Assembly: GCA_021831565.1 (NCBI GenBank)
Contig: JAKBMM010000003.1
Location: 1-64,000, forward strand
DNA from: Planctomycetota bacterium
GTDB lineage: Bacteria; Planctomycetota; Phycisphaerae; WQYP01
Reading direction: 5' to 3'
DNA length: 64,000 nucleotides
Translations under genes and position numbers: made by a program
In this document: positions 1 to 64,000 of the stretch, one piece after another
Layout: each line of letters starts with the position of its first letter
Position numbering within the stretch: the first letter of the stretch is position 1
The notes under the pieces: generated by a model
Databases searched by the model: none
The model's input: the letters and a program-made list of their open reading frames with translations, nothing else
Told to the model about the DNA's origin: nothing

Positions 1-2
1 AC

Positions 3-1004
3 TGTGTCATCATGCATCAGACGACTTGGGCCAAGGACCGGCGGGAAGCGGAAGTCAACGATGACGGCTGGACTTACCCGGTTACCTGGCAGGGACCGGG
101 GTTTTACGTGTATCTGCATATTCCGCCCGGCGCCTACACGCTCTCACTCTATTTTTTCAACAAGGATGGCCACAGTGGGCCGAACCGCAACCGTGATCAT
201 GTCCTTTCCCTGATTCCCCTGCCCGCAACCTACCACTTTGGCGGCGGGTCTTTTCCCAATACCGCGCCGCTGGCGAAGATGCGCGGTGCGGTCCAGAGCC
301 GGGTGGTGAATTTCTGGGGCGGGGTCTGGAAACGGTTTCTGGTTCGCGGGCCGATGAAACTGGCGATTCGCGTGGCCAAGAATTATTCGCTCAACGCCAT
401 GCTGTCCGGGGCGATGCTGGACCCGCTGGCCGAGCATCCGGCGCCCTATTATTTCGGCCACGGGGCCTGGCAAGCGCACGAGAGGCAGCGGGCGGAATTT
501 CGCACCAAATTGGTCGCCGCGTGGCACAACCACACGATAGCCCGATACGGAAGCGTCGGGCGGCCAGACGTGACTGGGGGTCAGACGTGGTCCATCAAAA
601 CGGCCCAACGAATTCTCGATATTCTTAACGTGCTCGAACATCGCAACCCCGCCGCCTGGGCCGCCAACCAGCGGCAGGCTTATCTATCAGTTCTGCGCTG
701 GTGTGTGGCAAAGTACGGCAAGCAGCCTCAAAACTCCGCCGCCGCGGTGCTCGCGGAAAAGTGCTATTACCACTTGGGGATGTTTCATCGCTGGGAGGCG
801 GTGGAAAATTCGCGCCACATTCTCACCACGCGGCAAATTGAGAAGGGGCTGCGGTGGAATAGTTATAGTCTTAATTACTTTGGCGGCCCCGCGTTTGAAA
901 CGATTCGGTGGTATTTGCACGGATTGCGTCACCCCCCTTACACGGGCAATAACATGATGAAGCGCATCCAATCTTACGAGTGGCTGCTACGGAGAAAGAA
1001 CTGA
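3..1004 (+). CDS. C-terminal part of a propeller-type sensor-like/hypothetical protein; 5' end lies outside the window
   Basis: Open frame runs from the window edge (..CVIMHQTTWAKDRREAEV..) and is closely similar to the C-terminal ~310 aa of the ORF at 56168-58825. Confidence 0.8.
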   Translation, partial: CVIMHQTTWAKDRREAEVNDDGWTYPVTWQGPGFYVYLHIPPGAYTLSLYFFNKDGHSGPNRNRDHVLSLIPLPATYHFGGGSFPNTAPLAKMRGAVQSRVVNFWGGVWKRFLVRGPMKLAIRVAKNYSLNAMLSGAMLDPLAEHPAPYYFGHGAWQAHERQRAEFRTKLVAAWHNHTIARYGSVGRPDVTGGQTWSIKTAQRILDILNVLEHRNPAAWAANQRQAYLSVLRWCVAKYGKQPQNSAAAVLAEKCYYHLGMFHRWEAVENSRHILTTRQIEKGLRWNSYSLNYFGGPAFETIRWYLHGLRHPPYTGNNMMKRIQSYEWLLRRKN

Positions 1005-1048
1005 ATTCACCGGCCCGCACGGTCATGCTTTTTAGGAAGGGTTGTTCT

Positions 1049-2287
1049 ATGACATTCAAACGACCATTATGGCACATGCCGGCAGCGGCGCCATTGAAGA
1101 TGCGTGCAAATATCGGTGTTACCGCCGCGGCGCTGCTCCTATGCGCGTTAATCGGCTCGGGCCGGGTCGGGGCGACGACGCCCTCCTCAGCCGCAAGCAT
1201 GCCCCCCCGGCTGACACAGGCGCAATGGGACGCCCTTTTCAAGGCCGCCGACAAAAGAATTACTTCGCTGCGCCTGCGGGCGATTATTCGTCTTCGTTCC
1301 TACACAACAAAGTCCCAGGCGGAATGGCTCAACAAACAGATGCGGAAAGCATTGTCTCCGAAGGCATGGCAATTCTATAAGCACAAGTATGGTTCCGTTC
1401 CAGGACATGGCGCCGCGGGTTATGGCGTACAATTGATGGAGGTGCAATTAGATTGGAATGTTCCAGAAAGGCTGATCAATGCCCGGACAATTCAGTTTGG
1501 GGTCCAGACTCTTGGATTAGGGGGCGAAGTACGCAAGAGTCCTCGGATTACAATCTGGGTCGCGGGACGGCGGTTGGAATGGCACGCCACCTTTTTTCAT
1601 GGAATATGGGCTGTATCTTTATACAAACGGAACAGCGCCTGGGCTCGGCAGAGGTGGTCGAATTGGTGGACGGCATCCGGTTCTGCGGATATTGCGTATG
1701 CTCGGTCGCCTTTCGCGGCATCTTTCAGCCGAGGGACCCGAGGGACAAAGACCGGCCACTTCCACATTAGTTCTCATTTGATCCGACAGAAGTATGATCC
1801 ATCGTCAGGGATTATCCAGTTGGTATATGAACTGTTCCATAAGAGAAAACCACTTGCTATATTCAGGGGGGGATTGCACGGGAGAGTAGAGGTTTACTAC
1901 AACTTGAAGCTCGCTGGGGGACTGCGGCTTTACCGCAAGGCGGTGGAGGTGGTCAATGGCTTCCAGCGCGTGCTCAAAAGTGAATTTGACTTCCGGCGAT
2001 TTAAAAAGAGCGGCGGGGTGTGGTTTCCCACCCGGATTCGCGACCGAGCCTGGGGAGGCAAGGAATTTAAGCGTCTCGAACAAGACGAGACAATTAAGAT
2101 TAGCCACCTTGCCGTCAACCGGATATTTCCACCGGGGAGATTTCAATATACGCCGCCCTTCGGCGCAACCGTTTACGATGGGCGGACAAATAAAACATAT
2201 GTTGTCGGATTGAATAATCCCGGCGTTCCTCCGGCCGCGCCGGGTGAGGGGGCCGGAGGAAAAAAAGGCTCTGACGCAGGAAAATAG
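1049..2287 (+). CDS. hypothetical secreted protein
   Basis: Long ORF; start moved to MTFKRPLWHM followed by a hydrophobic signal-like segment. Confidence 0.7.
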   Translation: MTFKRPLWHMPAAAPLKMRANIGVTAAALLLCALIGSGRVGATTPSSAASMPPRLTQAQWDALFKAADKRITSLRLRAIIRLRSYTTKSQAEWLNKQMRKALSPKAWQFYKHKYGSVPGHGAAGYGVQLMEVQLDWNVPERLINARTIQFGVQTLGLGGEVRKSPRITIWVAGRRLEWHATFFHGIWAVSLYKRNSAWARQRWSNWWTASGSADIAYARSPFAASFSRGTRGTKTGHFHISSHLIRQKYDPSSGIIQLVYELFHKRKPLAIFRGGLHGRVEVYYNLKLAGGLRLYRKAVEVVNGFQRVLKSEFDFRRFKKSGGVWFPTRIRDRAWGGKEFKRLEQDETIKISHLAVNRIFPPGRFQYTPPFGATVYDGRTNKTYVVGLNNPGVPPAAPGEGAGGKKGSDAGK

Positions 2288-2290
2288 AAT

Positions 2291-2443
2291 GTAACCGTTC
2301 ACGGGCCAAAAACCGCGTAAAATCAAAGAAATAATGTGGAATCTGAAGTTTATGGGGCATAAAAATCACAAAAAAAGTGATCTGCAAGGCAAAAAGTGGC
2401 GTTTTTTTTGCTGATTACGCCACTTTTGCCCGTGAACGGTTAC
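2291..2443. repeat. TIR-bounded structured intergenic element (MITE-like or long hairpin)
   Basis: Perfect 16-bp inverted repeat GTAACCGTTCACGGGC (2291-2306) / GCCCGTGAACGGTTAC (2428-2443) with nested hairpins AAAAGTGGCG..CGCCACTTTT (2392-2401/2418-2427) and ATCAC..GTGAT (2365-2369/2377-2381). Confidence 0.75.
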
Positions 2444-2641
2444 GGCCAGGAAAAGCCGGCGACAAGCCGGAAATTGATATGGCCGCCGCGGCGGCGGAGA
2501 AGCATCAGCGGAAAAAACCGACAATAAACCAGACAGTTTCCGGAGGAAACTAACCATGTGTCGCTTCTTATGAGAGGATAGTTAGCGAGTCGCGCCGGCT
2601 GATGCCACCGGGCGATTCAACTTTGTACTGGAGAAACTTCG

Positions 2642-3754
2642 ATGATCAGAAAAATAAAATTACCTATTATTCTCCCAGCCACAATGTCGCTTTCCATGGC
2701 GATTTTCGCCAGCTTGGCCGCGGGGGCATCAGTCTCCCCCGCGGCCACTTCACAGGCGTTACGTAAGGCCGTGGTGCGGCGGCTTGCGCATCTGCAGAAT
2801 GTGGTTGTCACCTACGACATGGACGTTGATTACCCACCCAACCATCGTATCTCGGAATTTACGCGAAAAATTCTTGCACAGATCAAGAAAGCGCATCCAG
2901 GGGCCCACTTTGGACCACCCCTCCGTGGCCACTACATGTATACCTGTTGCTTTTCCTTCCTTAACGGGCGGATGCGCTATGATAAAACCATGACGCCAGC
3001 GACCGTTGCCAAACTATCGGCGCCGGGCGGCCCGGGCGCTGGCCTTGTCAAGAGTATCCTCACGATCACGCCGGAACGCGCCGAAACCCTGCAATACCAG
3101 TTGCATTTTATGAAGGCCCCGATCGGCACGATTGCGGCCAGAGCCTCTCTGCCCAGTTCCCCACTGCCAATTGTCTGGGCGTTGGGTCTAAGGTCACCTC
3201 CCTTTCCCCCGCACGACGCCGCCCCGCATTGGCTTAACGGGCGGGCAATACGGAAGATAAAGTTTGCAAGAACCAGTCCAGTGACTTTCTCGCTGATGCA
3301 AAGGAGACCCGACGGCTATCGATACCAGTGGCTCTTCCGGACCAAGCCCGCTCTCGAACTTGTCGGGATAATCGCGTCCTTCACCGGTTTTGAACGATAC
3401 CGCCGCATTGGCATTGTACGCTTAAGCATAGGAAAGTGCAGCGACTTTCATAAGGTGGGTGGCTTGCTACTACCAGGCCGCATCGTCGAAACGGGATTTT
3501 TCGGCGGGAAGTACGGTGTACTTTATAACGCAATACTCACCAAAATAAAGTACACGATTGGGGCCGCGGCGAACACGTCCAAGAGTTATTTCATTCTCTG
3601 GCCCACAGGGTCAAGCGTGATCGACGAACGGCTAAACAACCATGTCTTCCACGTCGGGGTTCACCGGACGCGCCTTACTGACAAGGAGATATTCTCTATA
3701 CTCCGGCGACAGGATCACGGCGGCAAAATTAAACCGGCGACAACGCGCCCGTAG
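2642..3754 (+). CDS. hypothetical secreted protein
   Basis: 370-aa ORF with N-terminal signal-like sequence MIRKIKLPIILPATMSLSMAIFASLAAGASV. Confidence 0.7.
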   Translation: MIRKIKLPIILPATMSLSMAIFASLAAGASVSPAATSQALRKAVVRRLAHLQNVVVTYDMDVDYPPNHRISEFTRKILAQIKKAHPGAHFGPPLRGHYMYTCCFSFLNGRMRYDKTMTPATVAKLSAPGGPGAGLVKSILTITPERAETLQYQLHFMKAPIGTIAARASLPSSPLPIVWALGLRSPPFPPHDAAPHWLNGRAIRKIKFARTSPVTFSLMQRRPDGYRYQWLFRTKPALELVGIIASFTGFERYRRIGIVRLSIGKCSDFHKVGGLLLPGRIVETGFFGGKYGVLYNAILTKIKYTIGAAANTSKSYFILWPTGSSVIDERLNNHVFHVGVHRTRLTDKEIFSILRRQDHGGKIKPATTRP

Positions 3755-3862
3755 CATTGGCGACTCGCCCGCCATATCGCGGCGGAAAGCCATGCTTATA
3801 CAAAATTATATTTCCCTGTTTTATCCTTGGATATTGTTGGGGGATGGAGCTACAGTTAATAT

Positions 3863-4117
3863 ATGTTCAATCCCTACGCATTGCTGTTGCCTGTGATTTT
3901 CGGCGGGGTTTTCGTCTTCGCCTTCTGGAAAGCCGCCGACATCGACGAGCAGCCGCGGTGGCTGTGGACCGGCCTTTCGGCGGCGGTCTTCTTTTTTACA
4001 TTCTTTTATATGGGCTGGGGCTATATCGGGAGTTTTTTCGGCCAGATTTTTCTGGCCGCGGCGATCGCCATCGTGCGCGCGGTATTCTACATAATTGAGA
4101 TCAACAAGAAACCATGA
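3863..4117 (+). CDS. small membrane protein, hypothetical
   Basis: 84 aa with two to three hydrophobic segments. Confidence 0.6.
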   Translation: MFNPYALLLPVIFGGVFVFAFWKAADIDEQPRWLWTGLSAAVFFFTFFYMGWGYIGSFFGQIFLAAAIAIVRAVFYIIEINKKP

Positions 4118-4152
4118 CGTGCGCCAACCTCCGGCGGCAAGAGCCATGGGCA

Positions 4153-6255
4153 TTACTTCGTGGCCGGTTTATTTACCATCGGTTGGGACGGCGCAGCGAT
4201 GAAACTTTCAATCGCTTTCACCAGCATCGACGATGGCTGGAACACCCATTGAGGAGCGCCGGCCGCTTGCGGCTCCAACAGCAGGGCATACCAGTGCGGC
4301 CCGGCCGGATTTTTTCCGATGGTTGCGCGGCCCAGGAGTTTGCCCGCCACGGCGGGTTTCCGGGCGGACGATCGTAGATGGGGACATCCGGGCCATATTT
4401 TTCTGTTCCACAATTCAATGGAAACGACCTGTTGCCCGGCCACGCGGGCGGGCGGAATTTTTTTAGCCACGGTTTTCATGGCCGCGGCGGCGCTGGCTGA
4501 TTTTTTACCGGTGGATTTCTCCACAGGCGGATGATGGATCGGCGCGGTGCGCGTATGGGTCGTTACCCGCAACACCACGGCATGGAGGGGATGAATCCGG
4601 TGTGCCTTGAGATACCACTGTTTATTCTGGACGGGATTCAGAGCGTCCAGCAGGTCCTGCACCGCGCCGGCGGGGGCGGCGGTTTTCTTGCGCATCCGGC
4701 GCGTCAACATCCATTTGCTGGAAATGTGAAGCAATCGCACCGATCCAGCACCAACCGGAGAAGTAATCGTTATGGCGGAAACGTTGGGACCGGGGATGGC
4801 GGTCACTATCCGGCTGCGCAGCGCGGTGACGGGCGGCAACAACCTGGTTATCGCCTTGTTGGGAATCAGATAAACACTCGGCCATTGGGGGAGTTTGGCC
4901 GGAGTCCATCCGTTCTTTTGGGATGTTCCCAGAGCAATCACGACGGGGTGAACTTTGTTGGGAATATCCAGCCGCAGAGATTGCCGTGGCGGATTCAGCC
5001 CCAGCTTCTTGAGGTCAACCGGAGCATCGATGAATTTTCCGGCGCGAATTTTTTTTAACTCTTTGAGCACTCTCTGGACAGCAGGAGCGTCGGCCGGCAG
5101 CAGCGGCCCACCCGCAAAGTTTCCGGGCGTTGTGCCCATGCGCCAGGCGCCTTTCTTGTTCTTGCGCAAATATAGAGAAGCGGGTGTGGCCGGGGATATG
5201 CCCACACGCCGCCGCATCGCCAATCGTGTGGCTTTCATAACCTTGGCGCGGGTGAGCGCTTTATCGCGCCAATCGGCGAGCGATTGATCCAGTGATTGGA
5301 ACGTGGTGTTTCGCACGACACACACCGTGGGATTCTGGCTGCTCAGGGCGTAACGAAACTTGTCAGTAAGATCGGTGTATCGACCGAAATGAATAACCAG
5401 CGGCGGCGCAGCCGCCGGGTGGGTTGTCGTCGGCTTTATTTTGGCCGATTTTTTCGGTTTTTTTTCCGACGGAGCCTGGAACCGCACTTCAATAGTCAAT
5501 GGACCCTGTTTCCAAGCGGCGGACTTTTGTGATTCAGATGAAAATCTATGTGCGGTCAACAGTTGGACGTTGCTGAGCCAATTGGCGACTTTGGATTTAT
5601 TCGCCGGAGCCAGAAATGGTTTAGTGATGATCCATCTCTGGCCGTGCCGGACGATGGTGATCGTACCGGTGCGGGATTGAATTCGGATGGACGCCACGCG
5701 CGCGGTATGAAAGCGGGTGAGATTGCGATTGCGGAATTTCATGGACGGGCGTTCCAATCGTCGCAGCCAAGCTGCGCCGACCACATACAGGTAGCGGGAT
5801 TTCATTCCCGCGCGGCACACATAAAGCCGACCGTCAGAATTATGCCGGCCGATGTCGAGGGTATAGGTCTTGCCCGTTTTGTCGGTCAGAGTGAGCACGG
5901 CGCGCGGCGGCGCCAATCCGGCCGCGGCCGGTGAATGACCGCCCGTTTTCTCGATCCTGACCCGATAATGCCAGGAAAGTTTGCGAAGCGTCTGAACCAG
6001 ATCATTGATTGTGTAATCACGCGCCCAGGCGCGCACCGGTCGAATCATGCGCCAATGACGGCCGTGGCGCTCGAACCTTAGTGTCCGGCCATGCGCGGTA
6101 TGAAAAGCCAGAGTGCGAATTGCCGTGGGGCGCGGAGTAAAAACCAGTCTGGTGGTGCGGTGCGGCGCCGGCCTGGGCTGATGAGCCACGTAAAGCACCA
6201 CGCCGGCGAGCACGAGAAGAACCACGAGCATCGCGAGAGTCAGTTTTACATTCAT
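4153..6255 (-). CDS. DUF4340-type protein
   Basis: N-terminal TM, TLDIGRHNSDGRLYV-type motifs; positioned after GldG in an ABC operon, the typical DUF4340 context. Confidence 0.75.
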   Translation of the reverse strand: MNVKLTLAMLVVLLVLAGVVLYVAHQPRPAPHRTTRLVFTPRPTAIRTLAFHTAHGRTLRFERHGRHWRMIRPVRAWARDYTINDLVQTLRKLSWHYRVRIEKTGGHSPAAAGLAPPRAVLTLTDKTGKTYTLDIGRHNSDGRLYVCRAGMKSRYLYVVGAAWLRRLERPSMKFRNRNLTRFHTARVASIRIQSRTGTITIVRHGQRWIITKPFLAPANKSKVANWLSNVQLLTAHRFSSESQKSAAWKQGPLTIEVRFQAPSEKKPKKSAKIKPTTTHPAAAPPLVIHFGRYTDLTDKFRYALSSQNPTVCVVRNTTFQSLDQSLADWRDKALTRAKVMKATRLAMRRRVGISPATPASLYLRKNKKGAWRMGTTPGNFAGGPLLPADAPAVQRVLKELKKIRAGKFIDAPVDLKKLGLNPPRQSLRLDIPNKVHPVVIALGTSQKNGWTPAKLPQWPSVYLIPNKAITRLLPPVTALRSRIVTAIPGPNVSAITITSPVGAGSVRLLHISSKWMLTRRMRKKTAAPAGAVQDLLDALNPVQNKQWYLKAHRIHPLHAVVLRVTTHTRTAPIHHPPVEKSTGKKSASAAAAMKTVAKKIPPARVAGQQVVSIELWNRKIWPGCPHLRSSARKPAVAGKLLGRATIGKNPAGPHWYALLLEPQAAGAPQWVFQPSSMLVKAIESFIAAPSQPMVNKPATK

Positions 6256-6310
6256 GGAGTGGAGCCTCGCTAGTTAGGCCATTGGTCATTATGACCCAAT
6301 GATTGTTGTG

Positions 6311-8428
6311 CTATATCCGTCGGCGAACCAGAAACACGACCAATCCTCCCAAGACGGCAAAAGTCGCCGGTCCGACGAAACTGGCCAGCCGCACGAACAT
6401 TTCCGCGCCGGAAGAAAGCTTGCGAATTCGCAACGCCACGGTGGCGCGCGGGCTTACGGCAATCAGGTGCGATTCGTGAGCCAGCCAGTACATACTGTTC
6501 AGGAACAATTCGGCATTGCCCGGGAAATCGGAAATCACCACGGGTTGACCGCCGGCGAGGCTCAGATAGCCTTCGTTGATCACGCCATTGGCGATAAAAA
6601 GCGGATCACCGATCGCCACGACGCGCGTGGTGAATTTCCGCGCCATCACTCCGATCGGCAAAGGCGACTTGAGGTCGCCCGGCGCGAATCCGGCCCGGGT
6701 AGCCTGGGGCTGCGTGGTTCCCCAGATATTGGTGGAGTTGGCGGTTCGCACCAGCACCTGCGCGACGGTATTTTTCGGAGCGGATGCCAGCGGCTCAATC
6801 ACGGTAGGCGCCAGCAGCGGCGAACCTTCATAGGAGGTGAAAATGGTCCTTAGCGATTCGATCGGTTTGCCAATGGTTGTTTTCGGATAGCTGGAAACGG
6901 CGAACTGGGGTATCAGCACATGAACTCCGGGGTGAACCTGCATGCGCTGTACCACGCTGTAAGTGGAGCGCAATCGAATACCATAAGAAGCCAACATGCT
7001 CTTAAATGGAATATGGCCCTGAGTGGTCATAAGAAGTTGTGCGGGCATGGCGCCCAGCAGGAACATGGCGTTGCCGCCGGCGGAAAGTTGTTTTTTGATT
7101 TCGGTTTCAAGCTGCTGGTACTGCATGAGAGCCAGCATGGGCTGCTGTCCGGAGGGGGGCAGATCCAGCACGACCCAGATAACTCCTTGACCAATGGCCG
7201 GGGGAGCAGTACTGGCGGCGGGAGCCTGCGGGTTCGGTGGGGTTGGTGACCACTGGAAAACCTTGAAGTTGTTCCGGCGGAGAATGCGCGCCGCGTGGCT
7301 GAATGGGCCGCCCCGGGAGATCAGGTTCTGTGGATCGAGACTGACAAACACCACCTTGGGCGGATGTTTCTGCGTCATGGCCAGGAGAGCGGCGTTGACG
7401 GCCTGTTCTCCCTCAAAAAGATAATGGATGCGACCGCTGACGCCCTTGCGCGGCAGGAAAAGTTCGTTGCGGGTGAGTACCCTGGCGTTGTGCGGGCCCA
7501 TAAGCACCAGGGAGTCCGGGGAAAGGTTCCGGAGAACCCGGCTGGATTTTACCGGTTTAAGAAGAGTAAGGGTGTTGATGTACGCGGTCAGCGAGACCGC
7601 CCGTTTTTTTATATCAGCCGTGTTCTTTTTGAGCCAGGCTTGCACAGCGGGTCCAAATTCGGCGCGAATTTTCTTTTCGGAAATCCTCTGGAGATTGTCC
7701 TGAATGTTCCGCAGGGCGCTGGTGATTCGCCGGATCAGGCCCGGCCAGTCGGGCAAGGTGCTTTTGATCTGGCGGGCGACGCGCCGCTGGGTGCGACGCA
7801 TCAGCCGGGGAAGATAGTCGGAAAACACGCTGGAAAGAACGATGTAGTGGGCCAATTCGCGGCGGTTCCGAGCCACCGCGGCCTGGCCGGAGAGTGCCCG
7901 GATACCTTTCGCCCGCGTCTTGAAAAAGGCCAGCAAGCGCCGGGCAAGGGGATCAAATTGCCGCAGAGCCTTCCGGTACGGCTGGAACTGATCGCCAAAA
8001 CGATGGCGCAGTTGTACCAGCAGAGCGTGGCGCGAATGCGGTTTGAATATTTTCACGCGGTGGGATGCCTGGGCGTATTCTTTCATAAGCCGCTGGACCT
8101 TCAGCCCGTCGGCCCGCTCCGCCGGATCCGCCGCCAGGCTGGTCGGAAACAAATTAACCAGGAAATAGGTCTTTCCGGAACGGTCGATCTGGCGAAGCAG
8201 ATCGTGCGTGCGCGGCGAAAGGGAATATATTCCACCGGTGGTGCAGTCTCTGGAGTAGTTGAATTTTACGGAAAGCCAATCCGCCAGTGCCACGACCGCC
8301 ACCACGGCGAGTACCATGATCGCGGTGTTCGAGCCGTACATCCACCGCCTCTGGCGGACGGTAAATACCCGTGGCGGGGCGTTCCTGGCCGCGGTCCGCG
8401 GCGGGTTGGTCTTGTCGGGTTGCGTCAT
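6311..8428 (-). CDS. GldG-family ABC-type uncharacterized transport protein
   Basis: N-terminal TM, 'DWLSVKFNYSRDCTTGGIYSLSPRT' motif typical of the GldG/DUF4350-like family, C-terminal TM with VRRR. Confidence 0.85.
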   Translation of the reverse strand: MTQPDKTNPPRTAARNAPPRVFTVRQRRWMYGSNTAIMVLAVVAVVALADWLSVKFNYSRDCTTGGIYSLSPRTHDLLRQIDRSGKTYFLVNLFPTSLAADPAERADGLKVQRLMKEYAQASHRVKIFKPHSRHALLVQLRHRFGDQFQPYRKALRQFDPLARRLLAFFKTRAKGIRALSGQAAVARNRRELAHYIVLSSVFSDYLPRLMRRTQRRVARQIKSTLPDWPGLIRRITSALRNIQDNLQRISEKKIRAEFGPAVQAWLKKNTADIKKRAVSLTAYINTLTLLKPVKSSRVLRNLSPDSLVLMGPHNARVLTRNELFLPRKGVSGRIHYLFEGEQAVNAALLAMTQKHPPKVVFVSLDPQNLISRGGPFSHAARILRRNNFKVFQWSPTPPNPQAPAASTAPPAIGQGVIWVVLDLPPSGQQPMLALMQYQQLETEIKKQLSAGGNAMFLLGAMPAQLLMTTQGHIPFKSMLASYGIRLRSTYSVVQRMQVHPGVHVLIPQFAVSSYPKTTIGKPIESLRTIFTSYEGSPLLAPTVIEPLASAPKNTVAQVLVRTANSTNIWGTTQPQATRAGFAPGDLKSPLPIGVMARKFTTRVVAIGDPLFIANGVINEGYLSLAGGQPVVISDFPGNAELFLNSMYWLAHESHLIAVSPRATVALRIRKLSSGAEMFVRLASFVGPATFAVLGGLVVFLVRRRI

Positions 8429-8479
8429 AATCGGATCGTCTCCTGGCCGGCAGGGGAACCTGCCGAGGGGGGCAGGCTC

Positions 8480-9226
8480 TCAGCGCCACTTGCGGCTTTC
8501 GATGACCACATAGGTCAAAAACAGAAAAAGGAATGTCCCGCTGAGGAAATAGACCACGTGTTCGGTGTCTATGACGCCGCGGGCGAAATTCGCCATCTGG
8601 GGTTCGATGGCCAAGTAGTTCAGCAGGTGTTGGATCCACCCCGCCCACGCCCAGGAACGGCGTATATAAATGGAAAGAAGCGAGGCGACCCCCTGGCAAA
8701 GAATTCCCAGCGTTACCAGCGTGACACAACTGCTCATGGCCGCAAGAATCTGGTGCTCGGTGCAGGCGGAAAAAAACAGACCGATGGCCACCATCATCGC
8801 GCCCATGAGCAGCAATCCGAAGTAACTGGTGAGCACAGGCATGTAATCGGGGCGGCCGAATAGAGAGAGAATGATGACGAATACAAAACTCGAGGCGATC
8901 AGGGCGCTGTAAAACGCCATGGCGCCCAGAAATTTTCCCAGCACAATCTGCAGCTCGGTCACGGGGCCGGTGCGGAGCGCTTCCATGCGGCCCGAACGGT
9001 ATTCCTCGGAGAACAGCGACATGGTCATGAACGGAACCAGAAAAATCAGAATCAGGTGGTTCCATTGGAACATGGGACCGGGATCGGCCAACTGCCCCGG
9101 CTGGAAAACCATCAGCGCGAAAAGCAACCCCACGAACAGGAGGTACAGCGCCAACACAATGTACCCGATGGGCGAATAAAACAGCCCGCTAAGTTCGCGA
9201 CGGGCGATGGCCAGGGTTTGCGACAT
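8480..9226 (-). CDS. ABC transporter permease (GldF-like)
   Basis: MSQTLAIARRELSGLFYSPIGYIVLALYLLFVGLLFA; multiple TMs. Confidence 0.9.
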   Translation of the reverse strand: MSQTLAIARRELSGLFYSPIGYIVLALYLLFVGLLFALMVFQPGQLADPGPMFQWNHLILIFLVPFMTMSLFSEEYRSGRMEALRTGPVTELQIVLGKFLGAMAFYSALIASSFVFVIILSLFGRPDYMPVLTSYFGLLLMGAMMVAIGLFFSACTEHQILAAMSSCVTLVTLGILCQGVASLLSIYIRRSWAWAGWIQHLLNYLAIEPQMANFARGVIDTEHVVYFLSGTFLFLFLTYVVIESRKWR

Positions 9227-9245
9227 TCGATGATACCTCTTGCAC

Positions 9246-10214
9246 TTACGCGGCGACGGCGCCGGGATCGGTAATCTGAACAAAAAATTCCTCCAGCGTG
9301 CCGCCGGCGGCCCGGAGTTCCCGCAGCGCCCAGCCGCGCTGCAGAATGGTTGCGGCGATCTGTTCTTGGAGAGAGCCGTCGAGCTTGCCGACGACCTGCA
9401 GAACGCAGACCGGCCCATCCGAGACGATCCGCGCCTGCTCCACCCCCGGCAGGCCGTCCAAGGCGCTGCGGACCTGGCCGGCCGGGCCGCGGACTTCCAC
9501 CAGCAAGCCGGCCTCGGCGCCTCCGCGTCCGGCCGATTGCCGTTTAAGCTCGGCGGGCGTGCCCTGGGCGAGAATTTTTCCTCGTCCGATGATAATCACC
9601 CGTTGGCAGATCAGTTCCACTTCCGAAAGAATGTGCGTCGAAAGCAAAACCGTATGCTGACCGGCCAAGTTGGCGATCAGCTTGCGGGTCTCCCGAATCT
9701 GGGCCGGATCCAAACCCACCGTAGGCTCGTCGAGCACCAATACCGGTGGATTGTGGAGCAACGCATCGGCGATTCCCAGGCGCTGGCGATATCCCTTGGA
9801 AAGCTTTCCCACCAGCCAACGGGTCCGATCCGAAAGCCAGCACATTTCCAACACCTGGGGAATTCTTTCGCGCAGCCGGCGGTGATCCATACCCCGCAGT
9901 CGGCCGCGATAGCTTAGATACTCCTGCACGCGCATTTCCGGATACAGCGGCGTGCTTTCCGGCAAATAACCGATGTTTTGTCGAACTTGCAACGACTGGT
10001 GAAATACGTCGAACCCGGCGACCTTCGCCTGGCCGCCGGTGGGGGGCAGGTAGCAGGTGAGCATCCGGATGGTGGTGGTTTTACCCGCGCCGTTGGGGCC
10101 CAGGAAACCGACAATGGATCCGCTTTCCACCGTGAAACTGATGTTGTCGACGGCAAGGAACTTGCCATAGGTCTTGGTGAGCCTGTCGACGATAATTTCC
10201 GCGGGATGCGGCAT
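9246..10214 (-). CDS. ABC transporter ATP-binding protein (GldA-like)
   Basis: Walker A GPNGAGKTTT, signature LSKGYRQRLGIA, Walker B VLVLDEPTVGLDP. Confidence 0.95.
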   Translation of the reverse strand: MPHPAEIIVDRLTKTYGKFLAVDNISFTVESGSIVGFLGPNGAGKTTTIRMLTCYLPPTGGQAKVAGFDVFHQSLQVRQNIGYLPESTPLYPEMRVQEYLSYRGRLRGMDHRRLRERIPQVLEMCWLSDRTRWLVGKLSKGYRQRLGIADALLHNPPVLVLDEPTVGLDPAQIRETRKLIANLAGQHTVLLSTHILSEVELICQRVIIIGRGKILAQGTPAELKRQSAGRGGAEAGLLVEVRGPAGQVRSALDGLPGVEQARIVSDGPVCVLQVVGKLDGSLQEQIAATILQRGWALRELRAAGGTLEEFFVQITDPGAVAA

Positions 10215-10469
10215 ACCATGTCCTCCTGGCGCCGGGTGGTCGAACGCCGCTTACGAACAGGGGCGCTGTTTCCCGATAGCCCCTGACGATAGAGATACAG
10301 TACCTACCGGTCTATTTACGAATTGTCAACAATGTTGGTTTGACTATATTTGGTTTGACCTATGAGTTTGGATTTGGCTTTCCGTTGGATTCATTTGACA
10401 CGGGCGGCGGCGGCGGATACGAATAATGCATGGAAGCGGAGAGGTGGTCTTGTTGCATGGGAGGCCTTC

Positions 10470-10688
10470 ATGAAGCGCCGAGTTGTTTTCGTGTTCTTGG
10501 CGGTACTAGGTGTTTCGTTTCCGATGTTGGGAGGCTGTCAGACGCTAACCGACACGCCGGGAGAAAACGCCGCGCGCGTCGGCCACACCATGGCGACCGA
10601 TTGGCATGCGGTCCCGGATGCCGCCGAACATGTTATGTTACTGGATCGTCCCATACAGTTGTCGCAGGCGCCCGTTCCGGAGCGCTGA
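10470..10688 (+). CDS. small lipoprotein, hypothetical
   Basis: MKRRVVFVFLAVLGVSFPMLGGC lipobox. Confidence 0.6.
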   Translation: MKRRVVFVFLAVLGVSFPMLGGCQTLTDTPGENAARVGHTMATDWHAVPDAAEHVMLLDRPIQLSQAPVPER

Positions 10689-10829
10689 GGTGGTTCGTTT
10701 GGCGAGCTTTAGGTCGGTACACTGTTGGCATGAAGCCTTCGTCCATTGTTGCCCGTGGAAAGGGATCATGAGGGCCTCGCCACCTTCTACCTATCACAGG
10801 TTCATAGGCGGTGGCGCGGCGGTAGTGTT

Positions 10830-11291
10830 ATGTTTCGGGTTCCAAGCGGTAGAAAACGCAGCCGATGGGAACCAAGGTTCGGCCACGTCGGTCCCAATAT
10901 GACGCCGATGGTGGACGTGACCATGGTCATCCTGATTTTCTTCATGCTGGGCAGCTCCTTCGCCAGTCGGGCTTGGTATCTCACCAACAACATACCGGCT
11001 ATCAAGGGCGGCCTGGCCAACACACCCGCCAAGGCCATGCCCGTCACGCGCCTGGAAATCAGACTTCGGCAGCGCGGTACCCATACCATGGCGGTGATCG
11101 GCGTGTTCCAGACGGAAGATCTTTCCGGCCGGCTCGCCCGCTGGCTGCGGCAGAAAAAGAAACTCCTCGGTAAAAAAACGCAGGTTTTGCTTGTTCCCGG
11201 CAACAACGTGCCGTACCAGGATGTTCTGACCGTCTACAGCGACTGTGTACAAGCCAAGTTTCACCATGTGGCGTTCGGATTGCCCCGCTAA
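10830..11291 (+). CDS. ExbD/TolR-family protein
   Basis: NMTPMVDVTMVILIFFMLGSSF single TM with the ExbD-type conserved Asp. Confidence 0.85.
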   Translation: MFRVPSGRKRSRWEPRFGHVGPNMTPMVDVTMVILIFFMLGSSFASRAWYLTNNIPAIKGGLANTPAKAMPVTRLEIRLRQRGTHTMAVIGVFQTEDLSGRLARWLRQKKKLLGKKTQVLLVPGNNVPYQDVLTVYSDCVQAKFHHVAFGLPR

Positions 11292-11327
11292 GGCGGCGGA
11301 TACAAAATTATTGAGAGTATCCTGACG

Positions 11328-14012
11328 ATGTCGCTGCGCCGATTGATCGACATGTTAAACCTGATGGCGGCGGGCCTTGCGTTATTGATGCCGGCGATGG
11401 CGGGTTTATCCGCGTCGATAGCTCCCGGCGCGGCATCCGCCGCCAAGCCGGATCAAAACACCGCCAAGATCATCCTGGCGGCGGGGAATTCCGCACGCAT
11501 CGCCAGGGATACGCAACTGGCGACCATGCTGATCGAGAAGAAATCAATCGGCGCCATTGCGCGGAAAATCCAAACGGCGCATGACCGGCCCCGCCGGGCG
11601 CTTTTCGAAGCCGCGCTGATTTACTGCCGGTGGCATAACTACCGGAAGGATCCCGCGCAACTCAAGAAACTCGGCCGGGAATATCTGGCCGATGTGCGTA
11701 CCTGCGCCGCCTGGGGCGGCGCCGCCGTGGCCCCGGCGTGGGCGCTGGACCAAGCCAGGTTTATCCTGGTCCATTTGACCACCGGACCGGTCAATCGCAT
11801 TGAGTATTGGTCCGCGCTGCCGGCGGATCGCCGCGCGCTTCTACCGACGGCCCGGCTCGCCCGCCAGTTGCTGCGGATGGCGCAAAGCCATTTCCAGCAT
11901 ATCATCAATAAACTTAATAATGTAACTTCCTTTACTTTATCCAGCCGTCACTTGTACATCCAAGCGCTCCAGGGGCGGACCCAGGCGCGGTATTACCTGG
12001 CTTTCGCCGATTATTTTCTGGGATTATCGCTGCCGCCCGCCGATCCATCGCGTTGGCGGTTGTTTCTCCGGGTCGTCGCATCGCTGAACCGGTGGACGAG
12101 CAGTTCCGGCGGCGGCGTGTTTTACCCGGCTGTGCTTTTGAGTGGGAAGGCGAATCTGCATGCCGGGTTCTTCCAGCGCGCGATGGCGGATTTCACCAAA
12201 GCCCGGGCGACGGGGGCGCCCCTCTGGATTCAATACGAGGCCCGCTACCAGCAAGTCGTCGCGCTGCTTCGTTCCGGCCACTACCACAAGGCGCGGAGCG
12301 AATGGGCTTTGTTTGCCCAATGGATCAGGTCAACAAAAAACGCCCAAACCGTCGGCGCGCGCATGGGTGTAAAGCTGCTGGCTTATCGAATTGCCATCGC
12401 CAAGGCGCGTACCATCGCCAATCCCACCCGGCGCGTCCGGGCCTTTCGCAGCGCCATGGAAATACTGCTGGCGATTATCCGCAAAGCTCCGCAGTATCAG
12501 AAGCTTATTTTTACCCATCTGGCGCACGAACTTCCCGCCAAGCCTGATTGGGCCGACACGCCACCCCTGCAGATTCTGGCTTATGCCTGGGTCAAGGCCC
12601 GCCGGTCCGATTCCGGTAGTCATCAGAATTCTTTGGGTTCTCTGGCGGCGTCCCAGCGGCTGCTTCGGAACAAAAACACCCCTCCGATGATTCGGGCCGA
12701 GGCGTTGTTGGTCGCCGGCATGGCGTATGCCCGGCTGGGTCGGCTTGAGAACGCCGCGCTGATGAATCTCGATTTTGTCAGCCTGGCGCCCAATGATCCG
12801 CGCGCCAAAATGGTTCTAAACTTGGCGCTGGCACAGCTTCTGCGGCTCCCGGCGGCGTCCGCTTCCTCGCCTGCGGTTGTTAAACTTACCCGGCAAGCCT
12901 TACGACTCGCATTTGTCCGCTACCACGAGACCCAGTGGAGGTTTGCTTATGCGATGCAACTGGCGCAGGCCAAAGAGTACGCCCGAGCCGAGAAACTTTT
13001 CGAGCGGGTGTCGGCGCCGGAACCGTTCTATTTGGACGCGCGCTATCAGTTGGTTCGTATCGCCGCCGCCCGGCTGGCCCAGGCGATGCGACAAAAAACT
13101 TCCCTGCCCGCGCGGCAAAAATTCGCCCGCGTTCTCGTGGGTTCGTGCCGCCGCTTCCTGCATCTTCTGGCGCACCCGCCGAAGGGCGCCGGTTCCGCGA
13201 CCCTCAAACGGACCGCGGGCTATCGGGTGAGGGTTCTCATGCTGGAAGCGGGCGCGGCGCTGGACCCGCTGCGCGAGCCGCATACCGCCGGCCGGATTCT
13301 CAACCGGTTGGACAAACTTCATCCCGCGCTTTCGCCCCGTATCCAGGGCATTCTGCTTCGCTACCGCATCCGGCAGTGTGAAATGGGGGACCCATCGGTC
13401 CAGATACTTCCCTTGATCCGGCGATATGCCGGCACGTCTTCCCAGAACGTCCGGGGCATCATCATGGGGCTTATCGGCCAGTATGACCGGGAGAGCCGGC
13501 GGGCTCGCCGCATCGACCCGGGCAAGGCGCGCCGTCTGGCCGGCGAGGCGGCCGTGCTGCTGCAAGCTCTCCTGGGCCATATCGTCAAAGAACCGGGGAA
13601 TCATTCCAGGGAAATCTACGCCTATGAGCAAATTCGCGCCAGGGAACTCATCCGCGCCGGGCACGACCGCCAGGCGATGGCCCTGTACAAGAAACTTTAT
13701 CGCCGGCGGAGATCGGATCTGCGCAACTTCATTGGTGTGGCCCGCGCGGCTTACGCCATCGGCGGCGCCCACAACCTGCGTTACGCCCGCCGGAAATTCG
13801 TGCGGATCATTCCACACCTTGCGCCCGGATCCAACATCTTCTGGTCTTGCTATCTTTATCTGATTCGCGCCAATCGGAAGCTCGGCGAATACTCCAAGGC
13901 CACGCGCAACAAGCTCCGCGAACTTTGGACGATTTATGGTTCGTCCATCGGCGGAAAGCGCTACCACAAGCAATTTCTGGCGCTGCTGGCGCAATACCAT
14001 GTTGCCAAATGA
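11328..14012 (+). CDS. large TPR-like hypothetical exported protein
   Basis: 894-aa helical-repeat-rich ORF with signal peptide. Confidence 0.7.
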   Translation: MSLRRLIDMLNLMAAGLALLMPAMAGLSASIAPGAASAAKPDQNTAKIILAAGNSARIARDTQLATMLIEKKSIGAIARKIQTAHDRPRRALFEAALIYCRWHNYRKDPAQLKKLGREYLADVRTCAAWGGAAVAPAWALDQARFILVHLTTGPVNRIEYWSALPADRRALLPTARLARQLLRMAQSHFQHIINKLNNVTSFTLSSRHLYIQALQGRTQARYYLAFADYFLGLSLPPADPSRWRLFLRVVASLNRWTSSSGGGVFYPAVLLSGKANLHAGFFQRAMADFTKARATGAPLWIQYEARYQQVVALLRSGHYHKARSEWALFAQWIRSTKNAQTVGARMGVKLLAYRIAIAKARTIANPTRRVRAFRSAMEILLAIIRKAPQYQKLIFTHLAHELPAKPDWADTPPLQILAYAWVKARRSDSGSHQNSLGSLAASQRLLRNKNTPPMIRAEALLVAGMAYARLGRLENAALMNLDFVSLAPNDPRAKMVLNLALAQLLRLPAASASSPAVVKLTRQALRLAFVRYHETQWRFAYAMQLAQAKEYARAEKLFERVSAPEPFYLDARYQLVRIAAARLAQAMRQKTSLPARQKFARVLVGSCRRFLHLLAHPPKGAGSATLKRTAGYRVRVLMLEAGAALDPLREPHTAGRILNRLDKLHPALSPRIQGILLRYRIRQCEMGDPSVQILPLIRRYAGTSSQNVRGIIMGLIGQYDRESRRARRIDPGKARRLAGEAAVLLQALLGHIVKEPGNHSREIYAYEQIRARELIRAGHDRQAMALYKKLYRRRRSDLRNFIGVARAAYAIGGAHNLRYARRKFVRIIPHLAPGSNIFWSCYLYLIRANRKLGEYSKATRNKLRELWTIYGSSIGGKRYHKQFLALLAQYHVAK

Positions 14013-14125
14013 GACGTCAAACCCTGTCAAGCGGCCTAAACGGGTTTATTGTGGACTTTTTACCCTGTCCAGTATGATGGGGCGAAACCATTCCCATGTG
14101 GAAGCTTTGATCTATAATAAACAAG

Positions 14126-14380
14126 GTGAAGATCATGGATATGACAATTTCCATTCCGAAAAAAGTGGCTGATAAGTTGCGTCGGCGCGCCAGAGCCAGC
14201 GGCCAGCCGCTGCCTGCGTACGCGTCCAGAATTGTGGAACGGGCCGTCCTAGGACCGACGCTGGAAGAACTTCTGGCCCCTGTGCAGGCGGATTTTGCCC
14301 GCAGCGGCATGACCGAGAAACAATTGCTCGGCCTGGGCCGCAAACTTCTGGATAAAATCCGGGCGGAGAAAAGCAATTGA
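14126..14380 (+). CDS. ribbon-helix-helix-like antitoxin
   Basis: MDMTISIPKKVADKLRRRARASGQPLPAYASRIVERAV; directly upstream of and overlapping the PIN ORF. Confidence 0.65.
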   Translation: MKIMDMTISIPKKVADKLRRRARASGQPLPAYASRIVERAVLGPTLEELLAPVQADFARSGMTEKQLLGLGRKLLDKIRAEKSN

Positions 14381-14878
14381 TGCCGCCGCCTCCACCAAGG
14401 GCCATCTACGATGCTATGGTTATGCTTCAATGGGCGGCATTGCCGCCCCAAGGGCCACGCGATCATGCCACCGTCACAGCCTTGTCCACCGGACGGTTAC
14501 GCCTGGCGATGAGCCGGCGGCTGCTTGATGAATTGCGAGGACTTTTCTTCCGCCCGGAACTCCAGGCGCGATTGCCCAGTCTCACGCCCGCACACGCCGC
14601 GCTCATCTTTCAAAAGACATTGGAGTTCGCCGACTGGTTCCCGAGCGTCCCGGCCCGATTTTCTCTCCCGCAGCATCCCAAGGATAATCACCTTTTCGAC
14701 TTGGCCATCGAGTCCCAGGCGGCCTATCTGGTCACATGGGAGACACGGTTGCTCAAACTCCGCGAAGCACACACCGCTGAAGCCAAACGGCTGCGGCAAC
14801 TGGCCCCCCAACCTGACTATCCTCACTCCCGGCCAACTCGCCGAAACGCTCAAGCTTACAACTCAACGCCCGAAATAA
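14377..14878 (+). pseudogene. PIN-domain toxin, frameshifted near the C-terminus
   Basis: Frame 1 carries YDAMVMLQWAA..DNHLFDLAIESQAAYLVTWETRLL; the typical PIN C-terminus NLTILTPGQLAETLKL is in the +1 frame after a C6 run (14804-14809), ending at the TAA at 14876-14878. Confidence 0.65.
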
Positions 14879-15271
14879 TTCCGGCCGCTGGGCGGCTAAA
14901 AAGAAAATCCCCAACACGGGCCTCTTGTGCATCAATCCCGACACATCGGGACCATTGGCTGCCGCGTGGAACCCAGGAAAACCCACAAAAAAGCCTTGGG
15001 TTACTCGTATGTGCAAAATAAGCAGATACAAAATCATCGCCATTTCCAGGTGATTAGACACCCGCAGCCTCCTCGCTTTTCTTACCGAAAAGCTTGCTGG
15101 CGTTCCTGCCGATGGTGCAACTATCGATGTTTTCGGGCGTTTAACCTCGTGATGATCTCCGTCAGTCGTTGACGGTGCACGAGGACGTGGTGTTGAGTCG
15201 AACAGGGCCTGCTCGACTATAGAGCTGAACGGTCTTATGGCTCGGATGAGCGAGGAACGACACGTTACCGC

Positions 15272-17101
15272 GTGAAAGCCGATATGGATGATGTCGCTGC
15301 GATCTTGGAACAGGCCGGTGTGGTTGATGCCGCGGGCGCCGGGAAGCTGCGCGCAGCGGCGCGGGCCGGGCCGCTGGATGAAGCAATTCGCCAAGCCGCA
15401 CCTGAGGCGGCGGCGCTGCGCACGCTGGCGGGGCACTTCGACGTACCGTACCTCGACGTGGTGGACGGCGCGGTGTCGAAGGAGTTTCTCCAGCAGTTTC
15501 CGATACGTATCCTGCTGAAGTTCCACCTGTTGCCTCTGCGCGAAGAAGACCGCACGCTGCTGGTGGCGACCAGCGATCTATTTGACACGGCCGGCCTCGA
15601 CGAGTTGCGCCTGGCGATCGGCCGTGACGTACGGGGCGTGCTCTGTTCCCGGGGTGAGATTGATCGTTGCACCAAGCGGCTCTTGGGCGTGGGAGCCGAC
15701 ACTCTCCAATCCCTGGCTGGAGAGGCGGACGTCAACGTCATTGAGAACGGCAGCGCCGACGAGGACATGGACCTGACGGTTGCCGCGGAAGACGCTTCCA
15801 TCATCCGGTTCGTCAACCAGGTGTTGGCGGAAGCCCTGGAACTGCGGGCCACCGATGTGCATGTGGAGCCATTTGAGAATCAGTTGCGGGTGCGCTACCG
15901 CATTGATGGCGTGCTACAGGAAGCGAATATTCCCTCCGACGTGCGGCGCTATCACGCGGCGATCGTCTCCCGCCTGAAGATTTTGAGTCATCTGGACATC
16001 GCCGAGAAGCGTCTGCCGCAGGATGGACGCATCCGCGTGAAGGTGGCGGGGCGCGAAATCGACTTGCGGGTCTCGGTGATACCGATGATTCACGGCGAGG
16101 CGGTGGTGCTGCGCATTCTCGACCGCGGCGACGCCCTGCTGGGGCTGGAACACCTGGGGATGTCCCAGCGTGATCGCGACCTGTTCGAGCGGGTCCTGGA
16201 GTTGCCGCACGGCATCGTTCTGGTGACCGGCCCGACCGGTTCCGGCAAAACCACCACGCTTTACGCGGCGCTGTCTCGCATCAACGGCATTGAGCGCAAA
16301 ATTATTACCATTGAAGATCCGGTGGAGTACCAGCTTCGCGGGGTCAATCAGATCCAAGTAGCGCCAAAGGCGGGCCTGACGTTTGCGACAGGTCTGCGCT
16401 CCATCCTCCGGCATGACCCGGACGTGGTGCTGATCGGCGAGATTCGGGATGGCGAGACGGCTAAAATTGCCGTGCAGGCGTCGCTCACCGGCCATCTGGT
16501 CTTCAGCACGCTGCACACCAACGACGCCCCCAGCGCCTCGACGCGACTGATCGACATGGGGGTCGAACCGTACCTGGTGGCGTCGAGTCTGGAAATAGTG
16601 TTGGCGCAACGCCTGGTACGGTTGATCTGCCCGCAGTGCAAGGAGGCTACGCCGACCCACGATCTGGAGACGTTACGGGCGGAGTATGGCGCAGTGGTGC
16701 CGGAGACCGCCTTCCGCGGGAGCGGCTGTCGGGCCTGCATGGGCACCGGCTACCGTGGCCGGCAGGGAGTCTTCGAGATGATGGCGGTGACGGAGGATAT
16801 CCGGGCGCTGATCCTGGAGCGGGCTTCGGTGGGACGGATGCGCTACGCGGCCAGGCAACAGGGGATGAAGGGACTGCGGGAGGACGGTTGGCGTCTGGTG
16901 CGCGACGGCCGCACCACCATCGAAGAGGTCGCGCACAATACGATGGATGAGCAACACGCCTTAGGCAAGGCGCCGGCGGACGACGCCGTGGGCGCCACCG
17001 GGAACAACACCGGCGCGGCCCGGCGCGAACCGCGGGCGGGAGTGGGTTTCGAAAACGCCACTTCCGGCCGATGTGAAAGAGTGGTCCGCAGTCAGCCGTA
17101 A
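15272..17101 (+). CDS. gspE: type II secretion ATPase GspE
   Basis: GPTGSGKTTTLYAAL, EDPVEYQLRGVNQIQV, LRSILRHDPDVVLIGEIRDGETA, zinc-ribbon CPQC..CRAC. Confidence 0.97.
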   Translation: MKADMDDVAAILEQAGVVDAAGAGKLRAAARAGPLDEAIRQAAPEAAALRTLAGHFDVPYLDVVDGAVSKEFLQQFPIRILLKFHLLPLREEDRTLLVATSDLFDTAGLDELRLAIGRDVRGVLCSRGEIDRCTKRLLGVGADTLQSLAGEADVNVIENGSADEDMDLTVAAEDASIIRFVNQVLAEALELRATDVHVEPFENQLRVRYRIDGVLQEANIPSDVRRYHAAIVSRLKILSHLDIAEKRLPQDGRIRVKVAGREIDLRVSVIPMIHGEAVVLRILDRGDALLGLEHLGMSQRDRDLFERVLELPHGIVLVTGPTGSGKTTTLYAALSRINGIERKIITIEDPVEYQLRGVNQIQVAPKAGLTFATGLRSILRHDPDVVLIGEIRDGETAKIAVQASLTGHLVFSTLHTNDAPSASTRLIDMGVEPYLVASSLEIVLAQRLVRLICPQCKEATPTHDLETLRAEYGAVVPETAFRGSGCRACMGTGYRGRQGVFEMMAVTEDIRALILERASVGRMRYAARQQGMKGLREDGWRLVRDGRTTIEEVAHNTMDEQHALGKAPADDAVGATGNNTGAARREPRAGVGFENATSGRCERVVRSQP

Positions 17102-17270
17102 GCACCACGCAACAGCGCGGCAAACTGCGGCGAGTAACGTCCCCGCCGCACCACAATAAAGTGGGCGTGCTGACCAGTAGCCGCTGCAAGCTGATAGTTG
17201 AGTGCTGGTTGTTGAACGCCAACTGCCAGCCGCGGCGGAAGTTGTTTTTTCAAAACCAAGCCAGGAAGCC

Positions 17271-18491
17271 ATGGCAATATTCAACTATACGGCACTGACC
17301 GCCAATGGTCGAACCACGAGCGGAACCGTCCCCGCGGACAGTCGTGGTGCGGCTATTGCGGCGGTGGTGGGGCAGGGATTGCATCCTGTCCACATTGAGG
17401 AGCAAACTGGCGGCGGGCGGTTAAAAGTACGGCCGCCGGTGGCACGCGGTGCGTCTGTCAAGCGTGCGGAAGTGGAAGGATTTACCCGCGAGTTGTCGAA
17501 CCTGCTGGCCGGCGGGGTGCCGTTGGCAGGGGCGCTGCAATTGCTGCGGCGCGAAGCTACGGCTCCGGGGCCGCGCCAGTTATGGGGTGCGATCCACGAC
17601 GATGTGGTCGGCGGCACGGCGCTGGCCGATGCTTTGGCCAAGCACCCGCGCGTCTTTCCCAGCATCTATATCGCCATGGTGCGGGCCGGTGAAGCCGGCG
17701 GGTTCCTTGAATTGGTGCTGTCCCAGATCGCCGATTTTCGCACGCGCGAACGGGATCTGACGGGGAAGGTGAAAGCGGCGCTGGTGTATCCATGCGTATT
17801 GATCGTACTGGCCGTGGGCGTACTCTCATTTTTGCTGGTGTTTTTCATCCCGACATTTTCAAAAATGTTCCATCAACTGGGCGGCTCGTTGCCGACTCTC
17901 ACTCTGTTGATTCTCGCGGCCAGCCACCTGGTAACGCGCTACGGGCTGCTGGTGCTGGCGGTGGGAGGCATCGGTGGACTGTTACTTTACCGCACGGCGG
18001 CGTCGGAAACGGGTCGCCGGCGAATGGAACAAATCATTTTGCGCACACCAGTGCTGGGTCGTGTCGTGGCAACTTTTGCGCTGGTGCGTTTCACGCGGTT
18101 GCTCGGCGCGCTGCTCGGCGCCGGCGTGCCGCTGGTGGCGTCGCTGCGGGTGGCGAAAGAGGCCATCGGCAACCAAACGCTGGCCGATACAGTGGCCCAT
18201 GCGATCGAAGAAGTGCAACGCGGTTCACCCCTGGCGCGCAGTCTGGGATCCGCCCGCGGGCTGGTACCCTCCTCGGTAATTGAGGTAGTGGCCATCGCCG
18301 AAGAAACCGGCCGGCTGGACAAAGAACTGGTTCGGCTGTCCAACACGTATGAGACGGAATTGGATCGCCAGCTCCGCATGCTCGTGGCGCTGGTTGAGCC
18401 GCTGATGTTGTTCGTGATGGCCGGCCTGATCGGCACGATTGTCATCGGAATGTACCTGCCGATCTTCAGTCTTGAGCAAATGATGAAATAG
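17271..18491 (+). CDS. gspF: type II secretion inner membrane protein GspF
   Basis: MAIFNYTALTANGRTTSGTV..; conserved T2SF motifs; TMs. Confidence 0.95.
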   Translation: MAIFNYTALTANGRTTSGTVPADSRGAAIAAVVGQGLHPVHIEEQTGGGRLKVRPPVARGASVKRAEVEGFTRELSNLLAGGVPLAGALQLLRREATAPGPRQLWGAIHDDVVGGTALADALAKHPRVFPSIYIAMVRAGEAGGFLELVLSQIADFRTRERDLTGKVKAALVYPCVLIVLAVGVLSFLLVFFIPTFSKMFHQLGGSLPTLTLLILAASHLVTRYGLLVLAVGGIGGLLLYRTAASETGRRRMEQIILRTPVLGRVVATFALVRFTRLLGALLGAGVPLVASLRVAKEAIGNQTLADTVAHAIEEVQRGSPLARSLGSARGLVPSSVIEVVAIAEETGRLDKELVRLSNTYETELDRQLRMLVALVEPLMLFVMAGLIGTIVIGMYLPIFSLEQMMK

Positions 18492-18543
18492 GAATGTCCA
18501 CGGCGTCAGCCGGCGGGCGAAAATGTGTAAAAGGAGTAATCCC

Positions 18544-19065
18544 ATGGCGGTGGCACAATCCGTCGCTTATCCCGATCGGATCGGGACTTCCGACGCTGCG
18601 GGCTATGAAAGTGCGCAAGACCGAATACCGAATACTGAAAATTTGCGGCGTCGCCGCGCCGGTTTTACGCTCATTGAGCTGTTGCTGGTGCTGGTGATTC
18701 TGGCGATCCTGGCGGCGATTGTCGTGCCGATGTTTGTGGGTCGCGCCGAGCAGGCGCGGGTGACCCGTGCGCAGACAGATATCTCCAATATCTCCTCGGC
18801 GCTGGACACGTTTGAAATTGATAACGGGAGCTATCCCACCACGGCCGAGGGACTCCAAGCCCTGATCGTACGGCCGCCGAACATGCCCGACTGGCACGGG
18901 CCGTACCTGAAAGGTAACAGCGTGCCGTTGGACCCGTGGGGGCACCCGTATCAGTATCGGTGCCCCGGTCAACATTCGACCGATGGCTACGATCTGTATT
19001 CGTACGGACCAAGTGGTCACGCCGGCGGCGCCGGCGAGATTACGAACTGGGGGCAAAGTCCATAA
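18544..19065 (+). CDS. gspG: major pseudopilin GspG
   Basis: RRRRAGFTLIELLLVLVILAILAAIVVPMFVGRAEQAR; YPTTAEGLQALI; LDPWGHPYQY. Confidence 0.93.
   Translation: MAVAQSVAYPDRIGTSDAAGYESAQDRIPNTENLRRRRAGFTLIELLLVLVILAILAAIVVPMFVGRAEQARVTRAQTDISNISSALDTFEIDNGSYPTTAEGLQALIVRPPNMPDWHGPYLKGNSVPLDPWGHPYQYRCPGQHSTDGYDLYSYGPSGHAGGAGEITNWGQSP
18570..18586. repeat. TCCCGATCGGATCGGGA palindromic repeat, within the gspG leader
   Basis: Near-perfect palindrome; related copies at 32983, 40111 and 50536. Confidence 0.7.
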
Positions 19066-19089
19066 GTCTCCAAGGCGGGGCGCAACTCT

Positions 19090-19578
19090 ATGCGATGCGA
19101 CAAATGGACAACTTCCGGCTTTACGCTGTTGGAACTGGTGCTGGTTCTGACGATCATCGCCATTCTGCTGGCGGAGGTGGCGCCGACGCTTTCCGGTTTC
19201 GCCACGGGGCGCCAGCCGGGCGACGCGGCGACCGAATTCGTCGCACTGACCCGTTTGGCCCGCAGCGACGCTATCGCCCAGGGTGGCGTCTATCGCATCC
19301 TGTTCGACCCCGCGCAAGGCCGCTGGTGGATGGCCAATGATCAAAGCGGTGCAGCACCGGCCGAAGATCCCTTAAGCGTGGTGTTCCATACCCCGGCGGG
19401 CGTGCGGCTCATAACCAACGCCCCGTTAATCAACGGCTATCCGACACTGCAATTCGCGCCGGACGGGCGCTGCACGCCGGCGATGACGCAGTTTGTCGGT
19501 CCGCAGGTAGCCGTCAAAGTGGTCTGCACGGCAGCAACCGGAACTTTTCACGTAATTGCCGGCGGAGGGCCATCATGA
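19090..19578 (+). CDS. gspH: minor pseudopilin GspH
   Basis: SGFTLLELVLVLTIIAILLAEVAP prepilin motif; operon position. Confidence 0.85.
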   Translation: MRCDKWTTSGFTLLELVLVLTIIAILLAEVAPTLSGFATGRQPGDAATEFVALTRLARSDAIAQGGVYRILFDPAQGRWWMANDQSGAAPAEDPLSVVFHTPAGVRLITNAPLINGYPTLQFAPDGRCTPAMTQFVGPQVAVKVVCTAATGTFHVIAGGGPS

Positions 19579-20000
19579 GCACCCTGGGTGTTCGTCCGCG
19601 TGGTTTTACACTGGTCGAAGTGTTGGCCACGGTGACCGTATTGGCCATCGTGATGCCGGTGGCGATGTACGGCATCACTCTCGCCACGCGGCTCGCCGGC
19701 CTGACCCGACAGCGCGACGTGGCGGTGAACTTGGCTCAGACCAAGCTCTATGATCTGGTCGTCACCGGCAACTGGCAAAACGGTCCGCTTTCCGGGGACT
19801 TCACCGAATCACCCGATTATTCCTGGCGGGCAACGACCATCTCTTGGCCGGAGCCGAATCTACCCAACGCCCATTTGACGCAACTCACGGTCCTGGTGAC
19901 ATGGATGGCGTTTGGCCAGGTCCGGAACGTCACGCTGAGCACGCTGCTTTATCCCACGCCGCCCAGCACGTCGGCTATGGGCGCGGGAGGGTCTTATTGA
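19575..20000 (+). CDS. gspI: minor pseudopilin GspI
   Basis: RGFTLVEVLATVTVLAIVMP prepilin motif; operon position. Confidence 0.85.
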   Translation: MSTLGVRPRGFTLVEVLATVTVLAIVMPVAMYGITLATRLAGLTRQRDVAVNLAQTKLYDLVVTGNWQNGPLSGDFTESPDYSWRATTISWPEPNLPNAHLTQLTVLVTWMAFGQVRNVTLSTLLYPTPPSTSAMGAGGSY

Positions 20001-20638
20001 TGTCCCGGGGCGGCTTTACGCTTTTCGAGTTGTTGGTGGCGCTGGCGATGAGCGTCCTGATCGCCGGCGTCCTGGGCGCCAGCCTGTACACGGCGTTCCA
20101 CGCGCAAGCTCGGGTCGACCGTGTCGTCAACGCCAATGTCGGCATTGATGCGGCGCTCGATTCGCTGTGCGCCGATCTGGGCGATGTGGTACCCCCGCAC
20201 AGCGGAACCGGCAATACGCTGGCCGGGCCGTTTCAGGGCAACAACCAGTCGCTGAGCTTTTACGCCTGCGGCTTGGAGCCGGGCGCCGTCGTGCAGGGCA
20301 ACATGCGGTTAATTCAGATCGGCGTTGCACCCGCGCCCGGAGGGGGTGGTTTGCAACTGGTGCGGCAGGTGACGACGAATCTGCTGGCCACCGTGGCCGC
20401 TACGCCCACGCCCGCAGTGCTCTGCAACCACGTGACCAGTTTCCGCATCAGCTATTTCGACGGAACGAACTGGGACGAGAGTTGGGATTCGATGCAAACG
20501 CAGCCGGCCAATGCTTTGCCGCTGGCCGTGCGACTGACGCTGGTGGTCACGCCGGCGCCGGGCGTGCCGCCCATTGAGGAACAGCGCCTCGTTCCGCTGG
20601 CCTGCGCGCAGCCGATGCAGGGGTTGAACCTGCCATGA
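20000..20638 (+). CDS. gspJ: minor pseudopilin GspJ
   Basis: MSRGGFTLFELLVALAMSVLIAGVLG; start overlaps the gspI stop. Confidence 0.85.
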   Translation: MSRGGFTLFELLVALAMSVLIAGVLGASLYTAFHAQARVDRVVNANVGIDAALDSLCADLGDVVPPHSGTGNTLAGPFQGNNQSLSFYACGLEPGAVVQGNMRLIQIGVAPAPGGGGLQLVRQVTTNLLATVAATPTPAVLCNHVTSFRISYFDGTNWDESWDSMQTQPANALPLAVRLTLVVTPAPGVPPIEEQRLVPLACAQPMQGLNLP

Positions 20639-22155
20639 AGACGCGAAGACGATTGGGAACCGCCAAAACACGGGTTAGCCGCTGGCCCTGGCCCGTGCGT
20701 GGCCGCAGATCGCGCACAGAGACGCGCGGATCGATTCTGATCGCAACGCTGTGGGTGATCATCGCACTGACGGGGCTGGTGCTGGCGCTTTCGGTGCGTA
20801 CCCGGGCCGACGCCCTGGCCGAAGCCAATCGCGCCGCGGCGATGCAGGCGGCCGCCGCCGAGCGTGGAGCCGAACAGTTTCTCCTGGCCGTCGTCGACCA
20901 GAAGATGCAAGACCGGGTCAACGAAGAAACGGATTTTACGAGCAATATTTCGATGCAAGCCCTGCCTATTGGCAACTGTTACGTGTGGGTGATCCGCCCC
21001 ACCTACAACGACGGTCAGATGTCCAACGCCGACCAGACGTACAGCTACGGTTTGACCGACGAAATGGCTAAGCTGAACCTGAATACAGCGCCGTACAACA
21101 TACTCCAGTGGTTGCCCGGGATGACGCAGGAAATGGCCGCCTCGATTGTCGTCTGGCGCGGCGGCGCTGATCCGACCGGCACGGGCGCCGGGAATGGTTA
21201 TTACGAAAGCCTGCCGGACCCGTACCGGGCCAAGGAAGCGCCGTTCGAATCGGTTGACGAACTGTATTTGGTGGAAGGGTTCACCCCTTTCGTGCTTTAT
21301 GGCTACGATGCGAATCACAATGGCGTGCTCGATCCGGCTGAGGTACGGGCCATGCAGTCCGGAGGAACCGCCGGCATGCCGACCGCGGTGTTCGGCAATA
21401 GCACAGCGGCGAATCGTGGGCTTTTTCCCTTTGTAACCGTATTGCCCCCCGCTGCGGGTGGTGGAATTGGCGGCAACAATCCCAGCACCCAGATCGCCAA
21501 TGTCAATCCGGTGAACGAGACACAACTGCGCACCGTGCTCACCAACGTGCTTGGTTCCGCCCGGGCGAACCAGATTCTCCACCGGATTATGAGGCGGCGG
21601 GGGCCAACGCGCTTCTCGAACGTCTTTGCTTTCTACTATGCCTCGGGCATGACGCCCGTGGAGTTCACGAAGGTCTATCCACGCCTCACCGCCGGCGGTT
21701 CCCTGAAGGTCAACATCATGACCGCCCCGGCCCGGGTGCTGGCGTGTTTGCCCGGTCTGCAGAACAACGCCGGCCTGGTTTCGAGCATCTTGGCGCAGCG
21801 CCAGGCCCAGTTGCAATCAACCACCGATCCAACCAACCTGGCGTGGCTGGTGACCCTGCCGGAACTTCGCGCCGCGCTGATCAATACCCTGGGCAACTAC
21901 ATCACGGGCGCCTCCACGGTCTATTCCGCGGACATCGTCGCCGTAACCGCCCACGCGCGGGCGTACGACCGCTGCCGCATCATCATCCAGGCGGGCAACG
22001 GTGTGACGACGAATTCGAAGATCATCTACCGCGAAGATTTAACCAGCGATGGCTGGCCGCTGGATCCGAATATCCGCCAGGCGTTACGCTCCGGCCAGCC
22101 GCCGCCGGTGACGCCGGCGCCCGGCCTGGCGAGGCAAGGATTGGGACCACTGTGA
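20635..22155 (+). CDS. gspK: GspK-like protein
   Basis: RGSILIATLWVIIALTGLVLAL; LNLNTAPYNILQWLPGM helix-hairpin-helix style motif. Confidence 0.85.
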   Translation: MKTRRRLGTAKTRVSRWPWPVRGRRSRTETRGSILIATLWVIIALTGLVLALSVRTRADALAEANRAAAMQAAAAERGAEQFLLAVVDQKMQDRVNEETDFTSNISMQALPIGNCYVWVIRPTYNDGQMSNADQTYSYGLTDEMAKLNLNTAPYNILQWLPGMTQEMAASIVVWRGGADPTGTGAGNGYYESLPDPYRAKEAPFESVDELYLVEGFTPFVLYGYDANHNGVLDPAEVRAMQSGGTAGMPTAVFGNSTAANRGLFPFVTVLPPAAGGGIGGNNPSTQIANVNPVNETQLRTVLTNVLGSARANQILHRIMRRRGPTRFSNVFAFYYASGMTPVEFTKVYPRLTAGGSLKVNIMTAPARVLACLPGLQNNAGLVSSILAQRQAQLQSTTDPTNLAWLVTLPELRAALINTLGNYITGASTVYSADIVAVTAHARAYDRCRIIIQAGNGVTTNSKIIYREDLTSDGWPLDPNIRQALRSGQPPPVTPAPGLARQGLGPL

Positions 22156-23546
22156 AGAAGCGTATTGTCAAGAAGGTCCTGGGCTTGGCTTTGGAGACCG
22201 ACCGTGCCCTTCTGGCCGAGGTGGCGCCCGGCGCCGGCGGGCGGAGGCAGCTTGCCGCCGTCGCCGAGTTCTTATTTCCACCGGGCGCCGGGTTGACCCA
22301 GCCGGCGGCCTTGGGTGCCGCCTTGGGGGACTTCCTGCGGCAGCACGGTATCGGTACGCGCGACGTGATCATCGGCCTGTCCGCGCGCACGTTGATGACG
22401 CGCTATTGTGCCGTGCCGCCCGCCGCCATCGACATGGCACTGGCCAACCTGCGGCTGCAAGCCGAAAGCGCGTTCGCAACGGATGCTCAAAATGTAACGG
22501 TGGACTTCGCCGGCGAGCTTCCCAGCGGCGCTGCGGCAGCGGGGCTGTTGGTGGCGACGAGCCATACGGTGGTTGCCCAGTGCCGGGAACTGGCGGCGGC
22601 GGCACACCTGCGGCTGCGGGCAGTGACGGCGACCACGCCGGCGCTGGGCGGCGTCACCACCGAGGCGCCGCACGACGTTCTGGTGGTAAACGCGGCGTCA
22701 AGCGGGGCGGAACTTTATCTAACCCGCGACGGGACGCCGTTGCAACTGCGCTACGTCGCCCTGCCGGCGGAGGAAGAGGCTGCGGTCGTCTCGTTGGCTG
22801 CGGAAATCCGGCGGACTTTGGCAGGCCATCCGGCGGGTGAGCAGCCTTGGGTCCTGGCGGTTTGGGATGAGCTGCAAGCGCGACGGAATGTTGGCGAGCC
22901 GCTGCAAGAACGGCTGGGGCTGCACGTCGCGACGCCGCGGTTGGACGCGGTGGTGGCCGCCACAGACCGCGAGGCGCCGCGTTTTTCGCCGGCGGTAGCG
23001 GTGGCGCTGGCGGGCGCCGCGGGAACGTTGCCCGTAGATTTTTTGCACTCGCGCCTGGCCCCGCCGCCGGGACGCACCAAACGGCGGAGAATCGCCTGGG
23101 CGGCAGCCCTCGGTGTTACGCTGCTGTTGGCCCTGATCGTCACGGTCTATCACTTGCGGCAGCGCCAGGCGAGTCTGGCGCTCATGCAGGCCAGGCTCGC
23201 TGCTTTGCGGCCGCAGGTCAGGCAGGCGAAGGCGGCGCTCTCCCGCCTGAACGTCGTGCGGAGCTGGCACAGCGGGTCACCGCAATTGCTGGCATGTTTT
23301 TCCGCACTGACCAATGTTTTTCCCGCGGACCACTCCATCTACGCCACCAGCCTGATGCTGCGCCACGCCCGGCTCGATCAGCTTACCGGCAAGGCTATCC
23401 GTGAACGGCAGGTGCTCGATTTGCGTGATCGCATGAACGCGGCCTTGGGTTTTACCGATGTGCGCGTGGTGGACGTACGCGAAGCGGGGCCCACCAGCCG
23501 CCAATACGAGTTTTCAATTGCGTTTAAGTTTCACGCCCCGGAGTAA
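22152..23546 (+). CDS. gspL: GspL/PilM-like protein
   Basis: GTG start overlapping the gspK stop; actin-like N-terminal part, central TM RRRIAWAAALGVTLLLALIVTV. Confidence 0.7.
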   Translation: MKKRIVKKVLGLALETDRALLAEVAPGAGGRRQLAAVAEFLFPPGAGLTQPAALGAALGDFLRQHGIGTRDVIIGLSARTLMTRYCAVPPAAIDMALANLRLQAESAFATDAQNVTVDFAGELPSGAAAAGLLVATSHTVVAQCRELAAAAHLRLRAVTATTPALGGVTTEAPHDVLVVNAASSGAELYLTRDGTPLQLRYVALPAEEEAAVVSLAAEIRRTLAGHPAGEQPWVLAVWDELQARRNVGEPLQERLGLHVATPRLDAVVAATDREAPRFSPAVAVALAGAAGTLPVDFLHSRLAPPPGRTKRRRIAWAAALGVTLLLALIVTVYHLRQRQASLALMQARLAALRPQVRQAKAALSRLNVVRSWHSGSPQLLACFSALTNVFPADHSIYATSLMLRHARLDQLTGKAIRERQVLDLRDRMNAALGFTDVRVVDVREAGPTSRQYEFSIAFKFHAPE

Positions 23547-23549
23547 ATT

Positions 23550-24113
23550 GTGGTTCTGACGAAACGTGAAAAAATCATCGCCGCCGTCACATTGGGAATT
23601 GTGGCGCTGCTGGTGGTCGACCGGTACGTGGCGACGCCATATTTCGCGGTGTCGGCCCAACTGCGGCGCCGCACCACCGAAGCCCGTTTGGAGCTGACAC
23701 GCGATCGGCGGCTTTTGCAGAACCGCGCGCGGGTGGCCGGCGCGTGGCGCACGCTGCTCGCCGGCGGCCTGAAGACGGACCCGGGCGCGGCGGAAAGCGG
23801 GGTGCTCCAGGCATTGCTGGCTTACGCCCATGATGCCGGCGTAAGCATCCAGTCGCTTAAACCCGACCGCGCAACGCGATCGGGCGACTTCCAACAAATC
23901 CGCATACAAGTTGCGGGCCGCGGCACGACGGCCACCGCAGCGCTGTTCATGTGGCGCATTGAGAAGGCGAAGCTGCCCCTGCGGATCCTCGCAATCCAGT
24001 TCGTCCCCAGCCCGGAGGGAACGGATCACCTGACGTTTCAGATGGATCTCGCCACCCTGGTGCTTACACCAAAGGGGGAGCGAGAGTCCCCGGGCGGGGG
24101 GGCGCCATCGTGA
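23550..24113 (+). CDS. gspM: GspM/PilO-like protein
   Basis: KREKIIAAVTLGIVALLVVDRYV N-terminal TM, small periplasmic domain, operon position. Confidence 0.7.
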   Translation: MVLTKREKIIAAVTLGIVALLVVDRYVATPYFAVSAQLRRRTTEARLELTRDRRLLQNRARVAGAWRTLLAGGLKTDPGAAESGVLQALLAYAHDAGVSIQSLKPDRATRSGDFQQIRIQVAGRGTTATAALFMWRIEKAKLPLRILAIQFVPSPEGTDHLTFQMDLATLVLTPKGERESPGGGAPS

Positions 24114-24637
24114 GCAGAGGCTTCGCAAGACGATTCACTATGGCCGGTGCGGCGTTGCTGTTGGCCGGCAGCGCCATGGCGTCGGGGCGATCGCGCGTCG
24201 TGTTGCCGGCGGCGTACCAGGTGCTGGCGCACAAAAGCATTTTTGCGCGCAACCGGGCGGTCTTTTTGGGGCGCCGCGCCGCGGCATCCGCGCCGGCGGC
24301 GGCGACACGGCCGGACATTCCTGTGTTTATCGGAGCGCTGCATGGGGGGCGCATGTTTACGGCGTTGCTGGAATGGCCGGCCAGCGGGATGGTCCGTGCG
24401 GTGCACGTGCACGATGTCGTGCCGGGTGCGTATGGCGGGCTGATCACACGGGTTACGCTGCGTGCCCTTGAGATTGTCGGCCCGGGCCAACCGCCCCGGC
24501 GGGTTCACTTGGGGGAAAACCTTAAAGAGGCGGCGCCGATCATGCCGGCAGCTACAGCGCCTGGGGAATCCGGGACGTCCCAGACCCGGGCACTCATCGA
24601 AATGATGCGCCGGCGGCGCCCACAGAAGCTTAAGTAA
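24110..24637 (+). CDS. GspC/PilP-like protein
   Basis: IPVFIGALHGGRMFTALLEW..VHDVVPGAYGGLITRVTLRALEIV resembles the HR/PilP fold; located between gspM and gspD. Confidence 0.5.
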   Translation: MSRGFARRFTMAGAALLLAGSAMASGRSRVVLPAAYQVLAHKSIFARNRAVFLGRRAAASAPAAATRPDIPVFIGALHGGRMFTALLEWPASGMVRAVHVHDVVPGAYGGLITRVTLRALEIVGPGQPPRRVHLGENLKEAAPIMPAATAPGESGTSQTRALIEMMRRRRPQKLK

Positions 24638-27600
24638 TGGAGTTATGTATGTACGATTGTTTTTCGCAGGTTTCCCTCCGCCGTCCCGCATGGTGGCGCC
24701 GTGTGGGATGTTCCACCGCTTTGACCTTGAGCCTATGGCTCACCGCCGTCGTCCCGGGCGCAACGACCGTTGTTGCCACGGCGCCCGCGCCCGCCACGGC
24801 CCCCGCTCCACCGCCGGCTGTTTCCGCCCCCTCCCCCGGCCGCTTGCACAGCCTGGTAAGTTTTAATTTCCGCCATGCCCCCGTTGATGCGGTGCTCGAT
24901 TACCTTTCGCAGGCCTTTGGTTTCATTGTGCTCAAGAGCGACCACGTCGACGCCCGCGTGACCATCACCAGCATGCGCCCCGTTTCGGCCGGCGCCGCGG
25001 TCAATGCGCTGGACGGCGTGCTTAAGCCGCTGCACTACACGATCATTCGCACCGGCCGCGACTTGCGGATCGTGGCGCTCGACCAGGCCGAGAAGGCCAA
25101 CGTTCCGGTTCATTACGGCGCGGATCCCGCCCGGATCGCCGACACCGACCAGATTATCACCCAGGTGATTCCCATCGAAAGTGTTGACGCCAGCAGGCTG
25201 TGCACCAATTTGACGCCGCTACTAAGTTCCAGCGCGATCGTCACAGCGAACAAGGGGTCCAACACCATCATCATCACCGACACGTCGGCGAATATCCGGC
25301 GGATCGTGAAGATCATCGCCGACGTGGACCGGCACCGCGCGGCGGCGACGCATATGCGGATCTACCACCTCAAGTATGCCGACGCCGCCAGCACCGCCAC
25401 GCTCATCAACGCGGTGTTTAATCCCACCACCAGCACCAATCAGCCCAGCGGGCCGCCGCTGCCGTTGTTCCGCCGTGTGGTGCGCTTCCTTAAGCAGAAC
25501 CAGCGAAACAATACCGGAGGCAACCAGATCGGCGGCAAGGTTAACGCTTCCGCGGACGAGCGCACCAACAGCATCGTGGTCACCGGTCCGACCGGAGCCT
25601 TGGCGCTGGTTGATCAAATTGTCAAGCAGATCGACCACCCCGCGGCGATGTTGGATATACGAATGTACCACTTGAAGTACGCCGACGCCGCCAGCACCGC
25701 CACGCTTATCAACACGGTGTTTAATCCCTCCACCAGCACCAATCAGCCCAGCGGGCTGCCACAGCCGCTTTTCCGCCGCGTGGTGAGTTTCATCAAGCGA
25801 ACTCAGCAAAACAACGCGGCCGGCAACGGGACCGGCGGTATGGTCAACGCTACCGCGGACGAGCAGACCAACACGATCATTGTCACCGGCTCGGCCGGCG
25901 CCCAGGCGCTGGTTGATCAAGTTGTCAAGCGGATCGACCACCCCGCGGCAATGTTGGATATGCGGATATACCACTTGAAGAATGCCGACGCCACCGACAC
26001 CGCCACGCTCATCAACGCGGTGTTTAATCCCTCCACCAGCGCCAATCAGCCCAGCGGGCTGCCACAGCCGCTTTTCCGCCGCGTGGTGAGTTTCATCAAG
26101 CAAACCCAGCAAAACAACGCGGCCGGCAACGGGACCGGCGGTGTGGTCAACGCTACCGCGGACGAGCGGACCAACACGATCATTGTCACCGGCCCGGCCG
26201 AAGCACTGGTGCTGGTCGGCTACATCGTCAAGGAAATCGATTCCAACCCCGCGGCCAAGCAGGTGTTCTTCATTTATCGCCTTAAGAACGCCGAAGCCGC
26301 GACCGTCCAATACGTGCTCAATTCGTTGTTCGGCAACCCAACCTACCCACCGCAGGCCACCCCCGGCATGAGCAACGTCTTCGGCGCGTCGAGTTTTACT
26401 TCCAGCTTCGGCGCCTTCGGCAACTCGCGCGGCGCCACCACTTTCGCCGGCGGACCATTCGGCAGCTTCGCCAATGGCAACAACACCAACCTCGCCGCCG
26501 GCGTGAACGGGGTTCCCACCACCGCCACCAATGCCCTGACCGGCCAAGCCTACATCGTCGCCGATACCAGCACCAATTCGCTGCTGGTGAGCACCAGCCA
26601 GAAGTATGCCGCCGCCGTGAAAGGCATGATTCGGCAGCTTGACCGGCCCGTGCCGCAGGTGCTCATCAAGGTGCTCGTGGCGGAGGTAACGCTTGACAAC
26701 AGTACCGCCATCGGCACGGAATTTTCGATTCTGGATCAGCGCACCAGGCTCGTTCCCACCGGCCAGGTGACCGGGTCGATCGCTCCGAATGGCAGCGTCA
26801 CCGGCGCCACCGGTACGGCGAATGTCACCAACTACGGCACCAGCGGCGGCAGCGCCTTCGGCATCGCCAATGCGGTAACCAGCGCCGCGGCCAACGGTAC
26901 GCCCAGTGGTCTGGTGGTTGGGTTGGTCGAAAACAACCTTACCGCCACTTTGCAGGCTCTGGCCCAGAAAAATAAGCTCGACGTGCTCAGCCGCCCGTAC
27001 ATTCTGACCAGCGACAACCAGGAAGCCACCATGATGGTCGGTCAGGAAGTGCCGATCATCACCAATTCCACCATCACCACCCAGGGTACAGTGGTCAATA
27101 CGCCGAGCTACCAGCAAGTGGGCATCATTCTGGACGTGACGCCGCAAATTAACCCCGACGGCGTCGTCACTCTCAACGTTGCGCCGCAGGTTTCTCAGTT
27201 GGAATCGGGCGCCGGCGTAACTGTGTCCCCCGGCGTGACGGCCCCAATTTTCGACATTCGCCAAGCCCAAAGCCGGGTGGCCGTCAAGAATGGGCAGACG
27301 ATCGTGATCGGAGGTTTGATGCAGGATGAGAAAACGCAGACGATCAGCAAGATTCCGCTGCTGGGAGACATTCCCTATATCGGCCCGCTGCTCTTCAGCC
27401 GCGCCCAGAATGAAAAAACGAAGACCGAATTACTCATCTTCCTGACGCCGCATGTGATTCCGCAGCCGGCGGGGCTTAAGGTAATGTCACACGAGGAGGA
27501 ACGCGGCATGCAGCTTGTTCCGAAAGCGGTCGGCCCCGGCGTGTTCCAGACGCAGATGAAAGACATGCGGCGCGGCGCTCTCCCCGAGCCGGCCGCGACC

Positions 27601-27645
27601 CAGGCAACGGAGAACCCCGTCCATGACATCAAATTATCCCGCTGA
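24637..27645 (+). CDS. gspD: type II secretion secretin GspD with expanded N-domains
   Basis: VPIITNSTITTQGTVVNTPSYQQVGIILDVTPQIN, VKNGQTIVIGGLMQDEKTQTISKIPLLGDIPYIGPLLF. Confidence 0.96.
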   Translation: MELCMYDCFSQVSLRRPAWWRRVGCSTALTLSLWLTAVVPGATTVVATAPAPATAPAPPPAVSAPSPGRLHSLVSFNFRHAPVDAVLDYLSQAFGFIVLKSDHVDARVTITSMRPVSAGAAVNALDGVLKPLHYTIIRTGRDLRIVALDQAEKANVPVHYGADPARIADTDQIITQVIPIESVDASRLCTNLTPLLSSSAIVTANKGSNTIIITDTSANIRRIVKIIADVDRHRAAATHMRIYHLKYADAASTATLINAVFNPTTSTNQPSGPPLPLFRRVVRFLKQNQRNNTGGNQIGGKVNASADERTNSIVVTGPTGALALVDQIVKQIDHPAAMLDIRMYHLKYADAASTATLINTVFNPSTSTNQPSGLPQPLFRRVVSFIKRTQQNNAAGNGTGGMVNATADEQTNTIIVTGSAGAQALVDQVVKRIDHPAAMLDMRIYHLKNADATDTATLINAVFNPSTSANQPSGLPQPLFRRVVSFIKQTQQNNAAGNGTGGVVNATADERTNTIIVTGPAEALVLVGYIVKEIDSNPAAKQVFFIYRLKNAEAATVQYVLNSLFGNPTYPPQATPGMSNVFGASSFTSSFGAFGNSRGATTFAGGPFGSFANGNNTNLAAGVNGVPTTATNALTGQAYIVADTSTNSLLVSTSQKYAAAVKGMIRQLDRPVPQVLIKVLVAEVTLDNSTAIGTEFSILDQRTRLVPTGQVTGSIAPNGSVTGATGTANVTNYGTSGGSAFGIANAVTSAAANGTPSGLVVGLVENNLTATLQALAQKNKLDVLSRPYILTSDNQEATMMVGQEVPIITNSTITTQGTVVNTPSYQQVGIILDVTPQINPDGVVTLNVAPQVSQLESGAGVTVSPGVTAPIFDIRQAQSRVAVKNGQTIVIGGLMQDEKTQTISKIPLLGDIPYIGPLLFSRAQNEKTKTELLIFLTPHVIPQPAGLKVMSHEEERGMQLVPKAVGPGVFQTQMKDMRRGALPEPAATQATENPVHDIKLSR
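25354..26262 (+). repeat. three tandem 303-bp (101-aa) copies of a secretin N-domain within gspD
   Basis: Units at 25354, 25657 and 25960; consensus YHLKYADAASTATLINAVFNPSTSTNQPSGLPQPLFRRVVSFIKQTQQNNAAGNGTGG; a diverged unit follows in register at 26263. Confidence 0.93.
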
Positions 27646-28165
27646 CGCTGCGTCGAAAATGGGCCGCGCTGCGCTCGTCGCGTTAAGTTTGTTGCTGGCG
27701 GTTCTAACCGCCGGATGCGAAACGACGACCACCCGGCTGTATCCGCCGGGCGTGAATGCGGGCCGCCGGGCGGCTCTTAATCCGGACGCCCTGCGATTGC
27801 AAACTATCTCCGGCGCACTACTGCTATACTTCCAGCAACACCACCGCCTCCCCGAATCTCTCGGTGAATTGACGCCTCTGAATCCTGGCGGGTCTGGACC
27901 TCCGCTAAAGTTCACCTGCCCCACCACCGGCCGGCCTTACATATACGCACCCGCGGCAATCCCGGGCGATCCAGCCCACCGCTGGCTGCTCGTCTACGAC
28001 CCCGCGCCGGTGCATGGACGCCGCTGGGTGATTCTGGGCCAGCCGCCGCTAGGCCGCCAACCGGTTATGATGTGGGTGGTTTCTCTGGACGAGGCCGCGT
28101 TTGAGCGACTCCGACGCGCCACGACGCAACCACACCGCGGTCTGACGCCCCCGCCCCGCCCTTGA
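27623..28165 (+). CDS. lipoprotein downstream of gspD, hypothetical
   Basis: LLLAVLTAGC lipobox; overlaps the gspD end. Confidence 0.65.
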   Translation: MTSNYPADAASKMGRAALVALSLLLAVLTAGCETTTTRLYPPGVNAGRRAALNPDALRLQTISGALLLYFQQHHRLPESLGELTPLNPGGSGPPLKFTCPTTGRPYIYAPAAIPGDPAHRWLLVYDPAPVHGRRWVILGQPPLGRQPVMMWVVSLDEAAFERLRRATTQPHRGLTPPPRP

Positions 28166-28373
28166 ATGCCACACCGTTATTTTCGGAGCAACTACATCGA
28201 ACGGCCGCGGCGGACCCGGCGCAAAACCCGCTTCCACTTGCGGTGACACGCTGTTGCAACACCCGAAGAAAAGTGGAAAATTCTTTCCTGGTGTTCAACT
28301 TGGGTTAGAGCGTGTGTGAGGAGACGGCGGCCGCGCTATCGTTTTCCGCGCGCTCTTAGACGAGAAAATATGT

Positions 28374-29855
28374 ATGACGAAGCAAAGCTACATTGCCGTG
28401 GATCTGGGCGCGGAATCGGGGCGGGTTATGTTGGCCGCCGTGGACGCGTCCGGCGTGTTTCTTCGGGAGATGCATCGGTTTACCAATGGTCCGGTTCGCG
28501 TCGGCCCCACACTTTATTGGGATGTGTTGCGCCTGTGGAATGAAATTAAGGTCGGTCTCGCCAAAGCCATCGCCGACAATCCCGATATCGCCGGTGTCGG
28601 CGTGGACACGTGGGGCGTTGATTTCGGCCTGCTGGATGAATATGGCCAACTGATAGGTAATCCCGTTCACTACCGCGACGCGCGCACCGAAGGCGTGTCC
28701 GGAGAATTTTTTACCCGCCTGGCCCATGAAAAAGTTTACGGCCTCACCGGCATACAAACACTCCCCTTCAACACTCTTTTCCAACTGGTCGCCCTGACCC
28801 GTCGGAACCCCGGCGCCCTGGCTGGCGCCCGCCATCTGCTTTTCATTCCCGATCTGCTGGTCTATTGGCTTTGCGGGCGAATGGTCAATGAATACACCAT
28901 CGCAAGCACATCCCAGATGCTCCACGCCCATACCCGGCGCTGGGCGCCGGAAATTCTCGCCGCCATTCCGGCGCCCGTCTGGCTTTTTCCCGAAATCGTT
29001 ATGCCCGGAACGGTGCTTGGCCCCATCGCCGACGATGTCGTGGCCCTGCCGAAGCACACAAACCGTGTCATTCCCGTCATCGCCGTCGGTTCGCACGATA
29101 CCGCCAGCGCCGTGGCCGCCGTACCGGCCGCGGGCGAAGACTGGCTCTTTCTTTCCAGCGGCACCTGGAGCTTGCTGGGAGTGGAAGTTTGCCAACCCGT
29201 GCTTTCGCCCAAGGCGGCGCAATACAATTTCACCAACGAAGGGGGTGTGGAAGGCCGGATCCGTCTGCTCAAAAATATCGCCGGTCTCTGGCCTTTGCAG
29301 GAATGTCGCCGCGCCTGGGCCGAGCAGGGCCGGGAATTTGACTATCAAACGTTGCTGCGGTTGGCGCGGGAGGAACCTGCGCGCAGCGCGCTGTTGAATC
29401 TCGATGACGCGGCCATGCTTTCCCCCGGCGATATGCCCCGGAAAATAGTCGAACAGTGCCGCCGCACCGGCCAGAGCGTGCCGGAAACTCCCGGTCGTTT
29501 CACCCGCGTCATACTCGAGAGCCTTGCGGCGCGCTACGCCCGCGTCAAGGACATGCTCACGGATGTCACGGGCCGCGGGTTCAAGAGACTGCACATTGTC
29601 GGCGGCGGTTCGCAAAATGAATTGCTCAACCAGATGACCGCCGACGCCACCGGCCTGGAGGTTCACGCCGGACCGGTCGAAGCCACCGCCATCGGCAATG
29701 TGCTGGCGCAGGCCCTGGCCACCGGCCAGATTCCCTCGCTGGCCGCCGGTCGGGAATTGGTCGCCAAAACCGCCTTGATTCGCGTTTACCAACCGCGCGA
29801 AACCGACCGCTGGCAAAACTGGGCCGCGACCATGGCACGGCGGGAACCATTATGA
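28374..29855 (+). CDS. rhaB: rhamnulokinase-like FGGY kinase
   Basis: IAVDLGAESGRVML, VGVDTWGVDFGLLD, LLFIPDLLVYWLCG, LHIVGGGSQNELLNQMTADATGLEV. Confidence 0.9.
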   Translation: MTKQSYIAVDLGAESGRVMLAAVDASGVFLREMHRFTNGPVRVGPTLYWDVLRLWNEIKVGLAKAIADNPDIAGVGVDTWGVDFGLLDEYGQLIGNPVHYRDARTEGVSGEFFTRLAHEKVYGLTGIQTLPFNTLFQLVALTRRNPGALAGARHLLFIPDLLVYWLCGRMVNEYTIASTSQMLHAHTRRWAPEILAAIPAPVWLFPEIVMPGTVLGPIADDVVALPKHTNRVIPVIAVGSHDTASAVAAVPAAGEDWLFLSSGTWSLLGVEVCQPVLSPKAAQYNFTNEGGVEGRIRLLKNIAGLWPLQECRRAWAEQGREFDYQTLLRLAREEPARSALLNLDDAAMLSPGDMPRKIVEQCRRTGQSVPETPGRFTRVILESLAARYARVKDMLTDVTGRGFKRLHIVGGGSQNELLNQMTADATGLEVHAGPVEATAIGNVLAQALATGQIPSLAAGRELVAKTALIRVYQPRETDRWQNWAATMARREPL

Positions 29856-30382
29856 ACATTGTTCTGATCGGCTATCGCGGTTGCGGCAAATCCACCATCG
29901 GCAAACTGCTCGCCGCCCGGTTGGGGCTGGCCTTCGTTGACACCGACGAATTAATCAGTGAACGAGCCGGCAAGACCATAAAGGAAATCTTCGATCAGGC
30001 GGGGGAAGCCGGTTTCCGGGAACTGGAGGCGGCCGTTGTCGCCGATGTCGCCGCGCGCGACAACACCGTCATCGCCGCCGGTGGCGGGGTGGTGCTGGGA
30101 TCGGAAAATATCGCGCTGCTCAAACGACGCGGCAAGCTGATATGGCTCCAAGCCACGCCGGAGGTTCTCTGGCGGCGCATTCAGGCCGATCAACAGACCG
30201 TGCGGACGCGGCCGAATCTCACAACCGCGGGCGGCTTGGCCGAAGTTCAACATCTGCTGGCTCTTCGCGCGCCGCTGTATCGGCAAGCCGCCGACATCAC
30301 CGTGGATGTTTCCTCCCTGGATGTGGAACATGCCGCGCTCCACATCGGGCGCGTGTGGCGCTCTTGGACGAGAGCGTTATAA
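29852..30382 (+). CDS. aroK: shikimate kinase
   Basis: MNIVLIGYRGCGKSTIGKLLAARLGLAFVDTDELI; AAGGGVVL. Confidence 0.93.
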   Translation: MNIVLIGYRGCGKSTIGKLLAARLGLAFVDTDELISERAGKTIKEIFDQAGEAGFRELEAAVVADVAARDNTVIAAGGGVVLGSENIALLKRRGKLIWLQATPEVLWRRIQADQQTVRTRPNLTTAGGLAEVQHLLALRAPLYRQAADITVDVSSLDVEHAALHIGRVWRSWTRAL

Positions 30383-30454
30383 TTCGCAGCCGGTATGCCT
30401 ATGCATGCAAGCCACTGCATGTCCGGGAGTTCGGTTTTACCCGCGGTGAGCACG

Positions 30455-32911
30455 TCAGGGCGCTTGGCGGGCGCATCCAGTTGACCCAATCCGCATTGTC
30501 CGCGCCGCCCGCAAGCGTCGCGCCATCCGAAACACGGTCTCCGGGGATCGAAGCGGTTTTAAGGCAAAACCGTGGAACGTCACCCAATGCTGCGGACGGG
30601 TGATCCAGACGTAGCGTTTCACATCGCTGGGCGATACAAGAACGTGTTCAAGCCCGTACTCTCCGTTTGCCGCTGCTCTTGATATCTGAAATCGAAGGAA
30701 AGGAAATTGGTTGGGGAGTACTTGTAAGCCGGTTTCTGGAGCCACGAGCCTTCCCTCGCGGTCCACAACGCCCACGGCAATTACTTGATTGGGGTACGGA
30801 TCTTTGGAGCAACTCCACCCCAACTGGCTTCCAACGATCTTATTATGGGCGTTAATGAGCGGGGAAACCCAGGCCAGCGTGAACTTACAACCCTTGTACA
30901 AAAAGCTCCGCCGAAACGTGCCATAAACAGCAGCGGTTCCAAGAATCTTCCATGTGCCGGAATCCAGCCCAACGTGCAGCGTACCGGTATGAGGGTGCGG
31001 GAGCTTAACCCACTCACCCCCTCTTGTTTCGAGCGGATGCTCCCGGCCGGTATTGGGGAAATCGGACAAATTTTCCGGCAATTGGATGTCCAAGAGCACG
31101 GCCATGTTTCCATCCGAAAGGTAATAAGCATGGCGAAAAGGAAAACCGAGAATCCCGTACTGGACATTCCGGAAGCTATATATATCCCCTGGCTTCAGCT
31201 TCAGGCCGTGCGGCCTACAACCCCTGGTCCAGCCGGGCATTGCGTTCCCATCCGGCGTCCAGGGGCAAAATTCCCATGTCCCGCTGGTCACGCCACAGAG
31301 CGTTACCACCGCTCCACCGGGCAGAGTTTTTGACCACCGCGAATTGGGCCCAAGGGGTGCGACTGGATGCGCCTTGGCAAATTGATTCCACGCCACAGAA
31401 TCCGCGGCGATCTTTTCCAGCCCGGCGGATCCGCTACGGATGTACCGTCGCAGTCTGATAATTCTGGTTATTGCGGAGACCAGCTCGGCCGGATACCGCT
31501 CCACGTCGAAAACCACCGCGCTGTACCAGTGCCGCCCCTTGGAATTGGCGGCGCTTCGCAGCAGCACGACCGCATGGTCGGGCGCAATCTTTACCGCCGC
31601 AGTGTAAATGTAAGGGGTATGCACAATTTTATGGTTGACAACCATTAGCTTTGAATCTGCGTCAAAACGCACGCCCACTCGCATGAAATTAGCGTATGCC
31701 CTGGCGTTACAATGGAAGGACAAGTCAGATGTCTCTTGCGGAAAGGCAAACTTGGCGCCCGAAATTTTGAATTCGTGAAAAAAAAGCAAAGAATGGGATA
31801 CTACGCTATGGTTGGGTTGGAGTGCCGCCGAACGCCAGATGAGGTTGCGGCCCAATAAAACCCTTCCTCTATCCGCTTGCGATCTGGCCAGCGCACGCAC
31901 TCTATGGGCGGAAATATCGTACGCCAATACGCCGCCGGGCTTGCCGGATAAAAATTTTCCATCGGTTTGCACCGCCCACACGAAATTACCCCGCACCATC
32001 ATTTCATACGCCACACATATCAACACGCCGGTTTGCGATCCGGTGGAATTGTCGGTCAGAGCGTCTGCCGCCGGGACCGTCTTTGTCGGTGTTGGATTTA
32101 CCGTTGCGTGTGACGCCTTCAGCGCTATCGCCGCCGTCGCAATGGCCAGCGTCACGGCAGCCGCACCCATGATTGCCGGGATATGCGCCGCATGAAACGC
32201 CACCTTTCGTGCGGCATGGGCAATCCCCAGCCCCACCGGAATTTTTCCACTCACACCCTGCAACACCCGCCCAATACGCTCACTGGATGCAGTCCCGACT
32301 CCGGAGGCCAACAGCGCCGCCACCGCGACGTTATCCAGCGGCATGTCATGCCACGCCATGATTTTGCGCAATTTTCCCACCGCCCGCGTGATGCGTTTTT
32401 CCGCCGCCGCTTCTGATACGCGCAACTGCTGGGCAACCTGCCGGGCGCTGCAACTTTGGAAGAACCGCGCCACCAGCACATCGCGGTCACCGGTGGAGAG
32501 TTTTTGCATGGCCGCATCCAGGACCGTGAGTTGTTCGGCATTGGATTCCACCGCCGGCCCGGCGGATGCGCGCATTTCTTCACTTCGCATGGCTGCCGCC
32601 TTTCGTTCGCGATTTTTCAGTCTCCGCTCGAATTTCCGTATATCGTTGCAGGCATAATGCGTCGCCCGGACCAACCAGCCTCCAACGGGCCGTTTTCCAT
32701 CGCCAAGGTGCTTGCGCCTTCGCCACATGGCGATAAAGACCGCCTGCGTCGCATCCTCAGCCAGATTTGCGTCCCCAAGTTGCCGGCGCGCCATGCCATA
32801 AACCCAGCCACTGTGGGCGGCTACAACACTTTTAAATGGATCATGTTCAAAGGGTTTGCCGCCGGTCGCAATATCTGTTTGTTCCGTCATCGCCTGCATC
32901 TCCAATTCCAC
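30455..32911 (-). CDS. ECF sigma-70 factor fused to a TM and a large C-terminal domain
   Basis: Sigma2 HSGWVYGMARRQLGDANLAEDATQAVFIAMWRR; sigma4 LSTGDRDVLVARFFQSCSARQVAQQLRVSEAAAEKRITRAVGKLR; TM MGAAAVTLAIATAAIAL; about 550 further aa. Confidence 0.85.
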   Translation of the reverse strand: MELEMQAMTEQTDIATGGKPFEHDPFKSVVAAHSGWVYGMARRQLGDANLAEDATQAVFIAMWRRRKHLGDGKRPVGGWLVRATHYACNDIRKFERRLKNRERKAAAMRSEEMRASAGPAVESNAEQLTVLDAAMQKLSTGDRDVLVARFFQSCSARQVAQQLRVSEAAAEKRITRAVGKLRKIMAWHDMPLDNVAVAALLASGVGTASSERIGRVLQGVSGKIPVGLGIAHAARKVAFHAAHIPAIMGAAAVTLAIATAAIALKASHATVNPTPTKTVPAADALTDNSTGSQTGVLICVAYEMMVRGNFVWAVQTDGKFLSGKPGGVLAYDISAHRVRALARSQADRGRVLLGRNLIWRSAALQPNHSVVSHSLLFFHEFKISGAKFAFPQETSDLSFHCNARAYANFMRVGVRFDADSKLMVVNHKIVHTPYIYTAAVKIAPDHAVVLLRSAANSKGRHWYSAVVFDVERYPAELVSAITRIIRLRRYIRSGSAGLEKIAADSVAWNQFAKAHPVAPLGPNSRWSKTLPGGAVVTLCGVTSGTWEFCPWTPDGNAMPGWTRGCRPHGLKLKPGDIYSFRNVQYGILGFPFRHAYYLSDGNMAVLLDIQLPENLSDFPNTGREHPLETRGGEWVKLPHPHTGTLHVGLDSGTWKILGTAAVYGTFRRSFLYKGCKFTLAWVSPLINAHNKIVGSQLGWSCSKDPYPNQVIAVGVVDREGRLVAPETGLQVLPNQFPFLRFQISRAAANGEYGLEHVLVSPSDVKRYVWITRPQHWVTFHGFALKPLRSPETVFRMARRLRAARTMRIGSTGCARQAP

Positions 32912-32982
32912 GCCGCCGCTTACCTGTTCCTGCTACTATATGGCCGCCGCCCGCAATTCCGGACATAATATGCTCCACGCGG

Positions 32983-33000
32983 TCCCGATCCCCATCGGGA
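32983..33000. repeat. TCCCGATccccATCGGGA palindromic repeat
   Basis: Inverted repeat in the intergenic region upstream of coaE. Confidence 0.7.
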
Positions 33001-33065
33001 TTGAGACGTGTCGTCCGTTCAAAGTGGAATATGGTGTCCCAGCGGGTGGTGCGGAGTATAATTCA

Positions 33066-33737
33066 ATGCCGTCGAATCAGTCGCCCGCTGAAAAACGATA
33101 CCCCAAGCCCATCATCGGCTTGGTGGGCGGGATTGGGGCGGGCAAAAGCACTGTTGCCGGGGAACTGGAAAAGCTTGGATGCGCGGTGATTGATAGCGAC
33201 AAGCTCGCCGCCGCGGCGCTCCAGGAACCGGTTATCCAGGCCCAACTGCGGCAATGGTGGGGTGAAGAGATTTGTCCGGCCAATGGGTCCATCAACCGCC
33301 AGGCGCTGGCGGCGAAGGTATTCGCCAATCCCGGTGGCTATCGGGAGTTGGAGCGGCTAAACGGTCTGATCCATCCCCGAGTCGCACAAATGCGACGGGA
33401 AAAGATGCTCCAAGTGGAGCATAATCCCTTGGTCGTAGGCGTGGTATGGGATTCGCCTCTACTCGTTGAAAGCGGTTTGCAGAACGAATGCGACGCCATT
33501 ATTTTCGTAAAAGCGTCGGAGGAGATGCGGCGTAAGCGTGTGTTTCAGACTCGCGGTTGGGATGACCGGGAAATCAGGCGAAGAGAAAAATTTCAGGCGC
33601 CACTGGACAAAAAGATGGAAATCGCGGATTATATAGTGGATAATGACGGCGACTGGGCGTCGAGCGGTACCCAAACCTGCCGTGTGCTTTCCCAGATTTT
33701 GGCGGAATTCGGGCGGATACCGCCCAGCGAGGAATAA
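33066..33737 (+). CDS. coaE: dephospho-CoA kinase
   Basis: IIGLVGGIGAGKSTVAGELEKLGCAVIDSDKLA. Confidence 0.92.
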   Translation: MPSNQSPAEKRYPKPIIGLVGGIGAGKSTVAGELEKLGCAVIDSDKLAAAALQEPVIQAQLRQWWGEEICPANGSINRQALAAKVFANPGGYRELERLNGLIHPRVAQMRREKMLQVEHNPLVVGVVWDSPLLVESGLQNECDAIIFVKASEEMRRKRVFQTRGWDDREIRRREKFQAPLDKKMEIADYIVDNDGDWASSGTQTCRVLSQILAEFGRIPPSEE

Positions 33738-34078
33738 TTATTCATCTCAAAAGATACCGCGGCGTCGATTCTGTTCGCGCCAGGGGCAAAATCCGTTTAA
33801 CCAACCGTTGGTAGATTGTAGATTGTGTAAATTTGGTGTAAGTCCGTGGTTGGATTTGATTTTCCCGGTGATTTAGCCGATAATGGGATATGTGGCTCCT
33901 TGAGCCGCGCGACTCGCAGAAGCAATGGTACCCAATTTGAGTATGTGAAGTTGATGTGCAGCGTTCCGCATGGGGCGGCCGCTGGGGTTTGGGGAGATGA
34001 TAGGCTTGCCATCCCGGTGTATGCGAACCAGCAGAATCAGCGAGCACTTTTTCAGAAGGAAAACACAGGAGGCCATTC

Positions 34079-35644
34079 ATGGCACGTACCACGAAAAGTA
34101 AAAAATCCAGCAATTCTCAGGAAGAAACAGGCCAGACGCAGACCGCGGTGAGCGAAGCTCCGGAAACGGCGCCGGTGGTCGCACCGGAATCCGCGCCCGT
34201 GGCCGCTGCGGAACCCGCAACTGAAGCCGTCGGTCTGGAGTCGACCATCAAAACGCCGGATGACGCCGGCAACAGGAAGATGTCCGCGATCGATGGCGCC
34301 ACCATGGTGGGGGCCGGCGGCGATACATCGGATAGGGATGTGATCTACGACGAGGAAACCCACCAGAAGTATGAAGCGGTCAAACGCAGCGAGCTGCACC
34401 TGATCGACCTTCAGAAAATGACCGTAGCCGAATTGCATGACATCTGCAAGAAAGAGAGCATCGAGGATTACATCGGCCTGAAGAAACAGGATCTGGTCTT
34501 CAAAATACTTAAGAAACGCATCACCGACAACGGCTTGATGGTCGGCGAGGGCGTGCTGGAAATCCTGCCCGACGGCTTCGGATTCCTGCGCTCGCCGGAG
34601 TATAACTACCTGCCCTGCCCGGACGACATTTACGTTTCGCCTTCGCAGATTCGCCGTTTCGGTCTGCGCAACGGCAATATCGTCACCGGCCAGATTCGTC
34701 CGCCCAAGGAATCGGAACGCTATTTCGCCCTTTTGCGCGTGGAGGCAATCAACCTTGAAGATCCCAACATGCTCACCGAAAAGGTGAACTTTGAGGATCT
34801 CACGCCGCTGCATCCGAACAAACGTTTCTTCATGGAAACCACGCCGGAAGAAATCAACATGCGCATCGTGGATCTGGTCACGCCCATCGGCAAGGGACAG
34901 CGTATGCTGATCGTGGCGCCGCCGCGCACCGGGAAAACGGTGCTGTTGCAGAAAATCGCCAACGCCATTACCGCCAACCACTCCGACGTTTATCTGATCG
35001 TCCTGCTGATCGACGAACGCCCGGAAGAAGTCACGGAAATGCAGCGCGCCACCAAAGCCGAAGTGGTCAGCTCCACCTTTGATGAACCGGCCAGCCGGCA
35101 CGTGAGCGTCGCGGAAATGGTCATTGAAAAGGCCAAACGGCTTGTTGAATATGGGCGCGACGTGGTGATCCTGCTCGACTCAATCACCCGCCTGGCCCGG
35201 GCCTACAACACCGAGGTGCCGCACTCGGGCAAAATCCTCACCGGCGGCGTGGACGCCAACGCGCTCCAGAAACCCAAGCGGTTCTTCGGCGCGGCCCGCA
35301 ATATTGAAGAAGGCGGCTCCCTGACCATCGTCGGGACCGCCCTGGTCGACACCGGTTCCAAGATGGATGAAGTGATCTTTGAAGAATTCAAAGGAACCGG
35401 CAACAGCGAACTGCATCTGGATCGCCGGCTCGTTGAACGGCGCACGTATCCGGCGATCAACATCGCCGCCAGCGGGACCCGCAAGGAGGAACTGCTGCTG
35501 GACAAACGCGAATTGGAACTGGTGTATCGCCTGCGCAAGGTTCTGTCGGACATGAATCCCATCGAGGCGGTCGAGCTGTTGAAAAACCGCCTGGAGAAAA
35601 AAACGACCAACCGCGAATTCCTTCTGACCATGAATCTTGATTGA
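34079..35644 (+). CDS. rho: transcription termination factor Rho
   Basis: [86 protein letters not shown]. Confidence 0.98.
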
Positions 35645-35701
35645 CCCCGCGCCCGATTCCCGGCCGGGAACGCCTCCACCGCGTTCTCTCTGGAGCGGGC
35701 G

Positions 35702-36817
35702 TCAACCCTCGTTTGCCGCCAGCGCTGCGAGCCGTCGGTGGCGATCAAAATCCCGCAGCGCCTCCAGCAGGTCGTCCATGTCACCGGCGAGAATTTGAGC
35801 CAGGGGAAAGTTCCGGTTGAGCCGATGGTCGGTCAGCCGGTTTTGCGGGAGATTATAGGTGCGGATCCGCTCATTGCGATCGCCGCTGCCGATCATCCGC
35901 CGGCGGTCGCTGGAGCGCTGGGCGCGCCGCCGCGAATCATGGAATTCAAACACGCGCGAGCGCAGCACCCGCCAGGCTTTTTCCCGGTTCTTATGCTGGC
36001 TGCGCTCCTCGCGCATCCGCACCACAATGCCGGTGGGCAGATGGGTAAGCTGGACCGCCGACTCCACCTTGTTGACGTTCTGCCCGCCCGGTCCGCCGGC
36101 CCGGGAAACATCCTCGCGAACGTCGGCGGGGTTGATCTCGATATCCGATTGATCCGCCTCCGGCAGAACCGCCACTGTCGCGGCGCTGGTATGGATGCGC
36201 CCCTGGGTTTCCGTTTCCGGCACGCGCTGCACCCGGTGTCCGCCGCCCTCCCAGGCCAGGGCCTGGTATATTCCCGGTCCGCGAACATTGGCGATCATTT
36301 CCCGGAATCCTCCCAGGTCGCTGGGGGAGAAATCAAGCACTTCAAACCGCCAGCGCCGCTTTTCGCTATAACGCCGGTACATTTCCGACAGATCGCGCGC
36401 GAACAGGGCGGCTTCGTTTCCACCGGTGCCGGCGCGAATTTCCAGAATCACCGAGTCGGCGGAAACTTCGTCCGCGGCCAGAAAATCGTCCACCATTTTT
36501 TCCAGTTGCCCGGCCAGGCTGGCGGAAAGTTCCTGCTCTTCGGCGGCGGCAAGCCGGCGAAATTCCCTGTCTTGTCCGGTATCGGCGGCGATTTGCCGCG
36601 CCTCTTGCCATTGCGCTTCGATCGCCCGGTATTCCCGGTAGGATTCCAGCGTGCGCGTCAAGCGGGCATTCTGGCGGGAAAGTTCCACCAGGCGAACGGA
36701 ATTGGCGAGCGTTTGCGGATCCTCAAGTTCCTGCTCCAGTTGCCGCTGGCGCCGGGCCATGACGTCAAACTGTTTCAGGATGATCTGGCAAACCAAGTTG
36801 TCCGGCGTTTTGACCAT
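35702..36817 (-). CDS. prfA: peptide chain release factor 1
   Basis: [68 protein letters not shown]. Confidence 0.97.
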
Positions 36818-36904
36818 GATGAAGCTTGTTTCAAAAAGCCGGTGAATGAAGACAAAAATCGCGCCACCGGCGCGGGGCGGCGTTCCTCCATTTTCAACCG
36901 TTCG

Positions 36905-37135
36905 CTACTTTTTGGCGCCGGCGGCGGTCTTGGCGTTGAAATTGCCGTATTTCTTCTGGAACCGCTCCACGCGCCCGGCCGTGTCGACGAATTTCTGCTT
37001 GCCGGTATAAAACGGATGGCAGGCGCCGCAGATTTCCGCCTCGATATGCCGCAGCGCCGAGCCGGTTTCAAAAGTATTGCCGCAGGCGCAACGGACCTTG
37101 ACGTAATGGTAGGGAGGATGGATATTCTTTTTCAT
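36905..37135 (-). CDS. rpmE: 50S ribosomal protein bL31
   Basis: [56 protein letters not shown]. Confidence 0.95.
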
Positions 37136-37173
37136 GGTTTTTCCTTCATGCTTACCAAATCGCTTCCGTTCAA

Positions 37174-37246
37174 TAGCGGCGTCCGGACTCGAACCGGAGA
37201 CCTTGGGCTTATGAATCCCGCGCTCTACCAACTGAGCTACGCCGCC
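37174..37246 (-). tRNA. tRNA-Met (anticodon CAT)
   Basis: Reverse complement GGCGGCGTAGCTCAGTTGGTAGAGCGCGGGATTCATAAGCCCAAGGTCTCCGGTTCGAGTCCGGACGCCGCTA folds as a cloverleaf with anticodon loop TTCATAA. Confidence 0.95.
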
Positions 37247-37388
37247 ATCTCCCAGACCCTTAGTTTAGCCAAAGGAAGCCTGTTCTGGCAATTGCCCGGA
37301 ACCGCCCCTAACATATATGCAGGGTGCGATGTTTTTTGCGGGGGCGGCGCGGGTTTTCCACGCGTTGGGTCGGAGAGATTTGCGGCGT

Positions 37389-38159
37389 ATGAATGACGTG
37401 CGAAAAATGATTCTCGAATCGCCCCAGCGGCTGGCCGAGGCGGCCGCCCGGGCCGTGGTCGAAGAGGCGCGGCAAGCCCTGGAAGAGCGCGGGCGTTTTG
37501 GGATCGCCCTGGCCGGCGGCACAACCCCCGAACTTGCCTACCGGGTGTTGGCCGAAAATCTTCGAGCCGACACCGACTGGTCCAGATGGTTCGTGTTTTT
37601 CAGCGATGAACGTTACGTGGCGCCAAATGATCCGCGCAGCAACTACGGCATGGCCTGGCGTTTTCTGCTGGCGTATGTGCCGATTCCGCCGGCCCAGATA
37701 TTTCCGGTTCCCACCAACGAACCGTCCGTGGCGTCCGCGGCGGCGGCCTACGAAACCCGGATCAAAGCATTTTTCGCAAACGGGCAGCCTGTGTTCGATG
37801 TAATTTTGCTCGGTCTGGGCGACGACGGTCATACCGCGTCGTTGTTTCCGCACTCCGCCGCGTTGGCGGAAACGCAGCGGCTGGTCGCCTCCGGTCCGCC
37901 CGGTCGTCTTCCCCCGCCAGTGGATCGCGTGACCTTCACTTTTCCACTTATCAACATGGCTCGTGCCGTCTACTTCCTTGTGGCCGGAGCGAAAAAGGCG
38001 CCGGTGCTTCGAAAAGTATTTCAGCCGGAGAGCACCCGCGCTGAGTGTCCCGCCGTTGGCGTCAGGCCGCGCAACGGGCGGGTGACGTTTTTTCTCGATC
38101 GGGCCGCCGCGGGAACGGACGGCCCGGGCATCTTGGACAGCGGGCCGGCTTTGCGGTAG
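37389..38159 (+). CDS. pgl: 6-phosphogluconolactonase
   Basis: IALAGGTTPELAYRVLAE; FVFFSDERYVAPNDPRSNYGMA; ILLGLGDDGHTASLFP. Confidence 0.93.
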   Translation: MNDVRKMILESPQRLAEAAARAVVEEARQALEERGRFGIALAGGTTPELAYRVLAENLRADTDWSRWFVFFSDERYVAPNDPRSNYGMAWRFLLAYVPIPPAQIFPVPTNEPSVASAAAAYETRIKAFFANGQPVFDVILLGLGDDGHTASLFPHSAALAETQRLVASGPPGRLPPPVDRVTFTFPLINMARAVYFLVAGAKKAPVLRKVFQPESTRAECPAVGVRPRNGRVTFFLDRAAAGTDGPGILDSGPALR

Positions 38160-38194
38160 ATTCCGGTTTGTACAACAAGAGGAGAAATCCGCTC

Positions 38195-40069
38195 ATGCCC
38201 ACACAATCTGTTGCAACTCCCGCACCAAGCTCTCTCGAACAACTTCGCTCTCTGGCCGCCCAGCTTCGCATGGACAGCATCCGCTGCACCACCCGGGCGG
38301 GTTCCGGCCATCCCACCTCGTCCATGTCCGCCGCGGACCTTATGGCCGTGCTTATGGTGGAACACTTGCGCTATGATTGGCGCAATCCGCGCCATCCGAA
38401 CAACGACCGCCTGATTTTCAGCAAAGGGCACGCCTGCCCGTTGCTTTACTCCATGTACAAGGCCGCCGGCGTCATGAGCGATGACGATCTGCTGCGGCTG
38501 CGCACGCTGGGAAGTCCGCTGCAGGGCCACCCGAATCCGCACGTGCTTCCATGGGTGGACGTCGCCACCGGTTCGCTGGGTCAGGGCTTGGCCATCGGCG
38601 TGGGCATGGCCCTCAACGGCAAATACGTTGATTTCCTGCCCTATCGCGTTTGGGTGCTGCTGGGGGACAGCGAAATGGCGGAAGGTTCGGTCTGGGAGGC
38701 GTTTGACAAGGCCTCCCACTACCAGCTCAACAATCTGATCGCGATTCTGGATATGAACCGCCTCGGCCAGCGCGGTCCAACCGACCTGGGCTGGAACAGC
38801 GGCGCTTATGCCGCCCGCGCCCGCGCCTTCGGCTGGCGCGCCATCGAAATCAACGGTCACGACATTTCGGCCATCCGCGACGCGTATGCCGAAGCCCTGC
38901 GCCCGAATGACCAGCCGGTAGTGGTGATCGCCAAGACCGAAAAAGGTCATGGCGTATCATTCCTGGCGAATAAGGACAACTGGCACGGCAAGGCTCTTTC
39001 CATAGAGGAGGAAAAAAAAGCCTGGGCGGAATTGGGCCGGCCGGCCAACCTTGTCATCCCCGTGCGCCAACCGGAAAACATCCAACCCTCCGCCGGCGCC
39101 GTCGCCGTGCCGCTGAAACTACCCGCTTATGCTCTCGGTACGGCGCAGGCCACGCGCAAAGCTTATGGCGACGCGCTGGCGGCATTGGGCGGACATTATA
39201 CCGATCTGGTGGCGCTGGACGCCGAGGTTTCCAATTCCACACACGCCGACGAATTCAAAAAGGCTCACCCCACGCGCTTCTTTGAAATGTATATTTCCGA
39301 GCAGCAGTTGGTATCGGCTGCCGTTGGTTTCGGTGTGCTGGGGAAAAAAGCGTTTGCGTCAACATTCGCCGCTTTCTTTACCCGTGCCTATGACCAGATT
39401 CGCATGGCCGCCATTTCCAACGCCACGATCCGCCTGGTCGGTTCCCACGCCGGCGTGAGCATCGGGCCGGACGGCCCTTCGCAGATGGCCCTGGAGGATT
39501 TGGCGATGATGCGGGCGGTTTACGCCAGCACCGTGCTCTATCCGAGCGATCCGAATCAGACGGCTCGTCTGGTTGCCCTGATGGCCCAGCAGCCCGGTAT
39601 TTCCTACATGCGCACCACCCGCGAGAAAACGCCGGTTCTTTATGACCCGCAGGAAGAATTTACGATCGGCGGCTGCAAGGTTCTGCGGCAGTCCGGCCAG
39701 GATCGCCTGACGATTATCGCCGCCGGCATCACCCTGCATGAGTCGATCAAGGCGTGCGCGGCGCTGGCTGGGGATGGAATTGCCGCGCGGCTGGTGGATC
39801 TATACAGCGTCAAGCCGATTGACAAACAAACTCTACGCCGTGCCGCGAGCGAAACCGGCAATAAACTCATTGTGGTGGAAGATCACTGGCCCGAGGGCGG
39901 TCTGGGCGATGCGGTTCTGGAAGCATTCGCCGACAGCCCGGCGCCGCGTCCGCTGGTGTGCCACCTGGCGGTCCGCAACATGCCCGGATCCGGTACGCCG
40001 GCTGAATTAATGGACGCCGCCGGCATCGACGCGGCGCATATCATCCAAGCGGCCAAAGCGATTTTGTAG
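38195..40069 (+). CDS. tkt: transketolase
   Basis: AGSGHPTSSMSAADLMAVL; LIFSKGHACPLLYSM; GSLGQGLAIGVGMAL; TLYPSDPNQ-like and DGPSQMALEDLAMMRA motifs. Confidence 0.95.
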   Translation: MPTQSVATPAPSSLEQLRSLAAQLRMDSIRCTTRAGSGHPTSSMSAADLMAVLMVEHLRYDWRNPRHPNNDRLIFSKGHACPLLYSMYKAAGVMSDDDLLRLRTLGSPLQGHPNPHVLPWVDVATGSLGQGLAIGVGMALNGKYVDFLPYRVWVLLGDSEMAEGSVWEAFDKASHYQLNNLIAILDMNRLGQRGPTDLGWNSGAYAARARAFGWRAIEINGHDISAIRDAYAEALRPNDQPVVVIAKTEKGHGVSFLANKDNWHGKALSIEEEKKAWAELGRPANLVIPVRQPENIQPSAGAVAVPLKLPAYALGTAQATRKAYGDALAALGGHYTDLVALDAEVSNSTHADEFKKAHPTRFFEMYISEQQLVSAAVGFGVLGKKAFASTFAAFFTRAYDQIRMAAISNATIRLVGSHAGVSIGPDGPSQMALEDLAMMRAVYASTVLYPSDPNQTARLVALMAQQPGISYMRTTREKTPVLYDPQEEFTIGGCKVLRQSGQDRLTIIAAGITLHESIKACAALAGDGIAARLVDLYSVKPIDKQTLRRAASETGNKLIVVEDHWPEGGLGDAVLEAFADSPAPRPLVCHLAVRNMPGSGTPAELMDAAGIDAAHIIQAAKAIL

Positions 40070-40070
40070 A

Positions 40071-40088
40071 GTGCCATTTATACGGCAC
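40071..40088 (+). terminator. possible hairpin terminator after tkt
   Basis: GTGCC-ATTTATAC-GGCAC immediately after the stop codon; no clear U-tract. Confidence 0.35.
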
Positions 40089-40110
40089 GACTTTCGCTCG
40101 TTTTTCGCCG

Positions 40111-40130
40111 ATCCCGATGGCTATCGGGAT
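40111..40130. repeat. ATCCCGATggctATCGGGAT palindromic repeat
   Basis: Perfect 8-bp arms, 4-nt loop, between tkt and the DUF3494 gene. Confidence 0.75.
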
Positions 40131-40222
40131 TTCAATACTCGGTTCCGGTATGTCAGGATTCGATATTCCGGTCTTTTTGCAATTGCGCTCTCGTCACAAT
40201 CGGCAAAAGTCTATCTCCGGAA

Positions 40223-41038
40223 TTAAGCCAATTTTTTCGTCGGACAAAACCCGCGGACTCTCTTCCCGATGGTGGGCAGTCCCAGCAGCGCGCCGCCAAA
40301 GAGAAAGAGCATTATTGTTGAAGGTTGTGGAACTGAACTGACGGAGTTGGTGATGTTGTTGCCATCAAGTGTCACCGCGCCATTTCTCGCCAAGGCGCTT
40401 CCTCCGATAATGTTTGCGCCGGTGTCCAGCGTTATGCTCGTATTCGCGAGAATATGTCCTTCGAAAGCGGTACTTGTACCGAGCGTCGCGGAACTGCCAA
40501 CCTGCCAAAACACGCTGCTCCCTGGCTTCGAACCGCCATTGATTGTCGTGACCGTCGAGCTGGTTGCGGTAGTGAGCGTGCTACCAATCTGAAAAACGAA
40601 TTGCGCATTCGGATTGTTCTGGTCGTTGAGAGTGAGAGTTCCCGTCAGACTCGCCGAGGACGAGAAGAAATATACACCCGGCGTAAGTGTCATTCCACCA
40701 AGATCCAGACCGGTCAAGGTCTGCGTGGGTGCCAAGCCTGCCGCGGTGTTGTACGCGGCGGTGAGATCTTTTTGAGCTTGAATCGCGACAGCATCATTGG
40801 AATGGGTGGTGTAGGGTGAAGCCACGGTTCCCGGGGGGAAGCCCGTAATCGCTGTACCTGGGCTGACACCCACACTTCCTCCATTGATGACAGACGAGCC
40901 GGTATTGGTCACCGTCGAGCCAGCTAGTACCGCAAAGTCCCCCGCCGTGCCGAGATTAATGGTGTTGGCCTTGGCGATCAGTGGAAAACAAGCGAGTGCC
41001 GGGATCGCCAGCAGAATCAGTGTCTTGCATCTCATCAT
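40223..41038 (-). CDS. DUF3494 (ice-binding-like) protein with PEP-CTERM-like tail
   Basis: INLGTAGDFAVLAGSTVTNTGSSVINGGSVGVSPGTAITGFPPG; C-terminal VPQPSTIMLFLFGGALLGLPTIGKRVR. Confidence 0.9.
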   Translation of the reverse strand: MMRCKTLILLAIPALACFPLIAKANTINLGTAGDFAVLAGSTVTNTGSSVINGGSVGVSPGTAITGFPPGTVASPYTTHSNDAVAIQAQKDLTAAYNTAAGLAPTQTLTGLDLGGMTLTPGVYFFSSSASLTGTLTLNDQNNPNAQFVFQIGSTLTTATSSTVTTINGGSKPGSSVFWQVGSSATLGTSTAFEGHILANTSITLDTGANIIGGSALARNGAVTLDGNNITNSVSSVPQPSTIMLFLFGGALLGLPTIGKRVRGFCPTKKLA

Positions 41039-41145
41039 CAGAACTCCTCATTTTCTAAGGAAACGCACCAGACACTAGAGTCTGTTAACCTGCTAACAAG
41101 CATTCATTGCACGCATTGCTTGCACAGCGCGTTGCCATCACTATA

Positions 41146-41174
41146 ATACTACTCTATAATATGACACTTGTCAA
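41146..41174 (-). promoter_or_regulatory. sigma70-like promoter for the DUF3494 gene
   Basis: Minus strand TTGACA (41174-41169), 17-nt spacer, TAGTAT (41151-41146). Confidence 0.6.
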
Positions 41175-41540
41175 GTCGGATTGAAAAATTTGGATAGAAA
41201 AATTTTTGTGATTATGAACAATCAACCCAAACCATGTTTGCCATAACTAACAAATTTATCAAGAGTTATATAAAATGAATACGAAATTAAAAATATCCCA
41301 ACCGGCGATAAATCATTCTTGAAATAATCATGCCTGTTTGGAACGAAAACGTAATGGCAACAAGGGCTGCGGATACGATTTGCTTGTAGATTCGAATATA
41401 GGCTTGGTCCGTTTCCTTTCCGCCAACGCGGCATGGCGCGCCCTTGTCACGACGCGAGCCTTGCCCCAATATCTAAATACCCGTCGGCATACGGAAAGTT
41501 TCGGCTCCAGCGCGTCTGGACCGACGGCGGAGATCAGCGC

Positions 41541-42116
41541 GTGAGTGTCAGCCCGACCAATAACGATCTATTCTATCGTCTTGTCTGGCCGCACCGGGCC
41601 GACGTCTTACGCGCCGCTCTACTGTTGACCCACCACGAAAGCGATGCTCAGGACATCACCCAGGAAACCATCATCAAAGCATGGCGGGCGATCGACCGTT
41701 TCGATTCAAAAACCGGCGCCATGCTCCCCTGGCTTTTGACCATCCTGCGTCATTGCTGGGTGGATCGACTGCGCGCCGCCGGCCGGCACGGACGGGAGAT
41801 CAGTCTGGATGATTGGCCGGAAGATCCGCCGGCTCCCGTCGATACCGGCCTTTCCGGCGCCGGTGAAATCACCAATCCCGATGAGTTGCTCAATACATTT
41901 TCCGATCAGGAAATCATTGCCGCTCTCCGCTCCCTCCCGGCGGAAATGCGCTGGACGCTGCTGCTGGTGGACGTGGCGCAGTTTGATTACGAAATGGCGG
42001 CGCAAACGCTCGCCGTGCCGGTCGGAACGGTCCGCTCTCGCGTCCACCGCGGCCGCGCCATGCTCCTGGTCGCACTGACCGCCCGCGGCGCCGCGTCAAA
42101 ATCGCCGGGAGCGTAG
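41541..42116 (+). CDS. ECF-type RNA polymerase sigma factor
   Basis: GTG start; LTHHESDAQDITQETIIKAWRAIDRFD; LRSLPAEMRWTLLLVDVAQFDYEMAAQTLAVPVGTVRSRVHRGR. Confidence 0.9.
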   Translation: MSVSPTNNDLFYRLVWPHRADVLRAALLLTHHESDAQDITQETIIKAWRAIDRFDSKTGAMLPWLLTILRHCWVDRLRAAGRHGREISLDDWPEDPPAPVDTGLSGAGEITNPDELLNTFSDQEIIAALRSLPAEMRWTLLLVDVAQFDYEMAAQTLAVPVGTVRSRVHRGRAMLLVALTARGAASKSPGA

Positions 42117-42337
42117 AGCCCCGGCTCACTTCAATGCGCACGGCATGTTCCGCTAGTATGGGACTAACGTTTACGTGCGATTATTGAGAAATTTTGTCAA
42201 ACCCGGGAACTTTTTCGCCCGCGGCAAGCGTTTGAATAAATGATGGAAGTGGTATTATTGACCCTTGTGGGGTTTTCCAATGATTTCGCATATTTTATCC
42301 GTGCACGGTCACCTTTTTCTTTGAGGTTTCGTGTGGC

Positions 42338-43807
42338 ATGGTTCGTCGCATTTTATTGATGATTTTTCTGGTGCTGGCGGTCGGCGGCGGCGGCTTTTTT
42401 GCCGGCCTTTTTCTGGCCGGGCGATTCGCCGCCGCGCCCGGTGGGGCGGTGCGAACGGTAGGCGGTCAATCCGCCGCGGCGGCCGGGAAAAAGAGTACCG
42501 CCAAGCCCCGGCGCAAAATTCTCTATTGGTGGGACCCCATGGTTGGGCCGTCCTCCATATCGCCCAGGCCGGGACTCAGTTCCATGGGCATGCCGCTGAT
42601 ACCCGTTTATGCGCCGATATCCGGCGCATCCGTGGCGGGCCAGGTGCGGGTGAATCCCGCCATGGTGCAGGATATGGGCATACAAACGGCCAGGGTGACG
42701 CTTGGGCCGCTTATCCACCCGGTCCGCGCCGTGGGCTACCTGCGCGTGGCGGCGCCGCAGCGCTACAGCATCACCATTCGCGCCGGCGGCTGGATCGGAA
42801 AACTTTACGCCACCACCAACGGCACAGAGGTCCGAAAAGGCCAGAGGCTCTTCACGCTTTACAGTCCCCGTATCGTCACCGCCGAGGATGAACTCGTCGC
42901 CGCGCAAAAATCCCTGCGCGCCGCCCGTAAAACCGCCATCCGCGCGGCCGCGAACGATGCGCGGGAACTGGTGCGATCCGTGGAACTGCGGCTGGCCTAC
43001 CTGGGTGTGAGCAACGCGCAGATCAAGCAAGTTGCAAAGACCCTGCGCGCCTCGACCTACGTGGATTTTTACAGCCCCGCCGACGGCGTGTTGCGGGACG
43101 TGAAAGTGCGCCAGAAATCGCGCCTCAACGCCGGCGCGACCGCCCTGCGAATCGAAAACTTTTCCACCCTCTGGCTGGATAGCTACGTGTATGAAAACCA
43201 GCTTCCGTGGATTCGCATGGGCCAGCGCGTCACGGCAACCATCGCGGCGTTTCCAGGAAAGACTTTTAGTGGAAAAATTATTTTCATCTCTCCATACGAA
43301 AATCTCTACAACCACACCACCACCATCCGCATGGTGCTGGATAATTCCTCCCATAAGCTCCGCCCCGGCATGTACGCCCTGGCGGATATCCGTACCGAGC
43401 CTGTTGTGCGAACCATTTTGGCCCCGCGCCGAGCTGTAATTAACACCGGCACGGGCGAACTGACATTTGTGGAAATATCCCGCGGCCATTTTGATCCCGT
43501 CACGGTCAAAACCGGTCTTAGGGGCGATCATGGACTGGTGCAGGTTCTATCCGGTCTGGGGCCGGGGCAGCGTGTGGTCACCAGCGGCCAGTTCATGATT
43601 GATGTGGAATCGCAACTTAACCAGATCAAGGCTCGTTTCATGCCCAAGTTCACGCCGGCGGGAAAGCCCGCCAAGGCTAAGTCGGCGGCAATCACCGAAC
43701 CGGCGACGAAAAGGTCCAGGCCGAAATCCAATATGAAAATGCCGCCGGCTGCAAAAACCAAAGGGATCAAAGGAATCGGACCGCGTCATGATCCGAAAAA
43801 TTATTGA
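42338..43807 (+). CDS. CusB-like RND efflux periplasmic adaptor
   Basis: YWWDPMVGPSSISPRPGLSSMGMPLIPVYAP degenerate metal-binding motif; membrane-fusion-protein barrel/hairpin features. Confidence 0.9.
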   Translation: MVRRILLMIFLVLAVGGGGFFAGLFLAGRFAAAPGGAVRTVGGQSAAAAGKKSTAKPRRKILYWWDPMVGPSSISPRPGLSSMGMPLIPVYAPISGASVAGQVRVNPAMVQDMGIQTARVTLGPLIHPVRAVGYLRVAAPQRYSITIRAGGWIGKLYATTNGTEVRKGQRLFTLYSPRIVTAEDELVAAQKSLRAARKTAIRAAANDARELVRSVELRLAYLGVSNAQIKQVAKTLRASTYVDFYSPADGVLRDVKVRQKSRLNAGATALRIENFSTLWLDSYVYENQLPWIRMGQRVTATIAAFPGKTFSGKIIFISPYENLYNHTTTIRMVLDNSSHKLRPGMYALADIRTEPVVRTILAPRRAVINTGTGELTFVEISRGHFDPVTVKTGLRGDHGLVQVLSGLGPGQRVVTSGQFMIDVESQLNQIKARFMPKFTPAGKPAKAKSAAITEPATKRSRPKSNMKMPPAAKTKGIKGIGPRHDPKNY

Positions 43808-46800
43808 ATTTTCCGTGCACAACCGGCTGCTGGTGGTTCTGCTTTTCCTGATGGCCATCGCCGTGGCCGCCTGGGCCGCCTTCCACAGCAAACTCGACGC
43901 CGTTCCCGACCTGTCCGACGTGCAGGTGCTGGTGCTGACCAATTATCCCGGCCAGACACCGGGCGTGGTGGAAAAACAGGTGACTTATCCCCTGGAAACG
44001 CAATTGATCCACGTGCCCGACGTGACGGCGGTCCGGGGCCAAAGCATGTTCGAGTATTCCCTGGTGACGGTGGTCTTCAAAAATGGGACCAATCTTTACT
44101 GGGCGCGCGACCAAGTGCTGGCATATCTGGATTACGCCAAAACGCTGCTGCCGGCGGGCGTTACCCCGCAGCTGGGTCCCGACGCCACCGGAGCGGGCTG
44201 GGCCTACCAGTACATTCTATACCCCGGCTGGTATTGCCGGCATCATCCCCAGGGGATATGGCGCGATCCGAAAACCAATCAATGGTATGCCCATCGGAAT
44301 CAGGCCCCGGCCCGCCGCAGATCAAAACTGGTGCGGGTGCGGGCTTTCGATCGGCCCGGTAAATCGCCGCTTTCCGGCCAGCCGCTGGTTGCCAGCAACA
44401 TCAATCTGGGGCAATTGCGGTCCCTGCAGGACTGGTTTGTCCGTTACCAGCTTGAGGCCGTACCGGGCGTGTCGGAAGTGGCGGGCCTCGGCGGCTTCGT
44501 GCAGGAATACCAGGTGGTTCTCAATCCCAACAAACTCCGCGCCTACCACCTGAGCGTTGGCCAGGTGGTTCGGGCGATCCAGCAATCCAACAATGATGTC
44601 GGCGGTGCGGTCGTCGACAGGAGCGAACTGCAATACATCGTCCGCAGCCGGGGTTATCTCAAAAACCTCCGGCAACTCGGCCAGGTGCCGGTAGGCCAGG
44701 CCCGGGATGGTACACCGCTGTTGCTTCACGACGTAGCGACGCTGCAAATCGCCGGCAAGCAGCGGCTGGGAATTCTGGATTGGAACGGTCGTGGCGAAAC
44801 GGTCGGCGGTATTGTGGTGGTGCGCTACGGCGCCGATACTTACCAAGTGGTGCAGCGGGTAATAAAGAAGATCGCCGCGATTTCCGCCAGTCTGCCGCCC
44901 GGCGTGCTGTTCAAAACCGGTTATGACCGGGACAACCTGATCAATCGCTCCATCCACACGCTTTCCGACACGCTGCTGGAAGAAATGATCGTGGTGGCCG
45001 CGATCTGCCTGGTATTTTTATTGCATGGACGCAGCGCTCTGGTGGCCATTGTTGTTATTCCGGCCAGCATGATCTGCAGTCTGGCGATTTTGTATTGGCT
45101 GGGCATCAGCGCCAACATCATGAGCTTAAGCGGCATCGCCATCGCCATAGGCGTGGTGGTCGATAGCGCCATCGTGATGATTGAAAACGCCCATCAGCAT
45201 CTCAACCGCCAGGACGCGCTCGTGGCGCAGGGCCGGCCGCCGCGCGCCCGCGCCGACATCATGCTCGCGGCGGCTCAGGAAGTCGGGCCGAGTCTTTTTT
45301 TCAGCCTGCTGATTATCACCGTAAGTTTTCTGCCGATATTCACTCTTCCCGGCGAAAGCGGCAAGATGTTCAGCCCGCTGGCTCTGACCAAAACCTTCGC
45401 CATGGCTTCGGCCGCCCTGCTTTCGATCACCATCGTGCCGGTGTTGATGATTTATTTCATCCGTCCGCGTTTGTTCCCGGAAAAATGGCCGTGGTGGCGG
45501 CAATGGCCCGCGGCGTTGGCGATCATCATTTTGCCGGCGCTGGGCCTTTACTACTTCGTCGGCCGCGACGGTCAATTGGCCCGCTACCATTGGTGGATAT
45601 GTTTAAGCTGGGCGGTTCTGGCGGCGCTGCTGGTGATACCGCAAAAAATCATCCATGAAGAGCACAATCCGCTCAGCATGTTTCTCCAGAAGAGTTTCCA
45701 CCCCGTGTTTCACGCGGTTATGCGTCTGCGCTGGCTGGTGATTCTCCTGGCCGTTCTATTGTGCGGTTCTATTTTCTGGCCGTTGGGCCGCTTGGGCACG
45801 CAATTCACGCCGCCGTTGTATGAGGGCGATTTGGAGTACATGCCCACCACCTATCCCGGACTGAGCGTCGGAGCGGCCAAATACGTGCTCCAGCAAAGCG
45901 ACAAAATTATTAAAACCTTTCCAGAGGTAAAAAGCGTGTGGGGCCAGATCGGCCGCGCCGATACCGCCACCGACAGCGCCCCGCTGAACATGATCGACAC
46001 CATTATCCGGCTCAAACGCCGCGACCAATGGCCCGTGGCCCCGGTGAGGCGGTTCTATCATTCTTGGCCGCAATGGCTCCAATGGCCGTTCCGGCGCACG
46101 TTCTGGCCCGGCCACGCGCCTATCTCGCTCCATCAGGTGATGCACGGCTGGACGGGTTCCCGCGGGAAGTTCCACGAAGGTTTGAACCGGGCGCTGAAAA
46201 TCCCCGGTTTTGCGGCCTACTGGACCATGCCCATCGCCAATCGCGTCAACATGGCCAATACCGGCAGCAAAACGCTCCTGGGTATTCGTGTGTTCGGTGA
46301 AAATCTCAAGGTTCTCGGCAAGGTGTCCAACCGAATCGCGCGGGCACTGCAAGGTGTCCGCGGCACGGGCAGCGCCATCGCCAATCAACCTCTGGGCGGC
46401 TATTACCTGGATATCCACGTGAGCCGCCTGAAAGCCGCGCGCTATGGTCTGACGCAGGGCGCGGTTCAGCGCATAATCACCTTGGCCATCGGCGGCGATC
46501 CCGTCAGCACCATGGTGCTCGGTTTGCAGCGGCTGCCGATCAATGTCCGCTATTTTCGTAATCTCCGCGGCAGCGTAGCGGATCTTAAAGAACTTCCCAT
46601 CGCCACGCCCGGCGGAAGTTTTATCACTCTGGGAATGCTGGCCAACATTCATTACAGCTCGGGCCCGCCGGAAATCGACAGCCAGGACGCCATGACCGTC
46701 AATTACATCAACATCACCACCACCACCGGCAACACTCTCGGCTATGTGCGGCGCGCCAACGTCGCCATACGCGGGCATGTAGTCCTGCCCGCCGGTTACA

Positions 46801-47429
46801 CTTATGAATGGATCGGCCTGTACAAACAGATTCAAGAAGCCAACGCCCGCCTCAAACTCGCCGTGCCTCTGGTGTTGCTGAGCATCTTTATCCTCCTGTT
46901 CGTATCCACCGGAAGCGTCGGCCGCGTGTTGGGCGTGCTGTTGTCCGTACCCTTTGGTCTGGTGGGCGCGATATGGGCCCTGTATTTTCTGCATTACCAG
47001 TTATCGGTGGCGGTGTGGGTGGGTATCATCGCCCTATCCGGATTATGCGCGGAAATGGGCCTGGTGCTGCTGCTGTACCTGGACGTAAGCTTCCAGCAGG
47101 CCAAACGCGAAGGCCGCCTCCGCAATAAACGGGAGTTGTTCGACGCCGTTTATAATGGCGCGGTGCGCCGCATCCGCCCGCAGACCATGACCGTCTGCGC
47201 CGCCCTGATCGGTCTGACGCCGCTGCTGTGGGTTAAAGGGGCCGGAAGCACGGTGATGCGCCGCTTGGCCGCGCCCATGATCGGCGGTTTGGCCACGGCG
47301 TTTGTGCTCGAATTGCTCGTTCTTCCGGCGTTGTATTTTATTGTGATGCACTGGCGTCTGCGTCAGCAGTTTCAAACGCAGGCCACTCCCGCCAGCGTCG
47401 TGCCGCCCGGCGAAGGAGGCGCCGTATGA
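43788..47429 (+). CDS. CusA/CzcA-family heavy-metal RND transporter
   Basis: MIRKIIEFSVHNRLLVVLLFLMAIAVAAWAAF; LSGIAIAIGVVVDSAIVMIENAHQHL; NRVNMANTGSKTLLGIRVFG. Confidence 0.95.
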   Translation: MIRKIIEFSVHNRLLVVLLFLMAIAVAAWAAFHSKLDAVPDLSDVQVLVLTNYPGQTPGVVEKQVTYPLETQLIHVPDVTAVRGQSMFEYSLVTVVFKNGTNLYWARDQVLAYLDYAKTLLPAGVTPQLGPDATGAGWAYQYILYPGWYCRHHPQGIWRDPKTNQWYAHRNQAPARRRSKLVRVRAFDRPGKSPLSGQPLVASNINLGQLRSLQDWFVRYQLEAVPGVSEVAGLGGFVQEYQVVLNPNKLRAYHLSVGQVVRAIQQSNNDVGGAVVDRSELQYIVRSRGYLKNLRQLGQVPVGQARDGTPLLLHDVATLQIAGKQRLGILDWNGRGETVGGIVVVRYGADTYQVVQRVIKKIAAISASLPPGVLFKTGYDRDNLINRSIHTLSDTLLEEMIVVAAICLVFLLHGRSALVAIVVIPASMICSLAILYWLGISANIMSLSGIAIAIGVVVDSAIVMIENAHQHLNRQDALVAQGRPPRARADIMLAAAQEVGPSLFFSLLIITVSFLPIFTLPGESGKMFSPLALTKTFAMASAALLSITIVPVLMIYFIRPRLFPEKWPWWRQWPAALAIIILPALGLYYFVGRDGQLARYHWWICLSWAVLAALLVIPQKIIHEEHNPLSMFLQKSFHPVFHAVMRLRWLVILLAVLLCGSIFWPLGRLGTQFTPPLYEGDLEYMPTTYPGLSVGAAKYVLQQSDKIIKTFPEVKSVWGQIGRADTATDSAPLNMIDTIIRLKRRDQWPVAPVRRFYHSWPQWLQWPFRRTFWPGHAPISLHQVMHGWTGSRGKFHEGLNRALKIPGFAAYWTMPIANRVNMANTGSKTLLGIRVFGENLKVLGKVSNRIARALQGVRGTGSAIANQPLGGYYLDIHVSRLKAARYGLTQGAVQRIITLAIGGDPVSTMVLGLQRLPINVRYFRNLRGSVADLKELPIATPGGSFITLGMLANIHYSSGPPEIDSQDAMTVNYINITTTTGNTLGYVRRANVAIRGHVVLPAGYTYEWIGLYKQIQEANARLKLAVPLVLLSIFILLFVSTGSVGRVLGVLLSVPFGLVGAIWALYFLHYQLSVAVWVGIIALSGLCAEMGLVLLLYLDVSFQQAKREGRLRNKRELFDAVYNGAVRRIRPQTMTVCAALIGLTPLLWVKGAGSTVMRRLAAPMIGGLATAFVLELLVLPALYFIVMHWRLRQQFQTQATPASVVPPGEGGAV

Positions 47430-48847
47430 ATATCAATAGGTCGCGGCGAGTTTTGAATTTAAAAATATTTTCGGCGGCGCGGCGGCGCGTCGGCGGGGCG
47501 ATTCTGGCCAGTGCAATTCTGCTGGCTGGATGCACCGTTGTACCTAAAGGTGAGAACCGTTTGCGCCGCGCGGCCGCAATCGCCGGGAAGCTCTTTGAAA
47601 AGCCTTATGCCCGGCGCCATCTGCCGCCGCTGTCGGTCAACGCCACCTCCGCGCAATTGGTACGGTATGCGGTGCTGAATAATCCCGTTGTGGAGAAAGC
47701 CTATTGGAAATGGCGCTGGGAAATTGAAGAAATCCCCCAGGCCGGCACGCAGGCAACCACGCTGGTGCTTAACGCCGGCACAACGCTCCAGAATGGTCAG
47801 GCTTCGCTGGCCAATACTATTCTGGGTGCAAGCAACGCCAGCGACGACATACGCTGGCCGTCGAAACTTTCCGTGCAGGCGCGTGCCGCCCTCCAGGCGG
47901 CCCGCGCCGCCGGCTGGCGATACCGCGCGGAAATTTTTTCCGTGCGCCGCGCTGTGCTCACCGCCTGGTACGAATACGCCCTTACCGCCGTGACCTGGCG
48001 TTTGGAACGAGATATGAAGCATCTCCTTAAGGCCGAGGCCGCGTTGCTGCGGGCCGGAATCGGCGCCGGCGGCCGGCAACCGCGGCTGTGGCTGGCGGTG
48101 CAGGTTCGGATCGATCAACATCAAGCCGTGATTGTGGCGTTGCACCATCAGTTGGCGCTGGAGTTGACCGCTCTCAACGCCTTGCTGGGACGCGCCGCGA
48201 AGGCGCCGTTGAATCCGCCACGGGCGATTCCCCATCCGGACGCATCAGGACCGGCCATCAGCGATCGCCGGCTTTTAATCCTGGCGATGCAACGCAATCC
48301 CGAATTGCGCGGCCTTCGCCGGTTCGTATCCGCCGGCCGCCTGAGCATCCGCCGCGCCAAAATGCAATATATTCCCAATTTCGACCTGGGGCTTTCCACA
48401 TCACTTGATGGAGCGATGCAGAATTTCACCGGCGCCCTGCTGATCCCGGCGCTGCGCTACGAAGCCATCCACGCGTCCATCGCCCAGGCCAGGGATCGGC
48501 TGCGGGCCACCCGGGCGGCATTACGCGGCAAAAAGGATGACTTGGCTGCCCGACTGCTGATCGACATCATCGCCTTGCGAAGCGACCGTCGCCAACTGGC
48601 CCTGTTCGCCGAGAGCATTCTGCCGCGCTTGAAAGTCATTGCCGCCCTGGACCGTGCCGATTACCAGCAAGGCGCCACCGGTGTGCAAAACCAATTGGAA
48701 ACCGAACACATGATTCTGGGTGTCCGGGAAACCATCGCCGATCTGCAAGCCGACCAAGCAGAACGTATCGCCGACATCGACGCGGTGATCGCCGCCCCGC
48801 TGGAACCAGCGTCATCACTTAAGGGAGAACCTGCGCCTCGTTCTTGA
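47426..48847 (+). CDS. TolC-family outer-membrane efflux lipoprotein
   Basis: LASAILLAGCTVVPKGENRL lipobox; long helical domain; downstream of the RND gene with overlap. Confidence 0.85.
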   Translation: MNINRSRRVLNLKIFSAARRRVGGAILASAILLAGCTVVPKGENRLRRAAAIAGKLFEKPYARRHLPPLSVNATSAQLVRYAVLNNPVVEKAYWKWRWEIEEIPQAGTQATTLVLNAGTTLQNGQASLANTILGASNASDDIRWPSKLSVQARAALQAARAAGWRYRAEIFSVRRAVLTAWYEYALTAVTWRLERDMKHLLKAEAALLRAGIGAGGRQPRLWLAVQVRIDQHQAVIVALHHQLALELTALNALLGRAAKAPLNPPRAIPHPDASGPAISDRRLLILAMQRNPELRGLRRFVSAGRLSIRRAKMQYIPNFDLGLSTSLDGAMQNFTGALLIPALRYEAIHASIAQARDRLRATRAALRGKKDDLAARLLIDIIALRSDRRQLALFAESILPRLKVIAALDRADYQQGATGVQNQLETEHMILGVRETIADLQADQAERIADIDAVIAAPLEPASSLKGEPAPRS

Positions 48848-49388
48848 GACGCATCCACAGGGCGTCGATCCCAAGTCTCCTGGCCCACTGTTCCAGGTAC
48901 TCCAGCTCCAAAACGCCGAACTGCACTTCGTATACTCGCAGGGCATCCGTGAACTGCTTCTCGCTGCCGCCGGACATTTGCGCCCATCGCAGTTTCATCA
49001 AGATAGTGTCTTCCGGCCGCGACACCTGTATTCGCATTCCCGCAATATCCCACGCCTGTCGGCGCGAGAAACGCGATTGGTCGAATGGCTCATCGGTCAG
49101 GAGCCAGAAATCGATTTTGTCGCCTTCTCGCAACTCGAGGAGATTGAACATCCCACGCTGGTCAATCGCCGTCATCATAGCCTCGGGATCAAGATGGAAG
49201 CTCGGTGAAGGAAAAGCCCGCGTCAAACACTCGACTGCCGCCGCCTGGATAGCCACAACCAGATCAATATCGTGTGTCGAACGGGGTTCCCCTTGTAAGC
49301 TTGAGGCAACTGATCCAGTGAGCATATAGGCAACACCGGATTTCTCCAGAACTTCAACAATCCGTTTCAGTAGCGCCTGTTGTGACAT
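48819..49388 (-). CDS. nucleotidyltransferase-fold protein
   Basis: GVAYMLTGSVASSLQGEPRSTHDIDLVVAI (GS..D.D motif). Confidence 0.8.
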   Translation of the reverse strand: MSQQALLKRIVEVLEKSGVAYMLTGSVASSLQGEPRSTHDIDLVVAIQAAAVECLTRAFPSPSFHLDPEAMMTAIDQRGMFNLLELREGDKIDFWLLTDEPFDQSRFSRRQAWDIAGMRIQVSRPEDTILMKLRWAQMSGGSEKQFTDALRVYEVQFGVLELEYLEQWARRLGIDALWMRLKNEAQVLP

Positions 49389-49597
49389 TTTTCCAGTCGG
49401 TCAAGCATGATCTGATGAAAATCCGCCTCGCTTTGCCCGGGAAATCTCCGTCTAAGCCCTTGTACGAAAAGCGATTTGGTAAACTCTGATAACTCAAAGG
49501 CCTTCCGCAGCCTCGCCTCCGGCGACATCCGCCGCAGCGTCTCTATATACCGCCGGTGATTGGGATGAGGTTTAAGATTCATACATTCATCCAACAT
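49367..49597 (-). CDS. small partner protein of the nucleotidyltransferase
   Basis: LRRMSPEARLRKAFELSEFTKSLFVQGLRRRFPGQSEADFHQIMLDRL; overlaps the downstream NTase ORF by 22 bp. Confidence 0.7.
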   Translation of the reverse strand: MLDECMNLKPHPNHRRYIETLRRMSPEARLRKAFELSEFTKSLFVQGLRRRFPGQSEADFHQIMLDRLEKCHNRRY

Positions 49598-49885
49598 ACC
49601 CGGTTATGGCGGGCGCGCCAAGTCCGTTGGGACCCCGTTGGAGACCGAATATAATTCTTTTTATAATCGTTCACGGATAAATTTATATATCATATCCCCA
49701 GGGCCGGGTGGAAAAGAAAAATAAATTCAGCGGTAGGCAAGGGGCAGGCAGGTATCAGGTATCGGATGGTGCGCCAGGCTGGTACGAAACAAGCTGACGA
49801 GACCATACACAAAGCCGGCCAGGTTGTGGCGGGTGGGACACCGCGGCGGAATAATAAGGTGATCTTCGCCTATAATCCCGTGTCC

Positions 49886-51142
49886 ATGGAGTTTCGCATG
49901 ATCGACGGCGTGGACGTGGCGATTGTCGGCGGCGGACCGGCGGGTTCCACCGTTGCCGCCTTGCTGGCCCAGGCGGGGTTGCAAGTCGCTTTGGCCGAGC
50001 AAAAGCCGTTTCCCCGCCAGAAAGTCTGCGGTGAGTTTATCTCCAATGGCGCCCGGCCGGTTTTGGAACGGCTGGGATTGCTGGCGGAATTTGATTCACT
50101 GGCCGGCCCTCCATTGCGGCGCGTGCGGGTGCTGACCCAGACCGGCCAGAGTATCGAAGCGCCCTTTCCATCCGATATTGCCGGGGCTTTTCCGCGGGCG
50201 ATTTCCCGCGATCTTTTTGATCAACTTCTGATTGCCCGCGCGCGGGAGTGGGGCGCCCACATTCTTCAACCCTGTCATGTCACTGCCATCGCCGGTTCCA
50301 CCGGCGCCGGGTTTCTTGTGCGAACCGGCGGCGGCGATATTCGCTCTCGTTGCGTGGTCGTTGCGCACGGTATGCCCGCAAGCCCCGCGGTGGCGGGTCG
50401 CCTTGCTCCCACCGGCGCGGACAACGGTTTTGTCTGCTTCAAGACTCATTTCACCGGCTGCAACCTGCCGAACGATCTGATCGCCATCGCCGGAGTTCGC
50501 GACCTTTACGCCGGCCTGGCGCCTACCAGCTCCGGTCCCGATAGCTATCGGGATCGTACGCATCCGCCGGCCGCAATTGATTGCCGGCGGTACAATCTCG
50601 CTTTTGTCGCGCGGCGGCGTCTTCTGGCGCATTACCCCGACGCCGATTCCCTGCTGGCCTATCTATTCCGGCGCAATGCACCGTTGCTTGGCATGATTCG
50701 CCACGCCCGGCGGATTGATCGCTGGCATGCTTGCGGGCCGCTGGTTCCGGGCGTGCGTCGCATTTTTTCCGACGGCTGTTTTTTCACCGGCAATGCCGCC
50801 GGCGAGGTTCACGCGCTCATTGGAGAAGGGATCACACTCGCCCTGCGCTCCGCCCGGCTGCTTTCCGATAAGCTTGTCCACGGCTTGCGGGCCGGGGAGG
50901 GGTTCGAGGATATTGGCCTCGCCTATGAAGCGGCCTGGCGGTGTGAATTTTACCGGCGTTGGCGCGCCGGCAATCTCTTTTCGGAGTTGCTGATGCGCCC
51001 GCTTCTGGGCGAAGTTGCCGCCGCTGTCTTGGAGGCCTTTCCTGAACTGATGACCCTCGCGGTGCATTATTCCGGTAAAACACCCGCGGCGCCTGACCGA
51101 TTCGGTGGAGTATCGAATTGCCGCACTCCCGGAAATGATTAA
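49886..51142 (+). CDS. FAD-dependent oxidoreductase (geranylgeranyl-reductase-like)
   Basis: VDVAIVGGGPAGSTVAALLAQAGLQVALAEQKPFPRQKVCGEF. Confidence 0.9.
   Translation: MEFRMIDGVDVAIVGGGPAGSTVAALLAQAGLQVALAEQKPFPRQKVCGEFISNGARPVLERLGLLAEFDSLAGPPLRRVRVLTQTGQSIEAPFPSDIAGAFPRAISRDLFDQLLIARAREWGAHILQPCHVTAIAGSTGAGFLVRTGGGDIRSRCVVVAHGMPASPAVAGRLAPTGADNGFVCFKTHFTGCNLPNDLIAIAGVRDLYAGLAPTSSGPDSYRDRTHPPAAIDCRRYNLAFVARRRLLAHYPDADSLLAYLFRRNAPLLGMIRHARRIDRWHACGPLVPGVRRIFSDGCFFTGNAAGEVHALIGEGITLALRSARLLSDKLVHGLRAGEGFEDIGLAYEAAWRCEFYRRWRAGNLFSELLMRPLLGEVAAAVLEAFPELMTLAVHYSGKTPAAPDRFGGVSNCRTPGND
50536..50553. repeat. TCCCGATAGCTATCGGGA perfect 18-bp palindrome within a CDS
   Basis: Perfect palindrome encoding PDSYRD in frame. 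Confidence 0.8.
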
Positions 51143-51345
51143 GAACCTATGCTTTTGAGATAGTTTCCAACACCGGCTAAAATAATACCGTTGCGACGGT
51201 ACGGGGCGCGCTGGACCGGCACCGCGGACGCAAAGCGCCGGCGTCCCGGCGTGGCGCGCCGGGGTTGGGCGTGGATCTGTTTTACCCCGGCGCCGCCCGG
51301 ATCGCGGCGCGCCGGCGGGCGGATGCGCCGATAGGAAAGGACCCT

Positions 51346-51900
51346 ATGGATGATTCTTTGGCCGGGCATCTATTGATCGCCACGCCCGCCTTGAACGATC
51401 CGAATTTTTTCCGGACGGTGGTTTTGCTTCTTCAACACGATGGCGAAGGGGCCATGGGCGTGGTGATCAACCGGCCCCTGTCGAAAACGATCGGCGAGGC
51501 GTGGAAGCAGATCAGTGCAAAGCCATACAAGAATCCATCGCCCTTATTCGACGGGGGGCCTTGTCCGAGCCCCCTGATTGTTCTGCACGTGCGGGAAAAT
51601 CAGGCCGACGGGCAAGCCCTGCCCGGACTATACTTCACTATGTCCAGCGTCGCGGTGACGGCCCTGGTGGAAAACGAAGCGACGCCGATAAAATTCTTCG
51701 TCGGAAACGCCGGTTGGTCGCCCGGCCAACTGGAAAAGGAAATCGACCAGGGGGCCTGGCTGATCGCGCCGGCGACGCCGGAACTGGTTTTTCGCAGCGA
51801 TGAGAGCCAATGGCTTGATTTAACCCGCGCCGTCGCCCGCGCCAGAACCGTGCCGGATCTGAATCCGAAAATCATTCCTCCCGACCCGAGCGTGAATTGA
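51346..51900 (+). CDS. YqgE/AlgH (UPF0301) family protein
   Basis: LAGHLLIATPALNDPNFFRTVVLLLQHDGEGAMGVVINRPL. Confidence 0.93.
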   Translation: MDDSLAGHLLIATPALNDPNFFRTVVLLLQHDGEGAMGVVINRPLSKTIGEAWKQISAKPYKNPSPLFDGGPCPSPLIVLHVRENQADGQALPGLYFTMSSVAVTALVENEATPIKFFVGNAGWSPGQLEKEIDQGAWLIAPATPELVFRSDESQWLDLTRAVARARTVPDLNPKIIPPDPSVN

Positions 51901-51913
51901 TACAGATGAAGAT

Positions 51914-52813
51914 ATGATAAACGATCGCGGCTATATTCAGACCGAACAGCAAAACCCCGATTCGCAGGGGTTGGATCGCCTGGCCATCGTGGACGCGGTG
52001 CGGCTGATGAACCGGGAAGACAAGAAGGCCGTGGAGGCCGTAGGCCGCCAGGCCGAGGCGATTGCCCAGGCGGTGCGAATGGCGGCGGATGCTTTCTCCG
52101 CCGGCGGCCGGCTGATTTACGTGGGCGCCGGCGCCAGCGGACGCCTTGGCGTTCTGGATGCGGCGGAATGCCCACCGACATTTTCAACCGATCCGGCCAT
52201 GGTGGTGGGCGTCATCGCGGGCGGCGCCGCGGCGTTGCAGCGCCCCGTGGAACATGCGGAGGACGATCCGGGCGCCGGCGCCGCGGCGATGCGGGAGCGG
52301 CACGTCGCCGCGGCGGATGTAGTGGTGGGCATTGCCGCGGGCGGCACCACGCCTTTTGTGCACGGAGCGGTGGATGAAGCCCGTCGCCTTGGGGCCAAGA
52401 CCATTTTCCTCACCTGCACCGCCCGGGAACACATTCGTGTCCCGGCGGAGTTGTTCATCTGCCTGCCCACCGGGCCGGAAGTGATCGCCGGCTCCACGCG
52501 GCTCAAGGCCGGCACCGCCACCAAGACGGTTCTCAACATCATCAGCACCCTGGCGATGGTGCAGATCGGCAAGGTGTATGGAAACGTGATGGTCGATCTG
52601 GATGCGAAAACAAGCGACAAGCTGGTGGATCGGGCGGCGCGAATCCTCATGCAACTGACCGGATTGGCGCGTGCGGAGGCGCTGTATCTGCTCACGCGGG
52701 CGGAGGGCAAGGTGAAGCGGGCGGTGGTCATGCACCGCCGCCGCTGCCGGCCGGAAGAAGCCGACGCACTGTTGGCCGGGGCCGGCGGCAGACTGCGGGA
52801 TATTATCGAATAA
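51914..52813 (+). CDS. murQ: N-acetylmuramic acid 6-phosphate etherase
   Basis: RLIYVGAGASGRLGVLDAAECPPTFSTDP; GSTRLKAGTATKTVLNIISTLAMVQIGKVYGNVMVDLDA. Confidence 0.96.
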   Translation: MINDRGYIQTEQQNPDSQGLDRLAIVDAVRLMNREDKKAVEAVGRQAEAIAQAVRMAADAFSAGGRLIYVGAGASGRLGVLDAAECPPTFSTDPAMVVGVIAGGAAALQRPVEHAEDDPGAGAAAMRERHVAAADVVVGIAAGGTTPFVHGAVDEARRLGAKTIFLTCTAREHIRVPAELFICLPTGPEVIAGSTRLKAGTATKTVLNIISTLAMVQIGKVYGNVMVDLDAKTSDKLVDRAARILMQLTGLARAEALYLLTRAEGKVKRAVVMHRRRCRPEEADALLAGAGGRLRDIIE

Positions 52814-52856
52814 AGGCCGGGCGCGACGATCCTGTCTCGCCGGCCAGCGGGGTTGG

Positions 52857-53909
52857 TTACTCCCAGAAAAACAGCGAACCGCCATCGAAATAGTTGCAAT
52901 GCAAATTGGCCGGGCCTTTCCACTGCACCGAGCCGTCGTTGTAGAGAATGTTCGCGCCCCGCACGCCGTTTTGGCCGACATGGTTCGACAGGGGCACGAT
53001 TCCCGGCTCACCTATGTTATTGGGCTGGAATAACCAAGACTGCGGCGGGGGCTGTGAATTGCTCACCGTAACATCACTGCCCAGAATGGACTCCACGGCG
53101 CTGTGGCTGTTGGTGACCGAAGTGAACGGATGCGCCGGATCCAGAAGGGAGGTATTCGCCGAAATACCCGTCCAAGGGTTGGTTACGTTAATGGGGCTGG
53201 TGTTCGTAAGCCCGTGTTTGCCCGTCGGGTTCGAAAACGTGCCCTGGGAAAATCCGAACCAGTAGTTGTAGCCAAGGAAAATGGCCTGCAAAAATTCGTA
53301 GGGTTTTGTCAGGCTTTTCTGCCAGGGAGAAAGCGGCTGGCCCCATTCGGCGGGATCGTATAGTTTCTGCGGCGCAATCCACGACATGGGAAACGTGCGG
53401 GACTTTTGCCCGCTGCTGCCGTTCGCCTGCCAGGTATCCCCGTCGAGGGTAAACAGGCCGGCCTGCGGGCAAAAGAAAACTTGGGGATTCTTGATGATGC
53501 CGCTGGTATAGAGCAAACCATAACCAAAGGAGTAAGGCTGGTTGGCCATGTCCATGCCGGGGCCGGTGGAGTCGAGATTGCCGAACGGTTCGAGAGCCTC
53601 GTGTATATATCCTCCCCCACTATCCTGATTGTGCCACCCCGCCGGCATGGGATAGTTTTTGTATTCGCCGATGTAAACGAACACGCCCTGCCCCAGCGAC
53701 CGCAGATTCGAGGCGCAGACGATCTGCATGGCCAGGTTGCGCGCCTTGCCCAAAGCGGGCAGCAACAGCGAGAGCAAAACGGCGATGATCGAAATGACCA
53801 CCAGCATCTCCACCAGAGTGAAGCCGGATGGCGATTTACTGTTAGCCGCGGGCCTTGGCACACGCGTGGCCACAAAGTTCACGCGGCAAGGCATCGAATT
53901 TTTCGGCAT
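52857..53909 (-). CDS. prepilin-like N-methylation protein with H-X9-DG-like C-terminus (DUF1559-like)
   Basis: SGFTLVEMLVVISIIAVLLSLLLPALGKAR; NHVGQNGVRGANILYNDGSVQW. Confidence 0.9.
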   Translation of the reverse strand: MPKNSMPCRVNFVATRVPRPAANSKSPSGFTLVEMLVVISIIAVLLSLLLPALGKARNLAMQIVCASNLRSLGQGVFVYIGEYKNYPMPAGWHNQDSGGGYIHEALEPFGNLDSTGPGMDMANQPYSFGYGLLYTSGIIKNPQVFFCPQAGLFTLDGDTWQANGSSGQKSRTFPMSWIAPQKLYDPAEWGQPLSPWQKSLTKPYEFLQAIFLGYNYWFGFSQGTFSNPTGKHGLTNTSPINVTNPWTGISANTSLLDPAHPFTSVTNSHSAVESILGSDVTVSNSQPPPQSWLFQPNNIGEPGIVPLSNHVGQNGVRGANILYNDGSVQWKGPANLHCNYFDGGSLFFWE

Positions 53910-53977
53910 GATGCGAACTCCTTCGCACCGGCCAGCCGGCCGACAGGTTATTCTTCCGCCACCCCCTCATTCCATGC

Positions 53978-54478
53978 CTACTGGCGGGCAGGTTCGGTTG
54001 GCTGCTGGTCAGAAACCGTCGGCGGTTGGTCAGAATCAGGTCGGCGACGGCCCGGCGGCGCCAAGAACACAAGAGTCGCCGCGGCGGCAAGCAGGGCGTT
54101 GCGGCCCAAGCCAAGGGCCAAGCCGCGTTCAATCACCACCGGCTCATGGGCTTGTTTCCAGGCGGCGCCAAAACAGCCGCAGGGCTGCGGATAGTGCTGG
54201 GCCATGTCGTAGATGATCGCGCCGGAGAAAATGGCCAGCAGAAGCAATGCCGCGAATGCGGCGACGCCATTTCGCCAGCCATTAATTAACCAGACACCAA
54301 GGGCGATTTCAATACCGATCAGGCCATTGGCAAACCAGGGATGCGCGTATATGAGTTCGCCGAACATCGTCGCATGACCCGGCGGCAGCAGACTTTTGGT
54401 CAGCGCCGCGATGATGAACACCGCGCCGAGAGCAAATGTCATAACACGGGTTATTACGACTCGCCAGTTCTTGTGCAC
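53978..54478 (-). CDS. MauE/DoxX-like membrane protein
   Basis: Four TMs; ALTKSLLPP..FANGLIGIEIALGVWL; YPQPCGCFG motif. Confidence 0.75.
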   Translation of the reverse strand: MHKNWRVVITRVMTFALGAVFIIAALTKSLLPPGHATMFGELIYAHPWFANGLIGIEIALGVWLINGWRNGVAAFAALLLLAIFSGAIIYDMAQHYPQPCGCFGAAWKQAHEPVVIERGLALGLGRNALLAAAATLVFLAPPGRRRPDSDQPPTVSDQQPTEPARQ

Positions 54479-54533
54479 CGGAATCGCTCCTCAAAAAAAG
54501 ACTATTTAGCTAATCATAAACACACCCTTGAGC

Positions 54534-55595
54534 TTACCACCTCTCTTGAGCCTCCTTGATCCAACGGAGCAGGGCCTGGGAGTCGATGATGGAAATATTC
54601 TTTTGTTTTTTGATCCTGTCCTCCAGGCTTTTAAGAGCAACTCGTATACGGCGGGCAGCTCTTCTATGGCCATGACCAATCATTGTACGAACATCGCCGC
54701 GGATTATTCTGAGATAGAAGTATTCCAGGAAAATATGTCTTTTCAGTTTACGGAATGTCGCCTTCATGGTTGCAACATAATTCCCAACAAGTTTCTTCGG
54801 CAGCACATGATAACCATGTTCCATTTTCACAATGGCAAGATGTGTAGCCAAAAACGGGCGCTTGATGGATATAAAGCGCATTTCGTAATGAACCGCGGGC
54901 CAATATATTTTTAGCAAACGAGCCCTTTGAAGAGGTGTTATGTGTAATGCAATCGCATTTTGTCGCGCAAAGGAGCTGCTCGGATTAAACCAGCCGTTAA
55001 GAACCGTCCCCACACCTAATGACGGAGCGTCCTGGCACCGTAGCAGAATGCCCGCCCTTGCATATTTTGTCGCACGCACGTTCTCTCCCTTATGGAGCAT
55101 ATTTATCGATCTGGCAGATAAATAACTCCAAATGAACCAGCGCTCCACAGGTGTGCCATAGCCCCACGGAGAACCAGGTTTTTCCATGTAGCCATTCAAT
55201 GTGAGTGAAGCCAATATTTTGTTGCGTAACGCTATGGCATTAGCGCCGGCATTTAGAGCACCAACAAGGGAATGAATGGCTCGCCTGACGGGTGGCTGCG
55301 CCATTACATCTTTCCAAGCCTTGTTTACATTTCCCGTTTGATTCGTTTTCATGAACCGGATAATCTTGCGATATTGTGGAAGATATGAATGATTACCGGT
55401 CTTCATTCCTAAAATCTTCTGCACCCGTGTCGCGAGCGCTTCCCGTGCAGGCCTGCGACTTACATTGGCCAGTACATGTAGACATAGTGTCCCAACAAAC
55501 AAACCTGTCAGAAATTGGAGACTTTTCTTATGAATCGTCAGATTCATCCCTTTAACCTGCTTGACGAAAACCATGCTTTCTCGGCCTTTTTCCAA
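54534..55595 (-). CDS. hypothetical membrane-anchored basic protein
   Basis: 353-aa ORF, N-terminal TM, no recognised domain. Confidence 0.65.
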   Translation of the reverse strand: MEKGRESMVFVKQVKGMNLTIHKKSLQFLTGLFVGTLCLHVLANVSRRPAREALATRVQKILGMKTGNHSYLPQYRKIIRFMKTNQTGNVNKAWKDVMAQPPVRRAIHSLVGALNAGANAIALRNKILASLTLNGYMEKPGSPWGYGTPVERWFIWSYLSARSINMLHKGENVRATKYARAGILLRCQDAPSLGVGTVLNGWFNPSSSFARQNAIALHITPLQRARLLKIYWPAVHYEMRFISIKRPFLATHLAIVKMEHGYHVLPKKLVGNYVATMKATFRKLKRHIFLEYFYLRIIRGDVRTMIGHGHRRAARRIRVALKSLEDRIKKQKNISIIDSQALLRWIKEAQERW

Positions 55596-55761
55596 AAATT
55601 AACGGGAAGTTAGGTTAAGTCTTTTGCGCCATTCCTTAAGCACAATCTTTTCCATTGCCAACTATCCTTGAACAAGCTTGCACACGTACTTTGACTCCCG
55701 AACTACTTCCTGTGGATCAGCTTCTTCCATTCTACCACTCGCCAACCCCGGACAGAAACTG

Positions 55762-56100
55762 TCACAGGCCCGGGCAAGTTGTGTTGCTGCACGCATCGTT
55801 GGGCATAACATTTTGCACGAGTAGGCCACAGACCTGTAGAGTATTCGTACATGGGCCACCATCACTTGGACATGATGTCTTGTAAAAGTAACCTCCGTCG
55901 CACGGGTAGAAAGCGTTGCATCCTGGCGGTGGGGTACCGGGAATATCATACAAACAATATGACGGCGGCGGTGGCTCGCTACCCGGAATCATGCCGCCAC
56001 CAAAGCCGATCCCCAATCCCGCAGCGCAGACCGCCGCCGCCACGAGTGCTCTTGTCTTCCTGCTTTGCCAATTGAACCGATTTTGAATTGCGTTAACCAT
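55762..56100 (-). CDS. small Cys-rich secreted protein, hypothetical
   Basis: Signal-like N-terminus, then SYC..GC..PC..SC..PC..VC..AC..TC pattern. Confidence 0.55.
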   Translation of the reverse strand: MVNAIQNRFNWQSRKTRALVAAAVCAAGLGIGFGGGMIPGSEPPPPSYCLYDIPGTPPPGCNAFYPCDGGYFYKTSCPSDGGPCTNTLQVCGLLVQNVMPNDACSNTTCPGL

Positions 56101-56167
56101 GTGGGTACTCCTTAAACTGGAACAAACAACATTGCGAATTCCGGAACACCCGGAATCCGGTACTTTC

Positions 56168-58825
56168 CTACTTGGCCGCCGCCGTACGCGGTTTTGTTTT
56201 CAATCTTTTCACGTATTTCCGAATCAAATGGAACTCAAAGCCATGATAGGAAGATACAGGGTGCCACTCATTCCACCGCAATCCTTTTTCAATTTGCCGC
56301 GAAGTTAAAAGGTCGCGCGATTTCTCCACCGCCTCCCAGCGATGAAAAAGCCCCAAGTGGTAATAGCATTTTTCCACGAGCACCGCGGCGGCGGAGTTTT
56401 GCGGCTGCTCGCCGTAATGCGCCACGCACCAGCGCAGAACTAATAAGTAAGCCTGCCGCTGGTTGGCCGCCCAGGCGGCGGGGTTGCGGTGTTCGAGCAC
56501 ATTAAGAATTTGAAGAATCAGGCGGGCTGTGTGGATGGTCGCAGTATTGTGGACGTCGACGTCCGCGCTCCCAAGGCACCATTCGGCCGCCAATTGGGTG
56601 CGCAATTCCGCTCTATGCCTCTCGTGAGCTTGCCAGGCCCGGCGGCCGAAATAATAAGGTGCCGGATGCTCGGCCAATGGGTCCAGCATGGCTCCGGCCA
56701 ACATGGCGTCGCGGGAATAATTTTTCGCCACGCGAATCACCAGCTTCATTGGCCCGCGCACCAGGAACCGCTTCCAGACCCCTCCCCAGAAATTCACCAC
56801 CCGGCTCTGGGCCGCTCCACGCATCTTCGCCAACGGCGCGGTATTGGGAAAAAGGTCGGAGCCGAAGAGGTAGGTTGCGGGCAGGGGAAGCAGGGAAATG
56901 ACATAATCGCGGTTGCGGTTCGGGCCGGTGTGGCCATCCTTGTTGAAAAAATAGAGCGAGAGCGTGTACTCGCCGGGCGGAATGTGCAGATACACGTAAA
57001 GCCCCGGTCCCTGCCAGGTGACCGGGTAAGTCTCGCCGTGATCGTCGATTTCCGATTCCCGCCGATCCTCGGCCCAAGTCGTCTTGTGCATGATAATCTG
57101 TTTATCCAGGTAAACCTCCGGCAGTTCCAGCACCCTTTTTTTCGCCGTGAACAGCCACTGAATCCAAAAGCGGACAGCATCGCCGCCAGGAAGATGATAT
57201 CCTCCGTTGTCATGTTGTCTGTGATGCGGACCAATCCCTGCGTCGTGATCCAGCGCCACCGAAGCGGGCGACCATACGTAGTCCCCCGGCCAACTGCGGC
57301 AGGCAAACAGACACGCCCAATATCTTCCATATCTTCCCAGCCATGTGCCCTGTGTGCGCCAGTCACTGGTGATGGGGACAACCCGCGGACCGGCGGGACG
57401 CGCCGACACGCGATGGGCCAGCAACTTCCGGCATAAGCCGGCCAGCCCGCCTGCCGTGGGCGCCCAGGCCGGCGCCGGCAGATTCGCCCGCCAGGACAAC
57501 CAGGCCAGCGTATCGTGGAACCCGCCGAGAACATAATGGAATAATCTGCTCCACCACGACGGCGCCGAAATGCGAACCGCCGAGACGCCCGCGCCATAGT
57601 GGCCGACCAGCGTTTTTCCATCGCCCAGTGGCAAAATGGCCGAAATGTCGTAACGCCCGCCGGGTTGGCGCCAAGAGAGTGGCATCTGGATAGCCCCCCC
57701 GTGCCTCCTTTCCGGAATATTCCCTTGCGGCCGGTTGATGCGGAACATGTTGGTCCAGCAGCCGCTGTGCCACGTACCCAGCCAGAGCTTGCCATTGGGC
57801 GACTGGGCCAGGCAGGTGATGTGATCCTCGGGCAGCAGCAAATCTTTTTCAGCCGCCGGCACTATCGGCACGTGATGGGGTGGCCGCCAAAGCTGGCGAT
57901 CCTTGAGAGCGTAATCCGCCCCGCGCACAAAGTGGAAAAGGCCGGGGTTGCGGATGCTGCTCCAAGCCAGACCTTCATCGGTAGCCACGTAAACCCGGCC
58001 AGTCTTCTTGCCCACCAGCACCGCGTTGACCAAGTTGCTCGGCAAGCCGCGCCCGGTGGGCGTGATCGGTATTTTCCACGGCCCATGGATCGTGATCCAC
58101 TGTCGGTACGGCGGGTAGGCGATGGCCAAGCCATGGCATTGCGTGCCCACAAACGCTTGGCCGTGGCGGCCGAAGGCGACGCAATCCGGGTCTGGAGGCA
58201 GACCGCCGGCGCGAGTAATGTAACGCCACGTGTGTTGGCCGGTTTGATAGATGCTGATGCCCGCCTCCGTGCACATCCAGACGGATCGGTCGCGGGGATT
58301 GACGGCGATGGCCACCACGTGCGAACCCAGCGGGCCGTTGAGTAAACCGTAATGTTTCCAGGTATAGCCGTTGAACACGCACACGCCGCGGCGCAGCGTG
58401 CCGGCCCACAGGCGGCCCCGGGAGTCCAGGCAGAGCGAATAAATATGGTCGCTGACCAGGCCGGGGGAGTTGGCCTTGTCATAATGTTTCCAAGCGGAAG
58501 CGAGCTGGGAAGGCTGGTAATGGTAGATGCCGGAATCCTCGCCGGCGACCCAGGCCCCGCCGCAGCCATCGGAGATCATGGCGGTAACATAATGGACGGG
58601 GCAATAGCTCAGTGATCGATCAACCCAAACAAACCGGGCCATCGTGAAGGACGGGGGAGCAAACAAACGTTTCCACCAGAAGTATCCCAGGGCCAGGAGA
58701 AAGAGCACCGCCAGGATGCTTACAAAACGGGAATATTTGTTGATGGTTTGGCGCAGATTGAGGGGATTCAGATCATCCCGCAGACCTTTCCACCATGCGC
58801 CAAAAAGGGAACGCGGAGGAATCAT
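56168..58825 (-). CDS. propeller-repeat sensor-like membrane protein, paralog of the 3-1004 gene
   Basis: N-terminal TM; propeller-type repeats such as 'HIYSLCLDSRGRLWAGTLRRGVCVFNG' and 'HITCLAQSPNGKLWLGT'. Confidence 0.8.
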   Translation of the reverse strand: MIPPRSLFGAWWKGLRDDLNPLNLRQTINKYSRFVSILAVLFLLALGYFWWKRLFAPPSFTMARFVWVDRSLSYCPVHYVTAMISDGCGGAWVAGEDSGIYHYQPSQLASAWKHYDKANSPGLVSDHIYSLCLDSRGRLWAGTLRRGVCVFNGYTWKHYGLLNGPLGSHVVAIAVNPRDRSVWMCTEAGISIYQTGQHTWRYITRAGGLPPDPDCVAFGRHGQAFVGTQCHGLAIAYPPYRQWITIHGPWKIPITPTGRGLPSNLVNAVLVGKKTGRVYVATDEGLAWSSIRNPGLFHFVRGADYALKDRQLWRPPHHVPIVPAAEKDLLLPEDHITCLAQSPNGKLWLGTWHSGCWTNMFRINRPQGNIPERRHGGAIQMPLSWRQPGGRYDISAILPLGDGKTLVGHYGAGVSAVRISAPSWWSRLFHYVLGGFHDTLAWLSWRANLPAPAWAPTAGGLAGLCRKLLAHRVSARPAGPRVVPITSDWRTQGTWLGRYGRYWACLFACRSWPGDYVWSPASVALDHDAGIGPHHRQHDNGGYHLPGGDAVRFWIQWLFTAKKRVLELPEVYLDKQIIMHKTTWAEDRRESEIDDHGETYPVTWQGPGLYVYLHIPPGEYTLSLYFFNKDGHTGPNRNRDYVISLLPLPATYLFGSDLFPNTAPLAKMRGAAQSRVVNFWGGVWKRFLVRGPMKLVIRVAKNYSRDAMLAGAMLDPLAEHPAPYYFGRRAWQAHERHRAELRTQLAAEWCLGSADVDVHNTATIHTARLILQILNVLEHRNPAAWAANQRQAYLLVLRWCVAHYGEQPQNSAAAVLVEKCYYHLGLFHRWEAVEKSRDLLTSRQIEKGLRWNEWHPVSSYHGFEFHLIRKYVKRLKTKPRTAAAK

Positions 58826-58838
58826 GGATCGCCTCCTT

Positions 58839-58950
58839 GCCTACTCCTGCCTGCAGGCAGGCACGGGGCCGATAGGCTTTTGACCGTAGAGCAACTTGCC
58901 TTGGAGTAATTGCGGCGCTTGAGTCCATTCATGCCTATCGGCGGGCAGGC
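58839..58950. repeat. two copies of a TGCCTA..(G)GGCAGGC palindromic repeat
   Basis: TGCCTACTCCTGCCTGCAGGCAGGCA (58839-58864) and TGCCTATCGGCGGGCAGGC (58932-58950); a related copy TGCCTACTGGCGGGCAGG at 53975-53992. Confidence 0.6.
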
Positions 58951-59010
58951 GCAAACCCCGTCCGCCAAGGGCACGGGAATACATGAGATGGTACAGATAT
59001 GTTGATGCCA

Positions 59011-59027
59011 CCCCCCCCCCCCCCCCC
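59011..59027. repeat. poly-C homopolymer, 17 nt
   Basis: C17 read directly in the sequence. Confidence 0.9.
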
Positions 59028-59130
59028 AGTCCCGGCAAACACCGGGGGCCGGCCGTTTGGTTGATATGCAAGCGGCGTCCAATATTGCTTAGCGGCGCGC
59101 GGCGCGATGGGATCGCCGGCAGTACCTAAA

Positions 59131-59200
59131 AGGGGGTCGGACATCAGGCCCGACTGAGGATCAGGACCATGGCGGCCTGGAAGGCCGCCCCCCAAGGGGA
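59131..59200. repeat. dispersed intergenic repeat, copy A
   Basis: AGGGGGTCGGACATCAGGCCCGACTGAGGATCAGGAC..GGCGGCCTGGAAGGCCGCCCC, similar to 59741-59805. Confidence 0.6.
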
Positions 59201-59740
59201 GGTCCGAGCTTGCCGCGTCTACTTTTTGTTCACAAAGGAACATGGCTGAGCCCCGTTCACCGTGTGCACAACTTTTTACTACCGTTGCGGCCGCGATTTG
59301 CGTGGCGGCCATATACTGATACTTGGATAGTTTAATCCACTTCCAATAAAAAGCAAGAGAAAAATTGAGAATTTTTTTAGTTTATGGCCAGGAATGTTAT
59401 AACTGCTGACTATATAATCACTTACGCTACGATAAATTTATTCAAAAATATTCAAATTTCCTCCGCAGGCGGCGATTCTTCCAAGAATTACACACATCGT
59501 CACAGCGATCTTCCAGCCCATGCACGGTTACAGAAAAAACCGCTGCGCGCTCTGTAGCTCTCAGGTCGCGGGATTTTGGCAGTGTGGTATTGCGGCCACA
59601 CACTTGAATATTTTGATGGGTTCTGGACCCTCCCCAGGAGGTGTCAGGAAAAAGTGGAAAAATTAAAGACTATTTATTATAGGACCTTACCGCCAAATGA
59701 CGCGTGAAGACTGGAGGGTGAAGACGCCCGGCGCCTCAAA

Positions 59741-59805
59741 CGGGGGATCGGGCATCTTGCCCGACCGGGAATCAGGAACTGACGGAAAGGCCGCCCCAGA
59801 GAGGG
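59741..59805. repeat. dispersed intergenic repeat, copy B
   Basis: CGGGGGATCGGGCATCTTGCCCGACCGGGAATCAGGAACTGACGGAAAGGCCGCCCC, similar to 59131-59200. Confidence 0.6.
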
Positions 59806-59919
59806 CAATGGTCACGTTTCGCAGACTGGTCGGCTTATACGCGAGCGTCTCGATCCGCGGCGTGCCGCCGGATCCGCCGAAAATGTGGACTCGCCCGGTT
59901 TGCGGGTTGTCGCCATAAA

Positions 59920-59937
59920 CTATACTGGGGTATAGTA
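59920..59937. promoter_or_regulatory. probable operator for the CsoR/RcnR-family regulator
   Basis: ACTATAC-TGGG-GTATAGT perfect 7-bp inverted repeat ~30 bp upstream of the ATG; resembles TACT-Gn-AGTA-type sites of this family. Confidence 0.65.
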
Positions 59938-59967
59938 TAAGAGCGCGAAGAATATGGAGGATCAACA

Positions 59968-60246
59968 ATGTCCCACCTGATTACCAACCAGGCCAAGCTT
60001 GTCGCCCGGGTCCGCCGCATCCGCGGGCAGGTCGCGGCCATCGAAACGGCCCTGCGGCAGGAACGCGAATGCGCCGCCATGCTGCAGATGATCGCCGCGT
60101 GCCGGGGCGCCATCGACGGACTGATGTCCGAAGTAATTGAAGGGTACATTCGTATGCATGTGATCGATCCCAGCCACAAGCCGACGGCGGCCCAACTGGC
60201 GGCGGCCCAGGAGCTTATAGATGTTCTCAAGAGCTATATGAAATGA
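59968..60246 (+). CDS. CsoR/RcnR-family metal-responsive repressor
   Basis: VRRIRGQVAAIETALRQERECAAMLQMIAACRGAIDGLMSEVIEGYIRMHV. Confidence 0.93.
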   Translation: MSHLITNQAKLVARVRRIRGQVAAIETALRQERECAAMLQMIAACRGAIDGLMSEVIEGYIRMHVIDPSHKPTAAQLAAAQELIDVLKSYMK

Positions 60247-62204
60247 CCGTTCCGGAAAAAAATCACGCCATGGACGCCGCGGGCCGCCCACCCGAGGCAC
60301 ACCCGAAGGAACATGCCGCGCCCGGTTCCGTGCCGTGCGACCACGAACTCCATCTGGAACCGTTGGAGTTGGCGCGGATTGCGCTGGTGGCGGCGGCGAT
60401 CGTACTGGTGTGGCTGCGGGTCTGGGAACCGCTGGAGAAAATCAGCCTGATCGGCCTGGCGGCGGCGCTGATCGGCGGATGGCCGATTTTCAAGGAGGCT
60501 CTTTCCAACCTGCTGGCGCGCCGCATGACGATGCAGCTTTCGATGACGATTGCCCTGGCGGCGGCGCTGGCCATTGGGCAATTCCTCACAGCATTGGTGA
60601 TCCTGTTCTTTGTTCTGGCGGCGGAAATGATCGAAGGTCTCACGGTGGGCCGGGGCCGCCAGGCCATTGGCCGGCTCATGGAGCTGTTGCCGCGCCGCGC
60701 GGAAGTGCGCCGCCAGGACGCCGGGCGGGAAGTAGCGGTGGACGAGATACAAATCGGCGATGTGGTCCTGGTGCGGCCCGGCGGCCGCATACCGATCGAT
60801 GGCGTGGTGGTTGCGGGTGGGTCGGCGGTGGATCAGTCGGCGATTACGGGTGAATCGATGCCGGTGGAAAAAGTCGTCGGCGCCGCCGTTTACGCCGGAA
60901 CGGTCAACCAGTCCGGCGTGCTGGAAGTACGGGTGACGGGAATCGGACCGGATACGGCCTTTGGCAAAATTGTGCATGCCGTGGAAGAAGCGGAAAAATA
61001 CCGGGCGAAAATCCAGAAAACGGCGGATCGCCTGGCGGGCTATCTTGTGTACTTCGCCATCGGCTGCGCTCTGCTGACCCTTCTGGTCACGCACAACATC
61101 GTTTCGACTATTTCCGTGGTGATTGTGGCCGGCGCCTGCGGCGTGGCGGCGGGAACGCCGCTGGCGATTCTCGGCGCGATCGGCCGGGCCGCGCGCCAGG
61201 GTGCGATCATCAAAGGCGGAATTTACCTCGAAACCCTCTGGCGGGTAAACACCGTGGTGCTGGACAAAACCGGCACGTTGACGTTGGGCCAGACGCGGGT
61301 GATGGCGGTGGAAACGGTTCGCGGCGTGAGCGAACAACAGCTGCTGGAAGCCGCGGCCATCGCCGAAGCCCGTTCCGAGCATCCCCTGGCCCGCGCCATC
61401 CTGGAAAAAGCCCGGGAATCAGGCACGCCAATCCGGGTGCCGGAACAGTTCCACTATACGCCGGGCAGGGGGATCACGTGCGTCCACCAGAGTCAGAGCA
61501 TCACGGTGGGCAACGCGCAATTGATGAGCGAGCAGGGACTGGATGTTTCCAGTTTGGAGCGAGACGAAAACACCGGTACGCTTACCTATGTATCGCAAAA
61601 TGGAAAACTGCTCGGAGCGCTGCTGATAGAAGATGTGTCGCGTCCGGAAGCCGCCGCGGCGGTCGCCGCGCTGCATCGGCAGCACATCCAGACGGTGCTT
61701 CTGACCGGCGATACCCAAGCCGTGGGCCGGCGAATCGGCCGGGAACTGGGCATATCCTCCGTATACGCCCAACTGCTGCCGGATCAGAAGGTACAGCACG
61801 TTCGGCGGCTGCGCGGGATGGGAAGCTGCGTCGCGATGGTCGGCGATGGCATCAACGACGCACCGGCGCTGATGGAGGCCGATGTGGGCGTGGCGATGGG
61901 ATCAGGCACGGACGTAGCGCGCGAAAGCGCGGACGTGGTATTGCTGGGCAACGACCTGGTCAAATTCACCCAGACCATGCGGCTGGCGCGCCAATGCCGC
62001 CGCATCATCATGTTCAATTTCATCGGTACGCTCACGGTCGACAGCATCGGCGTGGCCTTGGCGGCGATGGGATTTCTCAATCCGCTGTTGGCGGCCCTGA
62101 TCCACGTAGGGTCAGAAACGGCGTTTATATTTAATTCCGCCCGCTTGCTGCCGGGCGGGCATTTCGTCGGCAACGGTCGGCCAAATGGAGAAGGTAAACC
62201 ATAG
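60243..62204 (+). CDS. P1B-like cation-translocating P-type ATPase lacking HMA domain and CPC motif
   Basis: VVLDKTGTLTLGQTRV; SEHPLARAIL; MVGDGINDAPALMEADVGVAMGSGTDVARESADVVL; VAGACGVAAGTPLAIL in place of the CPx motif. Confidence 0.95.
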   Translation: MTVPEKNHAMDAAGRPPEAHPKEHAAPGSVPCDHELHLEPLELARIALVAAAIVLVWLRVWEPLEKISLIGLAAALIGGWPIFKEALSNLLARRMTMQLSMTIALAAALAIGQFLTALVILFFVLAAEMIEGLTVGRGRQAIGRLMELLPRRAEVRRQDAGREVAVDEIQIGDVVLVRPGGRIPIDGVVVAGGSAVDQSAITGESMPVEKVVGAAVYAGTVNQSGVLEVRVTGIGPDTAFGKIVHAVEEAEKYRAKIQKTADRLAGYLVYFAIGCALLTLLVTHNIVSTISVVIVAGACGVAAGTPLAILGAIGRAARQGAIIKGGIYLETLWRVNTVVLDKTGTLTLGQTRVMAVETVRGVSEQQLLEAAAIAEARSEHPLARAILEKARESGTPIRVPEQFHYTPGRGITCVHQSQSITVGNAQLMSEQGLDVSSLERDENTGTLTYVSQNGKLLGALLIEDVSRPEAAAAVAALHRQHIQTVLLTGDTQAVGRRIGRELGISSVYAQLLPDQKVQHVRRLRGMGSCVAMVGDGINDAPALMEADVGVAMGSGTDVARESADVVLLGNDLVKFTQTMRLARQCRRIIMFNFIGTLTVDSIGVALAAMGFLNPLLAALIHVGSETAFIFNSARLLPGGHFVGNGRPNGEGKP

Positions 62205-62251
62205 CCGCGCCGCGTACCGGCGAGCATAAGAGAAGGTGCGCAGGTTCCGTC

Positions 62252-64000
62252 TCAAGTGAAACGCAGGGTAACAATCCGTTTGGGCTTGAGAACCACCGCA
62301 AGTTTTCCATCAGTCGAACCAAGCTCTTCCACGGGGTTGCTTTCAAAGTCCACCATCTGGATCCTGCCGGTGGGGGGGCCGAAATACGGCCCAGCAGGCT
62401 GGGCGGTAACGATCGTTGCGGTAATGGTTATCTCGTGGGGATTGAATATGCGTACTTCCAGACCTTCGCCGCTCCGGCGGACGCTGCTGACCACGGCCGG
62501 ACCGTCGATGCGTAACAAGCCGGCTGTGGCGGGAAGCGATCTTTCGGATCGAAAAATAGCGATATCCTCGCGCCGAAGCTGCACGACGCGCAGTCCCCCC
62601 GCCATTTGTTGGCCCAGTTCGCACAAGCGTGTCCGATCAGGTTTCCCCGCCAGCGGGACGATGCCGTAACGAAAAGTCATCGGCCCGCGCGACTGCCCGC
62701 CGGGTTCTCCGTTGGTGAAAATAGTGCGGCGCGTGCCACGAAACAGCGTCAAAGCAATCGGACGTTCGGCGGTGTCGCGCACGGCGGTTTCAAGCAGCCC
62801 ATCGCCGACGACCCCAAGGCCGTGTTTCGTGTCGAACACGGCGGTCCAGCTTTGCTGCGGTTTGGTTTCGACCTCCAACTCGCGGTATTCGTGATTGTCC
62901 CGGCGTAAGGGTATGGATCTCTCGACGACATCGAACGGGCTGTCGGCGAGATACGTCCCGGCATCCACGCCACTGGGCAGGAGAACGCGGAGGCGATGGT
63001 CGTTGGCAGAATTTTGGACGGTTGTTTCTATATCCACATGATCCTGTCCGGGGCGCAAACTCACCAGGCTGTCGATTACCAGTTCGACCAACCGGTCCGA
63101 CCGCGTCATGCCGTCAAAGCGAAATTCTTCCGGCACGGACAGAGTCGTGCGGATGCGGAACGTCGTGAGCATCGGCCCGTTGTGAACCAGGGCCACGTCC
63201 GACTTGCAGGCGGTGGAGACGAACGCCTGATCGTTGACCGCGACGCCGTGATACCAGCCGTCGCCGATGTCGGCACAATCCTCAAAGGTCAGCAGGCGGC
63301 TATACACGCGGCCCGTGCGCTTGTCCGTGAGGGTCAATGTGCCGTTGGATTCGATTTGCACAACCAGATGCTCGTTGGCCATGGAACGCTCGCTGGCGGC
63401 CAGGCCCGGTATGTCCGGATACCGCGTCGGGCGCGGCGGCTTGATCGCCCGGACGGTGAGCGTTGTGTAGCCCAGGGCGGGAATCGAAAGAAGCAGGGCA
63501 ATCTTCACATGGTGGCTGTGCACGGCCTGCGGAAACCTGGCAGGGTGGATTCGCTGGTGTAGGCGATTCATCACCTGACCCAGCCGCTGATAGGGCATCT
63601 CTTTCCCGTCGGCGTCGTGGATGAGAAAGGCGGGCTTAGGCTCAAAGCCGAAGAACTCGTTAAAGCTCGGCCAATCGGTCGGTATCTCCAGCGTGAGTTC
63701 CGCGACTTGATGGAATTCGCGCGGCAGCGGGTTGAAGACGGCGACGCGCAACTCCTCATCGGTTATCCCGCCTTGCACGCTGGCGGCGATTCGACTCGTC
63801 GCTTCCACCGCCAGCTTGTCGGCGATCAATCGACACTGGTCGAAGCGATACTCCATGTCTTTGTGAACCTGATCCGTGCTGCAACCGTCGATGGAGTCGT
63901 GTGCATGATTCTGCAACAGCCACCGCCACGCGACCTGGAGAAATCCTTGCGGATATTCCCACCCGGTCACTCCATGGGCCAACGCGCTGAACGGCTCGGC
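62252..64000 (-). CDS. GH38 alpha-mannosidase, C-terminal part (5' end outside the window)
   Basis: WRWLLQNHAHDSIDGCSTDQVHKDMEYRFDQC; ELRVAVFNPLPREF; frame open to the window edge. Confidence 0.9.
   Translation of the reverse strand, partial: AEPFSALAHGVTGWEYPQGFLQVAWRWLLQNHAHDSIDGCSTDQVHKDMEYRFDQCRLIADKLAVEATSRIAASVQGGITDEELRVAVFNPLPREFHQVAELTLEIPTDWPSFNEFFGFEPKPAFLIHDADGKEMPYQRLGQVMNRLHQRIHPARFPQAVHSHHVKIALLLSIPALGYTTLTVRAIKPPRPTRYPDIPGLAASERSMANEHLVVQIESNGTLTLTDKRTGRVYSRLLTFEDCADIGDGWYHGVAVNDQAFVSTACKSDVALVHNGPMLTTFRIRTTLSVPEEFRFDGMTRSDRLVELVIDSLVSLRPGQDHVDIETTVQNSANDHRLRVLLPSGVDAGTYLADSPFDVVERSIPLRRDNHEYRELEVETKPQQSWTAVFDTKHGLGVVGDGLLETAVRDTAERPIALTLFRGTRRTIFTNGEPGGQSRGPMTFRYGIVPLAGKPDRTRLCELGQQMAGGLRVVQLRREDIAIFRSERSLPATAGLLRIDGPAVVSSVRRSGEGLEVRIFNPHEITITATIVTAQPAGPYFGPPTGRIQMVDFESNPVEELGSTDGKLAVVLKPKRIVTLRFT

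Follow-up and report, generated by a model that had tools for sequence, protein, structure and literature searches.

Few sigma factors have been studied as little as ECFs with C-terminal extensions or a membrane tether (PMC8103513, PMC8999054). Those fused to a transmembrane (TM) segment include IutY of Pseudomonas putida (ECF243) and the actinobacterial ECF48, ECF52 (SCO4117) and ECF53 (PMC8999054). IutY is the only experimentally characterised TM-fused ECF in that review; its release by Prc and RseP is proven, and proteolytic release is expected for ECF48, ECF52 and ECF53 as well (PMC8999054). A different extension occurs in ECF57 (Singulisphaera acidiphila WP_015250107.1), whose C-terminal WD40-like repeats are thought to act by protein interaction (PMC8999054).

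The sigma factor gene described here lies in a planctomycete DNA stretch of 64,000 nucleotides, the whole of which is called the window. As in IutY, ECF48, ECF52 and ECF53, a sigma factor, a TM segment and an extracytoplasmic part are predicted to form one chain. Unlike these proteins, the window protein has no FecR-like or zinc-finger anti-sigma domain that we could find, carries a different ectodomain module and belongs to another phylum. It shares with ECF57 the C-terminally extended ECF architecture but gives no WD40 Pfam match. Singulisphaera acidiphila is itself a planctomycete.

Single-chain tethered and C-terminally extended ECFs are thus known already (IutY, ECF52). As far as the databases and literature searched show, four things are new: what the ectodomain module is, its presence on BlaR1-like peptidases and kinases as well, the exchange of C-terminal parts among sigma-TM paralogs and a shared upstream element. 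In a literature search that covered part of the work on ECF classification, we found no described ECF-extension family containing this C-terminal domain; a numbered group for this sigma factor may already exist.

Gene and domain order

The gene and the parts of its product are as follows.

30455..32911, minus strand: whole ORF, 818 codons from GTG, intact open frame
32636..32824, minus strand: sigma-70 region 2, residues 30-92 (Pfam Sigma70_r2, PF04542, 5.4e-10)
32369..32521, minus strand: sigma-70 region 4, residues 131-181 (Pfam Sigma70_r4_2, PF08281, 3.4e-9)
32183..32356, minus strand: juxtamembrane linker, residues 186-243 (sequence, alignable with paralogs)
32120..32182, minus strand: predicted TM helix, residues 244-264 (Kyte-Doolittle mean 2.19, position conserved in homologs)
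31460..32026, minus strand: proximal C-terminal region, residues 296-484 (alignments A2, A7, A8)
30539..31345, minus strand: distal module, residues 523-791 (hhalign E 1.9e-13 and 1.9e-18, controls negative)
30455..30538, minus strand: short C-terminal tail, residues 792-818 (alignment)

A first-pass annotation had proposed this reading frame and described it as complete sigma2/sigma4 regions, a single TM and a large C-terminal domain in one chain. The frame is real; its strand, which that annotation did not give, is minus, and the plus strand of the same interval contains stops throughout. The ATG at codon 8 (base 32890, GGAG upstream) is the likely start, because of the GGAG spacing and the alignment with a homolog (L035 9347-11878), and would yield a product of 811 aa. 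The two Pfam matches, together with NCBIfam TIGR02937 (sigma70-ECF, 1.6e-18), bear out an ECF sigma factor with both regions present. The domain order agrees with the proposed single chain, the C-terminal domain being presumably extracytoplasmic.

The single TM also looks real. Residues ~244-264 form the sole strong hydrophobic stretch of the protein on the Kyte-Doolittle scale. Of 39 sigma-domain matches that have 60 or more residues after them, 37 are followed by a hydrophobic 19-mer (mean >= 1.6) in the ~140 residues after the match, most commonly starting 55-70 residues on. Since the segment recurs at a similar offset, we regard it as a conserved feature of the class and not a chance stretch. 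Counts of K+R around the TM were uninformative; they reveal no positive-inside bias, which we count against our best reading. The linker (residues 186-243) has no Cys and therefore no zinc-binding anti-sigma motif, and between region 4 and the TM there was no Pfam match, whether to a FecR-like or a zinc-finger anti-sigma domain or to anything else.

This combination of sigma factor, TM and C-terminal part occurs once in its own genome, where four other matches span the sigma part only; region 2 of sigma-70 is matched 15 times there in all. A search of a plasmid collection returned five records, again matching the sigma part only.

The C-terminal part and its distal module

The C-terminal part comprises ~530 residues and gave no significant Pfam, NCBIfam or PDB sequence match, significant PDB sequence relatives being confined to the sigma part. 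Its proximal region (residues 296-484) is predicted to start with a b-a-b-b-a succession and to continue as beta-rich. AlphaFold models reached a mean pLDDT of 64 with pTM 0.70 for residues 296-484, and a mean pLDDT of 56 for residues 296-818 from an alignment of 6 sequences; with these models (mean pLDDT 56-64), Foldseek found no PDB match at E<=0.001. A degenerate secretin-like domain, considered for residues 296-484, was dropped, as neither Pfam nor Foldseek supported it.

Structure prediction brought no fold match. HMM-HMM comparison established homology for residues 523-791. The window-type module (6 sequences), compared by hhalign with 11 modules from M56-kind proteins, scored 98.0% (E 1.9e-13, 217 columns), and 99.1% (E 1.9e-18) when sigma-fused forms of another family were added. 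Reversed and column-shuffled controls stayed below 1% probability. This module of ~240 aa sits after the last predicted TM in M56/BlaR1-like receptor peptidases, in two Ser/Thr kinases and in other ECF sigmas of Planctomycetes, and among its carriers are proteins with segments such as LPNGVTVELVGVCEHPSEGKQWWKPDG, VAAGQW and FQFQTRPYEWVEFKEVSLRP. Hence the distal half of the C-terminal domain does exist without sigma, on receptor peptidases and kinases. The first-pass description of the domain as uncharacterised holds as regards family matches, but the domain is not a one-off. The "Trp/Gly-rich repeats" noted there are not repeats as far as we could see; the two SGTW patches are different conserved positions of one module.

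Among the carriers scanned with Pfam, BlaR1 peptidase M56 (PF05569) was matched in 13, and in one of these a penicillinase repressor domain lies at the N-terminus; L112 and L139 gave a protein kinase match, while L102, L105 and L120 matched sigma-70 regions. The window protein has in common with the M56/BlaR1-like receptors of Planctomycetes the module placed behind the last predicted TM; it differs from them in output, a sigma factor instead of a membrane peptidase, and has no PF05569 match. In 29 module-bearing frames that were examined, the first module is never followed by a predicted TM, an independent argument for an extracytoplasmic module. Part of the outside domain looks like an interchangeable receptor part, since planctomycete BlaR1-type proteases and protein kinases carry it too.

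How far the module reaches depends on the profile. The full C-terminal profile matched the window genome alone among 392 genomes of the phylum, and a wider reach was obtained only with submodule profiles or profiles including distant sigma-fused members. A profile of residues 642-791 reached 35/397 class genomes at E<=0.05. The sigma-type profile reached 38/397 class genomes at E<=0.001, with whole or nearly whole-length matches in two families (f1 and f6). When the class was searched with the C-terminal part as a single sequence, the matches outside genus g3 (see below) were weak (G391, G285, G005); the frames of G391 and G285 were inspected and judged unrelated.

Some carriers deserve separate mention. 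Both kinases, L139 2044-3612 (G010, from the window's own family) and L112 2902-6972 (G371), have the module after TM segment(s). L111 208-5553 (G171) unites a penicillinase repressor (BlaI-like) domain and an M56 receptor in one frame, with copies of the module further on. The sole match of the M56-linked module in a viral collection is L162 (IMG/VR contig IMGVR_UViG_3300047160_006359), perhaps host sequence in a viral bin.

Relatives and exchange of C-terminal parts

The sigma half has many homologs across 101 genomes. Over the C-terminal part, the relatives in those genomes belong to the same family but to its genus g3 (G003, G024, G025, G026), and the named records among the relatives are Planctomycetota MAGs. 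Genomes of genus g3 contain several paralogs each, some of them clustered (G025:C174, G013:C166), in which a related sigma-TM half is joined to differing C-terminal parts. At least four C-terminal types occur on similar sigma-TM halves: A, as in the window, B, C and D. When the sigma parts are placed on a tree, its well supported branches require at least two label changes each for A, B, C and B2; a type B protein of G013, for instance, joins type C sigmas with support 100/98. The C-terminal types are thus at odds with the sigma tree, and we conclude that C-terminal parts have been exchanged relative to it.

The two clusters, L035 (G025:C174) 637-14601 and L036 (G013:C166) 2626-15418, hold four sigma-TM genes each within ~14 kb, with mixed C-terminal types. 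Type C is represented by L035 12196-14601, L036 10402-12414 and L049 3131-6187; matches to CarboxypepD_reg and AhpC/TSA (thioredoxin-fold) lie in the C-terminal part of the first and the last, and the L036 protein aligns with both. The C-terminal end of type B (L035 6753-9152, L036 2626-4920, L037, L038) resembles, by eye, the LxxAYxxxHGxFPxxLxxL...DPFTGKPFxY pattern of pseudopilin-like planctomycete proteins. Turnover in the family is visible at L039 552-3677, a type A gene split by an internal stop, and near L036 ~10059 (minus strand), where a copy of the upstream element described below precedes an apparent sigma remnant.

The window copy itself might be a remnant in decay, the family being active in genus g3. 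It is single in its genome, a type A C-terminal part is absent from G001 (the second genome of its genus), other family copies such as L039 carry an internal stop, and the tail (residues 792-818) lacks an extra tail domain that alignment places in L041, L042, L043 and L039. The homolog L035 9347-11878, from a paralog-rich genome, is nevertheless likewise without the tail domain, and the window frame is open over all 818 codons behind an intact upstream element; decay is thus very improbable in our opinion.

The conserved upstream element

A further feature precedes the sigma gene and is common to its paralogs.

32936..32965, minus strand: conserved promoter-like element TGTCCGGAATTGCGGGCGGCGGCCATATAG, upstream of the sigma gene

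The element, of ~30 bp, has the form TGTCCnGAAT...GGCGGCCATATA. The gapped motif was found in 9/15 upstream regions of family genes, against at most 3 in shuffled controls. Over 30 bp, the window copy shares a mean identity of 72% with 11 other family copies, rising to 90% with type A genes of G025 and G026, while in the same comparison the 60 bp upstream share 25%, the chance level, and the 60 bp downstream 33%. Identity of the element is also kept towards copies in another genus. Searched as TGTCCnGAAT-N13-CATA, it is the sole zero-mismatch match in the window; the whole genome has few matches to the pattern and the full form once, at this gene. Most of the high-scoring copies in the loci retrieved are found 30-145 nt upstream of a family sigma gene. 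Others stand before short frames, and at least one of these frames resembles the remnant of a sigma gene.

That the element is common to paralogs and has its full form once in the genome suggests that the sigma gene is autoregulated through it, and we infer that the element is read by this sigma. Duplication of genes copies upstream DNA too, however, and the TATA[AG][CT] end is sigma-70-like in several copies. The element could accordingly be an ordinary housekeeping promoter, or the site of another regulator, carried along with duplicated genes whose sigma factors do not regulate themselves. We think this rather unlikely, given an upstream flank at chance identity beside an element conserved even between genera, and the single full-form copy at this very gene.

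A model of signalling

Taken together, we consider it somewhat more likely than not that the gene encodes an ECF sigma receptor in a single chain, tethered to the membrane and autoregulated, with an ectodomain that can be exchanged and a sigma part probably freed by proteolysis. The sigma regions would lie in the cytoplasm, anchored to the membrane via one TM helix, and the C-terminal part outside, where it would respond to a signal from the envelope or the environment. The distal module of this part would be drawn from a stock of ectodomains that Planctomycetes also put on BlaR1-type peptidases and Ser/Thr kinases. Upon a signal the chain would most likely be cut, by site-1 and then intramembrane site-2 proteolysis; the freed sigma would join RNA polymerase and act on its own promoter via the upstream element, among other targets, producing positive feedback. 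No anti-sigma signature is present that would account for silencing of the tethered sigma, and this is counted against the reading, as is the lack of a fold match.

Alternatively, the sigma may never be cut free. An outside ligand would then alter the juxtamembrane linker, so that the membrane-bound sigma is switched on or masked conformationally, like ECF41 and CorE. Other ECFs with C-terminal extensions have been shown to be controlled by conformation (PMC8999054), and nothing found here indicates a cleavage site. Extensions of the ECF41/CorE type, however, are described without a TM as sensing link, and the proven TM-fused case, IutY, is the released one (PMC8999054). Permanent tethering consequently appears improbable to us. 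We favour proteolytic release, at about even odds when taken by itself, because of the IutY precedent and the M50 site-2 protease homologs in the window genome, with conformational control as its main rival; the M50 proteases say little, since 14/14 control genomes have them too.

In a wider and more tentative proposal, one stock of extracytoplasmic sensor modules might serve three membrane outputs in Planctomycetes (ECF sigma, BlaR1-type protease, Ser/Thr kinase), the sigma version in the window's family being a paralogous network of single-chain receptors with exchanged ectodomains, all acting on one promoter type and feeding back through it. Sharing of the module with BlaR1-like proteases and kinases offers a way to ask what it senses, because any of the three outputs could serve as reporter. 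Since similar sigma-TM halves have exchanged ectodomains, the separation of sensor from output is open to direct testing, and in the upstream element a candidate promoter is already at hand for transcription assays.

Gene neighbourhood

The adjoining genes look like the housekeeping genes aroK, coaE and rho, and no anti-sigma gene was seen among them, in line with the earlier statement that there is no separate anti-sigma. Relatives keep the order coaE-rho; no aroK was found next to coaE in those of their stretches that were seen, and G001 gave no coaE match. The coaE ORF of the window (32856-33737, plus strand) probably starts near 33075, as homologs align only from about residue 64-82 of its 293-codon frame. 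A second protein with sigma-70 region 2 is encoded in the window at 41433-42116 (plus strand); with 227 aa, it is of ordinary ECF size.
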